Assembly (NCBI GenBank): GCA_021833625.1
Contig: JAKBEU010000002.1
Location: 323,332-356,621, forward strand
Reading direction: 5' to 3'
DNA from: a bacterium
GTDB taxonomy: Bacteria; Patescibacteriota; Microgenomatia; UBA1406; GWC2-37-13
Length of the DNA stretch: 33,290 bases
Position numbers and translations under genes: made by a program
The notes under the pieces: generated by a model
Told to the model about the DNA's origin: nothing
What the model saw: the letters and a program-made list of their open reading frames with translations, nothing else
Database searches by the model: none
Shown here: in pieces, positions 1 to 33,290 of the stretch
Position numbering within the stretch: position 1 is the stretch's first letter
Layout of the letters: every line of letters starts with the position of its first letter

Positions 1-1
1 G

Positions 2-94
2 GCACACAAATCAGACGCTCTTGCGAGAAGCATCTTGCGTCATGACAGCAAAAAGCTCGCCGATGCTCTTGTTAATCTTATCGACACATTATGA
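2..94 (+). CDS. C-terminal end of an unidentified upstream gene
   Basis: An open frame enters from the left edge and stops at TGA (92-94). The visible tail is about 30 residues, rich in Ala, Leu, Lys and Asp, and ends in LADALVNLIDTL. That pattern looks like the last helix of a soluble protein. The stop overlaps the next start codon (TTATGA), the coupling expected inside an operon, which supports this being real coding sequence. Too little is visible to name the protein and I do not recognise it. Confidence 0.5.
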   Translation, partial: AHKSDALARSILRHDSKKLADALVNLIDTL

Positions 95-453
95 TAAAAA
101 AACACACAATCTCAATCAAACACGCATGGGACGGAGTCGTTTGGGCGCTTAGTACTCAACCCAACTACAGAGTTCACGCTTTTCTTTCGTTGCTCTCAAT
201 TGCGGGCGGAATATTTTTTCATATTTCAAAGGCGGAATTCCTGATAATTGCCGTGCTTATCGTGATGGGACTGAGTATCGAAACGGTGAACACCTCAATT
301 GAAGAGACCTGTGATGCGATAGACGGCAGCATACGTCCTGACATAAAAATAGCAAAAGACGTTGCAGCGGCCGCAATGCTTATATTTGCCGTTGGCGCAA
401 CACTTATTGCAGGCTTCATTTTCGTCCCTTATATTATTTCTTTATTTATTTAA
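91..453 (+). CDS. dgkA: Diacylglycerol kinase / undecaprenol kinase family membrane protein
   Basis: A 120-residue integral membrane protein of the DgkA family, which phosphorylates diacylglycerol or undecaprenol in the inner membrane. In Gram-positive-like bacteria the usual product is undecaprenyl phosphate, the lipid carrier for peptidoglycan. Visible evidence is the N-terminal amphipathic stretch with a conserved Trp (HAWDGVVWAL), three hydrophobic helices, the signature ETVNTSIEETCD (about residues 64-75) with its metal-binding acidic residues, and KIAKDVAAAAML. The length matches the family. The start overlaps the previous stop, and the stop (TAA) directly abuts the ATG of mraY. That neighbour uses undecaprenyl phosphate, so undecaprenol kinase activity is the more likely role (inference). 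Confidence 0.88.
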   Translation: MIKKHTISIKHAWDGVVWALSTQPNYRVHAFLSLLSIAGGIFFHISKAEFLIIAVLIVMGLSIETVNTSIEETCDAIDGSIRPDIKIAKDVAAAAMLIFAVGATLIAGFIFVPYIISLFI

Positions 454-1488
454 ATGTCAGCATATTTGTTCGCCACCTTTGTCGCTTTTATCCTGAACTT
501 TGCACTTATTTTCCCGTTCATTCATTTGCTTTATCGGATAAAGATGCAAAGACGGGTACAGACGACAAAAGACGCATTCAACAACACGACTCCTATCTTT
601 GATCGGCTTCATAATCACAAGCAGGGGACACCTGTCGGGGGAGGAATCTTAGTTATCGTCACGACCGTTTTGCTTTATGCGGCCTTTCTCATTGCCGCCT
701 TTATTTTCAAAAAACCCATGCAGGCGAATTACCCAGCATTCGGATCGGAAATCAAAATTATCCTTTTTACGTTTATCGGATTTGCACTCCTCGGGGTGTA
801 TGACGATCTGTCAAAAATGTTCAGATGGGAGCAGACGCATTTTTTCGGACTTCGCCTGCGTCACAAACTAATCCTTGAAACAATACTCGCGCTTGTCGCA
901 TCATACTGGCTTTTCATGGAACTGAAGATTGACATCATGCATGTTCCGTTTTTTGGCGTATACAACTTGGGATGGTGGTATATTCCGTTTGCAACCTTTG
1001 TCATTGTCGCATTTTCCAATGCAGTGAACATCACCGACGGGCTTGACGGATTATCAAGCGGAGTCCTCATGATTGCACTTGTTGCATACTGGGCAATTGC
1101 CAGGTCTATTATTGATATGCCAACGGCTTTGTTTGTCGGAATATGGCTTGGGGGACTGGTTGCATTTCTTTACTTTAATATTTATCCGGCCCGTATTATG
1201 TTGGGGGACAGTGGGGCATTGTCGTTTGGCGCAACGTTTGCGGTTATCGGCCTGGTCTTGGGCAAAGCGTTTGCGCTCCCCATGATTGGAGGCGTTTTCG
1301 TTCTTGAAATCACGACTTCCCTTTTGCAGCTTCTAAGTAAAAAGTTCCGGAAAAAGAAGCTGTTTAAGGTGGCACCGTTTCACCTCTATCTGCAGAACAG
1401 GGGATGGGAAGAACCAAAGATCGTCATGAGACTGTGGCTGTTGGCAATTCTGTTTGCACTTTGCGGTCTTATGGTCGCATTCATGTAA
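454..1488 (+). CDS. mraY: Phospho-N-acetylmuramoyl-pentapeptide transferase (MraY)
   Basis: A 344-residue polytopic membrane enzyme that transfers phospho-MurNAc-pentapeptide from UDP to undecaprenyl phosphate to form lipid I. Family motifs appear in order: HKQGTPVGGG (compare KxGTPTMGG), YDDLSK with the catalytic Asp pair, NAVNITDGLDGL, and MLGDSGALSFG. About ten hydrophobic segments are evident. One departure is the usual histidine-rich loop PxHHHFExxGWxE, which reads PFHLYLQNRGWEE and keeps one of three His. I still call it MraY rather than a WecA-type transferase, because the NITDGLDGL region is MraY-like and the neighbours make peptidoglycan. The start abuts the dgkA stop with no gap. 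Confidence 0.88.
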   Translation: MSAYLFATFVAFILNFALIFPFIHLLYRIKMQRRVQTTKDAFNNTTPIFDRLHNHKQGTPVGGGILVIVTTVLLYAAFLIAAFIFKKPMQANYPAFGSEIKIILFTFIGFALLGVYDDLSKMFRWEQTHFFGLRLRHKLILETILALVASYWLFMELKIDIMHVPFFGVYNLGWWYIPFATFVIVAFSNAVNITDGLDGLSSGVLMIALVAYWAIARSIIDMPTALFVGIWLGGLVAFLYFNIYPARIMLGDSGALSFGATFAVIGLVLGKAFALPMIGGVFVLEITTSLLQLLSKKFRKKKLFKVAPFHLYLQNRGWEEPKIVMRLWLLAILFALCGLMVAFM

Positions 1489-1516
1489 ACACGTTATAAA
1501 TATTTTTTTTGACAGT

Positions 1517-1702
1517 ATGGCAGTAAAAGTAAATACGGAAATTTGTAAAACATGCAAGGATAGGGAAAAATGTCCGGCGATTGCCGTTTGTCCGATGGTG
1601 GCGCTTGCCCAAAAGACAGTCGGACCCGAGGTTGACGCGCAAAAATGTATTGATTGCGGCATGTGTACAACCGTCTGTCCCAATGGAGCTTTGACGTTGT
1701 AA
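1517..1702 (+). CDS. Small 2[4Fe-4S]-type ferredoxin
   Basis: A 61-residue soluble protein with two cysteine clusters. The first is CKTCKDREKCPAIAVCP and the second is CIDCGMCTTVCP, a classical CxxCxxCxxxCP cluster. The second clearly binds a [4Fe-4S] cluster. The first has wider spacing and may bind one too. I start at ATG 1517 (MAVKVNTEIC) rather than an upstream ATG inside mraY, because that is where ferredoxin-like sequence begins. It lies 28 nt after mraY and 10 nt before a nuclease gene that also has an Fe-S-like cysteine pattern. Its redox partner is unknown. Confidence 0.8.
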   Translation: MAVKVNTEICKTCKDREKCPAIAVCPMVALAQKTVGPEVDAQKCIDCGMCTTVCPNGALTL

Positions 1703-1712
1703 CTTATATCCT

Positions 1713-2408
1713 ATGAAGGCGCCACAAAAAGATATGCTGTTTGCACCGGAGCCGAAAAAGAAAAAGACATGGCTTTCGCATACGGGGATAGAGGGAATAA
1801 ATAGATGTAAGCGATGTTTCTATTTGCAGTATAAATACCGGATATATCCGCCGGAAGGAATACAATCGCGGCTTGCCAACCGATTTGATACAATTTTGAA
1901 GTCGTATTTTGACGGCTATCGGCAAAAGTCAACCCTTCCTCCCATTGTTGAGGATAAATTGAAAGGAGTACTGCAAAAACCTTTTAAAGAAGCGTACTTC
2001 CATACTATTGATGAAAATTACGGGTTTTATGGAAAGTTGGATGAGTGCCTTATTACAGATGGCAAATACGTACCCGTTGATTTCAAAACATCAAGCAGTG
2101 ATCCAAGGGAAAAAGATATATTTCCCGCCTACCAACATCAGATAGATGAGTATGTCTATCTCCTGCAGAAAAACAGAAAGGAAACGGCAGGATACGGATA
2201 TCTGATTTTTTTCTATCCGGATATGGCAGAAACCGTTCATGACGGATTCCCGATGATTACTCATTTCGTCAAAGTGGAAGCACATCCTGAGGCGGTCGAC
2301 GCCCGCATTGCAAAAGCAATTAGTATTTTAAGCGGTCCGCTTCCGACAAGCGCCCCCGAGTGTCCCTTTTGCAGTTGGTTTGAAAAAGTGAGAGAATATT
2401 ACAAATAA
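1713..2408 (+). CDS. PD-(D/E)XK nuclease, RecB/Cas4-like, with probable Fe-S cluster
   Basis: A 231-residue protein of the RecB/Cas4 nuclease type (PDDEXK_1-like). The nuclease core is visible: GKLDECL (acidic metal ligand), VPVDFKTSS (the D-x-K pair), and YQHQIDEYVYLL (the conserved Gln-Tyr helix). A cysteine pair near the N-terminus (CKRCFYL) and another near the C-terminus (CPFCSW) match the arrangement that holds a [4Fe-4S] cluster in Cas4 and AddB nucleases. No Cas genes or CRISPR array are nearby, so DNA repair or processing is the default role. It sits in tight order between the ferredoxin and the NYN gene (5 nt gap), inside a cell-wall cluster where nucleases are not usual. Confidence 0.75.
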   Translation: MKAPQKDMLFAPEPKKKKTWLSHTGIEGINRCKRCFYLQYKYRIYPPEGIQSRLANRFDTILKSYFDGYRQKSTLPPIVEDKLKGVLQKPFKEAYFHTIDENYGFYGKLDECLITDGKYVPVDFKTSSSDPREKDIFPAYQHQIDEYVYLLQKNRKETAGYGYLIFFYPDMAETVHDGFPMITHFVKVEAHPEAVDARIAKAISILSGPLPTSAPECPFCSWFEKVREYYK

Positions 2409-2413
2409 AAACT

Positions 2414-2911
2414 ATGTTTAAAAAAATAATAAGAAAATTATATAAAGGCCCGCAAAAAAAAGTATTCGCATTTATTGACAGTCAGAATCTTAATCTTGGT
2501 GTTCAAAGCCAGGGAGGCAAACTCGACTTTCGCAAATTCAGACAGTATTTAACAATGAAATATTCGGTATCGAAAGCGTTTCTCTTTATCGGATATATGA
2601 AGGAACATAAAAACCTCTATACCTATCTTGAGGAGTCGGGATACATCTGTATCTATAAAAAAACGCTGGAGTACAAAGACAAAAAAGAGACAATTGTGAA
2701 GGGGAATATCGACGCTGAACTCGTGCTGAATGCAATGATTGAGTTTCCTCATTATGACAAAGCGATTATCGTATCGGGAGACGGGGATTTCTATCCTCTT
2801 ATCGACTATTTGAAGAAGAAAAATAAGCTGCTTAAGATAATTACGCCGAACAAAAAGTATTCGTCTTTGCTTCTCAAATTCTTGCCATATATCATCAGCA
2901 TGGAGGCGTAA
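2414..2911 (+). CDS. NYN-domain (DUF88/LabA-like) putative ribonuclease
   Basis: A 165-residue NYN-domain protein of the PIN-like nuclease superfamily. The acidic residues of the predicted metal site are visible in FIDSQNLN (D22), KGNIDAELVLNAM, and VSGDGDFYPLIDYL. A short basic N-terminal leader (MFKKIIRKLYKG) precedes the domain. Members are predicted Mg-dependent RNases that act in RNA turnover or processing. The substrate here is unknown. It follows the nuclease gene by 5 nt. A -10 hexamer for the next gene lies just after its stop codon. Confidence 0.8.
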   Translation: MFKKIIRKLYKGPQKKVFAFIDSQNLNLGVQSQGGKLDFRKFRQYLTMKYSVSKAFLFIGYMKEHKNLYTYLEESGYICIYKKTLEYKDKKETIVKGNIDAELVLNAMIEFPHYDKAIIVSGDGDFYPLIDYLKKKNKLLKIITPNKKYSSLLLKFLPYIISMEA

Positions 2912-2916
2912 AGCTG

Positions 2917-2922
2917 TATAAT
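2917..2922 (+). promoter_or_regulatory. -10 element upstream of murL, predicted leaderless start
   Basis: A perfect TATAAT ends 8 nt before the murL ATG at 2931. I see no good -35 hexamer at 16-18 bp. The spacing would put transcription initiation at or next to the start codon. The same spacing recurs at other promoters in this window. Confidence 0.5.
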
Positions 2923-2930
2923 AGTAAGGT

Positions 2931-4154
2931 ATGCACTCGTTTATATTCGATTCCTATAATGTCGATCTTACGGGGCGGACACTGTTCTTCCGTTATTCCC
3001 TTGACGGGTATTCATTCATTGAGCGCATTGAGCTGAAAGAGCCCCTTTCAAAAGAGTTAAATCAAGACCTTCTGAACGCCATTCTGTTTAACTTACATCT
3101 TGCGCTTGGCATCTCCTACTGGAAATTATTGTGCCCGACTCATATTGAGGTGAGAAGCGGCAAACTGTCAAAAAAACAGGCAGCATTTTGGGACACTATA
3201 TATACGGAAGGCCTGGGAGAATTTTACTATCGTAACAACATAGACTTTCGGGGACGCGTATCGTTTCCCTACGCTGATAAACCCTCATTTGTCCCCGATG
3301 GCGCGAGCCTAACGGTCGGAAAGAGGCAGTTGGTCGGAATCGGCGGCGGAAAAGATTCTGCCCTCACCTGGGAGATGATGAAGAAAAAAAAGATTGATGC
3401 AACAGGCCTTGTCATTGAAACGCAAAAGAAGTTCGGTATGGTAGACAATTTGGCAAAGATAGGAAACATCCCCCTTATTCACGTGTCCCGAACGGTTGAT
3501 CCGCAAATTGCCGTTCTTTCTAAACAGCCGGGGTTTTATCACGGACACGTACCGATTTCCATGATTTATGCATGGATCGGAATGTTGGTGTGTGTGGCAA
3601 ACGGTTTCCAAAGCTTTGTCGCTTCAAATGAAAAAAGTGCGGAAGAAGGGAATATTGAATATTTAGGAGCGCAGATAAATCACCAGTGGAGCAAAACCAT
3701 GCGTTTTGAAAAGCTATTTTCTGCGTATGTAAAACAGTTTATTTCGCCTGACTTAAAATATTATTCCCCCCTACGCAAACTGACCGAATTGGAAATAATA
3801 GGGCAGTTTGTCAAGTATCCGAAGTATTTTCCGTTTGTGTCCAGCTGCAACAGAAACTTTTCAACGACACATCCTTTGGTTGAAAAACTGTGGTGCGGGG
3901 AATGCGCAAAGTGTGCATTTGCCTTTCTTCTGTTTGCCGCCCATCTTCCCAAAGAACAGGTCGTTACTATGTTTGGAAAAAACATGTTCCAGGACGAACG
4001 CCTCATTGGCCTGTTCCGCGACCTTGAAGGTCGCGGGGGCATGAAACCGTTTGATTGTGTAGGGACATTTGAAGAGGCACAGGAGGCGCTGGCAATGATT
4101 AATAAAAAAGGAGAATTCAAGAATGATGTTGTTTTTGAAGCGTTGATGAAATAA
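2931..4154 (+). CDS. murL: UDP-MurNAc-L-Ala-L-Glu epimerase (MurL family)
   Basis: A 407-residue protein matching the MurL family described from Xanthomonas, which converts the terminal L-Glu of UDP-MurNAc-L-Ala-L-Glu to D-Glu. The ATP-pyrophosphatase-type PP-loop VGIGGGKDSALTW is at about residues 135-147, and a late cysteine cluster CGECAKCAF is present. Other stretches (SNEKSAEEGN, HPLVEKLWCGECAKC) fit this family better than an asparagine synthase or ExsB type. The murD gene follows after 5 nt, the expected partner. I infer that this organism adds L-Glu and then epimerises it, instead of making free D-Glu with MurI. A -10 box lies directly before the start. Confidence 0.8.
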   Translation: MHSFIFDSYNVDLTGRTLFFRYSLDGYSFIERIELKEPLSKELNQDLLNAILFNLHLALGISYWKLLCPTHIEVRSGKLSKKQAAFWDTIYTEGLGEFYYRNNIDFRGRVSFPYADKPSFVPDGASLTVGKRQLVGIGGGKDSALTWEMMKKKKIDATGLVIETQKKFGMVDNLAKIGNIPLIHVSRTVDPQIAVLSKQPGFYHGHVPISMIYAWIGMLVCVANGFQSFVASNEKSAEEGNIEYLGAQINHQWSKTMRFEKLFSAYVKQFISPDLKYYSPLRKLTELEIIGQFVKYPKYFPFVSSCNRNFSTTHPLVEKLWCGECAKCAFAFLLFAAHLPKEQVVTMFGKNMFQDERLIGLFRDLEGRGGMKPFDCVGTFEEAQEALAMINKKGEFKNDVVFEALMK

Positions 4155-4159
4155 ACACT

Positions 4160-5410
4160 ATGAAAATTGCAGAACTGCAGACGTATAAAAAAATACTTAT
4201 TTTGGGAATGGGGAAGGAAGGGGCATCTGCAAAGCGTTTTATTGAAAGAGTAGCCCCCGACTCGGTTGTTGATACCGCCGACATAAAAGACGGTCAGGAT
4301 TATTTAAAAAAACAAGACGGGGCAGACCTTGTCGTGCGATCACCTGGAGTGCACACGGAACTGGTAACGAAAAAATACACAACGGCGACCAATCTTTTTT
4401 TTGCAAACTGCCTGGGGCAAATAATCGGCGTCACGGGGACGAAGGGGAAAAGTACGACGGCAAGCCTTATCGCGGCACTATTGAAACAGTCTATTCCAGA
4501 CGTCCGGCTGGTCGGGAATATTGGCTGTCCCATGCTTGATGAGCTTGAGGACGCAACTGCGAATACCGTATTTGTCGTTGAGCTTTCCAGTTATCAGCTG
4601 ACCGATATTAATTATTCTCCGCACATTGTCGTTATCGTAAACTGGTTTCCGGAACACCGGGATTTCCACGGATCATTTGAATTGTATAAACAGTCTAAAG
4701 AGCGGGTGCTTTCATTCCAAACTCCGTCCGACTACTTTATTTTTGATCCTTCCGAGGAACCGGCCAAATGGGGAGGGTTCACCAAAGCACATCTTCTGCC
4801 GTACGCGACGGATTTTCCTTTTGATGAGAAAAAGATACAATTATTGGGGTCTCACAACAAAAAAAATATTCAGGCTACCGTGACGGTTGCACGACTTTGC
4901 AAGGTCAGTGAAGAAAAAATCGCTAAGGCAATTTACGGATTCGTCCCGCTCCCTCACCGTCTTCAGAAAGTCGGGACCTTCAAAGGAATTACGTTTTATG
5001 ACGACGCGATCTCTACAACTCCTCAATCAACCATCGCTGCCCTTAATACCCTGCCACAGGTTGAAACTCTTTTTTTGGGAGGGCAGGACAGGGGATATGA
5101 ATTCGATGAGCTCATAAAAGTACTGAAGGAAAAAAATATAAAAAATATCGTCCTGTTTCCCGATACGGGAAAACGCATAAAGGAAGGTATTGAAAAAATG
5201 AACGGGTATAGTCCTTCCCTATTGGAAATCAGAGACATGGAACAGGCGGTAAAGTTTGCCTACGAAAAAACGGGCAAAGGAGCCATATGTCTCCTTTCAA
5301 CCGCATCCCCAAGCTACTCTGTTTGGAAAAATTTTGAGGAAAAAGGAGATTTATTTCAGCAATTTGTTACATCAATGGGGGATACACATGAAACAACAAG
5401 TAACGGCTAA
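4160..5410 (+). CDS. murD: UDP-MurNAc-L-alanine glutamate ligase (MurD or MurD2)
   Basis: A 416-residue Mur ligase that adds glutamate to UDP-MurNAc-L-Ala in the cytoplasm. It shows a short Rossmann-like N-domain (ILILGMGKEG), the ATP P-loop GVTGTKGKSTTASL (about residues 89-102), VVELSSYQL, the LPHRLQ hinge motif, GGQDRG, and the MurD-type C-terminal LSTASPSYSVWKNFEEKGD. The length is slightly below the usual 440-450. Because it directly follows murL, its substrate may be L-Glu (MurD2-type) rather than D-Glu. Sequence alone does not prove this. Its last 23 nt overlap ftsW. Confidence 0.88.
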   Translation: MKIAELQTYKKILILGMGKEGASAKRFIERVAPDSVVDTADIKDGQDYLKKQDGADLVVRSPGVHTELVTKKYTTATNLFFANCLGQIIGVTGTKGKSTTASLIAALLKQSIPDVRLVGNIGCPMLDELEDATANTVFVVELSSYQLTDINYSPHIVVIVNWFPEHRDFHGSFELYKQSKERVLSFQTPSDYFIFDPSEEPAKWGGFTKAHLLPYATDFPFDEKKIQLLGSHNKKNIQATVTVARLCKVSEEKIAKAIYGFVPLPHRLQKVGTFKGITFYDDAISTTPQSTIAALNTLPQVETLFLGGQDRGYEFDELIKVLKEKNIKNIVLFPDTGKRIKEGIEKMNGYSPSLLEIRDMEQAVKFAYEKTGKGAICLLSTASPSYSVWKNFEEKGDLFQQFVTSMGDTHETTSNG

Positions 5411-6485
5411 GCCGGTCCAATCCAGGCGGAACAAAATTCTCGCAACCCTCGTAACCCTTCCTATTCTTCTTTCCGTTGGCGGTCTTTTTTTTGTTTTTGA
5501 AGCGTCATACATCCGCGCATTCTCGGAGTTTGGGGACAGTTTTCATTATCTGAAGGTCCAGGCATTGTGGATAGTGCTCGGGACCGCCATCATGCTTATT
5601 CTTTCCCTTGTCAATTATCACAAGCTGTATTATTTTGCATTCTACTTCATGTTTGCCTCCGTCATTTCCCTTTTTCTCGTGTTGATACCGGGAGTGGGAA
5701 CGGCAGTCGGAGGAGCCAGAAGGTGGCTGTTTGGCTTTCAACCCTCGGAGATTGCAAAGCTCGCCTCCATTATTTATCTTTCGTCATGGTTCCTGACAAA
5801 AGAACGGAAACGGTTTTTTTCATTCGTTTTCCTGTTGGGGCTCGTCATGTTTCTTATTATTCTGCAGCCGGACATGGGAACGGCAATTATCATATTTTGC
5901 ATAAGCATCATTACCTATTTTCTTGCAGGAGTGGAACTCCGGCATTTGCTGCTTCTTATCCCAGCCTCAGCCGGCGGTTTTTTTATTCTGGCAAAAGCGG
6001 CTCCCTACCGGCTTAAGCGTCTGATGGCTTTTTTCGATCCAAAGCTCGATCCTCTCGGAATTACCTATCACATTAACCAGATACTTATTTCCCTTACCAA
6101 CGGAGGACTGTTCGGACGGGGATTTGGTGCGTCAAAGCAAAAACATCTTTATCTTCCCGAGGCACACACGGACTCCATTTTTGCGATAGTGGGAGAGGAG
6201 ATAGGATTTATCGGAGGAGCTTTGGTCATTTGCGCATTCGTCATGCTTATTCTTTACATTTTCCGTATTGCGGAAAAAGCCCCCGACAGGTATGGGAGAT
6301 TGCTTGCGGGAAGTATTTTCGGATTTTTCGGGATGCAGACTATCGTTAACTTAGGCAGCATGGTGCACATCATTCCCCTGGCCGGCGTTCCGCTTCCTTT
6401 CATTTCGTATGGAGGCTCCAATTTGCTGCTGTGTTTTTCACTGATGGGAATAGTGTTGAACATTGCCCGGCAAACAAGAATTTAA
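5388..6485 (+). CDS. ftsW: SEDS peptidoglycan polymerase FtsW
   Basis: A 365-residue polytopic SEDS-family glycosyltransferase that polymerises lipid II during division. It has a short cytoplasmic N-terminus rich in Lys/Arg, about ten hydrophobic helices, GGARRW, QPSEIAKL, LQPDMGTA, the catalytic loop LPEAHTDSIFAIVGEE with the conserved Asp, and the C-terminal LPFISYGGSNLL. I chose ATG 5388 (MKQQVTAK), preceded by GGGG at 7-10 nt, over a longer frame that begins deep inside murD. It overlaps murD by 23 nt. Placement between murD and murG supports FtsW rather than RodA. Confidence 0.88.
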   Translation: MKQQVTAKPVQSRRNKILATLVTLPILLSVGGLFFVFEASYIRAFSEFGDSFHYLKVQALWIVLGTAIMLILSLVNYHKLYYFAFYFMFASVISLFLVLIPGVGTAVGGARRWLFGFQPSEIAKLASIIYLSSWFLTKERKRFFSFVFLLGLVMFLIILQPDMGTAIIIFCISIITYFLAGVELRHLLLLIPASAGGFFILAKAAPYRLKRLMAFFDPKLDPLGITYHINQILISLTNGGLFGRGFGASKQKHLYLPEAHTDSIFAIVGEEIGFIGGALVICAFVMLILYIFRIAEKAPDRYGRLLAGSIFGFFGMQTIVNLGSMVHIIPLAGVPLPFISYGGSNLLLCFSLMGIVLNIARQTRI

Positions 6486-6531
6486 TGGATTAAATGGCGG
6501 ATGGACAAATAATCATTTAGAATAAGGGAAT

Positions 6532-7635
6532 ATGAAAAAGATTTTAGTGTGCGGGGGACATCCGACACCGGCTCTTGCTGTCATTGATGAATTTAAAAAA
6601 GAGAATAAGGAGAGGGATATTGTTTTTGTGGGACGGAAATATGCAATAGAAACCGAACGCACGCTTTCCTTTGAGTATAAGGCGTGTCAGGACAGATCAA
6701 TACGGTTTTTGGAACTGCAGGCGGGACGGATAACAAGGGTACTGTCCAAATCCTCACTACTTAATTTTATTCGGGTCCCTTTGGGTTTTCTTCAAGCCCT
6801 CAAAATTTTGCTTCGTGAAGAGGCGGATGTCATTCTGTCATTCGGCGGATATTTGGCCCTCCCCATTGCATTCTGGGGGTGGGTCATGAGGAAAAAAGTA
6901 ATCACCCACGAACAGACAATGCGTCCCGGAAGGGCGAATAAAATAATCGGCAACTTCTCACAAAAAATATTCGTGGCATTTGAGGAGACATTGCAGTATT
7001 TTCCCAAAGGAAAAACACAATGGATTGGTAATCCCGTACGGGAAGTGGTATTTAAAAAAGGGAAGTTACCCTTCGAACTTCCGTTGGAGCTTCCCGTTGT
7101 GTACATAACCGGAGGGTCACTCGGGTCGCACAGTATTAACGAACATATTTTTACCATCCTTCCGCGCCTTTTGACTTTCTGTAGCGTTATTCACCAGACG
7201 GGAGACGTAAAAGAGTATGGAGATTATGATGTTGCCCGAAAATTACAAAAAACAATTTCTAAAGACGTAAAAGGAGCGTATGTGCCCCTGAAGCACGTTT
7301 CCGACTCGGAGATAGGAGCGGTATACAACGTTGCAAGTTGTGTGGTTGCACGGTCTGGTGCAAATACGTTTTTTGAACTTGTTGCCTTAAAAAAACCGGC
7401 AATCCTTATCCCGCTCCCCTGGTCGGCAAACGGAGAACAGAAAGCCCACGCGCATTTTTTTGTCACGCACGACATAGGAAAACTGTTTGATCAGAAGCTT
7501 CCGAGCAACGAACTGTACTTGTTTATTAAAGACATGGTTGCGTCACTTGACAGTTATAAACATAATTTTTCTGCATTACCACTTGAATTAAAACACGATG
7601 CCGCACAAACGATCGTTGCCGAATCTCTTCGTTAA
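6532..7635 (+). CDS. murG: UDP-GlcNAc--lipid I N-acetylglucosaminyltransferase (MurG)
   Basis: A 367-residue GT28-family enzyme that turns lipid I into lipid II at the inner membrane face. Motifs seen are GGHPTPALAV near the N-terminus, ILSFGGYLALPI, HEQTMRPGRANKI (compare HEQNxxPGxxN), TGGSLGSHSIN, HQTGD, and ARSGANTFFELVALKKPAILIPLPW. The glycine-rich N-terminal loop is shorter than the usual GGTGGHxxPALA, and the usual HQ near the donor site reads EQKAHA. Both deviations look lineage-specific rather than inactivating. The 3' end overlaps ftsQ by 38 nt in another frame, a sign of tight coupling. An AAGGGA ribosome site precedes the ATG. Confidence 0.87.
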   Translation: MKKILVCGGHPTPALAVIDEFKKENKERDIVFVGRKYAIETERTLSFEYKACQDRSIRFLELQAGRITRVLSKSSLLNFIRVPLGFLQALKILLREEADVILSFGGYLALPIAFWGWVMRKKVITHEQTMRPGRANKIIGNFSQKIFVAFEETLQYFPKGKTQWIGNPVREVVFKKGKLPFELPLELPVVYITGGSLGSHSINEHIFTILPRLLTFCSVIHQTGDVKEYGDYDVARKLQKTISKDVKGAYVPLKHVSDSEIGAVYNVASCVVARSGANTFFELVALKKPAILIPLPWSANGEQKAHAHFFVTHDIGKLFDQKLPSNELYLFIKDMVASLDSYKHNFSALPLELKHDAAQTIVAESLR

Positions 7636-8326
7636 AATTGTTCTTTTCGTGTTTGGGTGTTGTGCCGGTTTTTTTCTCGTGTCGTATGGTGCAAATGCCT
7701 TCCATATTAAAACGGTTGAGGTAAGTGGTATGCCCGATAAGGAGAAGGCGGCAGTTGTGTCTATCTTGAAAGGGCAGTCCACCTTTTTTTTTAACGAGAA
7801 CCAAAGCAGAAAAATAATTTCTTCCCGTATCCCCGCCCTTGAGGATTTGACTCTTACCCTCTACTATCCCGACAAAATAGTTGTGTATGGACACATTGCC
7901 GCACCCGTTGCTTATCTGGTAAGCGATGAGGGATATTTGACGCTTTCCGGACAGGGCATTATTATTGCAAAGACCCGCGCCACGTCAGACGAGCTGCCTA
8001 AACCAGCCATGTATTTGTACGAGATTGTTCACCATAATGCGTATCAGGCGGGGCAGTCGATAGACTATTCCAGCGTCAAACGCGCGTTGCTTTTTTTGCG
8101 GCTACTCCATGACGAAGGATATAGCGTGGAACGAGTTGATATTGACAGCGTTGATATGATAGCATGTAAAGAGGCAGGGGTCGATATACTTTTTTCACAA
8201 ACAAAAAGTATCGAGACACAGCAAAATGAGTTCAAACAGATTGCGAAGCAGATGAAAATCGGAGCGCTTCGCGTTGTTCGACTTGATTTGCGTTTTTCAA
8301 AACCAGTTGTTGAGTTAAAAAAATAA
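7598..8326 (+). CDS. ftsQ: Cell division protein FtsQ/DivIB
   Basis: A 242-residue bitopic protein with a short cytoplasmic tail, one membrane segment (LFVKIVLFVFGCCAGFFLVS, about residues 10-29) and then a POTRA-like start (FHIKTVEVSGMPDKEKAAV) and a beta domain (LTLTLYYPDKIVVYGHIAAPVAYLV). This layout and the position between murG and ftsA identify FtsQ/DivIB, which links the early and late divisome outside the membrane. Overall sequence conservation in this family is low, so synteny carries much of the call. It overlaps murG by 38 nt, and ftsA starts 6 nt after it. Confidence 0.82.
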   Translation: MPHKRSLPNLFVKIVLFVFGCCAGFFLVSYGANAFHIKTVEVSGMPDKEKAAVVSILKGQSTFFFNENQSRKIISSRIPALEDLTLTLYYPDKIVVYGHIAAPVAYLVSDEGYLTLSGQGIIIAKTRATSDELPKPAMYLYEIVHHNAYQAGQSIDYSSVKRALLFLRLLHDEGYSVERVDIDSVDMIACKEAGVDILFSQTKSIETQQNEFKQIAKQMKIGALRVVRLDLRFSKPVVELKK

Positions 8327-8332
8327 AACACC

Positions 8333-9601
8333 ATGAATGAACGAGTGATCACGGCAATAGACATCGGAAGCTCAAAAATAGCGACAATCGTCGGACTTGA
8401 CTCAAAAGAAAATGACGAACTTCGTATCGTCGGTTTTAACTCAACCCCTTCAAAAGGTGTAAAAAAAGGACTTATCGTAGATATAGACAAAGTAACGGAA
8501 TCAATTGAAGAAAGCCTTGAACGCGCGGAGCGCATGGCAGGACAGAAAATCACTCACGCATTCGTCTCCGTCGGAGGCCCTCATATTTCCTCCCTTAATT
8601 CACGGGGAGTCGTTGCGGTTGCAAATACGCAAGGCGAAATAACACAGGAAGATGTCAATCGGGTAATCGAGGCGGCGCGTGCAATTTCCTTGTCATCCAC
8701 ACGACAGATAATTGAGGTGAATCCTCGTGACTTTATTGTTGACGGTCAGGAAGGAATAAAAAATCCGGTCGGGATGAGCGGCGTACGGCTTGAAGTTGAT
8801 ACGCATATTATTACCGCTTCGCAAATTAACCTGAAAAATATTGAACGCTGCATTGAAGATCTTGGAGTGCATAATGACGGATTTTTATTTGCGGGTCTTG
8901 CATCCGCAGAATCCGTTCTTACCGATACGGAACGCGAACTGGGCGTTGTCTGTGTTGACATCGGAGGAGGAAAAACGGATGTCGCGCTCTACGTTGATGG
9001 GGCGCTTTCCTACTCCACTTCAATTCCGGTCGGCGCACGACACATCACAAATGATATCGCCGTTGGCGTCCCCGTCTCCATTGATTCGGCGGAAAAAATC
9101 AAACTCTTCTTAAGCAAACATTTGCGCGCAAATAAAAAAGGAAAACTTCCGGAACAGCTTCCCATGCATGAACTTGTCATAGGAGAAACGCTTGATAATT
9201 TTTCCGTAAAAAATGTTATTGATGGAATTGTTGCGCCACGTCTTGAAGAACTGTTCAAACTCGTGGGAGATGAAATAATGAAGAGCACCTATTTTGAACA
9301 GGTCCCCTCGGGACTTGTCATTACAGGGGGAGGAGCCCTCACCGTCGGCATTCTTGAAACGGCAAAAAAGATAATAGGACTTCCCGTCCGCGTAGGCATT
9401 CCCGGCAAAGTGACGGGACTTATCGATGAAATACTTGATCCACAATACGCCTCAACCGTCGGTCTGATATTATATGGTCAGTCACATGGAGGAACGGTGA
9501 AAGAAGGAGCATCAGTTGATTTCGGATCTTTTTTTAAGGGAGTGTCAGTCGGCGGATCGGTTGACAAACTGAAGAGTTTCTTTAAACAATTTATCCCTTA
9601 A
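8333..9601 (+). CDS. ftsA: Cell division protein FtsA
   Basis: A 422-residue actin-like ATPase that anchors FtsZ to the membrane. It has phosphate-1 TAIDIGSSKIATIVG (about residues 7-21), the SHS2-type 1C domain with KGVKKGLIVDIDKV, phosphate-2 VVCVDIGGGKTDVALY, and the adenosine motif ITGGGA. The C-terminus ends in an amphipathic stretch (VDKLKSFFKQFIP) that fits a membrane-targeting helix. The length is usual. ftsZ follows after 9 nt, as is standard. Confidence 0.95.
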   Translation: MNERVITAIDIGSSKIATIVGLDSKENDELRIVGFNSTPSKGVKKGLIVDIDKVTESIEESLERAERMAGQKITHAFVSVGGPHISSLNSRGVVAVANTQGEITQEDVNRVIEAARAISLSSTRQIIEVNPRDFIVDGQEGIKNPVGMSGVRLEVDTHIITASQINLKNIERCIEDLGVHNDGFLFAGLASAESVLTDTERELGVVCVDIGGGKTDVALYVDGALSYSTSIPVGARHITNDIAVGVPVSIDSAEKIKLFLSKHLRANKKGKLPEQLPMHELVIGETLDNFSVKNVIDGIVAPRLEELFKLVGDEIMKSTYFEQVPSGLVITGGGALTVGILETAKKIIGLPVRVGIPGKVTGLIDEILDPQYASTVGLILYGQSHGGTVKEGASVDFGSFFKGVSVGGSVDKLKSFFKQFIP

Positions 9602-9610
9602 TATTTCCCT

Positions 9611-10756
9611 ATGCTTATAAAACCCAGTGCAGGACAACCAGCAAAAATAAAAGTCATCGGCGTCGGTGGCGGAGGCGGGAATGCATTGTCTTCAATGATA
9701 AGTGACGGCGGTATTGCAGGGGTAGAATTCGTCTCCATCAATACGGATGCTCAGGCACTTCTTCATAATAAAGCAGCAATAAAAGTACAAATCGGTGAAA
9801 ATGTCACGAAGGGCTTAGGAAGCGGTGGAGACCCTGAGGTGGGAAGAATTGCAGCTGAAGAATCACGCGAGAGATTAAAGGAAGAAATACAGGGAAGTGA
9901 CATGGTCTTTATCACCTGCGGAGAAGGGGGAGGCACAGGAACTGGAGCTGCTCCAATTGTTGCCGAGATTGCGAAAGAGTCGGGAGCCCTCACCGTTGCG
10001 GTTGTCACAAAACCGTTTGATTTTGAAGGAACAAGAAGAAGACTGTCTGCCGATAACGGAATTTCAAAACTAAGGGAAAAGGTAGATACTCTCATTATTG
10101 TTCCGAACCAAAGAATTTTGCAGGTCGTTGATAAAAAAACTCCGGTGCTTGAAGCGTTCAAGCGCATTGATTCGGTCCTCCATCAGGGAGTAAAAGGAAT
10201 TGCGGAACTTATCACAATTCCCGGTCTTATTAATGTCGACTTTGCGGATGTACGTTCCATTATGTCAAACGCCGGTACGGCTTTGATGGGAATAGGAACC
10301 GGGTCGGGTGACAAACGCGCAATTGCAGCAATTAGAATGGCGATATCCTCTCCTCTTCTTGATACGACAATAGATGGAGCGCGTGGAGTCCTCTTTAATG
10401 TAGTGGGAGGATCCGACCTTACCATGGCCGAGATAGATGAGGCTGCCTCAATGATAACAAAGGCCGTTGATCCTGAAGCTGACATAATCTTTGGTGCTGT
10501 CATTGATGAAACAATGGTCGATCAGATAAAAATCACTCTCGTTGCAACAAAATTTGATGAAAAACGGTTAAAGATGTTTAATTTCAAGAAAACATCAGAA
10601 CTTCTTGAAAAAAAAGAAGATGAAGAAAAAAAAGATCCGTTTAAAGAAATAGAATTGGGAGAAAAAAAGCAGGAACAGGTCGACCTGTCCTCATCAGATG
10701 ACTTTCTTGAGGAAGACAGCGAGCTCGATATTCCAGCTTTTTTGAGGAAGAAATGA
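9611..10756 (+). CDS. ftsZ: Cell division GTPase FtsZ
   Basis: A 381-residue tubulin homologue that forms the Z-ring. It has the N-terminal [14 protein letters not shown], the tubulin signature [10 protein letters not shown] (residues 106-115), the T5 region [10 protein letters not shown], the T7 loop [11 protein letters not shown], an acidic charged linker from about residue 325, and the conserved C-terminal peptide DIPAFLRKK that binds FtsA and other partners. The residue just before the signature is Glu (CGEGGGTG) where AGMGGG is common, a mild variant. The stop is TGA, showing that TGA is not recoded here. Confidence 0.97.
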
Positions 10757-10762
10757 TACAAT
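10754..10762 (+). promoter_or_regulatory. Extended -10 promoter of ileS, predicted leaderless
   Basis: TGATACAAT (extended -10, TGnTACAAT) overlaps the ftsZ stop codon region and ends 7 nt before the ileS ATG. No clear -35 is needed with an extended -10. The expected start of transcription falls at the ATG. Confidence 0.55.
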
Positions 10763-10769
10763 AATCTTC

Positions 10770-13718
10770 ATGTTTAAACCAGTTTCATCCACTCAACAAT
10801 TTCCAGAAATGGAAAAAAAACTCCTTGATAGTTGGTATGAAACAGGCATTATTACGTCCTACAGAGAAAAAAATAACGCATCAAAAGAAACCTATTCCTT
10901 CCTTGATGGTCCGATAACGGCAAATAATCCGATGGGAGTCCATCACGCGTGGGGAAGAACCTACAAAGATCTATGGCAGAAATTCTTCAATCTTGTGGGA
11001 CGCAAACAACGGTTTCAAAGTGGGTTTGATTGCCAGGGACTGTGGGTGGAAGTCGAAGTTGAGAAAGAATTGAAGCTGAGGAGTAAAAAAGATATTGAAA
11101 ATTTGGTTCCTGGTGACAAAAAGGCGTCAATTGCCAAGTTCGTCCAATTGTGCAAAGATCGCGTCTATAAGTTTTCAAAAATCCAGACCGAACAATCAAA
11201 ACGCTTAGGGTATTTCATGGACTGGGAGCACTCCTACTACACGATGGATGATGAGAACAACTATATGATATGGCGCTTTTTGAAGGTCTGTTTTGAAAAT
11301 AAATGGATGTATAAAGGGCATGAATCAGTACCATGGTGTCCGCGATGTGAAACGGCAATCTCACAACACGAAATGTTGACAGAAGATTATAAGGAAATAG
11401 TGCACGAATCGGTATTTATGGAATTTCCGATAGTGGGAAAAAAGAATGAATATCTTCTTGTCTGGACGACCACTCCGTGGACAATCCCTGCCAATATCGC
11501 GGTTGCAGTGGACGTCAAAATAGAATATGCGCTTGTTGAAGGGGCGACGGGCAAACTGTTTTGGATTGCAAAAGATCTTGTTGAGACGGTCTTCAAAAAA
11601 GAATATAAAAAAATTGTTAAGACAGCTCTCGGAAAAGAATTGGTGGGATTGAAATATGAAGGCGCGTTTGACGCCCTTCCATCCGTTGCAGAGGTTGCAA
11701 ATGCGAACCCAAAAACATTCCATACCGTTGTTCCGACTGATCCTATGATCATGCCGATTTCAGTTACCGAAGGAACGGGCATGGTGCACACTGCGGTGAG
11801 TGCCGGAACCGAGGACTTTATGTTGGGGAGAAAACTGGGACTTCCCATGATTCCCGTCATCGCGGATGATGCAAGTTATTTGCCCGGATTTGGAGAATTT
11901 AGCGGAAAGAATGCAAAAAAACATCCGGAACTTATCATTGATTTTTTGAAAACATATAAAGAAGGAGAGTTTCTTTTCTCGACACTCCGCTACAAACACC
12001 GCTATCCGGCATGCTGGAGATGTAAGACCGAACTTGTCTGGAAGGTTGCCGATGAATGGTATATCGCAATGGACAAACCGGGAACTGACGGGAGAACACT
12101 TCGTTCCCGCATGATAGAGGTTGCAAAACAAATACAATGGATTCCCTCATTCGGACTGGAACGCGAACTGGACTGGCTCAAAAACATGCACGACTGGCTT
12201 ATCAGTAAAAAAAACAGATACTGGGGATTGTCTCTTCCTATCTATGAATGTCTGAAATGTAAAACATTTGAGGTAATCGGTTCAAAAGAGGAGCTTAAAA
12301 AACGCGCGACAAAAGGATGGAATGAGTTTGAAGGCCACTCACCGCATAAACCGTTTATCGACGAAGTAACAATAACATGTGAAAAATGTAAGGGCGAAAT
12401 GCACCGTATTGAGGACGTCGGTAATCCGTGGCTTGATGCAGGAATTGTCGCTTACTCAACAATCAGGCGTAACAATCAGGGAGAGCCGCTTTACACGCTT
12501 GATAAAAAAGAGTGGGAACAATGGTTTCCGGCAAACTTCATTACCGAATCTTTTCCGGGTCAGTTTAAAAACTGGTTTTATTCTCTTATCGCAATGTCAA
12601 CCGTTATGGAAGACAAGCCGCCGTTTAAAACGGTCCTCGGATATGCGACATGTACGGGGGAAGACGGCCGACCCATGCATAAAAGCTGGGGCAATTATGT
12701 CGAATTCAATGAAGGAGCGGAAAAAATCGGAGTCGACGTCATGAGGTGGATGTTTGCACGTCAGAACCCGTCGGAGAATTTGCTTTTCGGATACAAGCGG
12801 GCTGATGAAGTGAGACGCCAATTTTTCCTCATGCTCTGGAATACGTATAAATATTTTGTCGACTATGCAAACCTGGAAAAAATCGACATACAGGGAAGCC
12901 CAAAGTTTGACTTAAAAAAGAACAATATTCTTGACCTCTGGATCTTTGCCCGATTGGCGCAGTTTGTTGACGGCGCAAAAGAAGCGTACCAGAAGTTCGA
13001 TGTCCAATCGGTTGCACTTGAAGGGGAAAAACTCATAGGAGACGTTTCCACATGGTTTATACGGCGCAGTCGTGAACGGTTATGGACAAATTCCGAAGAC
13101 AGCGCTGACAAAGCAGATTTTTATACGACGCTCCACAGCGTTCTCACAACCGTTGCGGTCGTATTTTCTCCCATCATGCCGTTCGTGACGGATGAGATTT
13201 ACACAAGTCTGACGGGAGAAAAGTCCGTCCATCTGTCAAACTGGCCGACTCTCACGATTGCAAAGAATGAAGCACTTATTGCCGATATGACGCTTATCAG
13301 AAAGATAGCGGAAGCAGGGCACAGGGCACGGAAAGAAAACAAGCTGAAGGTAAGACAGCCGCTTGCAAGCGCTGAGGTCTTTTTTCCGAAAGACGTAGAG
13401 TTTGCCGACAAAAAATCACGCGAAGCTTACGAACAGTTGCTCAAATCCGAACTCAATGTAAAATCTCTCTCCTTTGGAAGCGGTAAGTCCGAAGAGTGCG
13501 AAGTGGTGTTTGACACGAAGCTCACCGATGAACTGACGCAGGAAGGAAAAATGCGCGACCTTATCCGAAGCATTCAGGAGTTGCGGAAAGTGCAGCAGGT
13601 AAAAACGGATGAGAAAGTGAAGCTTACCATTCCGTCTGAGTTTGAGCCATGGAAAGACTATATTGCAAAACGCGTTTTAGCAAGTGAGGTCACAGAGGGC
13701 GAGCTGAAAGTAAACTGA
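10770..13718 (+). CDS. ileS: Isoleucyl-tRNA synthetase
   Basis: A 982-residue class I synthetase that charges tRNA-Ile. The HIGH-type motif appears as GVHHAWGRTYKD (about residues 56-67). The KMSKS region is degenerate, RPMHKSWGN (about 632-640). The editing (CP1) domain contains WTTTPWTIPAN and GTGMVHTA. Metal-binding cysteine pairs are CPRC, CWRC, CLKC and CEKC. A C-terminal anticodon-binding domain with RKENKLKVRQPL completes it. The HHAWG/MHKSWGN variants mark a divergent IleS subtype rather than a broken gene. It follows ftsZ by 13 nt and has its own -10 element. Confidence 0.93.
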   Translation: MFKPVSSTQQFPEMEKKLLDSWYETGIITSYREKNNASKETYSFLDGPITANNPMGVHHAWGRTYKDLWQKFFNLVGRKQRFQSGFDCQGLWVEVEVEKELKLRSKKDIENLVPGDKKASIAKFVQLCKDRVYKFSKIQTEQSKRLGYFMDWEHSYYTMDDENNYMIWRFLKVCFENKWMYKGHESVPWCPRCETAISQHEMLTEDYKEIVHESVFMEFPIVGKKNEYLLVWTTTPWTIPANIAVAVDVKIEYALVEGATGKLFWIAKDLVETVFKKEYKKIVKTALGKELVGLKYEGAFDALPSVAEVANANPKTFHTVVPTDPMIMPISVTEGTGMVHTAVSAGTEDFMLGRKLGLPMIPVIADDASYLPGFGEFSGKNAKKHPELIIDFLKTYKEGEFLFSTLRYKHRYPACWRCKTELVWKVADEWYIAMDKPGTDGRTLRSRMIEVAKQIQWIPSFGLERELDWLKNMHDWLISKKNRYWGLSLPIYECLKCKTFEVIGSKEELKKRATKGWNEFEGHSPHKPFIDEVTITCEKCKGEMHRIEDVGNPWLDAGIVAYSTIRRNNQGEPLYTLDKKEWEQWFPANFITESFPGQFKNWFYSLIAMSTVMEDKPPFKTVLGYATCTGEDGRPMHKSWGNYVEFNEGAEKIGVDVMRWMFARQNPSENLLFGYKRADEVRRQFFLMLWNTYKYFVDYANLEKIDIQGSPKFDLKKNNILDLWIFARLAQFVDGAKEAYQKFDVQSVALEGEKLIGDVSTWFIRRSRERLWTNSEDSADKADFYTTLHSVLTTVAVVFSPIMPFVTDEIYTSLTGEKSVHLSNWPTLTIAKNEALIADMTLIRKIAEAGHRARKENKLKVRQPLASAEVFFPKDVEFADKKSREAYEQLLKSELNVKSLSFGSGKSEECEVVFDTKLTDELTQEGKMRDLIRSIQELRKVQQVKTDEKVKLTIPSEFEPWKDYIAKRVLASEVTEGELKVN

Positions 13719-13719
13719 T

Positions 13720-13740
13720 TTTGAAATTATAAATTTCAAA
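13720..13740. repeat. Short perfect hairpin after ileS
   Basis: TTTGAAATT and AATTTCAAA form a 9-bp stem around a 3-nt loop (ATA), immediately after the ileS stop. It is A/T-only apart from two G-C pairs and has no T-run on the plus strand, so it is not a canonical terminator. It may be a weak 3'-end stabiliser. Confidence 0.4.
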
Positions 13741-13754
13741 TTGGGGTTTGATGT

Positions 13755-14795
13755 ATGATACCTCTTCTTTTTCCCTCGTTTTTTTTGTGGATGTTCTCCG
13801 TTTTTAACCAATTCGGCATACGCACCCGTTTTGGAACAGCGCAGATAGTATACGTACTTGCCGGTCTTGTGGCTTTTTTTATCGTAAAGCGTATCGGACG
13901 GCGATATTTTATCGCAAATGCAAATGTTATCTACTGGATATTTGTTTTTCTTCTTGCCATTACCTTTGTTATCGGGCTTGAGGTAAAAGGATCAAAGAGA
14001 TGGATTGAGTTCGGGTTTGCGAATTTCCAATCGTCCGAATTTTTCAAGGTTTTTTTCATCATGTATTTTGCAAAAATATTGGGAAGCAGACGGAAAGATG
14101 AAATGACGTTCCGCTTTCTTCTCTATTTGAGTCTCATTGCACTTATTCCTATTTTCATTATTTTGCGTCAGCCGGACCTCGGGAATGCGACCGTTTATAT
14201 CGGCGTTTTTTTTATCCTTCTTCTTTGTTCGGATATGCCGAAAAAATATATCGTTTGGCTCGTCGGATTTATTCTCCTTATGCTTCCCTTCAGCTGGTTT
14301 GGACTGCATGATTATCAAAGGGCCCGCATCTTGAGCTTTCTCCATCCCCACGCTACTCCCGAGGGAGGAGATTCATATAATATGATCCAGGCCGTCATCA
14401 CGGTCGGATCGGGAATGTTTTTCGGCAAGGGCTTAGGTCTTGGCACCCAGTCGCGTCTTTTCTTTTTGCCGGAGAATAATACCGACTTTGCATTCTCCTC
14501 GCTTGTCGAGCAGTTTGGTTTCATCGGGGGATTTGTCGTTATCGTGTTGGAGCTTATTCTTATCGTCATGCTGTTTTTCCGGTCATTAAAATTCGTAAAC
14601 GGATCAGACAACGATACCCGTTATAAATATCTGTATGCATGCGGCATTGCCTCTCTCGTCCTTATCCAGGCAGGCGTGAATATCGGGATGAATTTAGGCA
14701 TTTTACCTATAGCCGGCATTGCATTACCCTTCATTTCCTACGGAGGGTCGTTTTTTGTTGCTTTGTGCATAGGATTCGCGCTGCTTAAAACGTGA
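13755..14795 (+). CDS. rodA: SEDS-family peptidoglycan polymerase RodA
   Basis: A 346-residue polytopic membrane protein, the second SEDS glycosyltransferase of the window. It has GSKRWIEFG, FQSSEFFKVFFI, LRQPDLGNA, the catalytic region FFLPENNTDFAFSSLVEQFG with the conserved Asp, and IALPFISYGGSFFV. It is called RodA because ftsW is already present and because its N-terminus (FNQFGIRTRFG..) fits a RodA type. The FtsW/RodA split is hard to prove from sequence alone. It starts 36 nt after ileS. The cognate class B PBP is not in the window. Confidence 0.78.
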   Translation: MIPLLFPSFFLWMFSVFNQFGIRTRFGTAQIVYVLAGLVAFFIVKRIGRRYFIANANVIYWIFVFLLAITFVIGLEVKGSKRWIEFGFANFQSSEFFKVFFIMYFAKILGSRRKDEMTFRFLLYLSLIALIPIFIILRQPDLGNATVYIGVFFILLLCSDMPKKYIVWLVGFILLMLPFSWFGLHDYQRARILSFLHPHATPEGGDSYNMIQAVITVGSGMFFGKGLGLGTQSRLFFLPENNTDFAFSSLVEQFGFIGGFVVIVLELILIVMLFFRSLKFVNGSDNDTRYKYLYACGIASLVLIQAGVNIGMNLGILPIAGIALPFISYGGSFFVALCIGFALLKT

Positions 14796-14804
14796 ACTGT
14801 ACTA

Positions 14805-14833
14805 TTGCAAAAAAAGCATGTATGGGTTATACT
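14805..14833 (+). promoter_or_regulatory. Sigma70-type promoter of rplU-rpmA, predicted leaderless
   Basis: TTGCAA (14805-14810), a 17-bp spacer, then TATACT (14828-14833), close to consensus. The -10 ends 8 nt before the rplU ATG (14842), so transcription should begin at or within 1-2 nt of the start codon. It is the best promoter on the host side of the window and lies in a 46-bp gap after rodA. Confidence 0.7.
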
Positions 14834-14841
14834 TGGTACTT

Positions 14842-15153
14842 ATGACTAAAATTGCAGTTATCAAAACAGGAGGAAAGCAGTATCTCGCAAAAGAAAAAGA
14901 CGTTCTCATCGTTGATAAACTTGATTTTGCAAAAGACGCACAAGTTGAGCTTGATGCAGTTGCACAGTTTGATCCGGAAGGCGATGTTGAACTTGGTGCT
15001 CCTCTTTTAACAAAAAAAGTTACCGTTAAAATCGTTGACCAGGTTGCTGGAGATAAGGTAAGAGTCGGCAGATTCAAGGCAAAAGCACGCTATCGAAAAG
15101 TTACCGGATTCAGACCAAAATATACTAAAATTGAAGTTGTAAGTATTTCTTAA
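14842..15153 (+). CDS. rplU: Ribosomal protein bL21
   Basis: A 103-residue large-subunit protein with the bL21 hallmarks AVIKTGGKQYLAKEKD near the N-terminus, KVRVGRFKAKARYRKVTGFRPKYTKIEV near the C-terminus, and the standard length. I chose ATG 14842 (MTKIAVIKTGGKQY) over an upstream ATG at 14818, because family proteins start here and because 14818 lies between the promoter's -35 and -10. rpmA follows after 6 nt, the usual pair. Confidence 0.95.
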   Translation: MTKIAVIKTGGKQYLAKEKDVLIVDKLDFAKDAQVELDAVAQFDPEGDVELGAPLLTKKVTVKIVDQVAGDKVRVGRFKAKARYRKVTGFRPKYTKIEVVSIS

Positions 15154-15159
15154 AAAAGT

Positions 15160-15405
15160 ATGGCACATACAAAAGCGCAAAAAGCAGTTAAAGGAAATCG
15201 AGACTCGCATGCAAGACGCCTCGGAGTAAAACTCTATGGAGGAGAAGTAGTTGAACCGGGAAACATCATTATCCGCCAAAAGGGAACACGTTTTTGGGCA
15301 GGAGACGGAACAATACTCACCAACGACTTTACGATCCAAGCAGTGAAAAAAGGTATCGTCGAATTCATCCAAAAACAGGGAAAAACCTACGTCAAAGTGG
15401 TCTAA
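15160..15405 (+). CDS. rpmA: Ribosomal protein bL27
   Basis: An 81-residue large-subunit protein whose N-terminus reaches the peptidyl-transferase centre. It has DSHARRLGVKLYGGEVVEPGN, IIRQKGTRFWAG and KKGIVEFIQK, all typical. The N-terminal extension seen in Firmicutes, which needs cleavage, is absent. It shares a transcript with rplU. Confidence 0.95.
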   Translation: MAHTKAQKAVKGNRDSHARRLGVKLYGGEVVEPGNIIIRQKGTRFWAGDGTILTNDFTIQAVKKGIVEFIQKQGKTYVKVV

Positions 15406-15419
15406 TAGCGCGCCTGTTG

Positions 15420-15428
15420 TGCTACAAT
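15420..15428 (+). promoter_or_regulatory. Extended -10 promoter of the ParB-like gene, predicted leaderless
   Basis: TGCTACAAT (TGn plus TACAAT at 15423-15428) ends 7 nt before ATG 15436. Another in-frame ATG at 15427 overlaps the -10 itself, so the downstream ATG is the sensible start. Confidence 0.55.
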
Positions 15429-15435
15429 GTATCTT

Positions 15436-15981
15436 ATGGAAGAAGACACTCTCCGTGTTATTGAACAAGTAAAAAATGAAGCGGACTATTTCTCAAAAGG
15501 CAAGCTTATCTCCTATCTTATCAAACAAAAAAAAGTACGCGTCAAGGATGTTGCCGAAGCCCTCAAAATGAAACCGTCCTATGTCTGTCATTTTATGCGT
15601 CTTGCCAAACTGTCCGAGGTCGTCATGGACGGATATTATTCCAAACTTATTACGATAAGCCACCTTTTTGTTATCTCACTTCTCAAGTCTCAGGAAGACA
15701 TGGTGGAAATTTATGAGCAGGTACTGCGTGACAGTCTTACGGTGAAACAAACGGAGGAGTTGGTGCGCAAGAAACTGCACGGCGTTTCCTCGGAGGGAGA
15801 ATATGTACAGGACAGTGAGGTACAGGATGCTGAGGAAAAAATAGGGGCTGCTTATCAAGGAACGGCAAAAGTAATCCAAACGAGGATTAAAACGAAAGTA
15901 CTTATCGAGTGGACGGGGTCACGCAAAGAACGGTTGCAGAAAGTATCCTCATTCCTCAAACATGCAGGAAAAACTTCTTAA
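15436..15981 (+). CDS. ParB/KorB-type helix-turn-helix DNA-binding protein, lacking the ParB N-domain
   Basis: A 181-residue protein that matches the central DNA-binding domain of ParB-family proteins. It begins in the region before the HTH (FSKGKLISYLIKQKKV), followed by the HTH RVKDVAEALKMKPSYVCHFMRLAKL (about residues 34-58) and the helical part ISHLFVISLLKSQEDMVEIYEQVLRDSLTVKQTEELVRKKL. The N-terminal CTPase/sulfiredoxin-like domain with GERR motifs is absent, so it cannot be a full chromosome-segregation ParB. The C-terminal 60 residues are unrecognised. It may be a Noc/KorB-like regulator. It converges on lepB with a 4-nt overlap of 3' ends. Confidence 0.68.
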   Translation: MEEDTLRVIEQVKNEADYFSKGKLISYLIKQKKVRVKDVAEALKMKPSYVCHFMRLAKLSEVVMDGYYSKLITISHLFVISLLKSQEDMVEIYEQVLRDSLTVKQTEELVRKKLHGVSSEGEYVQDSEVQDAEEKIGAAYQGTAKVIQTRIKTKVLIEWTGSRKERLQKVSSFLKHAGKTS

Positions 15982-16589
15982 GAAAATATAAAACGGGGAA
16001 CGAACGTCTGCAAGTTGGCAGGAAACGGATTTGTTATGACTCCCATTTTATTCGGCGGGAAATAACGATAGAACACGAGTCCAATGACGCTTTCAATTGT
16101 TATGGGGCCGAACTCTCTTGAATCAGATGATCGCGGTCTGTTGTCTCCCATGACAAACAGCATTCCCTCCGGAACTTTTGTCGCTTCTCCGTTTTTGGAG
16201 TATCCTCCGTCCCACACATTTGTTTTTGCTGCAATATAAGGCTCATTCAACATGGTGCCGTTCACGTACACTTCCTCGTCCTTTACCATGACGGTGTCTC
16301 CCGGCAGACCGATGATGCGTTTTATATAGTCAATATCCGGATTGCTGGGGGACTTGAAAACGACTACTTCACCGCGATGAAAATTCCTTATTTTATAGGT
16401 GATTTTGCTCGTAAAGATATAATCTCCCGTTGCAAATGTCGGATCCATGGAAGCGCCCTTTACCTGATTGGGCTGCATGATAAACAAATAGACGACGATA
16501 AAAAGGGAGCCGACGAACACTATTGTTTCTAAAATATCCATGATGAAGGTAAAGATTGCCTTGATCACTCCCAAAAAGTCAATATCCAT
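15978..16589 (-). CDS. lepB: Signal peptidase I
   Basis: A 203-residue S26-family peptidase that removes signal peptides outside the inner membrane. It has an N-terminal membrane helix (about residues 17-38), the catalytic Ser in KGASMDPTF (S47), the general base Lys in DYIKRIIGLPGD (K90), and MGDNRPRSSDSREFG, the box E that lines the active site. The length is typical of a short bacterial SPase I. It is read towards the ParB-like gene, and its promoter overlaps the one for the tRNA gene. Confidence 0.93.
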   Translation of the reverse strand: MDIDFLGVIKAIFTFIMDILETIVFVGSLFIVVYLFIMQPNQVKGASMDPTFATGDYIFTSKITYKIRNFHRGEVVVFKSPSNPDIDYIKRIIGLPGDTVMVKDEEVYVNGTMLNEPYIAAKTNVWDGGYSKNGEATKVPEGMLFVMGDNRPRSSDSREFGPITIESVIGLVFYRYFPPNKMGVITNPFPANLQTFVPRFIFS

Positions 16590-16597
16590 ATCCTTTC

Positions 16598-16626
16598 ATT
16601 CTAGACAAATTGGTTGCAAAAAGCAA
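16598..16626 (-). promoter_or_regulatory. Promoter of lepB, predicted near-leaderless
   Basis: On the minus strand: -35 TTGCTT (16621-16626), a 17-bp spacer, -10 TAGAAT (16598-16603), then 8 nt to the lepB ATG. An AAAGGA sequence lies within those 8 nt, but initiation would fall inside or after it. Confidence 0.6.
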
Positions 16627-16643
16627 GGCTATTGAGGTACAAT
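16614..16643 (+). promoter_or_regulatory. Promoter of the tRNA-Val gene
   Basis: TTGCAA (16614-16619), an 18-bp spacer and TACAAT (16638-16643) lie 14 nt before the tRNA 5' end. The -35 regions of this promoter and the divergent lepB promoter (16621-16626) are side by side, so polymerase may not occupy both at once. Confidence 0.55.
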
Positions 16644-16656
16644 TGGGGGAGTATCA

Positions 16657-16729
16657 GAATCCGTAGTTCAGTTGGTAGAACGTTGCATTCACATTGCAAA
16701 GGTCACAGGTTCGAGTCCTGTCGGATCCA
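16657..16729 (+). tRNA. tRNA-Val (anticodon CAC)
   Basis: A full cloverleaf can be drawn: acceptor 16657-16663 with 16722-16728, D-stem GTTC/GAAC, anticodon stem TTGCA/TGCAA with loop TTCACAT (anticodon CAC at 16690-16692, decoding GUG), and T-stem ACAGG/CCTGT with loop TTCGAGT. The discriminator is A and no CCA is encoded. There is one flaw: acceptor position 2 (A16658) faces C16727, an A-C mismatch. The 3' half would pair perfectly with GGATCCG, but the gene has GAATCCG. Phage-like genes begin right after it, so this is a candidate integration site. Confidence 0.88.
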
Positions 16730-16739
16730 CATCGTAGGG

Positions 16740-16789
16740 GAGACAAAAAAGTTCATAAAGGAAACAAAACACCTTTATGAACAAGTCTC
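16740..16789 (+). promoter_or_regulatory. Nested hairpin that covers the first phage-side start codon
   Basis: Inner arms GTTCATAAAGG (16751-16761) and CCTTTATGAAC (16772-16782) pair perfectly over 11 bp. Outer arms GAGAC (16740-16744) and GTCTC (16785-16789) pair too. The ATG at 16777 lies inside the right arm, and the AAAGG in the left arm is the only ribosome-site-like sequence nearby. When folded, both would be hidden. There is no T-run after it, so I favour translational control or a processing signal over a terminator. Confidence 0.5.
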
Positions 16790-17076
16790 AAGAGAAATTA
16801 TCAAACAGCGCGACAAATAGCCCCGATTCTACACTTGACAACGAAAAAAGTCAAGGTCTGCTTTATAATAACACTTCTCCTGCATTTAGAACTGCATACA
16901 CAATACTCGTAAACCAGATAGTTGGAGCAATCGCGAGTGAATTTAACCAGCAATATAAACTTTCCGTTATCCGAGAAAAGATGAACAAGGCTCTTGCTCC
17001 TCTTGGTATTCAATACAACACAAAACAAAGGTTCTTTCAAATTGTGGAGAAATACGGAAAGGAGGTGAGAGAATAA
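16777..17076 (+). CDS. Hypothetical protein, first gene of the phage early module
   Basis: A 99-residue protein with a polar N-terminus rich in Ser, Asn and Asp (about residues 1-30) and then a helical part (AYTILVNQIVGAIASEFNQQYKLSVIREKMNKAL). I recognise no family. The start codon lies inside a stable hairpin (16740-16789). Its stop overlaps the next ATG (TAATG). Its position at the tRNA edge makes it either an early phage gene or a leftover of the junction. Confidence 0.55.
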   Translation: MNKSQEKLSNSATNSPDSTLDNEKSQGLLYNNTSPAFRTAYTILVNQIVGAIASEFNQQYKLSVIREKMNKALAPLGIQYNTKQRFFQIVEKYGKEVRE

Positions 17077-17261
17077 TGTTACACAAACTCGATTTTTCAG
17101 ACAAATTTGCAACAGTTAAGACTTTCTTGCTCGGATTGTTCATCGGAGCCGTCATAACAGCCTTCTATTTAGATAACAGATTGGGTGCGATGATAAAAGC
17201 ATTCAAAAACCCACAAGCCGTTAATTCGGCTGTTATTTCTATGGAGGTAATAAAAAAATAA
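17076..17261 (+). CDS. Small single-pass membrane protein
   Basis: A 61-residue protein with one membrane segment (VKTFLLGLFIGAVITAFYL, about residues 14-32) flanked by charged residues. A strong ribosome site, AAAGGAGGTGA at 17058-17068, stands 7 nt before the ATG and matches the 16S anti-Shine-Dalgarno very well. This contrasts with the many starts in the window that have none. The function is unknown. A hairpin overlaps its stop codon. Confidence 0.6.
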   Translation: MLHKLDFSDKFATVKTFLLGLFIGAVITAFYLDNRLGAMIKAFKNPQAVNSAVISMEVIKK

Positions 17262-17285
17262 CCCCAGGTTTGAACTGAGGTTATT
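17257..17285 (+). terminator. Hairpin at the end of the first two phage genes
   Basis: AATAACC-C-CAG pairs with CTG-A-GGTTATT around a 7-nt loop: eleven positions with one mismatch, starting at the stop codon of the upstream gene. It is placed like an intrinsic terminator, but GATCTAAC follows rather than a T-run, so termination is uncertain. Confidence 0.4.
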
Positions 17286-17309
17286 GATCTAACAAATTAA
17301 ATTTTCACT

Positions 17310-17498
17310 ATGAGCATAACAAACAACAAAAAAAATGTCAAGGAGAACGCAGCACCGTTAGGGTTCATGAATGAGGCGTTTTCCTTTTTTGACAGGGCTA
17401 TTGATAAAGCCCAGAAAGAGAGCGAACAGGCGGAGCAGGAATACTACCGGATCGCAAACGGAACCATCCCGGAGCGGAAAGGAGTGGGAACAGTATGA
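17310..17498 (+). CDS. Hypothetical small charged protein
   Basis: A 62-residue hydrophilic protein, mostly helical, with an acidic/Gln-rich stretch (DKAQKESEQAEQEYYRIANG). I recognise no family. The stop overlaps the next start (ATGA), so it is probably translated and coupled to the following zinc-ribbon gene. No clear ribosome site precedes it. Confidence 0.5.
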   Translation: MSITNNKKNVKENAAPLGFMNEAFSFFDRAIDKAQKESEQAEQEYYRIANGTIPERKGVGTV

Positions 17499-17860
17499 AT
17501 ATACAACACACTGAACCGATGAAAATCCTCCACGACTGTTTAAAGCCGGAACCGCTATCCAAATGCTGTGCAGCTGTAATTATCCAGGGAGGTATATGTT
17601 CGGCATGCAAAGGACATATCGGACCAGAAGTGAAGAGATTCACCTATGGGGCCGGATGGGTTGAAGAACAGGGAGACGGCAACTATGACGTTTTCTCTGG
17701 AGAACCATGGGGATATACACGACTTGTAACCGCGAGAGTGTATGTCAGCAATGGAAAGCCTGTTTGTTGTTTTTTTGAATGTGGAAAGTATGCGAAGAAA
17801 TATAAGGATTTTAAATGCAAGCATGTTCGACTGTTAGAAAAACATTTGAAAAATATATGA
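17495..17860 (+). CDS. Hypothetical protein with cysteine-rich zinc-ribbon-like N-terminus
   Basis: A 121-residue protein. Cysteines in KCCAAV and GGICSACKG (about residues 23-40) look like a small zinc ribbon. A second cysteine set (CCFFECGKY, KCKHVRLLEKHL) lies near the end and includes a His. A good ribosome site (AAAGGAG) precedes the start. The stop overlaps the ATG of the ERF gene (ATGA), indicating coupling. A role with nucleic acid is possible from the zinc motifs, but no specific function is visible. Confidence 0.6.
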   Translation: MNIQHTEPMKILHDCLKPEPLSKCCAAVIIQGGICSACKGHIGPEVKRFTYGAGWVEEQGDGNYDVFSGEPWGYTRLVTARVYVSNGKPVCCFFECGKYAKKYKDFKCKHVRLLEKHLKNI

Positions 17861-18486
17861 AGACATCAGAATCAATCATAAAGATAGTTCCGGCACTACT
17901 TAAGGCACAAAAAGCAATAGGAGCCGCAAAAAAAGGAGCGACCAATCCGTTCTTCCATAGTAAATACGCCGACCTTGGAAGCGTAATGGAAGCTTGTAAG
18001 GATGAACTGAACGGAAATGGAGTCGTGATACTTCAACCAGTAGTTGGGACAATGGTGGAAACAGTGTTGCTGCACGAATCTGGTGAATGGATGACATCTG
18101 AAACGCCAATTATATGTGCTACACAAAATGACCCTCAAAAACTAGGAAGCGCAATAACTTATGCGCGCAGATACGGCCTTCAGAGCATGCTCTTTATTCC
18201 TGCCGAGGATGATGATGGAAATGGAGCAAGCAATGGAAAGCCTGTTGCGCCAAAGACAACAACTCATCCTCAGAAAGCAGAAAAAGATCCAACCGATGGA
18301 TGGAAGGATCCACGCTCAACAACTGAAACTATAAAGGCTCCAATAGTCGAACATCCCGATTTGGGTAAATGTAAAGATTGTGGAGCTGTAAATATACGCT
18401 ATACGACCGGAACTATAGGTTGCAAAAATAAATGTTGGAGTAAAAGAATCGGGATGAAGCCCGCAAGCGAAATGAAAGCACATTAA
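17857..18486 (+). CDS. ERF-family single-strand annealing recombinase with C-terminal zinc finger
   Basis: A 209-residue protein. The N-terminal 130 residues match the ERF superfamily (PF04404 type): LLKAQKAIGAAKKGATNPFFHSKYADLGSV, then VVILQPVVG, then the conserved GSAITYARRYGLQSML. ERF proteins anneal single-stranded DNA in phage recombination and genome circularisation. A Pro/Thr/Lys-rich linker leads to a four-cysteine element (CKDCG, CKNKC, about residues 170-195) that probably binds zinc. I start at ATG 17857 (MKTSES), which overlaps the preceding stop, instead of an earlier ATG inside the upstream gene. Confidence 0.85.
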   Translation: MKTSESIIKIVPALLKAQKAIGAAKKGATNPFFHSKYADLGSVMEACKDELNGNGVVILQPVVGTMVETVLLHESGEWMTSETPIICATQNDPQKLGSAITYARRYGLQSMLFIPAEDDDGNGASNGKPVAPKTTTHPQKAEKDPTDGWKDPRSTTETIKAPIVEHPDLGKCKDCGAVNIRYTTGTIGCKNKCWSKRIGMKPASEMKAH

Positions 18487-18510
18487 AAAGCATTGTTCGT
18501 TAAGCAAATC

Positions 18511-18533
18511 ATCGGGGAGATTCGCTCCCCGGT
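18511..18533. terminator. Strong GC hairpin after the ERF gene
   Basis: CGGGGAG and CTCCCCG form a perfect 7-bp stem with a 5-nt loop (ATTCG), extended by two weaker pairs. It lies 25 nt after the ERF stop in a 189-nt gap. No T-run follows. The rest of the gap (to 18675) is A/T-rich and holds no gene I can support. It may contain the promoter of the next gene. Confidence 0.45.
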
Positions 18534-18675
18534 AGATTCCAGCCGTTTACATATTAAAAGGTTGAAATTTACACAAATTATCAGTTTCGATAAAAGTTTA
18601 TTAAAGATCTATGAGAAAGGAAATAAATGAAAGTAAGGGATAGGTAAGAGTTATAAAAAATTTCATAAAGCTGGT

Positions 18676-19767
18676 ATGAAATGGTTTAAACATGATTGCG
18701 ATACAAGTCTCGATCCAAAAATAAAACTATTGAAGAAGAAATTCAAAATAGAAGGAGTCGGTGTATATTTTGAAATCAATAGGCTTATTGCGGAAAACGT
18801 AGCCGACGATATTGAGGAATGGGGTTATTTGCCAAAGGAATACACAGATAACCAAGAGCTACTTGAGGAGGAAATATGTACAGAAACTGTACAGAGACTA
18901 CACGATATCATAAATTACTGCATAGAGATCGGATTGCTCTATAAAAATGGGGAAAGGATATCTAACCCAAAAATACTTCTTCGAGCGGATAGATATACGG
19001 AGCAAAAGAGCAAGGAAAAAGGGATAAATATAACCATGTATGTACAGAAACTGTACAGAATATGTACAGAGTCTGTCCCTAGAAGAGAAGAGAAAGAAAA
19101 GAAGGAAAAGAACGAAACGAAGTTTAAGAAAGAGAGTGTGAGAGAAAACAAAGACGTTACTTCGCCTCCGGCTCAGTCGAGATTAAGAAAATCGGAATTG
19201 GAAAAAGATTCTGATTTTAACGAGAAGAGAAACAACGCATTAAAAATGGCTGCTAGTTTAGCTGTGGCTCTTTTTCTATTCGTCTTTCCGGTGTCTGCTC
19301 ATGAAGTAATTATCCGGTACACGATACATGGAAAATCGCCCCTTCCTGGGATAAAAACGGTCAAGACGACCAATATATCGGAAAAGCCAGAGAAATCGAA
19401 AATAGCACGGATAAACCCGGTAAAAATCAATACTACTGATGGTATCACTCCATTCAAAAAATATCTCACAGTAAAAGGTGAGGAAACCAGACAAGCTGTC
19501 TTAAAAATTGCAGAACAAGTTTATTCAGAAGACAATCTCCTCGCTTTTGACAACATCCTGAAGAAAGAATCGGGATACAGATTCGATGCAGTCAACGAAA
19601 TCGGTGCTTGTGGAATGGGTCAGGCACTCCCCTGCGAAAAAATGAACTGTCCGCTATCAGAAGAAGGTATCGCCTGCCAAACAGAATGGATTATGGGTTA
19701 TATCGACAGAAGATATGGAAATCCTATAAAAGCTTGGGAACATCATTTACAAGTTAATTGGTACTAA
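18676..19767 (+). CDS. Fusion: replication-initiator-like N-domain plus signal peptide and muralytic C-domain
   Basis: One 363-residue frame with two unrelated halves. Residues 1-110 resemble the Lin1244/Lin1753-type (DUF4373) domain of phage replisome organisers (MKWFKHDCDTSLDPKIKLLKKKF, GVGVYFEINRLIAENV). A Lys/Glu-rich linker follows. Residues 191-210 form a textbook secretion signal (MAASLAVALFLFVFPVSAHE). The last 90 residues look like a lysozyme/transglycosylase-type domain (KKESGYRFDAVNEIGACGMGQ, with a candidate catalytic Glu, then CQTEWIMGYIDRRYGNPIKAWEHHL). M191 (ATG 19246) could start a separate secreted protein, but I see no ribosome site or -10 box there. It may be a true fusion, two genes in one frame, or a deletion product. 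Confidence 0.7.
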   Translation: MKWFKHDCDTSLDPKIKLLKKKFKIEGVGVYFEINRLIAENVADDIEEWGYLPKEYTDNQELLEEEICTETVQRLHDIINYCIEIGLLYKNGERISNPKILLRADRYTEQKSKEKGINITMYVQKLYRICTESVPRREEKEKKEKNETKFKKESVRENKDVTSPPAQSRLRKSELEKDSDFNEKRNNALKMAASLAVALFLFVFPVSAHEVIIRYTIHGKSPLPGIKTVKTTNISEKPEKSKIARINPVKINTTDGITPFKKYLTVKGEETRQAVLKIAEQVYSEDNLLAFDNILKKESGYRFDAVNEIGACGMGQALPCEKMNCPLSEEGIACQTEWIMGYIDRRYGNPIKAWEHHLQVNWY

Positions 19768-19769
19768 CT

Positions 19770-20027
19770 ATGGACGATCAACCAATGGATGAGGAATTAA
19801 TATCCGGAGAAGAGGAACGCGATGAAGAGCGACCAAGCCTCGCATCGCAGAAACAATTGAGATATATCGGTATGATGCTTACCTACAAAAAGAAAGAAAA
19901 GGAAGTGATTTACAAATTTTTTGGAGTGGATACGATGAAAAAGCTAACGAAAAACCAGGCTAAGAAAGTCATTGATCAGCTCCAAAAATATCCGGATGTT
20001 ATAAAACCTAAATTTTTACAACCATGA
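19770..20027 (+). CDS. Hypothetical small phage protein with ASQKQLRYI motif
   Basis: An 85-residue protein. The N-terminus is acidic (MDDQPMDEELISGEEERDEERP). The rest has SLASQKQLRYIGMMLTYKKKEKE and LTKNQAKKVIDQLQKYP, a two-helix motif that recurs in small phage proteins near recombination genes. I chose ATG 19770 because the upstream alternative lies within the previous gene. The stop overlaps the next start. No function can be assigned. Confidence 0.55.
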   Translation: MDDQPMDEELISGEEERDEERPSLASQKQLRYIGMMLTYKKKEKEVIYKFFGVDTMKKLTKNQAKKVIDQLQKYPDVIKPKFLQP

Positions 20028-20356
20028 TTAAACTAACACAGGAAAACGCGATCCTCGAGGAATTGAAGAAAGCCGGAAGTATGGGATTACACCCCTCATG
20101 CTTTATTGAATTTCTACATATTTATCAGTATTCTGCGCGGATAAATGGATTACGGAAAAGATTTAACTGTCAATGTAAAAATGGCGTTCATTGCGTTTCA
20201 AGCGAACATATCATAAATCGAAGGCTACCAAATGGGACCACTAAATTTTTCTACGAAAAATCACCGGACATCAATTGGGAAGGCATGCGCAAGGAAATAA
20301 TACAGAAAAGGGACGAACAAGAGATTTTACCACAGGGAAATTTATTTAATTATTAA
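20024..20356 (+). CDS. Hypothetical protein with winged-helix-like fold
   Basis: A 110-residue protein. ENAILEELKKAGSMGLHPSCF followed by YSARINGLRKRFNCQCKNG and a strand pair ending in NGTTKFFYEK follows the layout of winged helix-turn-helix domains: helices that read I..LR..G, then a beta wing ending in a Tyr-rich strand. It is probably a small DNA-binding phage protein. It is coupled to the previous gene by ATGA. Confidence 0.5.
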   Translation: MIKLTQENAILEELKKAGSMGLHPSCFIEFLHIYQYSARINGLRKRFNCQCKNGVHCVSSEHIINRRLPNGTTKFFYEKSPDINWEGMRKEIIQKRDEQEILPQGNLFNY

Positions 20357-20369
20357 CTTATTTATACCT

Positions 20370-20663
20370 ATGAGAAAAGGAAACAACCACAAGAGAGATT
20401 TTTATAAACGTCAAGTTGAAACTCTGGAGCGGGAACGGCAAGCGTACAAAGAAAAATACGAAAAATTAGAAAATGATCGCTTAAAGAAGATAGAGGAAGG
20501 AAAAAAGATAAAACGATATGATGCGACTGTATATTGCACCAATTGTATGCATGTAAATAATGTTTCCGTTCCGGAAGGATTGGCAATTAAAGATGGAGAT
20601 TGCACCTATTGCCGTGTTAAGTGCTGCCTTTTAAAAGTTGTCTCCTATCCTGGAAAGATATAA
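20370..20663 (+). CDS. Coiled-coil plus zinc-ribbon protein
   Basis: A 97-residue protein. Residues 1-50 are highly charged and helical (ETLERERQAYKEKYEKLENDRLKKIEEG), fitting a coiled coil. Residues 56-85 contain CTNCMHVN and CTYCRVKC, two CxxC pairs of a zinc ribbon. It is one of several zinc-ribbon proteins in this module. The function is unknown. The RtcB gene begins 5 nt after its stop, so they probably share a transcript. Confidence 0.55.
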   Translation: MRKGNNHKRDFYKRQVETLERERQAYKEKYEKLENDRLKKIEEGKKIKRYDATVYCTNCMHVNNVSVPEGLAIKDGDCTYCRVKCCLLKVVSYPGKI

Positions 20664-20668
20664 TTCTT

Positions 20669-21862
20669 ATGAAAGTCATATCAACAGAACAGAAACCAAT
20701 TAAATTATGGTTAGATGATATAGAAGATGGAGCATTAGAACAGGCTAAGAATTTAGCCAATCTTCCTTTTACGTTTCGACATGTTTCTATAATGCCGGAC
20801 TCCCATCAGGGATACGGTATGCCCATAGGGGGAGTATTGGCAACCGAAGGCGTGGTGATCCCTAATGCGGTAGGAGTTGATATCGGGTGCGGTATGTGTG
20901 CGGTTGAAACGTCTTTGAAAGAAATCGACACGGACACCTTAAAAAAAATAATGGGAGAAATACGCAAAGCTATTCCCGTTGGCTTCGGACATCATAAGGA
21001 AAAACAGAACGAAAAATATATGCCTCGGATTGACAATTCTGCTTACTATTCAAAAGAAAATTTAGATGTAAAATTTAAGATTTGTGGTAGGGAGTATAGT
21101 AGTGCTCTTACTCAGATAGGTACACTTGGAGGAGGTAATCATTTCATCGAGATACAAAAAGGGAATAACGGCCATATCTGGATTATGATACATTCCGGTA
21201 GCCGGAACTTTGGGTATAAGGTCGCCCATTACTACAATGAACTGGCGATCTCCCTAAATGAACTATGGCATACTTCCATTCCGAAGGAATGGGAACTTGC
21301 TTTTTTGCCTCTTGATAGTCAAGAGGGACAGGATTACTTACGGGAAATGCAGTACTGCGTTGAATTTGCCCTTGCTAACCGCAAGCTGATGATGGATAGA
21401 ATTATCGATATATTCAACGGGGTGTTCGATAACGCTATCTCAAAGTATCCCATGATTAATATAGCTCACAATTATGCGGTAATGGAAAATCATTTCGGAA
21501 AGAACGTCATGGTCCACCGAAAAGGAGCAACTAAGGCAACCCTGAACACAATAGGGATTATTCCAGGATCGCAAGGCACTGCCTCTTATATCGTCAGAGG
21601 TAAGGGAAACCCAGAGAGTTTTCAATCTTGTTCACATGGAGCAGGACGAAAGATGGGACGAAAAGCGGCACAAAGGACGCTTAATTTAGAAGAAGAAAAG
21701 AAAAAGCTTGATGATATGGGAGTAATACATGCGATACGAGGAATACAAGACCTAGATGAAGCGCCAGGAAGTTACAAAGATATTTCTGTTGTCATGAAAA
21801 ACCAGGAAGATCTTGTCGATATTTTAGTGGAATTAAAGCCTTTGGCGGTAATTAAAGGCTAA
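20669..21862 (+). CDS. rtcB: RNA-splicing ligase RtcB family protein
   Basis: A 397-residue protein that matches RtcB, the GTP- and Mn-dependent ligase joining RNA 2',3'-cyclic phosphate (or 3'-phosphate) and 5'-OH ends. Motifs in order are MPDSHQGYGMPIGGV (about 42-56), VGVDIGCGMC (D71, C74, metal binding), GTLGGGNHFIEI, HSGSRNFG, VHRKGATKA, PGSQGTASYIVRGKGN, and CSHGAGRKMGR with the His that is guanylylated. All expected ligands are present. I start at MKVIST (20669). It sits within the phage early module. An RNA repair role, for example mending tRNAs cut by a host defence nuclease, is inference. Confidence 0.9.
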   Translation: MKVISTEQKPIKLWLDDIEDGALEQAKNLANLPFTFRHVSIMPDSHQGYGMPIGGVLATEGVVIPNAVGVDIGCGMCAVETSLKEIDTDTLKKIMGEIRKAIPVGFGHHKEKQNEKYMPRIDNSAYYSKENLDVKFKICGREYSSALTQIGTLGGGNHFIEIQKGNNGHIWIMIHSGSRNFGYKVAHYYNELAISLNELWHTSIPKEWELAFLPLDSQEGQDYLREMQYCVEFALANRKLMMDRIIDIFNGVFDNAISKYPMINIAHNYAVMENHFGKNVMVHRKGATKATLNTIGIIPGSQGTASYIVRGKGNPESFQSCSHGAGRKMGRKAAQRTLNLEEEKKKLDDMGVIHAIRGIQDLDEAPGSYKDISVVMKNQEDLVDILVELKPLAVIKG

Positions 21863-21883
21863 TTATCATTTATTTATTCAAAT

Positions 21884-22642
21884 ATGAATCAATTGGCTGA
21901 GATAGTAAAAACAAGCGGTTTAGAAATTGTTGAAGGTCAAAGTATTATTGACAGATTTGGAGATTACGAATCTATTGCAAAAGAATGGAAAATAAAAGCA
22001 GAACAGATTGTTGTAACAGATAGAAGCCAAACGACAGAAATGGCAATGGCAAAAGAAGCTCGAAAAAAGTTCTCAGAATTGAGATGCGATGTGGAAAAAG
22101 CAAGAAAACAGATGAAAGAACAAAGCTTGAGAAAGGGACAAGCAATTGATGCAATCGCCCGATTCTTAACTTCACTTATTTCGCCAATCGAAGACCATCT
22201 AAGGGCTCAGGAAGATTTTATTAAAATTGAAGACGCTAAAAAAGCAGAAGAGGCACGAATTGCCGCAGAAAAAAAGATCGAAGAGGAAAAAATAGCAAAA
22301 GAAAAAGCAGAGAAAGAAGCCCAGGAGAAAATAAGACTAGAAAACGAAAAGTTAAGGATCGAAGCTGACAAATTACAAAAGGAAAAAGAAAAAATCCAAA
22401 GGGAACTTGAATCCAAAAAATTGGAAGAAGCAAGGAAGAAAAAAGAAGCTGAGGATCTAGAAAATAAGAGAATAATGGAAGAAAAGAAAAGCTTAGAAGC
22501 AGAGATGAAAAAGCCGGATGAGCAAAAATATAATGCCTACATTCAGAAACTACTTGATATTAAAGTTCCGATAATCAAAAACACAGAAATAAACAATAAA
22601 GTTAATGGTGTTCGCTCATTGTTGAAGAAAGAAATTCAATAA
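21884..22642 (+). CDS. Long coiled-coil phage protein (DUF1351-like)
   Basis: A 252-residue protein. The N-terminal 110 residues have KKFSELRCDVEKARKQMKEQSLRKGQAIDAIARFLTSLISPIEDHLRAQEDF, the pattern of DUF1351-like proteins found beside phage recombinases. Residues 110-210 are an almost unbroken Glu/Lys/Ala coiled coil (EEKIAKEKAEKEAQEKIRLE). The short C-terminal part is globular (YNAYIQKLLDIKVPII). It probably assists the ERF system, by gene neighbourhood only. Confidence 0.6.
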   Translation: MNQLAEIVKTSGLEIVEGQSIIDRFGDYESIAKEWKIKAEQIVVTDRSQTTEMAMAKEARKKFSELRCDVEKARKQMKEQSLRKGQAIDAIARFLTSLISPIEDHLRAQEDFIKIEDAKKAEEARIAAEKKIEEEKIAKEKAEKEAQEKIRLENEKLRIEADKLQKEKEKIQRELESKKLEEARKKKEAEDLENKRIMEEKKSLEAEMKKPDEQKYNAYIQKLLDIKVPIIKNTEINNKVNGVRSLLKKEIQ

Positions 22643-22647
22643 TATTT

Positions 22648-23007
22648 ATGTGGTACAAAAACCTAAAAAACAAATTTCACGCAAAAAAGACGGAATATAA
22701 AGGAATTAAATATGCAAGTGGGAGAGAAGCGAAAAAGGCTTGGGATTTGGATATGCTGGTCCGAGGGGAAGTAATTCTCAGATGGGAACGTCAGGCGAAA
22801 GAAGAATTATTTGGGATAAATAAGTCAAAAATATGCTCCTACTATGTCGATTTCAAAATTTTCCATGTCGATGGAACGATTGAATACCTTGAAATTAAAT
22901 CAAAGCCTACCGCGACACCGGAGTGGAAGCTTAAATGGAAACTGCTTGAGGATAAATATAAACAAGAGGTTTTGGATAAAAAAATCATTTTGACAGTTGA
23001 ATACTGA
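22648..23007 (+). CDS. DUF1064-type phage endonuclease
   Basis: A 119-residue protein with the order of the DUF1064 family, a PD-(D/E)XK fold found in phages: AKKTEYKGIKYASGREAKKAWDLDML (conserved Glu), LRWERQAKEELF, YYVDFKIF (Asp), then TIEYLEIKSKPTATPEWKLKWKLL with the E-x-K pair. It is probably a resolvase or nuclease acting on recombination intermediates. It lies 5 nt after the coiled-coil gene and 2 nt before the next gene. Confidence 0.8.
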   Translation: MWYKNLKNKFHAKKTEYKGIKYASGREAKKAWDLDMLVRGEVILRWERQAKEELFGINKSKICSYYVDFKIFHVDGTIEYLEIKSKPTATPEWKLKWKLLEDKYKQEVLDKKIILTVEY

Positions 23008-23009
23008 AT

Positions 23010-23282
23010 ATGCAGAAATTACAGGTTTCCGAGTGGGTTGAGCACGACCAATTCGGATCATGGTTCAATAAAAAGAGGCTCCTTGAAAATAGGGAACATG
23101 CATTAAAATGGGAGCATAGAGGAGAAGAAAAAAAGAAGAAAATCATAGTAAAGAAAAAAAGTTATTCCGGAGAATGCAAAATATGTGGTACAACAGTCAC
23201 TTCATCGTTTGAGCTTACAGATACGATGTTCAAGGGAAAATGGGTCAAGGGTTGCGCTCGCTGTTTTCTTTCTTCAATCTAG
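23010..23282 (+). CDS. Hypothetical zinc-ribbon protein, last gene of the early module
   Basis: A 90-residue protein. The N-terminus has Trp-rich, charged sequence (WVEHDQFGSWFNKKRLLENREHALKWEH). The C-terminus has a zinc ribbon (CKICGTT at about 58-64 and CARC near 83-86). It is the last plus-strand gene before the convergence with the lysis genes. No function can be assigned. Confidence 0.55.
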   Translation: MQKLQVSEWVEHDQFGSWFNKKRLLENREHALKWEHRGEEKKKKIIVKKKSYSGECKICGTTVTSSFELTDTMFKGKWVKGCARCFLSSI

Positions 23283-23460
23283 CCCTGAACACTCTATAAG
23301 AAATGAACTTATTGAAAAGTCCGCATTTTTTAGCTTGTTTGATACCTCTTCGGTATTGCCGGAGCAGTATGTTTCTCATTGGGACGATATGTGCCATTGA
23401 TAAAATACCTACCGTGATAAAAACCTGTGAATATGGCAAGGTTAGCCAAATGCCGGACAA
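23245..23460 (-). CDS. Doubtful small membrane protein in the convergent gap
   Basis: A 71-residue frame that begins at TTG 23460 with GAGGT a few nt upstream. It has one hydrophobic segment (WLTLPYSQVFITVGILSMAHIV) and a basic tail. It overlaps the previous plus-strand gene by 38 bp and follows the holin by 43 nt, so it could be a fourth lysis-cassette gene. A non-ATG start, the overlap and the lack of recognisable homology keep this uncertain. Otherwise 23283-23503 holds nothing I can support: I found no terminator with a T-run in either direction. Confidence 0.25.
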   Translation of the reverse strand: MSGIWLTLPYSQVFITVGILSMAHIVPMRNILLRQYRRGIKQAKKCGLFNKFISYRVFRARLKKENSERNP

Positions 23461-23503
23461 TTACCTCTTTCTTTACTGGAGAGGGCTGAGCTAACCGTTC
23501 CAT

Positions 23504-23749
23504 TTACTTACCTCCCGCTTTTGAAGCAATTTTAGAGACTGCGCTGAAGGCAAGGGATACTTCAATCGCCTGTTTCGCATGGTTAAGAAGCATATTGCCA
23601 AGCTCTGCAGGAATGAATGAGAATCCGAATGCCACTATAAATGACAAAGCAAACTTGAGGCGCGAATCAAGGTCGGGTTTGAAGAAGCTGATAACATTTA
23701 CCGTTCCAAATCCGATAAGTCCTAGGAATCCGAATGAATATATGTCCAT
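23504..23749 (-). CDS. Holin-like membrane protein
   Basis: An 81-residue protein with two predicted membrane helices (YSFGFLGLIGFGTVNVISFF at about 4-23, and KFALSFIVAFGFSFIPAELG at about 32-51) and an amphipathic Ala/Lys-rich tail ending in SKAGGK. Size, topology and position at the end of a lysis cassette with an endolysin fit a holin, which permeabilises the inner membrane at the end of infection. No specific holin family is recognised. Confidence 0.65.
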   Translation of the reverse strand: MDIYSFGFLGLIGFGTVNVISFFKPDLDSRLKFALSFIVAFGFSFIPAELGNMLLNHAKQAIEVSLAFSAVSKIASKAGGK

Positions 23750-23768
23750 AAAAATAAATAATTAATAA

Positions 23769-24104
23769 TTACTTGAGAAAATGGGTATACAAGCTCTGTA
23801 TTTGCCCTTGCATCGTTGTTACTTGCGTCTGATATCCCTTGAATGACTCTTGGAACGTTGTATGATCTTTTACGAGTTGATCAATTACTTCTTCATATTT
23901 TTCATGATCTTCTTTGTTTTTTTCTGCCCTGACAGTCAGGGAGTTAATAGAACTTTGGAGAGGAGATAGCTTAGAAGTAAGCCAAAGATTCCCAAACATA
24001 ATGAAAAGATTAGCGATTGCAGTAATTGCCAATCCGAGGATGATTTTGACCGCGTTTTCTTGTACCATTTTGAGTAGCCATCCATGTTTGTCATTCGTGT
24101 TCAT
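23769..24104 (-). CDS. Single-pass membrane protein with coiled coil, lysis cassette
   Basis: A 111-residue protein. A membrane helix (AVKIILGLAITAIANLFIMFGNLWL, about residues 18-42) is followed by a coiled coil of about 60 residues (LSPLQSSINSLTVRAEKNKEDHEKYEEVIDQL). The layout recalls XhlA/haemolysin-type holin accessories and some spanin-like proteins. It overlaps the endolysin gene by 4 nt (ATGA) and precedes the holin by 19 nt, so it is translated with them. Which lysis role it has is inference. Confidence 0.6.
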   Translation of the reverse strand: MNTNDKHGWLLKMVQENAVKIILGLAITAIANLFIMFGNLWLTSKLSPLQSSINSLTVRAEKNKEDHEKYEEVIDQLVKDHTTFQESFKGYQTQVTTMQGQIQSLYTHFLK

Positions 24105-24742
24105 GCTGATGTTACATAATTCCTAATTTTCTCTTTCATAGCCTCAATCCTATCTTGGCACTCTTTATCTTTATTTGCTAATAGTCTATCTGTATCGGTT
24201 TGGAGCGTCTTTATGAACAAATCCTTACCTTCAATCGCTTTATTTAAGGTATCAATTTCTTTTTTTAATTTATCTGTTTCGGTTGGTTCTGAAGGGATAG
24301 GTGGTTTAGAGAGATTTTCAGTCAGATAAGGCCATGGATTGCATGTACCGCCATATCCATCCTGCTTATTCCTGGGCTTTCTAAAGTATCCCCAATGAAG
24401 ATGTGGACCTGTCGAGTTTCCGGTATTATCTGAAATCCCTATCTGTTGTCCTTCAAGGATTTTGTCTCCCGGATTTACATTGAATGATTTCAGATGCGCT
24501 AGTATCGACCCTTCGACATCGTTTTCGATTTTCACGTACATGCCGTAGCCGTATTCATCGTAAGCCGCTTCAATTACCGTTCCATCATGCGGAGCGACTA
24601 TCGGAGTACCTGTTGGTGTTCCATAATCAACGCCATTATGTCCTTTATAGCCAAATTGCGCGTACATGTGGATACCATTTAAGACAAGATCGTTTCCCCA
24701 TTCTTGGGTTACCGGAAACGTACCTAAAAAGGGTCTTCTCAT
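24101..24742 (-). CDS. M23-family endopeptidase (endolysin) with coiled-coil tail
   Basis: A 213-residue protein. The LytM/M23 zinc peptidase domain covers about residues 1-145: HNGVD (H35, D39), the LAHL His at 83, and STGPHLHWG (H114, H116), all required ligands. The tail from about residue 150 is a coiled coil (KLKKEIDTLNKAIEGKDLFIKTL). It would cut peptide cross-links in peptidoglycan. There is no signal peptide, so it depends on the holin. The order endolysin, membrane coiled-coil, holin on one strand is a classical lysis cassette. A -10 element stands 8 nt before its start. Confidence 0.88.
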   Translation of the reverse strand: MRRPFLGTFPVTQEWGNDLVLNGIHMYAQFGYKGHNGVDYGTPTGTPIVAPHDGTVIEAAYDEYGYGMYVKIENDVEGSILAHLKSFNVNPGDKILEGQQIGISDNTGNSTGPHLHWGYFRKPRNKQDGYGGTCNPWPYLTENLSKPPIPSEPTETDKLKKEIDTLNKAIEGKDLFIKTLQTDTDRLLANKDKECQDRIEAMKEKIRNYVTSA

Positions 24743-24750
24743 ATATATAA

Positions 24751-24756
24751 ATTGTA
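24751..24756 (-). promoter_or_regulatory. -10 element before the endolysin gene
   Basis: TACAAT on the minus strand ends 8 nt before the endolysin ATG. The -35 region is weak (TAAATC at 17 bp). The spacing matches the other leaderless-type starts of the window. The lysis genes may therefore have their own promoter besides any late read-through. Confidence 0.4.
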
Positions 24757-24818
24757 TGGGGAATAGTTGACAGGATTTACACCCACGAACTGATTTCGTT
24801 TGAATTTAAGCATCTATA

Positions 24819-24847
24819 TTGACAATTATGGTTAGTTTATGTAGTAT
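24819..24847 (+). promoter_or_regulatory. Strong sigma70-type promoter of a moron-like unit
   Basis: A perfect TTGACA (24819-24824), a 17-bp spacer, and TAGTAT (24842-24847), then 7 nt to ATG 24855. It faces away from all surrounding late genes. The position predicts a leaderless transcript. Confidence 0.7.
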
Positions 24848-24854
24848 TAGGGTA

Positions 24855-25172
24855 ATGAAAAAGCTTTTTGGGACAATCTGCATCGTATTATTCATTGTTC
24901 TCGCTATATTTTCTGCGTGGACGTATTATGAGAAGGAAATGTATAAAAATTCCTTGGATTCAATGAACAAAAGTTGGGAGGCGGTATCAGCTTATGATTT
25001 TAACTACATCAATAAACTTGCGGATTTTATAAAGCTTCAAAATACGATTCATCCGGTAAATTTCACGAAAGAAGAGCAAAAAGCCTTCGATGAACTGAAA
25101 AAAATAAAAGAAGATCGCGGAGCGTTTATCAGAAAATTCCCCAACATTCAGCCCATTTATCAGGTAAGATAA
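24855..25172 (+). CDS. Moron-like membrane-anchored protein
   Basis: A 105-residue protein that starts at MKKLFGTIC. One N-terminal membrane segment (LFGTICIVLFIVLAIFSAWTYY, about residues 4-25) is followed by about 80 mostly helical, charged residues expected outside the membrane (SMNKSWEAVSAYDFNYINKLADFIK, EEQKAFDELKKIKEDRG). The frame can be extended upstream, but the promoter's -35 and -10 lie in that extension, so ATG 24855 is the likely start. It is the only plus-strand unit inside the minus-strand late block, with its own consensus promoter, like phage morons that alter the lysogen. Exclusion of other phages is a guess. Confidence 0.65.
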   Translation: MKKLFGTICIVLFIVLAIFSAWTYYEKEMYKNSLDSMNKSWEAVSAYDFNYINKLADFIKLQNTIHPVNFTKEEQKAFDELKKIKEDRGAFIRKFPNIQPIYQVR

Positions 25173-25176
25173 CTAT

Positions 25177-25251
25177 ATGGTTGGGTTTTTGATAGGTGCA
25201 GGTACTATTTTTTTATGTTGGCTTATTTGGGTGTTATTCGGATGCAAATAA
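25177..25251 (+). CDS. 24-residue hydrophobic membrane peptide
   Basis: ATG 25177 to TAA 25249-25251 encodes a 24-residue peptide that is almost entirely hydrophobic (VGFLIGAGTIFLCWLIWVLF) and ends in Gly-Cys-Lys. It starts 4 nt after the moron-like gene and ends exactly where the next minus-strand gene ends, so the unit fills the gap with no spare bases. Size and composition fit a small transmembrane peptide. No ribosome site is obvious, and translation would rely on coupling. Confidence 0.45.
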   Translation: MVGFLIGAGTIFLCWLIWVLFGCK

Positions 25252-26691
25252 TCACCTATTTGGATTCGTTACTATCCCTATTTTTGCTGCGTTTCTAAAG
25301 TAATTATTTCCCGGTATTTTAGGAATATTAAATTTCTGCATATTTTTCCCTACCGCTCTCAATCCTTTACTAGCAACCTTTATAAATCGCGGATCATTTA
25401 CAACTTGTTCTGCCACAAATCCGCCGATGGCTCCTGGTGCACCGCTTAATATGCCTCCAATTCCTGCTCCTCCAAGCTTTGAGAAATTGAATACTTGTCT
25501 ATTTGCCTCTCTTGCAGCAGAATTTGTCAATATTTTTTCCATTCCTTTTGCCATTCCATATTCACGTCCAAGCTTTGCCAATCGCGGATCAGAATCATTT
25601 ATTGTTTTTCTGAGGACATCTCTGACTGATTTTGCTCCTTGCGCTGTTCCTGATCCTTTTGCATCGAGCATAAATTGTGCTTGTGGAATATCCTGATCTA
25701 ATGCTTTTCGGTATTTAGTCAATTTATCGATTCCTACATCAACATAGGGCATTTTTCTTGTCCCACCAGCCATATCAATGAGTTGTTTTCTTCTTCTTAT
25801 AAGCTCTGCAGCTTGTGCTTTTGCGGCATTACTATATGCATTTTCTCCGGTTGTCAATTCGATTATGTTTTTGTCGATATCATTAATAACTTGTCCCAAA
25901 TTAGTTGCTTTTCCGCTTTTGAGTGAAATAGTATCATATTTTGAGCCTATTGCTTTTTTTATATCTCCTGCAATTTCAGGTGATCTATCATACAGATTGT
26001 ATTTATCAATGAAATCTGCTGTTTTCATCCCTGATTTTGCTTCAAGTTTGGCCTGCATGAGTGGATTGCCAATGCCTCTTGTAATAAGCTGTTCTCCTGA
26101 TTTCTCGACATTTTTCCCTAATTTTCTGAATGCGTTCTGTATTGGGGTCGTTTTTATAACTTTTCCGGGAAGGGCTAAAGGATCGAGCGTCTCTCCGATT
26201 CCAGCTGCGACTTTGCCAGCGTTTTCAAGCGCTCCAATTTTGCTTACCGCGCCAGCGCCTTTGAGTGCACTTCCGATTCCTCCAGCCACCATTGAAGCAT
26301 CTAGAGCGACCCCTGCAGGATCTTCATAGAAAGTATTTCCTATTTTATTTATTCCATTACCGACATCACCCTTTGCAAAATCTGATATTCCATATTTTTG
26401 ATCGTATGATTTTGCCAATTGTTTTGCTCTATTGCTGTCTAATGTGGGCTCACCCATCACTACATTTTTAGCTGCTTCCGCTGCATCGAGTCCAAGATTG
26501 GCTATATTAGCTACTGTATTTTTCTCCATATCCGGATTAAATACATTTACTGCTGCGCTTCCAATACCTCCCACTAAATTTGCGCCACTTTTAACGGTGT
26601 TACCAAGAAAACCACTGATAGTTTTCTTATCTGGCGTAAATCCTATTTTACTTTGTCTCGGCTGCTGTAATCTATCTGGTATAAATGGCAT
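25252..26691 (-). CDS. Large phage protein of the late module, possible virion/ejection protein
   Basis: A 479-residue protein with no named family that I recognise. It is rich in Ala, Gly and Lys, mostly helical, and has glycine-zipper-like hydrophobic stretches (SMVAGGIGSALKGAGAVSKIG at about 136-156, GAGIGGILSGAPGAIGGFV near residue 415). Such segments occur in internal virion proteins that line ejection channels. A soluble helical middle includes LIRRRKQLIDMAGG and RKTINDSDPRLAKLGREY. It starts 2 nt after the stop of the upstream late gene. The ejection role is inference from composition and place. Confidence 0.6.
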   Translation of the reverse strand: MPFIPDRLQQPRQSKIGFTPDKKTISGFLGNTVKSGANLVGGIGSAAVNVFNPDMEKNTVANIANLGLDAAEAAKNVVMGEPTLDSNRAKQLAKSYDQKYGISDFAKGDVGNGINKIGNTFYEDPAGVALDASMVAGGIGSALKGAGAVSKIGALENAGKVAAGIGETLDPLALPGKVIKTTPIQNAFRKLGKNVEKSGEQLITRGIGNPLMQAKLEAKSGMKTADFIDKYNLYDRSPEIAGDIKKAIGSKYDTISLKSGKATNLGQVINDIDKNIIELTTGENAYSNAAKAQAAELIRRRKQLIDMAGGTRKMPYVDVGIDKLTKYRKALDQDIPQAQFMLDAKGSGTAQGAKSVRDVLRKTINDSDPRLAKLGREYGMAKGMEKILTNSAAREANRQVFNFSKLGGAGIGGILSGAPGAIGGFVAEQVVNDPRFIKVASKGLRAVGKNMQKFNIPKIPGNNYFRNAAKIGIVTNPNR

Positions 26692-26693
26692 GG

Positions 26694-28289
26694 TTATGAA
26701 ATCGTTTGATAAAGTGTCGGGTCAAATTCATTCTCGGGAATAGTACCCGTTTCACCTGTCTTCAGGTTTCGCACTCTTATTTGCTGAGATCCATTCGGCG
26801 AAGCGCCAGCGCCTTGATTAAGATTTGTCTTTAGTTCTTCAAGTACACCTCGCATTTGCTCCGGAGATAAGTTCTGGCCTAGTGAAGAAGCTGCCTTTTC
26901 AAGCATTTTTGCTTCGTAGTCAGAAATCTGTCCGGAACCTTTAAGCATCTGTCTTCCTTCAAGTGAAAGCATAGATTTTAATTGATCATAATTATTCTGA
27001 AGCAACTGCGCGTCAGACCCTGGAAGTGCGTTTAACGGATTATATTTGCCATAGCCGCTTATTGACCCAACATCTCCAGACAGCAATTTATCGATTAACC
27101 CTATAGCACTTTGTGCTCCTGATGTCTTTCCTGTCGCTGCTCCTATTTTTGTATCAAAAGCGTTTGGATTTTGTGTTCTATATATAAAATCATTCATCGT
27201 TTCAGGTTTTCCTGTAGCCATAAATCCTGCTGATAATTGTGGATTTGCTGTAGCCTGTTCTTTTTGGAACGTGAGCTTCTGCTGCTCTCCTGCAAGCCGT
27301 AATGAATCAAACTTGTCGGCAATATCCTGTTTTGCTGTTTGAGCATCAAGATACGCCTTTCTGAGAGCCGCTCCTTTTGCTCCTTCATTATCTCGAAGCA
27401 ATTCATTTATTTTCCGTATTGTTTCCTGCAGTTTGACGTCTTCGTCCTCAATAAGCCGTGCAGCATCCAGTTTCGCGCTTGAAATTTTATCATCGATTTC
27501 TTGAACCTTATTTGCAAGTGTTAATTGTGTTGTGTTTTGTGTCCTATTAAATTCCGTATCGGCATTTTCATTTCCCTGAGTAAATGAACCAGTACCATAT
27601 GAATCTATAGTGCCAAGCGCGGCATATTGTTTTTCGCGCTGTGCGTCTGTCTGACGCTTGTTTTCCATATTTGCTCTCAATACACCACCATAAGTGTTCG
27701 TTGCGTCTGCTTTTGCCGTTACTCCTTGTTTTTCAAATTGAGCTATATCAGCATTTTTTCTGTCCGCAAACGTCTTGAATGCAGCCTCCGCTGCAGGAAT
27801 ACCTACCCTTAAGTCAGTTGCTGTATTGTCATAAAGAGTTTTTGCATTATTTTCTGTCTCAGTTTGTCCGGCTTCAATTAAAGCTAGTCGTTTTTTCTCT
27901 GCATCTGAATATGTCGCATTTTGTTTATCGTAAAGCTCCAGTTGTTTTTTAAGATAATCCTGCATCGTTGTTGGAACTGAAGAAGTAGTAGGCTTTGACG
28001 CATTTGGATCTGCTTTCGTTGTTCCATCACTATAGGTAATTGTTCCGTTATTATTTGACCTAATAGGAGTCGGAGCTGGCTGATCAGCCCACGTTGTTGA
28101 CGGATTAGTCCAAGGATTCGTTGCCTTTTGAGTCGAAACTGACTGTTGTGGTGTCCGTATATTTGATACGGTACTTTTAACACTACCAGTAGTGTTTCCA
28201 CCACCAACAGGACTACTTTGACCATATCCTGCTTTCGTTTCCCAAGGGTTAACAGGTTTCTTTAATTGTGAACTAAATATATTTGCCAT
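26694..28289 (-). CDS. Large coiled-coil phage protein of the late module
   Basis: A 531-residue protein. The first 110 residues are low-complexity (Ser, Thr, Gln, Pro, Gly) and probably disordered. Residues 115-340 are long helices and coiled coil (YLKKQLELYDKQNATYSDAEKKRLALIE, KVQEIDDKISSAKLDAARLIEDEDVKL). The C-terminal part is globular (LLSGDVGSISGYGKYNPLNALPG, SLEGRQMLKGSGQISDYEAKMLEKAASSLG). The SDYEAKMLEKA stretch recurs in phage internal or tail proteins. It is probably a virion component. It begins 15 nt after the 908-residue gene and ends 2 nt before the next. Confidence 0.6.
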   Translation of the reverse strand: MANIFSSQLKKPVNPWETKAGYGQSSPVGGGNTTGSVKSTVSNIRTPQQSVSTQKATNPWTNPSTTWADQPAPTPIRSNNNGTITYSDGTTKADPNASKPTTSSVPTTMQDYLKKQLELYDKQNATYSDAEKKRLALIEAGQTETENNAKTLYDNTATDLRVGIPAAEAAFKTFADRKNADIAQFEKQGVTAKADATNTYGGVLRANMENKRQTDAQREKQYAALGTIDSYGTGSFTQGNENADTEFNRTQNTTQLTLANKVQEIDDKISSAKLDAARLIEDEDVKLQETIRKINELLRDNEGAKGAALRKAYLDAQTAKQDIADKFDSLRLAGEQQKLTFQKEQATANPQLSAGFMATGKPETMNDFIYRTQNPNAFDTKIGAATGKTSGAQSAIGLIDKLLSGDVGSISGYGKYNPLNALPGSDAQLLQNNYDQLKSMLSLEGRQMLKGSGQISDYEAKMLEKAASSLGQNLSPEQMRGVLEELKTNLNQGAGASPNGSQQIRVRNLKTGETGTIPENEFDPTLYQTIS

Positions 28290-28304
28290 ATTATTTAATA
28301 GAAA

Positions 28305-31031
28305 TTACCACGATCCACCACCGCCGCCTCCACCCCCACCACCTGCTTTATAAATAGGTGGCCGATAAACTGGTTTAGGTGCTGGTTTTGGCGCGGGAGT
28401 CGGAGCGGGCTTCGGTGTTGGAGCAGATGATCCGCCCCACGATCCACCACCGCCGCCTCCACCCCCACCACCGCTTGATTTGGATGGAGGAGTAAATCCT
28501 TTTGCCGCAGGAGCGACAAAGGTATTAGTCAATGTCTTATATATATTGTTTGCTACATTTGCCGTGCTGTTTGCGATGTTCCCAACACTTTTAAATATAT
28601 TCGGTGTCTGAGGCTGTGGAATAGTCGTTGCCAACTGAGGAATTACATATTTATTTGCTGCAACTGGTGTATTTACCTGTGCATATGATTTTTGTGCGGC
28701 AGGAGAAGCCTTTCCAACAGGCGCTTGCCAAGTATAGTCAGATTTAAGTACATCCGGAACGCTTGAGCGAACTGATTGATTGTATTGATTCTGGTAATAA
28801 ATAGGATCCACATCCTCCCATTGGTACTCTTGACCATCGAAAGTCTGCTTGTAGGTCATTGTGGGCTTATCATGACCAGGAATAATCGGATATTGCTCAT
28901 TTATGTATGAACGATACATTTCAGTCGCTGGTTTAGCCAGATAGGTGTTTCCAAAAACATGGGCAATCTTATTTGGATCCTGGAAGAACGCTTTAGTAAA
29001 TAGGGAAGTATCAAGCGCTCCTTTATAGTTTTTGTCTATTCCGGGATTAAGATCTGTCTTATACATTTCCGCTCCTCCAAGCTTGAAGAACGCATCTCTT
29101 GTGTCATTTACTGGTTTTGATTGCATAAGGTCAGGATTCATCATATCCTGGCCGCTTCCGGTGTCCTCACCAAGCTTGCTTGTTCCTTTAATGACATTCA
29201 TTCCGATCTTTTTGAATATGTTTGACTCTGCGCCAGTAAGTCCCGGAACGTCTTGTTTCATGGTCTGTACTCCGGTTCCTGGTGCTGCTGTAGCCTGTTC
29301 AAAACCGTTCGTATAGGATATCTTGTTATCTGGTCCTGTTGGCGTGGCTGAAGAATCCGCACCATAAACAGGTTTTATCATGCTAAACTCGTTAAATGGC
29401 TTTGCAACAGCATTTAATCCTTGTTTGAATACATTACCCATTACGTTCAGGGTGCTGGCTGTTTTTTGTTTTGCCTTATTCAAGTCACCTCGAAGTAATT
29501 CGGATACACCAAAATCGATATTTTTTCCTGTAGGATTTGTAGTATCAATTTTATTCGCTACTGTCTGTCCTAGATTTCTGAATGTATTATTTCTCACCTG
29601 AGTCGAAGCTATAGGATTTCCTTTTAGTGCTTCTGTTACTCCCAGATCGAAATTGCCTGTTGGGTTTGCTGCATCGATTGTCGCGGCAAGTTTTTTCCCT
29701 GCGGATGGCAAGTCACCTCGTAAAGCTTCGGAAACTCCGATATCAGTTTTTCCAGTTAAATTTGCCTGGTCTATCGCATTTGCCGCGGTATTTCCTAATC
29801 CTTGGATTGTGCTTGTAACCTTCTGAGGTACTTCAGCTATCGGGTTTGATTGCTGAACCTGATTCAATCTTTGAAAATTCGGATCATTAGCCAAATCACC
29901 TGAGGGAGCAGTTGAGCCTGGTTTCGGCTGGTCTTTGGCGATACTCGTTGACGTATAATCCTGCGGTCTGTTTGCAACTTCTTTTATGAAATTGCGCAAA
30001 TCAGCAAGTTGCCCGTCTTTTGTAATATATTGGTTATCAAGATGGGGACCTGTAGAATGACCTGTCGTTCCTGTAATACCGATAGGATCGTTTGATTTTA
30101 TCTGTTGGCCTTCCTGCGCAAGTACTCTTGATAAATGGTTATAAATAAGCGTTTCTCCTGTGGGAAGAGTAATAAACACTCTATTTCCGAATGTCGGATC
30201 GCCTTCGATTATTTTTGAAACGACACCATCGAAAACTGAAGAAAGAGTGGGCTGGTCTGCCAAATCTCCTGTTCCGATATCCATAGCTCCATGGATTATT
30301 CCCGGATAAAGGACTGGATCGGTAGTATCAAATTCTCCAGTAATATTCTCAGTTGACCGTTTCCCTCCAAAAAGCTTAGTAATATAGTCATTTAGGTTTT
30401 GTATTCCGTCCGGAGTCGTCTGATATCCTCCGTATCTCATAGAACCATCATTAAAAAGTGTTCGATTATTCGGATATGATGCAATTCCTTGAACATTTGG
30501 TTTTGAAACTAAATTGGGATTCGCCAATTTTGACCAGTCGCCGATTGCCTGTTCCCATGGACTCATATTTGGAGCAGCTTGGACGATCACTCCATTTGAA
30601 TCACGGATTGATCCGTCGGAATATTTTACGTTTCCATTAGCAAGTGAGGCTGTTGGGACAGGCTCCGCATTTGTTATCCCTTGACTTGTAGGTCTATATT
30701 GGGGATGAGTTCCGCTCAATGCTTTTAATATCTGCTGTGTAAATTCATCATTGCTCATTCCTTGAGTATTTTGTCCTCCCGATTGTGCAGGATTATATGG
30801 ATCCATCGGAGTAAACGAAAGCTTTGTTTTTGACGTTTGTTGAACTGATTGGTTGGCTGGTACTATACCTCCCTCAAGTCCGGTTGCGTTCCTTACAGGA
30901 GAGCCACCGATCGTATAAGGAATATTTGAGCCTGTATCATAAGCAATATTGAGTTGAGAACCCTTATTTTTTTTAAGTAGTGAATCAAGTTCTGCGATAT
31001 AATCTTTTGCTTTTGTGAATTGTTTTGGCAT
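28305..31031 (-). CDS. 908-residue virion protein with M23 peptidase domain, internal repeats and poly-Gly tail
   Basis: Residues 1-230 are low-complexity. Residues about 240-345 form an M23-like domain: IHGAMDIGTGD (His and Asp ligands), LIYNHLSRV, and TGHSTGPHLDNQYI. The usual final HxH is HxD here, so catalysis may be altered. Residues about 403-530 hold three imperfect repeats (pattern D.GVSE.LRGDL). After a helical region, the C-terminus has two GGGGGGGGGGSW blocks separated by a Pro/Lys/Ala-rich linker. A peptidoglycan-cleaving virion protein that aids DNA entry is a good guess. It is the first late gene left of the invertible segment. Confidence 0.7.
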   Translation of the reverse strand: MPKQFTKAKDYIAELDSLLKKNKGSQLNIAYDTGSNIPYTIGGSPVRNATGLEGGIVPANQSVQQTSKTKLSFTPMDPYNPAQSGGQNTQGMSNDEFTQQILKALSGTHPQYRPTSQGITNAEPVPTASLANGNVKYSDGSIRDSNGVIVQAAPNMSPWEQAIGDWSKLANPNLVSKPNVQGIASYPNNRTLFNDGSMRYGGYQTTPDGIQNLNDYITKLFGGKRSTENITGEFDTTDPVLYPGIIHGAMDIGTGDLADQPTLSSVFDGVVSKIIEGDPTFGNRVFITLPTGETLIYNHLSRVLAQEGQQIKSNDPIGITGTTGHSTGPHLDNQYITKDGQLADLRNFIKEVANRPQDYTSTSIAKDQPKPGSTAPSGDLANDPNFQRLNQVQQSNPIAEVPQKVTSTIQGLGNTAANAIDQANLTGKTDIGVSEALRGDLPSAGKKLAATIDAANPTGNFDLGVTEALKGNPIASTQVRNNTFRNLGQTVANKIDTTNPTGKNIDFGVSELLRGDLNKAKQKTASTLNVMGNVFKQGLNAVAKPFNEFSMIKPVYGADSSATPTGPDNKISYTNGFEQATAAPGTGVQTMKQDVPGLTGAESNIFKKIGMNVIKGTSKLGEDTGSGQDMMNPDLMQSKPVNDTRDAFFKLGGAEMYKTDLNPGIDKNYKGALDTSLFTKAFFQDPNKIAHVFGNTYLAKPATEMYRSYINEQYPIIPGHDKPTMTYKQTFDGQEYQWEDVDPIYYQNQYNQSVRSSVPDVLKSDYTWQAPVGKASPAAQKSYAQVNTPVAANKYVIPQLATTIPQPQTPNIFKSVGNIANSTANVANNIYKTLTNTFVAPAAKGFTPPSKSSGGGGGGGGGGSWGGSSAPTPKPAPTPAPKPAPKPVYRPPIYKAGGGGGGGGGGSW
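28308..28343. repeat. 36-bp direct repeat, copy 1 (poly-Gly-Ser-Trp)
   Basis: This is identical to 28437-28472. It starts CCACGATCCACCACCGCC and ends CCCCCACCACC. On the minus strand it encodes the run of ten Gly plus Ser-Trp at the extreme C-terminus of the 908-residue protein. Confidence 0.85.
28437..28472. repeat. 36-bp direct repeat, copy 2
   Basis: This is identical to 28308-28343. It encodes the internal Gly10-Ser-Trp block. Perfect identity over 36 bp, including synonymous positions, implies recent duplication or ongoing exchange, and the copies could delete or expand by slippage. Confidence 0.85.
29440..29823 (-). repeat. Three tandem protein repeats inside the 908-residue protein
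   Basis: Three units of about 40 residues share the pattern LG.T.AN.ID..N.TG..D.GVSE.LRGDL..A..K. They contain GKTDIGVSEALRGDL, GNFDLGVTEALKGNP and GKNIDFGVSELLRGDL. The repeats are diverged in DNA as well, so they are older than the 36-bp repeats. Confidence 0.7.
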
Positions 31032-31091
31032 AGTGTTAGATAGCTAAAATAATCTATTGCCAATATTTATTTGCGGCTTCTTGGCTGACCG

Positions 31092-31120
31092 TTTTCCTTA
31101 TAGTTAAATGATAAGGAAAA
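31092..31120. repeat. Perfect hairpin between the 908-residue gene and the left inverted repeat
   Basis: TTTTCCTTAT and ATAAGGAAAA form a 10-bp perfect stem with a 9-nt loop. It lies in the 148-nt gap that separates the invertible segment from the next late gene. Neither strand has a T-run after the stem. It could be a weak terminator, a transcript-processing site or a protein-binding dyad. The rest of the gap (31032-31179) shows only A/T-rich sequence. Confidence 0.45.
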
Positions 31121-31179
31121 AGGATATATATATTTACAGTCAGGGGTAATTTAGGAAAGATAATATAGTCTTTCATCTG

Positions 31180-31208
31180 CGTATCCAATCTCTACAGACT
31201 CGAACTAT
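31180..31208 (+). repeat. Left 29-bp inverted repeat of the invertible segment
   Basis: It begins CGTATCCAATC and ends ACTCGAACTAT. It is a perfect reverse complement of 32978-33006 over 29 bp, with mismatch at the next base inside. The centre reads TCTCTACAGA, an imperfect dyad (TCTnTAnAGA) centred on TA at the middle of the repeat, as expected for a recombinase site with a 2-bp crossover core. That last reading is tentative. Confidence 0.85.
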
Positions 31209-31222
31209 TTCTAATGTTTACT

Positions 31223-31729
31223 ATGGCAAAAACAGTTGAAGTATTAGTGGTTGCTGCAGGAGGAGGTTCAGGTGTTGGCTATTCAGGAGGCGGTGGTGGA
31301 GGAGGCTGTTGTACAGACACAAATTCTGGTGGAAATGGACACGGGGGGAATGGCGGAGGAATAGTATTCATACTTGCTTCTAACTTTATTTTGACTGGAA
31401 GTATAGTTTCAGGAGGCAACAATGGACTTGCGGGAGACATTTCTGGTGGAGCTCCTCACAATGGTTCAGGAGGCGGAGGCGCTGGAGGCTCTATATTAAT
31501 AAAAACAAAAGTGGGGACTTTGGGAACAAATCTTATTACTGCTCCAGCTGGAACAGGTCCCGCTCCAGTAAACGATGGAGGAAGAGGAGGAAATGGCGGA
31601 GTTGGAAGAATACACCTTGATTATAAAGACTCATATTCAGGAGTCACTACTCCCACTATAGATGTCACACAAGACTCAAAGCTTGACTATCCTAAAAGTG
31701 GTGGACTATTTTTACAGGAATTTATATGA
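31223..31729 (+). CDS. Glycine-rich tail/adhesin-like protein, opposite-facing allele
   Basis: A 168-residue protein from ATG 31223 (MAKTVEVLVVAAGGGSG); a second in-frame ATG at 31214 adds three residues. It is rich in Gly with several GGGGG runs and a Cys pair. From GGGIVFI onward it aligns with the C-terminal 150 residues of the 401-residue protein on the other strand, ending in the shared GRIHLDYKDSY and GGLFLQEFI. It lacks the first 250 residues of that protein. It faces against the late genes and has no ribosome site, so it is probably silent in this orientation. Poly-Gly folds resemble phage adhesin tips, by inference. Confidence 0.7.
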   Translation: MAKTVEVLVVAAGGGSGVGYSGGGGGGGCCTDTNSGGNGHGGNGGGIVFILASNFILTGSIVSGGNNGLAGDISGGAPHNGSGGGGAGGSILIKTKVGTLGTNLITAPAGTGPAPVNDGGRGGNGGVGRIHLDYKDSYSGVTTPTIDVTQDSKLDYPKSGGLFLQEFI

Positions 31730-32927
31730 ACTCCTGCAAAAAAAGACCGCCCATTTTTGGGTAATCAAGAGAAATATCTTGCGTTGCATTAATTGTTGGA
31801 TTTGTAATGCCAGTATAGGAATCCTTATAGTCAAGGTGTATTCTCCCAACTCCACCATTCCCTCCAGCATAAGAGCCACCAGTTCCTCCACTTCCTCCTG
31901 AAGCCACTATAAGATTTGTCCCAAGTGTTGCTGTTTGACATTTGAGCAAAACAGAGCCTCCCGCTCCTGCTCCACCTCCTGAATTAGATGAACCAGCATT
32001 TCCTCCATTCCCACCATTTGTCACTATAGAACCAGAAATTACTATTGATTTTGCAATAATTAGAACTATTCCTCCTCCACTTCCACCTGCACCTGTGGTT
32101 CCAGAAGAGTCTTTTGTCGCTCCTCCCCCTCCGCCACCAAAAACCATTAAGGTAAGTCCTGCGTTTCCTGCTACATTACCTCCTTGACCTGGGGCGGAAG
32201 GTGCTGCATAACCTCCTCCAGTTACTCCTGCTCCACCATTTCCTCCTCCACCGCCTGCGTCTGTGGCTCCGCCCGAAATATATCCTCCCCCCCCGCCATT
32301 CCCATTTGGAGTATATTGAGCTGAACGAGCATTTGCAGTCCCCTCACCACTATCTCCCTGCCTTGGAGTAGACCCAATATATCCGTTCCCTCCCCAGAAC
32401 CCACCGACGTTTGAAGCTCCAGCAACAGGGGAGCTTGAAGAACTTCCTCCAGTTGTTCCATTGGCGTTTATATTCCCATTTACTGTAACGCTTCCCTTTG
32501 CCATTAAAACCGTTATTCCTCCCACCGTTCCATTCCAAGCCTTTGTTGTTAGGGTGACACCACCGTTTATAGTAATATTATTGTTTTGCTTAATCACAAT
32601 TACCTGAGCACATGAAGCGCCACTGCTTACGTAGGTATTTTGAAGCAAATGTTGAAGAGTAATCGTTCCAGCCACATATCCAGCAATTTTGTTCAGTTCA
32701 TATTCTCCAACGTTTGTTCCTCTTGTTTGATGAATGAGAACGAGTTGTCCCGGTGCAAAAGCAGCGTTTGTTGCAGACAAAGAATTTGAACCAGCAGAGC
32801 CAGCACAAGCGCTATCAATTGGAGCGTCAGTAGTATTCCCCGATATGGTTAAATCTGCATCAGCGGCATTACCAAAGCCATACAACCATTTGTCGGTATC
32901 ATCTCCTCTAAATTTCCTTTGTCCCAT
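31722..32927 (-). CDS. Glycine-rich tail/adhesin-like protein, in-line allele
   Basis: A 401-residue protein. Residues 1-150 form a beta-rich part (MGQRKFRGDDTDKWLYGFGN, APGQLVLIHQTRG, NNNITINGGVTLTTKAW). Residues 150-330 are dominated by Gly-rich runs (GNGGGGGYISGG, VFGGGGGGATKD, GGNGGNAGSSNSGGG). The conserved end is GRIHLDYKDSYTG...GGLFLQEFI. Poly-Gly arrays of this kind form receptor-binding tips in some phage adhesins (T-even-like gp38 type), so a host-recognition role is likely but inferred. A good ribosome site (AGGAG) stands 6 nt before the ATG. It is preceded by a 34-codon ORF and a tail-fibre-like gene. Confidence 0.78.
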   Translation of the reverse strand: MGQRKFRGDDTDKWLYGFGNAADADLTISGNTTDAPIDSACAGSAGSNSLSATNAAFAPGQLVLIHQTRGTNVGEYELNKIAGYVAGTITLQHLLQNTYVSSGASCAQVIVIKQNNNITINGGVTLTTKAWNGTVGGITVLMAKGSVTVNGNINANGTTGGSSSSSPVAGASNVGGFWGGNGYIGSTPRQGDSGEGTANARSAQYTPNGNGGGGGYISGGATDAGGGGGNGGAGVTGGGYAAPSAPGQGGNVAGNAGLTLMVFGGGGGGATKDSSGTTGAGGSGGGIVLIIAKSIVISGSIVTNGGNGGNAGSSNSGGGAGAGGSVLLKCQTATLGTNLIVASGGSGGTGGSYAGGNGGVGRIHLDYKDSYTGITNPTINATQDISLDYPKMGGLFLQEFI

Positions 32928-32928
32928 A

Positions 32929-33033
32929 TTATCTCCTAATCGTTGTCAAACTGACAACAACGCGTGAAGCAACGTATATAGTTCGAGTCTGTAGAGATTG
33001 GATACGTGAGGTAGAAAAATTAAATAAATTCAT
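32929..33033 (-). CDS. 34-residue ORF that spans the right inverted repeat
   Basis: ATG 33033 lies 2 nt after the stop of the tail-fibre-like gene, and the TAA is 1 nt before the ATG of the glycine-rich gene, so it fills the gap exactly. The peptide starts MNLFNFSTSRIQSLQTRTI and ends SRVVVSLTTIRR. The inverted repeat encodes RIQSLQTRTI in its middle. After inversion the same frame would continue as SNVYYGKNS and stop inside the start of the other glycine-rich gene. It may be a translational coupler rather than a functional protein. Confidence 0.5.
   Translation of the reverse strand: MNLFNFSTSRIQSLQTRTIYVASRVVVSLTTIRR
32978..33006 (-). repeat. Right 29-bp inverted repeat of the invertible segment
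   Basis: On the plus strand it begins ATAGTTCGAGT and ends GATTGGATACG. It is a perfect reverse complement of 31180-31208. It lies within the 34-codon ORF, 50 nt upstream of the in-line glycine-rich gene. Confidence 0.85.
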
Positions 33034-33035
33034 TG

Positions 33036-33254
33036 TTATAAATCCTGTCCAACTGTATAACCATGAAAAACACCGTTTGTCGCGTCCGCAACCATTATTC
33101 CAAATGTATCTTTTCGATTTTTTCCAGTCGTTAATGTCGGAGCTGATCCACCAGCCCATCTAATTTGAGTCGTTATTGTATGGGTTCCGCCTCCTGCAGC
33201 TGCGGTTATATCTACAGCTGTCCCTGCCTGTGCATTTGCAACAGTCGTTGCCAC
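33036..33254 (-). CDS. C-terminal end of a tail-fibre-like protein, 5' end unclear at window edge
   Basis: About 72 residues can be read from GTG 33254. The segment IRWAGGSAPTLTTGKNRKDTFGIM...GYTVGQDL has the pattern W.GG.APTLT..G..D.F.F.....G....G...GQ that ends many phage tail-fibre and tail-spike proteins. The frame continues upstream to an in-frame TAA (33279-33281), with ATG CAA just before that stop. A GTG start gives a very short protein. The alternative is a longer gene broken by a mutation or by an assembly error near the sequence end. Confidence 0.55.
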   Translation of the reverse strand: MATTVANAQAGTAVDITAAAGGGTHTITTQIRWAGGSAPTLTTGKNRKDTFGIMVADATNGVFHGYTVGQDL

Positions 33255-33290
33255 CTTGATAGTTGTGGTACTCGCATTTTATTGCATAAT

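Follow-up and report, generated by a model that had tools for sequence, protein, structure and literature searches.

Locus and prophage setting

The window, which is the whole stretch of 33,290 nucleotides analysed here, forms the end of contig C1 of a host genome of 1.10 Mb in three contigs. Judged by this size and by the small genomes found in the phylum and class searches, the host looks CPR-like. Host genes encoding FtsW/RodA, L21, L27, a ParB-like protein and a signal peptidase run up to a tRNA-Val gene, and phage genes lie behind it. Among the latter is a single ATG-started, stop-free open frame of 363 aa, in which a replication-initiator domain of the Lin1244 type is followed by an internal signal sequence and a cell-wall enzyme. 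The features of the locus, numbered from the first letter of the window, are as follows.

16657-16730, plus strand: tRNA-Val gene, left edge of the prophage as judged from gene content
17815-18486, plus strand: ERF single-strand annealing protein, upstream neighbour of the fused ORF
18676-19767, plus strand: fused ORF, 363 aa (ORF translation; start context at the 67th percentile of 66 genome starts)
18676-19080, plus strand: initiator half with the Lin1244_N domain, residues 1-135 (Pfam; confident AlphaFold model, winged-helix-like arrangement)
18877-18898, plus strand: iteron cluster 1, two TGTACAGA copies 11 bp apart
19041-19073, plus strand: iteron cluster 2, three TGTACAGA copies at 11-bp steps
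19077-19156, plus strand: purine-rich tract (84% A/G) encoding the K/E-rich linker, directly 3' of the iterons
19125-19245, plus strand: putative fusion junction zone, about residues 150-190, where the initiator C-terminal part is absent
19198-19200, plus strand: TTG, candidate internal start in a poor context (21st percentile)
19246-19299, plus strand: internal signal sequence, residues 191-208, containing ATG 19246 and the VSA^HE site
19438-19764, plus strand: lytic-transglycosylase domain, residues 255-363, with the APF C-terminal family at 290-363
19567-19569, plus strand: conserved Glu298 of the lytic-transglycosylase domain
24101-24742, minus strand: M23 peptidase, candidate ordinary endolysin of the prophage

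Contig C1 ends within the prophage: the 126 bp at 33154-33279 recur unchanged at the beginning of contig C2 (L184), leaving just the final bases of the window unmatched. Contig C2 goes on with genes for a major head protein, a portal, a terminase and a tyrosine integrase, so that the prophage, with its main modules present, extends over both contigs for about 35 kb. The end overlap looks like a break in a short-read assembly graph, a setting in which single-base frame errors would be rare. A second attachment site of the prophage was looked for and not found. The M23 peptidase gene belongs to a candidate lysis cassette on the minus strand together with a weakly spanin-like gene and a gene for a small membrane protein.

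In the early region, the product of the next gene after the fused ORF (19770-20027) is small and resembles Mu GemA only weakly, below the Pfam threshold (E 4e-4), and a full RtcB RNA ligase gene is present at 20621-21862. At least one glycosyltransferase-like gene with similar neighbours is found among the structural genes of the prophage (L184, positions 3615-7191).

Architecture of the fused frame

In the N-terminal half, the Lin1244_N domain was detected at residues 3-89 well above its curated cut-off (Pfam, E 4e-10, 40.7 bits versus 25), and PHROG 20981 matches residues 1-177, the match covering only positions 1-172 of its 293. In the C-terminal half, the PHROG 12661 'transglycosylase' profile matches residues 204-363 (E 5e-13) and NCBIfam AggPromo_Cterm matches residues 290-363 above its curated cut-off (E 6e-18, 65 bits versus 40). 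By these profile scores, both domain assignments are far above chance. The enzyme half also has the conserved catalytic Glu (ES motif, Glu298) and the GAxGxxQA motif.

The AlphaFold model of the fused ORF contains two confident domains, at about residues 10-135 and 255-363, with disorder at residues 160-176 and 205-247 and a helix at residues 177-203 overlapping the hydrophobic segment. Foldseek returned no match in the PDB at E below 0.001 for either domain model, and statements on the fold therefore rest on profile matches and moderate Z-scores; a sequence search of solved structures with small profiles likewise gave no useful match for the fused ORF. No PF06970 (RepA_N) or Phage_rep_O match to the fused ORF was found in Pfam (RepA_N at E up to 0.1). 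Comparison of the N-domain model with RepA_N initiators gave Z of 6-7 across 86-88 residues, a score equalled by ORC winged helices, and this structural likeness is suggestive only.

The hydrophobic core of the internal signal sequence comprises residues 191-208 and is preceded by a 20-residue stretch with six K/R and five D/E. Read by eye, VSA^HE appears to be a good signal-peptidase site. Signal-arrest-release endolysins have an uncleaved, weakly hydrophobic anchor at the N-terminus that is released later; the segment of the fused ORF is internal and has this apparent cleavage-type site.

These results bear out the sequence-only reading, made earlier from the letters of the window, that one uninterrupted frame joins a DNA-binding-type domain, now assigned to Lin1244_N, through an internal signal sequence to a secreted muralytic domain. 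The cleavable signal peptide and the lysozyme-like domain that it described are both present, except that the profiles place the enzyme among APF-type lytic transglycosylases and not lysozymes proper, the fold being common to both.

Iterons within the initiator gene

The unit TGTACAGA occurs six times in the window against 0.56 expected. Five of them fall within the initiator half, at 18877, 18888, 19041, 19052 and 19063 (gene offsets 201, 212, 365, 376 and 387), and the step within each cluster is 11 bp. In the initiator gene of a same-family prophage (L218), TCCGGA is found at gene offsets 206, 217, 377 and 388, and in that of L020 TCGGGA is found at offsets 206 and 217, with the reverse complement at 388. 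Across the three genes the iteron places are constant and the repeat sequence changes as a set by lineage, which is the behaviour expected of co-evolving binding sites.

Exact lag-11 repeats 8 nt or longer occur in 32 of 63 non-redundant Lin1244 genes and in none of 80 control ORFs, these being other ORFs of similar length unfiltered for real genes. Repeats were also counted at lag 10 (33 of 63 Lin1244 genes versus 1 of 80 controls) and lag 15 (36 versus 8 of 80), which may come from the purine-rich K/E-linker tract 3' of the iterons. Counting of 8-mers revealed no significant iterons in the initiator genes of L002 and L191; L002 has a lag-11 pair.

Initiator binding sites inside the initiator's own gene are known for lambda O (PMC7466680) and pSK41 Rep (PMC5703833), and by this analogy the replication origin probably lies inside the Lin1244 initiator gene and has been kept by the fusion. 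A literature search, largely without subscription journals, found no paper on the Lin1244 mechanism or on in-gene iterons. The Lin1244 family is widespread, and with 11-bp iterons at a fixed place inside the gene its origins should be predictable from sequence. By the same feature, Lin1244 would join lambda O and the RepA_N initiators in how it acts.

Absence of the C-terminal part of the initiator

The fused ORF was compared with 69 distinct Lin1244 relatives, none of which is fused to the transglycosylase; in all other cases Lin1244 is a separate gene. The relatives are 200-290 aa long, and in 68 of the 69 the K/E linker is followed by 52 or more residues. This C-terminal part is absent from the initiator half in the window, where the alignment passes from the initiator linker straight into the enzyme leader, and only the N-terminal half of the fused ORF counts, by this alignment, as a Lin1244-type initiator. 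Profiles of replisome organizers and helicase loaders match the region C-terminal to the linker in the L020 Lin1244 protein. No remnant of the initiator C-terminal part was seen by eye in the other two frames of 18900-19400.

The missing part equals what would be taken out if two separate genes had lost a middle segment in the assembly, and a contig breaks elsewhere in the same prophage, which indicates that the prophage is hard to assemble. However, the junction is not bordered by any long repeat on which the assembly might have collapsed, and the frame would have needed to stay open by chance (about 1 in 3); such a fault is therefore considered very unlikely.

The same fusion, which the sequence-only reading had proposed to look for in other CPR phages, was not found in viral contigs, among the matches listed in the genome-contig scan, or in the sampled genomes of the host's phylum, class and family, and relatives of both halves are only 30-53% identical to the fused ORF. 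The fusion is probably a lineage-specific event. Across 72 genomes of the family to which the host belongs, a single Lin1244 relative turned up, a stand-alone initiator of 284 aa (genome G570, L218). In L020, a full Lin1244 gene overlaps a separate secreted gene by 4 nt. Homology of the latter to the transglycosylase was not supported (hhalign probability 0.4%), and L020 therefore serves only as a case of a full Lin1244 gene followed by a separate secreted gene.

The secreted transglycosylase in early phage modules

Relatives of the enzyme half are separate genes starting with a signal sequence, often within replication modules (L019, L105, L108/L191 and L110), and the initiators near them are of the Lin1244, DnaD-like or other types. 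The gene order is ERF, DnaD-like initiator, HTH gene and enzyme in L191; Lin1244, two small genes and enzyme in L110; and recombination-type gene, nuclease-like gene, SSB, two small genes and enzyme in L019. Separate genes in relatives, which the sequence-only reading had named as one of two findings that would speak against a genuine fusion, do exist. Several phage contigs thus have a secreted transglycosylase next to replication initiators, and in the prophage of the window the enzyme stands apart from the ordinary lysis genes. The sequence-only reading had found a muralytic enzyme in the early module odd, which is only partly true: judged by gene order the arrangement is recurrent and not a singular oddity, and the lysis genes of phage SPP1 are likewise transcribed early.

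Among 54 non-tail enzyme ORFs, the sole exception with the enzyme fused to another domain is in L107 (positions 2611-3456), where a PHROG 1123 domain (residues 2-93) is in frame with a signal sequence and an APF-type transglycosylase. This gene lies close behind a lambda O-type initiator gene, and the same gene is present in L189 and L217. This unrelated phage protein is an independent fusion of another cytoplasmic domain to the same signal-plus-transglycosylase unit.

With the L107 enzyme likewise placed behind a cytoplasmic domain, a selected fusion in the window has to be considered, that is, a bifunctional protein whose initiator half lacks the recruiting part and holds the iteron origin at the membrane, or dampens replication, whether of itself or of competing phages, while the enzyme half works outside. 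The retained iterons and DNA-binding domain are consistent with this, and ICP1 Odn offers a precedent for an initiator DNA-binding domain re-used in a chimera (PMC8263062). Against it, there is a single example, nothing shows selection, and the two halves have no evident common task, so that we regard a selected bifunctional protein as quite unlikely. That the iteron-carrying initiator domain is membrane-anchored by the wall-enzyme leader and functions as such is a long shot; if true, origin binding, for replication or for blocking phages with the same iterons, would be tied to the envelope and to enzyme export, and L107 would represent a second, independent instance of this principle.

Translation starts in the fused frame

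Start contexts were scored with a matrix built from 66 long ORFs of the genome (the window and L184-L186). The start at 18676 reaches a score attained by only 0.7% of internal ATGs and is, by context, a good, well-placed start of the fused ORF. The sequence-only reading had suggested a second product from an internal start at 19246, and the ATG is indeed in frame there. Its context is at the 12th percentile, below 88% of the genome's starts, the predicted product carries no positive charge ahead of the hydrophobic core, and the sequence immediately ahead of it contains no plus-strand promoter-like match.

Two products from one frame, the 363-aa chain and a short secreted enzyme from ATG 19246 or TTG 19198, would have a precedent in the second lysin embedded in frame in mycobacteriophage Ms6 lysA (PMC3111421). 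In addition, the chain from about residue 175 onward looks like the n-region of unfused enzyme relatives such as that of L105. Starts in this genome lie in A/T-rich contexts, with a Shine-Dalgarno-like site at only 3 of 66 long-ORF starts, so that a missing Shine-Dalgarno sequence at the internal starts is no counter-argument. Both candidate starts nevertheless stand in poor contexts, and the ATG 19246 product would lack the n-region charge and the upstream promoter-like match. An internal product is weakly supported by these features, and two products from the frame are judged unlikely.

Probable origin and consequences of the fusion

The best explanation of the locus is that two adjacent early genes have genuinely become fused in frame, within a prophage that otherwise looks complete, and we give this a probability of roughly 0.6. 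Ancestrally, the initiator gene would have been followed by a closely adjoining gene for a secreted APF-type lytic transglycosylase, the initiator consisting of the Lin1244 winged-helix domain, an iteron-bearing linker and a C-terminal part recruiting the replication machinery. About 100 codons and the stop would then have been lost in frame, joining the initiator linker to the enzyme leader, which is the simplest account because the C-terminal part of 68 of 69 relatives is missing here. A deletion fusing two phage genes, one of the options in the sequence-only reading, is thereby the best supported, with separate genes in relatives and the missing initiator part pointing to it; the deletion is inferred and not seen, since the searches turned up no close relative in which the pair is unfused.

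Translation from 18676 would likely give one 363-aa chain. Its N-terminal half would stay in the cytoplasm and bind the iterons in its own gene, the internal signal sequence would insert N-in/C-out, and cleavage by signal peptidase after residue 208 would release the transglycosylase to the wall. The fusion would thus imply one polypeptide with the DNA-binding half inside, with which the charge pattern is consistent.

The fused protein probably retains enzyme function. With the C-terminal part missing, it is doubtful that the protein can initiate replication, unless a protein of the host or another one of the phage takes over that role. The equivalent C-domain of the pSK41 initiator binds primase, and replication depends on it (PMC5703833). 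By analogy, the prophage may be replication-deficient, or the function may be supplied by another protein.

Comparison with known systems

The fused ORF shares with Lin1244/Lin1753-like initiators (PF14297; PHROG 20981 and 2562) the N-terminal domain, the K/E linker and the 11-bp iterons at the same gene positions, whereas those proteins are 200-290 aa long, keep the C-terminal part and are unfused. As in lambda O (PMC7466680) and pSK41 Rep (PMC5703833), the sites are central in the initiator's own gene, between the DNA-binding and C-terminal parts, but unlike in lambda O and RepA_N initiators the iterons are 11 bp and a secreted enzyme stands in place of the C-terminal part.

On the enzyme side, phage secreted APF-type transglycosylases (NF052397, PHROG 12661) have the same signal sequence and catalytic domain with the conserved Glu, and the fused ORF differs from them in the 190 cytoplasmic residues preceding the signal sequence. 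In Ms6 LysA with its embedded Lysin241, a wall enzyme may similarly lie in frame inside a longer gene, but there the internal start is served by a consensus ribosome-binding site and each of the two products is a lysin (PMC3111421). The origin-directed nuclease Odn of ICP1 also combines an initiator DNA-binding domain with an enzyme domain (PMC8263062); Odn is a nuclease acting on satellite DNA, whereas the enzyme of the fused ORF is predicted to be exported and to act on the wall.

Follow-up and report, generated by a model that had tools for sequence, protein, structure and literature searches.

The gene rtcB at 20669–21862 of the window (the whole stretch of DNA analysed here, 33,290 nucleotides) encodes what is, by sequence and predicted fold, a true, intact and phage-borne RtcB RNA ligase, and no other RtcB was found in the genome of its CPR-type host. 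We propose, with a probability of roughly 60%, that a functional phage RtcB, probably expressed early, mends cut RNA in a small-genome host that is otherwise devoid of RtcB. The features on which the argument rests are as follows.

15978–16589, minus strand: host lepB (signal peptidase I), the last host gene before the prophage (translation; in relatives, homologues adjoin the same tRNA).
16657–16730, plus strand: host tRNA-Val(CAC), the probable integration site and left end of the prophage (ARAGORN).
16716–16726, plus strand: candidate attL core, an 11-base direct repeat of C2:18995–19005 beyond the integrase gene (repeat scan).
16740–23494, plus strand: early module of the prophage, which holds rtcB (ORF layout; Pfam and PHROG families).
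17815–18486, plus strand: ERF-family single-strand annealing protein, phage recombination (Pfam ERF, 4.5e-23; PHROG 2324).
18676–19767, plus strand: Lin1244_N (replication-type) domain with a phage transglycosylase-like C-terminus (Pfam, PHROG).
20370–20663, plus strand: small zinc-ribbon protein directly upstream of rtcB (relative in viral contig L006).
20669–21862, plus strand: rtcB, complete 3'-phosphate/5'-hydroxyl RNA ligase of 397 residues (ORF, Pfam, PHROG, residues, predicted fold).
21884–22642, plus strand: coiled-coil protein downstream of rtcB (no Pfam or PHROG match, no viral relative).
22648–23007, plus strand: DUF1064 / Holliday-junction-resolvase-like nuclease (Pfam, PHROG).
23504–33290, minus strand: start of the late module, mostly on this strand, with M23 lysins and tail-type genes, continuing on contig C2 (Pfam, PHROG, contig overlap).
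C2 17860–18852, in the minus-strand late region: tyrosine integrase (PHROG 1; Pfam PF00589).

The reading frame runs through its 397 codons without interruption, and its start at ATG 20669 agrees with where related proteins begin (MKVIST... in L025 and L005, MQVNTE... in L002); an alternative in-frame start, GTG at 20621, would give 413 residues. The protein covers the entire Pfam RtcB profile PF01139 (1–426 of 426; 381.4 bits with a cut-off of 27, E 9e-114) and matches PHROG 1075 'tRNA splicing ligase' (6e-124) and the sequence of the solved structure 1uc2 (E 1.4e-49). Its predicted model (pLDDT 92.5) superimposes on 4dwq, RtcB with GMP and Mn, with Z 42.6 and an rmsd of 2.3 over 384 residues. 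D71, C74, N157, H158, E161 and H175 align with E. coli D75, C78, N167, H168, E171 and H185, and R179, H267, H323, R327 and K396 with E. coli R189, H281, H337, R341 and K407; all 11 of these active-site residues are kept in 76–80 of 80 aligned sequences. The roles of the aligned residues are known from E. coli and P. horikoshii RtcB, and in the E. coli enzyme D75, C78, H168, H185 and H281 bind metal while H337 is the GMP acceptor. The traits of the family, namely the full-length profile, the two-metal site with the guanylylated histidine and the RtcB fold, are thus all present, and the claim of the earlier note that the ligase is complete, with all metal and guanylylation residues, holds for every residue mapped.

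Contig C1, one of three in a host genome of 1,095,652 bases (1.10 Mb) that is 99.6% complete, ends with the window. This genome size, like those of other members of the phylum, is consistent with a CPR host. The window's last 137 bases are also the start of contig C2 except for one T in a T run (126 bases exact), so C2 continues the window; the one-T difference (window 33279–33290, L061:126–137) is likely an assembly or sequencing slip. Positions 1–18852 of C2 carry late genes on the minus strand, including the terminase (PHROG 979, 9e-47), portal (PHROG 156) and major head protein (PHROG 9953), and beyond the integrase, from C2 19541, lies a 2025-residue surface-type protein. In the same-genus genome G001, a single ORF of 197 residues separates the lepB and tRNA-Val(CAC) pair from an apparent homologue (judged by eye) of this surface protein, so the integration site is uninterrupted there. 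ARAGORN placed the tRNA beside lepB in each of the five relatives it was run on; a sixth, G002, yielded no more than part of lepB, at the end of a contig. Since phage genes are found on both contigs and the site is uninterrupted in G001, the prophage extends over ~35.4 kb, beginning at tRNA-Val and ending shortly beyond the integrase, and spans the end of C1 and C2. The 11-base repeat, which lies in the 3' part of the tRNA, is weak evidence alone, with four other 10–12-base matches in the same scan. The earlier note had assigned rtcB to a phage early module, and this assignment is borne out by the ERF annealase, Lin1244_N and DUF1064/Holliday-junction-resolvase-like genes, all on the same strand and within 4 kb of rtcB. 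Nor is the region 16740–23282 host chromosome, given the phage genes on both contigs and the empty site in G001: rtcB sits between phage genes, inside an insertion that this close relative lacks. The gaps to its flanking genes are 5 and 21 bases, as in an early operon.

Several other features of the prophage and its contigs were observed along the way. The Lin1244_N and transglycosylase-like parts form a single ORF (18676–19767), either a fusion or the result of a lost stop. In the late module a perfect 29-base inverted repeat (31180–31208 / 32978–33006) flanks a 1.8 kb segment with convergent glycine-rich, tail-fibre-like ORFs (31214–31729, plus strand; 31722–32927, minus strand) that have a nearly identical end peptide; by its layout the segment looks like an invertible tail-fibre cassette. 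Glycosyltransferase-like and methyltransferase-like genes lie between the prophage tail and head genes on C2 (L061:3618–7191), and the prophage protein set has Pfam matches to Anp1, RGP and Methyltransf_24. At the other end of C1 (L065:3709–9000), ParB-like, DNA-methyltransferase-like and serine-recombinase-like ORFs, identified by eye, suggest a second mobile element.

The earlier note had advised looking for another rtcB in the host, and protein and Pfam searches found none beside the prophage copy. The phage must therefore be the source of whatever RtcB-type repair takes place in this cell, which in principle allows a clean test. The same-genus genomes G001 and G002 are without RtcB, 10 of the 56 other relatives have a match, and a Pfam search of the class's 233 genomes found RtcB in 21, the host among them. 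These 21 comprise 11 long forms, six members of the clade of the window's RtcB (G000, G254, G098, G216, G243, G237), two outside that clade (G153, G171) and two that are partial and unplaced (G130, G158). Across the phylum, a match to the window's RtcB at E 1e-60 or better turned up in 8 of 379 genomes. The copy in G254 is on a phage-like contig with a primase/helicase and a major head protein, while seven others (G237, G098, G216, G243, G519, G340, G275), from genomes of the class or phylum, appear to be stand-alone chromosomal genes, a context judged from translations inspected by eye rather than from family scans; those of G519, G340 and G275, 58–65% identical to the window's RtcB, are outside the tree sample. 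A member of the host family, G015, has an RtcB frame of 975 codons, and some viral RtcBs reach 714–719 residues (L016:4858–7008 and L020:4831–6990, the latter with an intein-like insert after the DIGC metal motif).

This distribution bears on who benefits. The gene could serve lysogenic conversion, giving the streamlined, RtcB-less host a means of repairing RNA damaged by the toxins of competitors or by stress; the sole copy in the prophage, its absence from G001 and G002 and the seemingly stand-alone chromosomal relatives in the seven genomes above speak for this. However, rtcB lies amid replication and recombination genes, neither at the prophage edge nor as isolated cargo, and the promoter scan at rtcB was uninformative (24 promoter-like sites where 18.6 are expected), so that a promoter of its own is indistinguishable from chance. 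We regard lysogenic conversion as rather unlikely, if the first of the alternatives to be kept in mind.

Where does this RtcB come from? We built a tree of 80 rows, the window's RtcB and 79 of 99 extracted sequences, with a quick IQ-TREE run and SH-aLRT support only. Twenty rows were dropped because they repeated a gene already present, were fragments or carried an intein (L015, L016, L024, L036, L038–L041, L059, L073–L076, L087–L093); L018 and L020 were retained though incomplete or intein-bearing at the N-terminus. The nearest neighbour of the window's RtcB is a viral contig, L002, at 70% identity, and both fall in a starred clade (98) of 40 rows from viral contigs, Desulfobacterota-type, Bacteroidota, Ignavibacteriota, other and CPR-class sources. 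On the question raised earlier, whether the phage copy groups with phages or hosts, the tree thus places it among viral-contig RtcBs mixed with chromosomal ones. At least 8 switches between the labels virus and cell are required on these 40 rows (20 virus, 20 cell), a count in which genome-collection rows were labelled cell without a context check of each and only L080 was relabelled virus after its contig was read. The 16 long-form CPR RtcBs, 31–38% identical to the window's, form a separate starred set, and the branch on which they join phage row L109 is 1.25 changes per column long.

That the gene is a housekeeping copy of the host had also been considered. This is rejected: the prophage RtcB is the sole one in the genome, and constraining it to group with eight host-family RtcBs costs 252 log units (p 9.7e-57), so that no tight clustering with such a copy exists. 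Constraining it with all 16 long-form CPR RtcBs was not rejected (cost 4.6, p 0.44), which in our reading reflects the freedom of the whole long-branched set to hang from the window's own branch; this is a weaker, uninformative test, and its result does not support our placement of the window's RtcB apart from them.

The gene travels alone, and its neighbourhood differs between phages. Among the prophage proteins only RtcB recurs widely, in 42 of 43 related loci. A conserved partner gene was sought and rejected: neither the related loci nor a scan of viral contigs yielded the zinc-ribbon neighbour anywhere but in L006, where a 36% identical protein lies directly downstream of rtcB, so it is common to two phages only. 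No viral relatives were found of the downstream coiled-coil protein or of the prophage terminase. The neighbours of related RtcBs are more telling. Among chromosomal members of the clade, RtcR and RtcA stand beside rtcB in L046, a TROVE/Ro60 protein is near it in L051, a WYL regulator in L052 and, by similarity, in four more loci, and RlaP 'RNA repair' and poly(A)-polymerase-type proteins in L053; the RtcBs of these RNA-repair-operon-type loci (L046, L051–L056) lie in the same starred 40-row clade, as judged from the quick tree only. In 22 viral loci, 87 proteins lie within four ORFs of rtcB, and a Pfam scan of 86 of them revealed RlaP in L009 and L026, RNA_ligase in L014 (also of T4-Rnl1 type) and L021, and, again in L026, a poly(A)-polymerase-type protein; one further protein, whose locus was not traced, matched 'HAD domain in Swiss Army Knife RNA repair proteins' (HAD_SAK_2). 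RNA-repair neighbours were thus traced to 4 of the 22 viral loci, two of which (L021, L026) have RtcBs placed immediately outside the 40-row clade. Among the 44 prophage proteins scanned, no RNA-repair partner was found (RtcA, RtcR, TROVE, WYL, RlaP, Rnl1, Rnl2, Pnkp or release factor). Since its kin stand beside RNA-repair genes, the link of this RtcB lineage to the mending of damaged RNA is supported by sequence context, and with it the repair of cut RNA in general.

The same neighbours weigh on a further alternative. RtcB acts on DNA ends, and with ERF, DUF1064/Holliday-junction-resolvase-like and replication-type genes around it the ligase could cap or join 3'-phosphate DNA ends within the recombination module. 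The RNA-repair neighbours of some viral and chromosomal kin argue against this, as does an rtcB neighbourhood that is not conserved between phages, and we consider a role at DNA ends very improbable.

The earlier note had also suggested that the ligase may serve the splicing of tRNA introns, known from parts of the CPR, in which case the phage RtcB would join the exons of intron-containing tRNAs; splicing is, after all, the activity for which the family is named. In the host, however, separate tRNA scans gave 46 tRNAs (45 + 1) for all 20 amino acids, none of them interrupted, and a search for group I introns found no match. Splicing is therefore out for this host, and with 212 of the 233 genomes of the class showing no RtcB match at all, we give the idea next to no weight. 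Of the earlier interpretation, then, the complete, phage-borne ligase stands and tRNA-intron splicing in the host does not.

What would the phage gain from the ligase? We infer its activity, substrate, time of expression and benefit as follows. rtcB would be expressed together with the replication and recombination genes of the phage. Its substrate would be RNA whose cut strands end in 5'-OH and 2',3'-cyclic phosphate (or 3'-phosphate), with tRNAs the likeliest, and joining would proceed with GTP and Mn2+ via guanylylated H323. The cutting ribonucleases might come from the host, from rival elements or from the habitat and act during infection, and rejoining of the RNA would keep translation going for the phage. 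An RNA repair role for this RtcB is likely on these grounds, and counter-defence against anticodon nucleases, as raised in the earlier note, would be a plausible form of it. Single-family searches of the host for MazF (PF02452), PrrC-type / AAA_13 (PF13166) and HepT (PF01934) gave no match, and PADLOC, run on 10 prophage proteins, found no defence protein beyond two weak matches (E 0.003, 0.006). The negative searches for these three nuclease families count against our proposal, as do the lack of an RNA-repair partner in the prophage and the small share of viral loci (4 of 22) with traced RNA-repair neighbours.

Published work points in both directions. A passage of Hughes et al. (PMC7790460) describes the Salmonella rtc operon as responding to tRNA 5' fragments with cyclic phosphate, one of Kurasz et al. 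(PMC9879122) reports that genes of prophage Gifsy-1 are required for the rtc signal, and part of a jumbo-phage survey (PMC7824862) proposes that phage RNA ligases, RtcB included, repair RNA cut by RNase effectors. Against our proposal, excerpts of other papers report that deletion of the host rtcB of P. aeruginosa left the plating of phage PAK_P3 unchanged (PMC4933390) and that rtcB of the temperate phage Adephagia is toxic or inhibitory when expressed in M. smegmatis (PMC11373665), and a results heading of PMC9223846 states that the rtcB2-prfH operon gives no protection from tRNA-targeting toxins. Searches for literature on RtcB, bacteriophage and anti-defense, and on CPR, phage, tRNA and RtcB, found none, with subscription journals and preprints mostly outside their scope, and we do not claim that such work is absent.

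RtcB2-PrfH is the system in which an RtcB is used against a ribotoxin: according to part of PMC9223846 it protects E. coli from colicin E3, with RtcB as the ligase. The window's RtcB could by analogy reseal 16S rRNA cut by colicin-E3-like toxins, but it differs in scoring under the curated cut-off of the RtcB2 model (TIGR03073, 155.9 vs 271.8 bits), and the prophage is without PrfH, no release-factor family being found among its 44 proteins. We therefore consider rRNA repair of this kind improbable, and prefer the mending of cut RNA more broadly.

Phage T4 rejoins cut tRNA during infection with Pnkp and Rnl1, a ligase and a chemistry unrelated to RtcB. The end proposed for the window's RtcB is the same, while no Rnl1, Rnl2 or Pnkp family is found in the prophage; T4 tRNA repair is mentioned in a passage of PMC4933390. 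Bacterial Rtc operons (rtcR-rtcB-rtcA; TROVE/WYL/RlaP loci) have RtcBs of the same clade as the window's (L046, L051–L056), and their RtcA, RtcR, TROVE, WYL and RlaP are absent from the 44 proteins of the prophage. The viral-contig RtcBs of IMG/VR (L002–L006 and others) are 66–71% identical to the window's, and almost no gene besides rtcB is common to those contigs and the prophage.

That many phages carry RtcB is already known: it is widespread, in 656 of 50,697 phage records, and the phage RtcBs of PHROG 1075 (Caulobacter phiCbK, jumbo phages, Bordetella phage PHB04) are like the window's in family, phage location and full active site. The window's RtcB differs in sharing no more than 44% identity with its best match among the 656, in lying apart in the tree from the 16 phage records sampled, and in its carrier, a temperate phage whose host is CPR-type. 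The points of interest are the sole-copy RtcB in a CPR-type lysogen and a clade that mixes RtcBs of phages and of RNA-repair operons. It is possible, though rather unlikely, that phages carry RNA-repair-type RtcB through CPR, a temperate phage here supplying an ultra-small, RtcB-less cell with its sole RNA-mending enzyme of this kind and copies being kept in other CPR lineages as stand-alone chromosomal genes; if so, RNA repair in CPR would be a phage-borne, swappable trait. This case extends the known phage RtcBs by a temperate phage from a CPR-type bacterium in which no RtcB but the prophage copy was found, a host for which tRNA splicing is ruled out, and a phage RtcB lineage tied to RNA-repair operons and to viral RNA-repair loci.

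Follow-up and report, generated by a model that had tools for sequence, protein, structure and literature searches.

What is the role of a perfect inverted repeat (IR) that encloses two convergent, glycine-rich tail genes in a prophage of Patescibacteria, and can the enclosed segment be inverted? To our knowledge, hardly anything is known about how phages of the ultra-small Patescibacteria recognize cells, and a cassette that flips would provide a testable handle on host range. The window analyzed here is the whole stretch of 33,290 nt. We assign a probability of roughly 0.55 to the reading that its segment 31180-33006 (1827 bp) is an active or recently active site-specific switch of a tail adhesin, with the recombinase supplied in trans. 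The first-pass annotation of the window had described a tail locus with the architecture of an invertible segment in a Patescibacteria prophage, and this description is supported by our analysis. The features of the locus and of the prophage attachment site are the following:

16657-16730, plus strand: tRNA-Val; its 3' end is attL, with the core TCCTGTCGGAT at 16716-16726 and attR at about 18995-19005 of L006, the second contig of the prophage
28305-31031, minus strand: gene for a 908-aa M23-containing ejection or structural protein (Pfam M23, PHROGs), downstream of the cassette
31092-31120, no strand: perfect 10-bp hairpin TTTTCCTTAT/ATAAGGAAAA in the gap separating the 908-aa gene from the cassette; from direct reading and folding
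31180-31208, plus strand: left IR, 29 bp, CGTATCCAATCTCTACAGACTCGAACTAT; the proposed silent-side site of crossover
31223-31729, plus strand: 168-aa ORF with homology to the 401-aa protein in the C-terminal third of the latter; its 5' end is truncated compared to the family, and it runs antisense to the late operon
31722-32927, minus strand: gene for the Gly-rich tail adhesin of 401 aa, oriented like the late operon; its family comprises proteins of about 370-410 aa
32929-33033, minus strand: candidate 34-codon ORF spanning the right IR, a putative gene
32978-33006, minus strand: right IR, 29 bp, shortly after the adaptor gene; the proposed expression-side site of crossover
33036-33290, minus strand: 3' end of the adaptor or tail fibre gene, which starts at L006:935 (contig C2)

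The end of the window is the end of contig C1, which overlaps the start of contig C2 by 126 bp with a 1-nt homopolymer indel; this overlap identifies L006 (contig C2) as the rest of the prophage. The indel consists of a single T (TTTT vs TTT; window 33279-33290, L006:126-137) inside the 386-aa gene of the right flank and accounts for the break between the contigs at 33279. The prophage is complete, about 35.4 kb in length, podovirus-like and integrated in tRNA-Val, and encodes Erf, a resolvase, terminase, a P22-like portal, capsid, tail proteins, and M23-containing ejection or lysis proteins. Its host belongs to the same class as Ca. Daviesbacteria (Patescibacteria/Microgenomates lineage). As the first-pass annotation had noted, late genes run on the minus strand on both sides of the cassette, and they continue so on L006.

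Several other features of this prophage were recorded. In the early region, a gene for an RtcB RNA ligase occupies window positions 20621-21862. ORF 18676-19767 is an odd fusion of a Lin1244_N-like N-terminus (replication) and a C-terminus that matches a phage transglycosylase family; it contains iteron-like TGTACAGA repeats at 18875-18895 and 19039-19081, a possible origin inside the replication gene. Glycosyltransferase-like and methyltransferase-like genes interrupt the structural operon between its capsid and tail genes (L006:3615-7191), with similar ones in L114, the phage closest by its capsid (69%), and the protein encoded at L006:15895-16809 carries a long run of SAAxSAAx repeats.

The perfect 29-bp repeat of the first-pass annotation was confirmed at the positions given above: the left copy matches the reverse complement of the right one at 29/29 positions, with 1769 nt between them, and the chance expectation for a perfect pair of this length in 33 kb is about 1e-9 by our own rough estimate. 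The 1.1-Mb host genome contains only these two copies, even when 3 mismatches are allowed. In the rest of the prophage, the best likeness to the IR is 18/29, the background level, and nothing similar precedes the other late genes. Each copy lies 5' of its own gene in the sense orientation, at a distance from the start codon of 50 nt for the 401-aa gene and 5-14 nt for the 168-aa ORF; the right copy is 29 bp from the adaptor stop (33036). Inside the IR, no significant dyad was found (best 7/14), and the two copies are thus asymmetric repeated sites, the kind of crossover site expected of a shufflon of the Rin type (see below).

Both ORFs of the cassette are real coding sequences. Over 31180-31729, the plus frame of the 168-aa ORF is interrupted only by the terminal stop, whereas the other five frames contain 5-14 stops each, and its codon-position GC (0.57/0.56/0.21) matches that of the 401-aa gene. 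The residue count of 168 given in the first-pass annotation is correct for the ATG at 31223; an alternative in-frame ATG at 31214 would yield 171 aa. The two genes converge with an overlap of 8 nt (31722-31729) and are 76% identical at the DNA level, with 66% difference at synonymous sites and a dN/dS of about 0.24. Among 57 moderately conserved family positions, 48 are kept in the 168-aa ORF and 51 in the 401-aa copy, compared to an average of 83% in the relatives; the conserved C-terminal positions of the short ORF are accordingly as intact as those of full-length relatives. That both ORFs are coding, with this dN/dS and with the conserved positions retained in the shorter one, argues for a switch.

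The start of the 168-aa ORF is unusual: a regular-expression search for TVEVLVVAAGGG in the retrieved loci matched only the ORF itself. The last six bases of its TTTACT-ATG start context are the same as those of the capsid gene, which counts in favour of the switch; a T-rich, ACT-ATG context is common to several phage genes. We rejected the notion that a missing Shine-Dalgarno sequence marks this ORF as dead, because the phage genes (window 16777-33033 and L006) show no excess of such sequences over random (31% vs 35%).

The perfect identity of the repeats while the synonymous sites of the genes are near saturation implies that the IR is either conserved as a functional site or of separate, recent origin. 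For the same reason, we rejected the idea that the IR is a remnant of the duplication that gave rise to the two genes. An assembly chimera of an inverted copy was rejected as well, given the low identity of the genes and the indel that explains the contig break. A perfect, genome-unique IR located exactly at the borders of the cassette and still identical in its two copies despite the divergence of the genes is a further argument for the switch.

The 401-aa protein has no match in Pfam or PHROGs, and tblastn searches of GenBank phages with both Gly-rich proteins yielded no matches. Relatives were detected by profile search at 38 IMG/VR loci and in Patescibacteria genomes; those inspected are proteins of about 370-410 aa or domains of larger proteins. 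The family (DDTDKW / Gly-rich, about 400 aa) combines an N-terminal domain of about 160 aa with a Gly-rich C-terminus, a layout that the 401-aa protein fits, and its membership in a phage tail-adhesin family is supported. In the AlphaFold2 (AF2) model (pLDDT 76.5), the predicted N-terminal 85 or so residues superpose on phage tail and neck folds (for example, 9n71, with an rmsd of 2.5 A over 80 columns), so that this domain, as modelled, resembles tail-attachment folds; the Gly-rich part is less certain (pLDDT 46-95). In other phages, Gly-rich adhesins are preceded by the same C-terminal module as that of the adaptor encoded upstream here (compare L036, L038 and L039), and this module is common to podovirus-like and siphovirus-like phages. 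Among the loci read in detail, a small adaptor-like tail gene precedes the adhesin in L016, L036 and L039; in L038, the adhesin comes one gene further on. The family is useful in itself for the annotation of phages of candidate phyla.

The 168-aa ORF differs from this layout. Its product aligns only with residues ~250-401 of the longer protein (59% identity to residues 254-401) and lacks the first ~235 residues present in the relatives, including the tail-attachment-like N-terminal domain found in every family member checked. Thus, two convergent, homologous genes are indeed present, as the first-pass annotation had it, but the shorter one does not encode a second complete protein, and the notion of a segment that swaps whole proteins is misleading. 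Without its N-terminal domain, the 168-aa product may be non-functional.

An inverted form of the cassette was not detected in the genomes and contigs searched (its own genome, IMG/VR and 373 genomes of the class), and no DNA-level relative was found among the class genomes. The contig is continuous across both IR copies, which indicates that one orientation dominated the sample. A search for the 29-bp repeat in other phage contigs had been suggested in the first-pass annotation; its exact sequence is absent from IMG/VR. Neither the IR nor a convergent or opposite-strand copy of the adhesin occurs in the ~38 viral contigs that carry members of this family, most of which are too distant for the IR to be expected. 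A scan around the adhesin loci for perfect inverted repeats of at least 16 bp produced one other match, an unrelated repeat cluster in a Patescibacteria genome (L055:2413-3358) that consists of palindromic AAAGGGTCTAACCCTTT repeats. The convergent, IR-bounded arrangement is to date unique among these sequences, and no description of tail-gene inversion in a Patescibacteria phage was found in open-access full text.

In L114 and in the other podovirus relatives L017, L018 and L021, a different fibre C-terminus is followed immediately by a 908-aa-like gene (syntenic with the 908-aa gene in L018, L021 and L114), with no Gly-rich gene and no IR; a search of IMG/VR with the 908-aa protein itself yielded no matches. 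As judged from these gene orders, the position right after the adaptor is where tail phages vary, which is in line with a switch at this site. Direct tandem duplicates of the adhesin occur in L036/L060 and in L085: in L036 (Ca. Daviesbacteria, CP066688.1), two pairs of adaptor and Gly-rich adhesin are encoded in tandem at 5147-8491, and L085 carries two adhesin copies in direct orientation. These are duplicated receptor-binding modules without inversion.

The failure to detect an inverted form, the lack of a dedicated invertase (see below) and of a dyad in the IR, and the truncation of the 168-aa ORF all count against the switch, as do the absence of the IR from the other contigs with the adhesin family, the dominance of one orientation in the sample and the restriction of the attachment-site likeness (see below) to attB. 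The main rival explanation, which we consider unlikely although it deserves serious attention, is that the cassette is a relic, in which the 168-aa ORF is an old, 5'-truncated second copy of the adhesin and the IR is what remains of a past inversion or insertion and has ceased to flip. Such an origin is consistent with the missing N-terminal part, with the absence of a convergent arrangement in the relatives and with the tandem duplicates just described. However, a relic would not be expected to keep the truncated ORF open with its conserved positions intact, or the repeats identical at 29/29 positions despite the divergence of the genes.

Or is the segment a small, non-autonomous mobile cassette that entered between the adaptor and 908-aa genes, with the repeats as its terminal inverted repeats? 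The IR copies are located at the exact ends of the segment, the cassette is absent at the same spot in related phages, and the adaptor and adhesin genes are 108 bp apart here vs 2-7 bp in relatives. Nevertheless, we find this origin quite improbable: no target-site duplication was seen at the cassette borders, no copies of the IR occur elsewhere in the genome or in IMG/VR, and the adhesin accompanies the adaptor in other phages, so that it is not foreign cargo. The presence at a single locus and the lack of target duplication also led us to reject the IR as a dispersed transposon end.

It is still harder to reconcile the data with a cis-regulatory or leader element (promoter, operator or RNA site) that would serve both genes without recombination. 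The placement of each IR copy in the sense orientation 5' of its gene is compatible with such a function, and a 33-nt direct repeat, possibly regulatory, occupies two intergenic positions in L114 (8061-8093 and 11135-11167); yet the distances to the two start codons differ, no promoter-like hexamer pair was called in the sense direction inside the IR, and no similar element precedes the other late genes. Slightly less probable again is gene conversion, with the Erf-type annealing system of the phage transferring sequence from a silent 168-aa donor to the 3' part of the 401-aa gene: an Erf gene is present, and the GGLFLQEFI end is identical in both copies, unlike in the relatives, but the overall DNA identity is only 76%, and the perfect 29-bp IR is left unexplained.

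Returning to the switch, a recombinase would have to act on the repeats. The first-pass annotation had named the lack of any recombinase in the complete phage genome as evidence against its reading; an invertase is indeed lacking, but an Xer-like integrase is present. No small (Hin-family) serine invertase was found among the scanned prophage ORFs or among the resolvase-family matches of the genome, which are two large serine recombinases outside the prophage. No tyrosine recombinase adjoins the variable genes. The sole recombinase found in the prophage is the Xer/XerA-like tyrosine integrase beside attR, about 19 kb from the cassette, and two Xer-like tyrosine recombinases are encoded outside the prophage in the host genome. 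The IR shares the T-arm-like GTTCGAGTC and flanks with the attB in tRNA-Val, beyond 99.5% of random 29-mers (9-17 of 4000 score as well), a likeness that was found after the fact and does not extend to attP. We infer, as a lead, that a recombinase acting in trans, either the prophage integrase or a host Xer protein, is the favoured candidate. The integrase, the likeness of the IR to attB, and the precedent in bifidobacterial phages discussed below all weigh in favour of the switch.

Under the switch model, the late transcript in the present orientation would comprise the adaptor, the putative 34-codon leader (starting 2 nt past the adaptor stop, with its TAA just before the start of the 401-aa gene) and the full 401-aa adhesin, and the 168-aa ORF would be silent because it is antisense to this transcript. 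After recombination between the two IR copies, the 168-aa form would follow the adaptor and the full adhesin would be silent; the 34-codon ORF would acquire a changed C-terminus, its end overlapping the region where the 168-aa ORF starts. As the short form has no N-terminal domain, inversion would alternate between an anchored and a headless adhesin rather than between two equal alleles. Such a switch might affect adsorption by turning the adhesin on and off or by exchanging an anchored form for a free one. Should the cassette flip, inversion would proceed in the absence of a dedicated invertase, and the two states of the switch would be unequal, the tail-attachment domain being lost in one of them. 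The fully specified scenario, in which a temperate phage of Patescibacteria without an invertase of its own flips a tail cassette through its Xer-like integrase or a host Xer protein, at 29-bp sites resembling a tRNA T-arm attachment site, with alternation of anchored and headless forms, is tentative and, taken as a whole, rather unlikely.

In the G segment of Mu, the C segment of P1 and the P segment of e14, the sites for the serine invertases Gin, Cin and Pin are located inside the fibre gene, such that a constant N-terminus is joined to alternative C-termini. The locus described here is similar in that its homologous tail genes converge between short IR in the late region, and also in size, 1827 bp being close to the 1797 bp of the P segment of Escherichia coli e14 (PMC12529663). 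Unlike in those systems, the repeat here precedes the start codon, one copy lacks the N-terminal domain, and the phage has no such invertase. There is no crossover inside the fibre gene, as the right IR lies ahead of the 401-aa start and is spanned only by the 34-codon ORF. The cassette was labelled Mu-G-like in the first-pass annotation, a term that does not hold in the strict sense given the lack of a Hin/Gin-family invertase, of a constant N-terminal part spanning the repeat and of a gix-type dyad. Without such an invertase, an in-gene crossover or a 26-bp dyad-symmetric site, the cassette does not belong to the Gin/Cin/Pin family.

A different comparison is offered by the T-even gp38 adhesins, which are glycine-rich and form a polyglycine-II sandwich (PMC12892980). 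The 401-aa protein, presumed to be a tail-tip adhesin, likewise combines glycine runs and variable stretches; unlike gp38, it carries a tail-like N-terminal domain of its own and is encoded in a podovirus-like operon. It has no sequence match to gp38, which is also absent among the 50 best PDB matches of the model with its uncertain Gly-rich part.

In the Rin shufflon of bifidobacterial prophages, a constant N-terminus of the receptor-binding protein (RBP) is combined with several variable C-termini by a neighbouring armless tyrosine invertase, and inversions are seen between genomes (PMC6109161). The present cassette contains, unlike Rin, one gene pair and one 29-bp repeat and was seen in one orientation; as in Rin, a tyrosine rather than a serine recombinase is the natural candidate. 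The same prophages carry a second inverted locus of structural genes with no adjacent recombinase, for which the authors suggest an invertase acting in trans (PMC6109161), and it is this locus that the cassette resembles in its structural genes without an adjoining recombinase.
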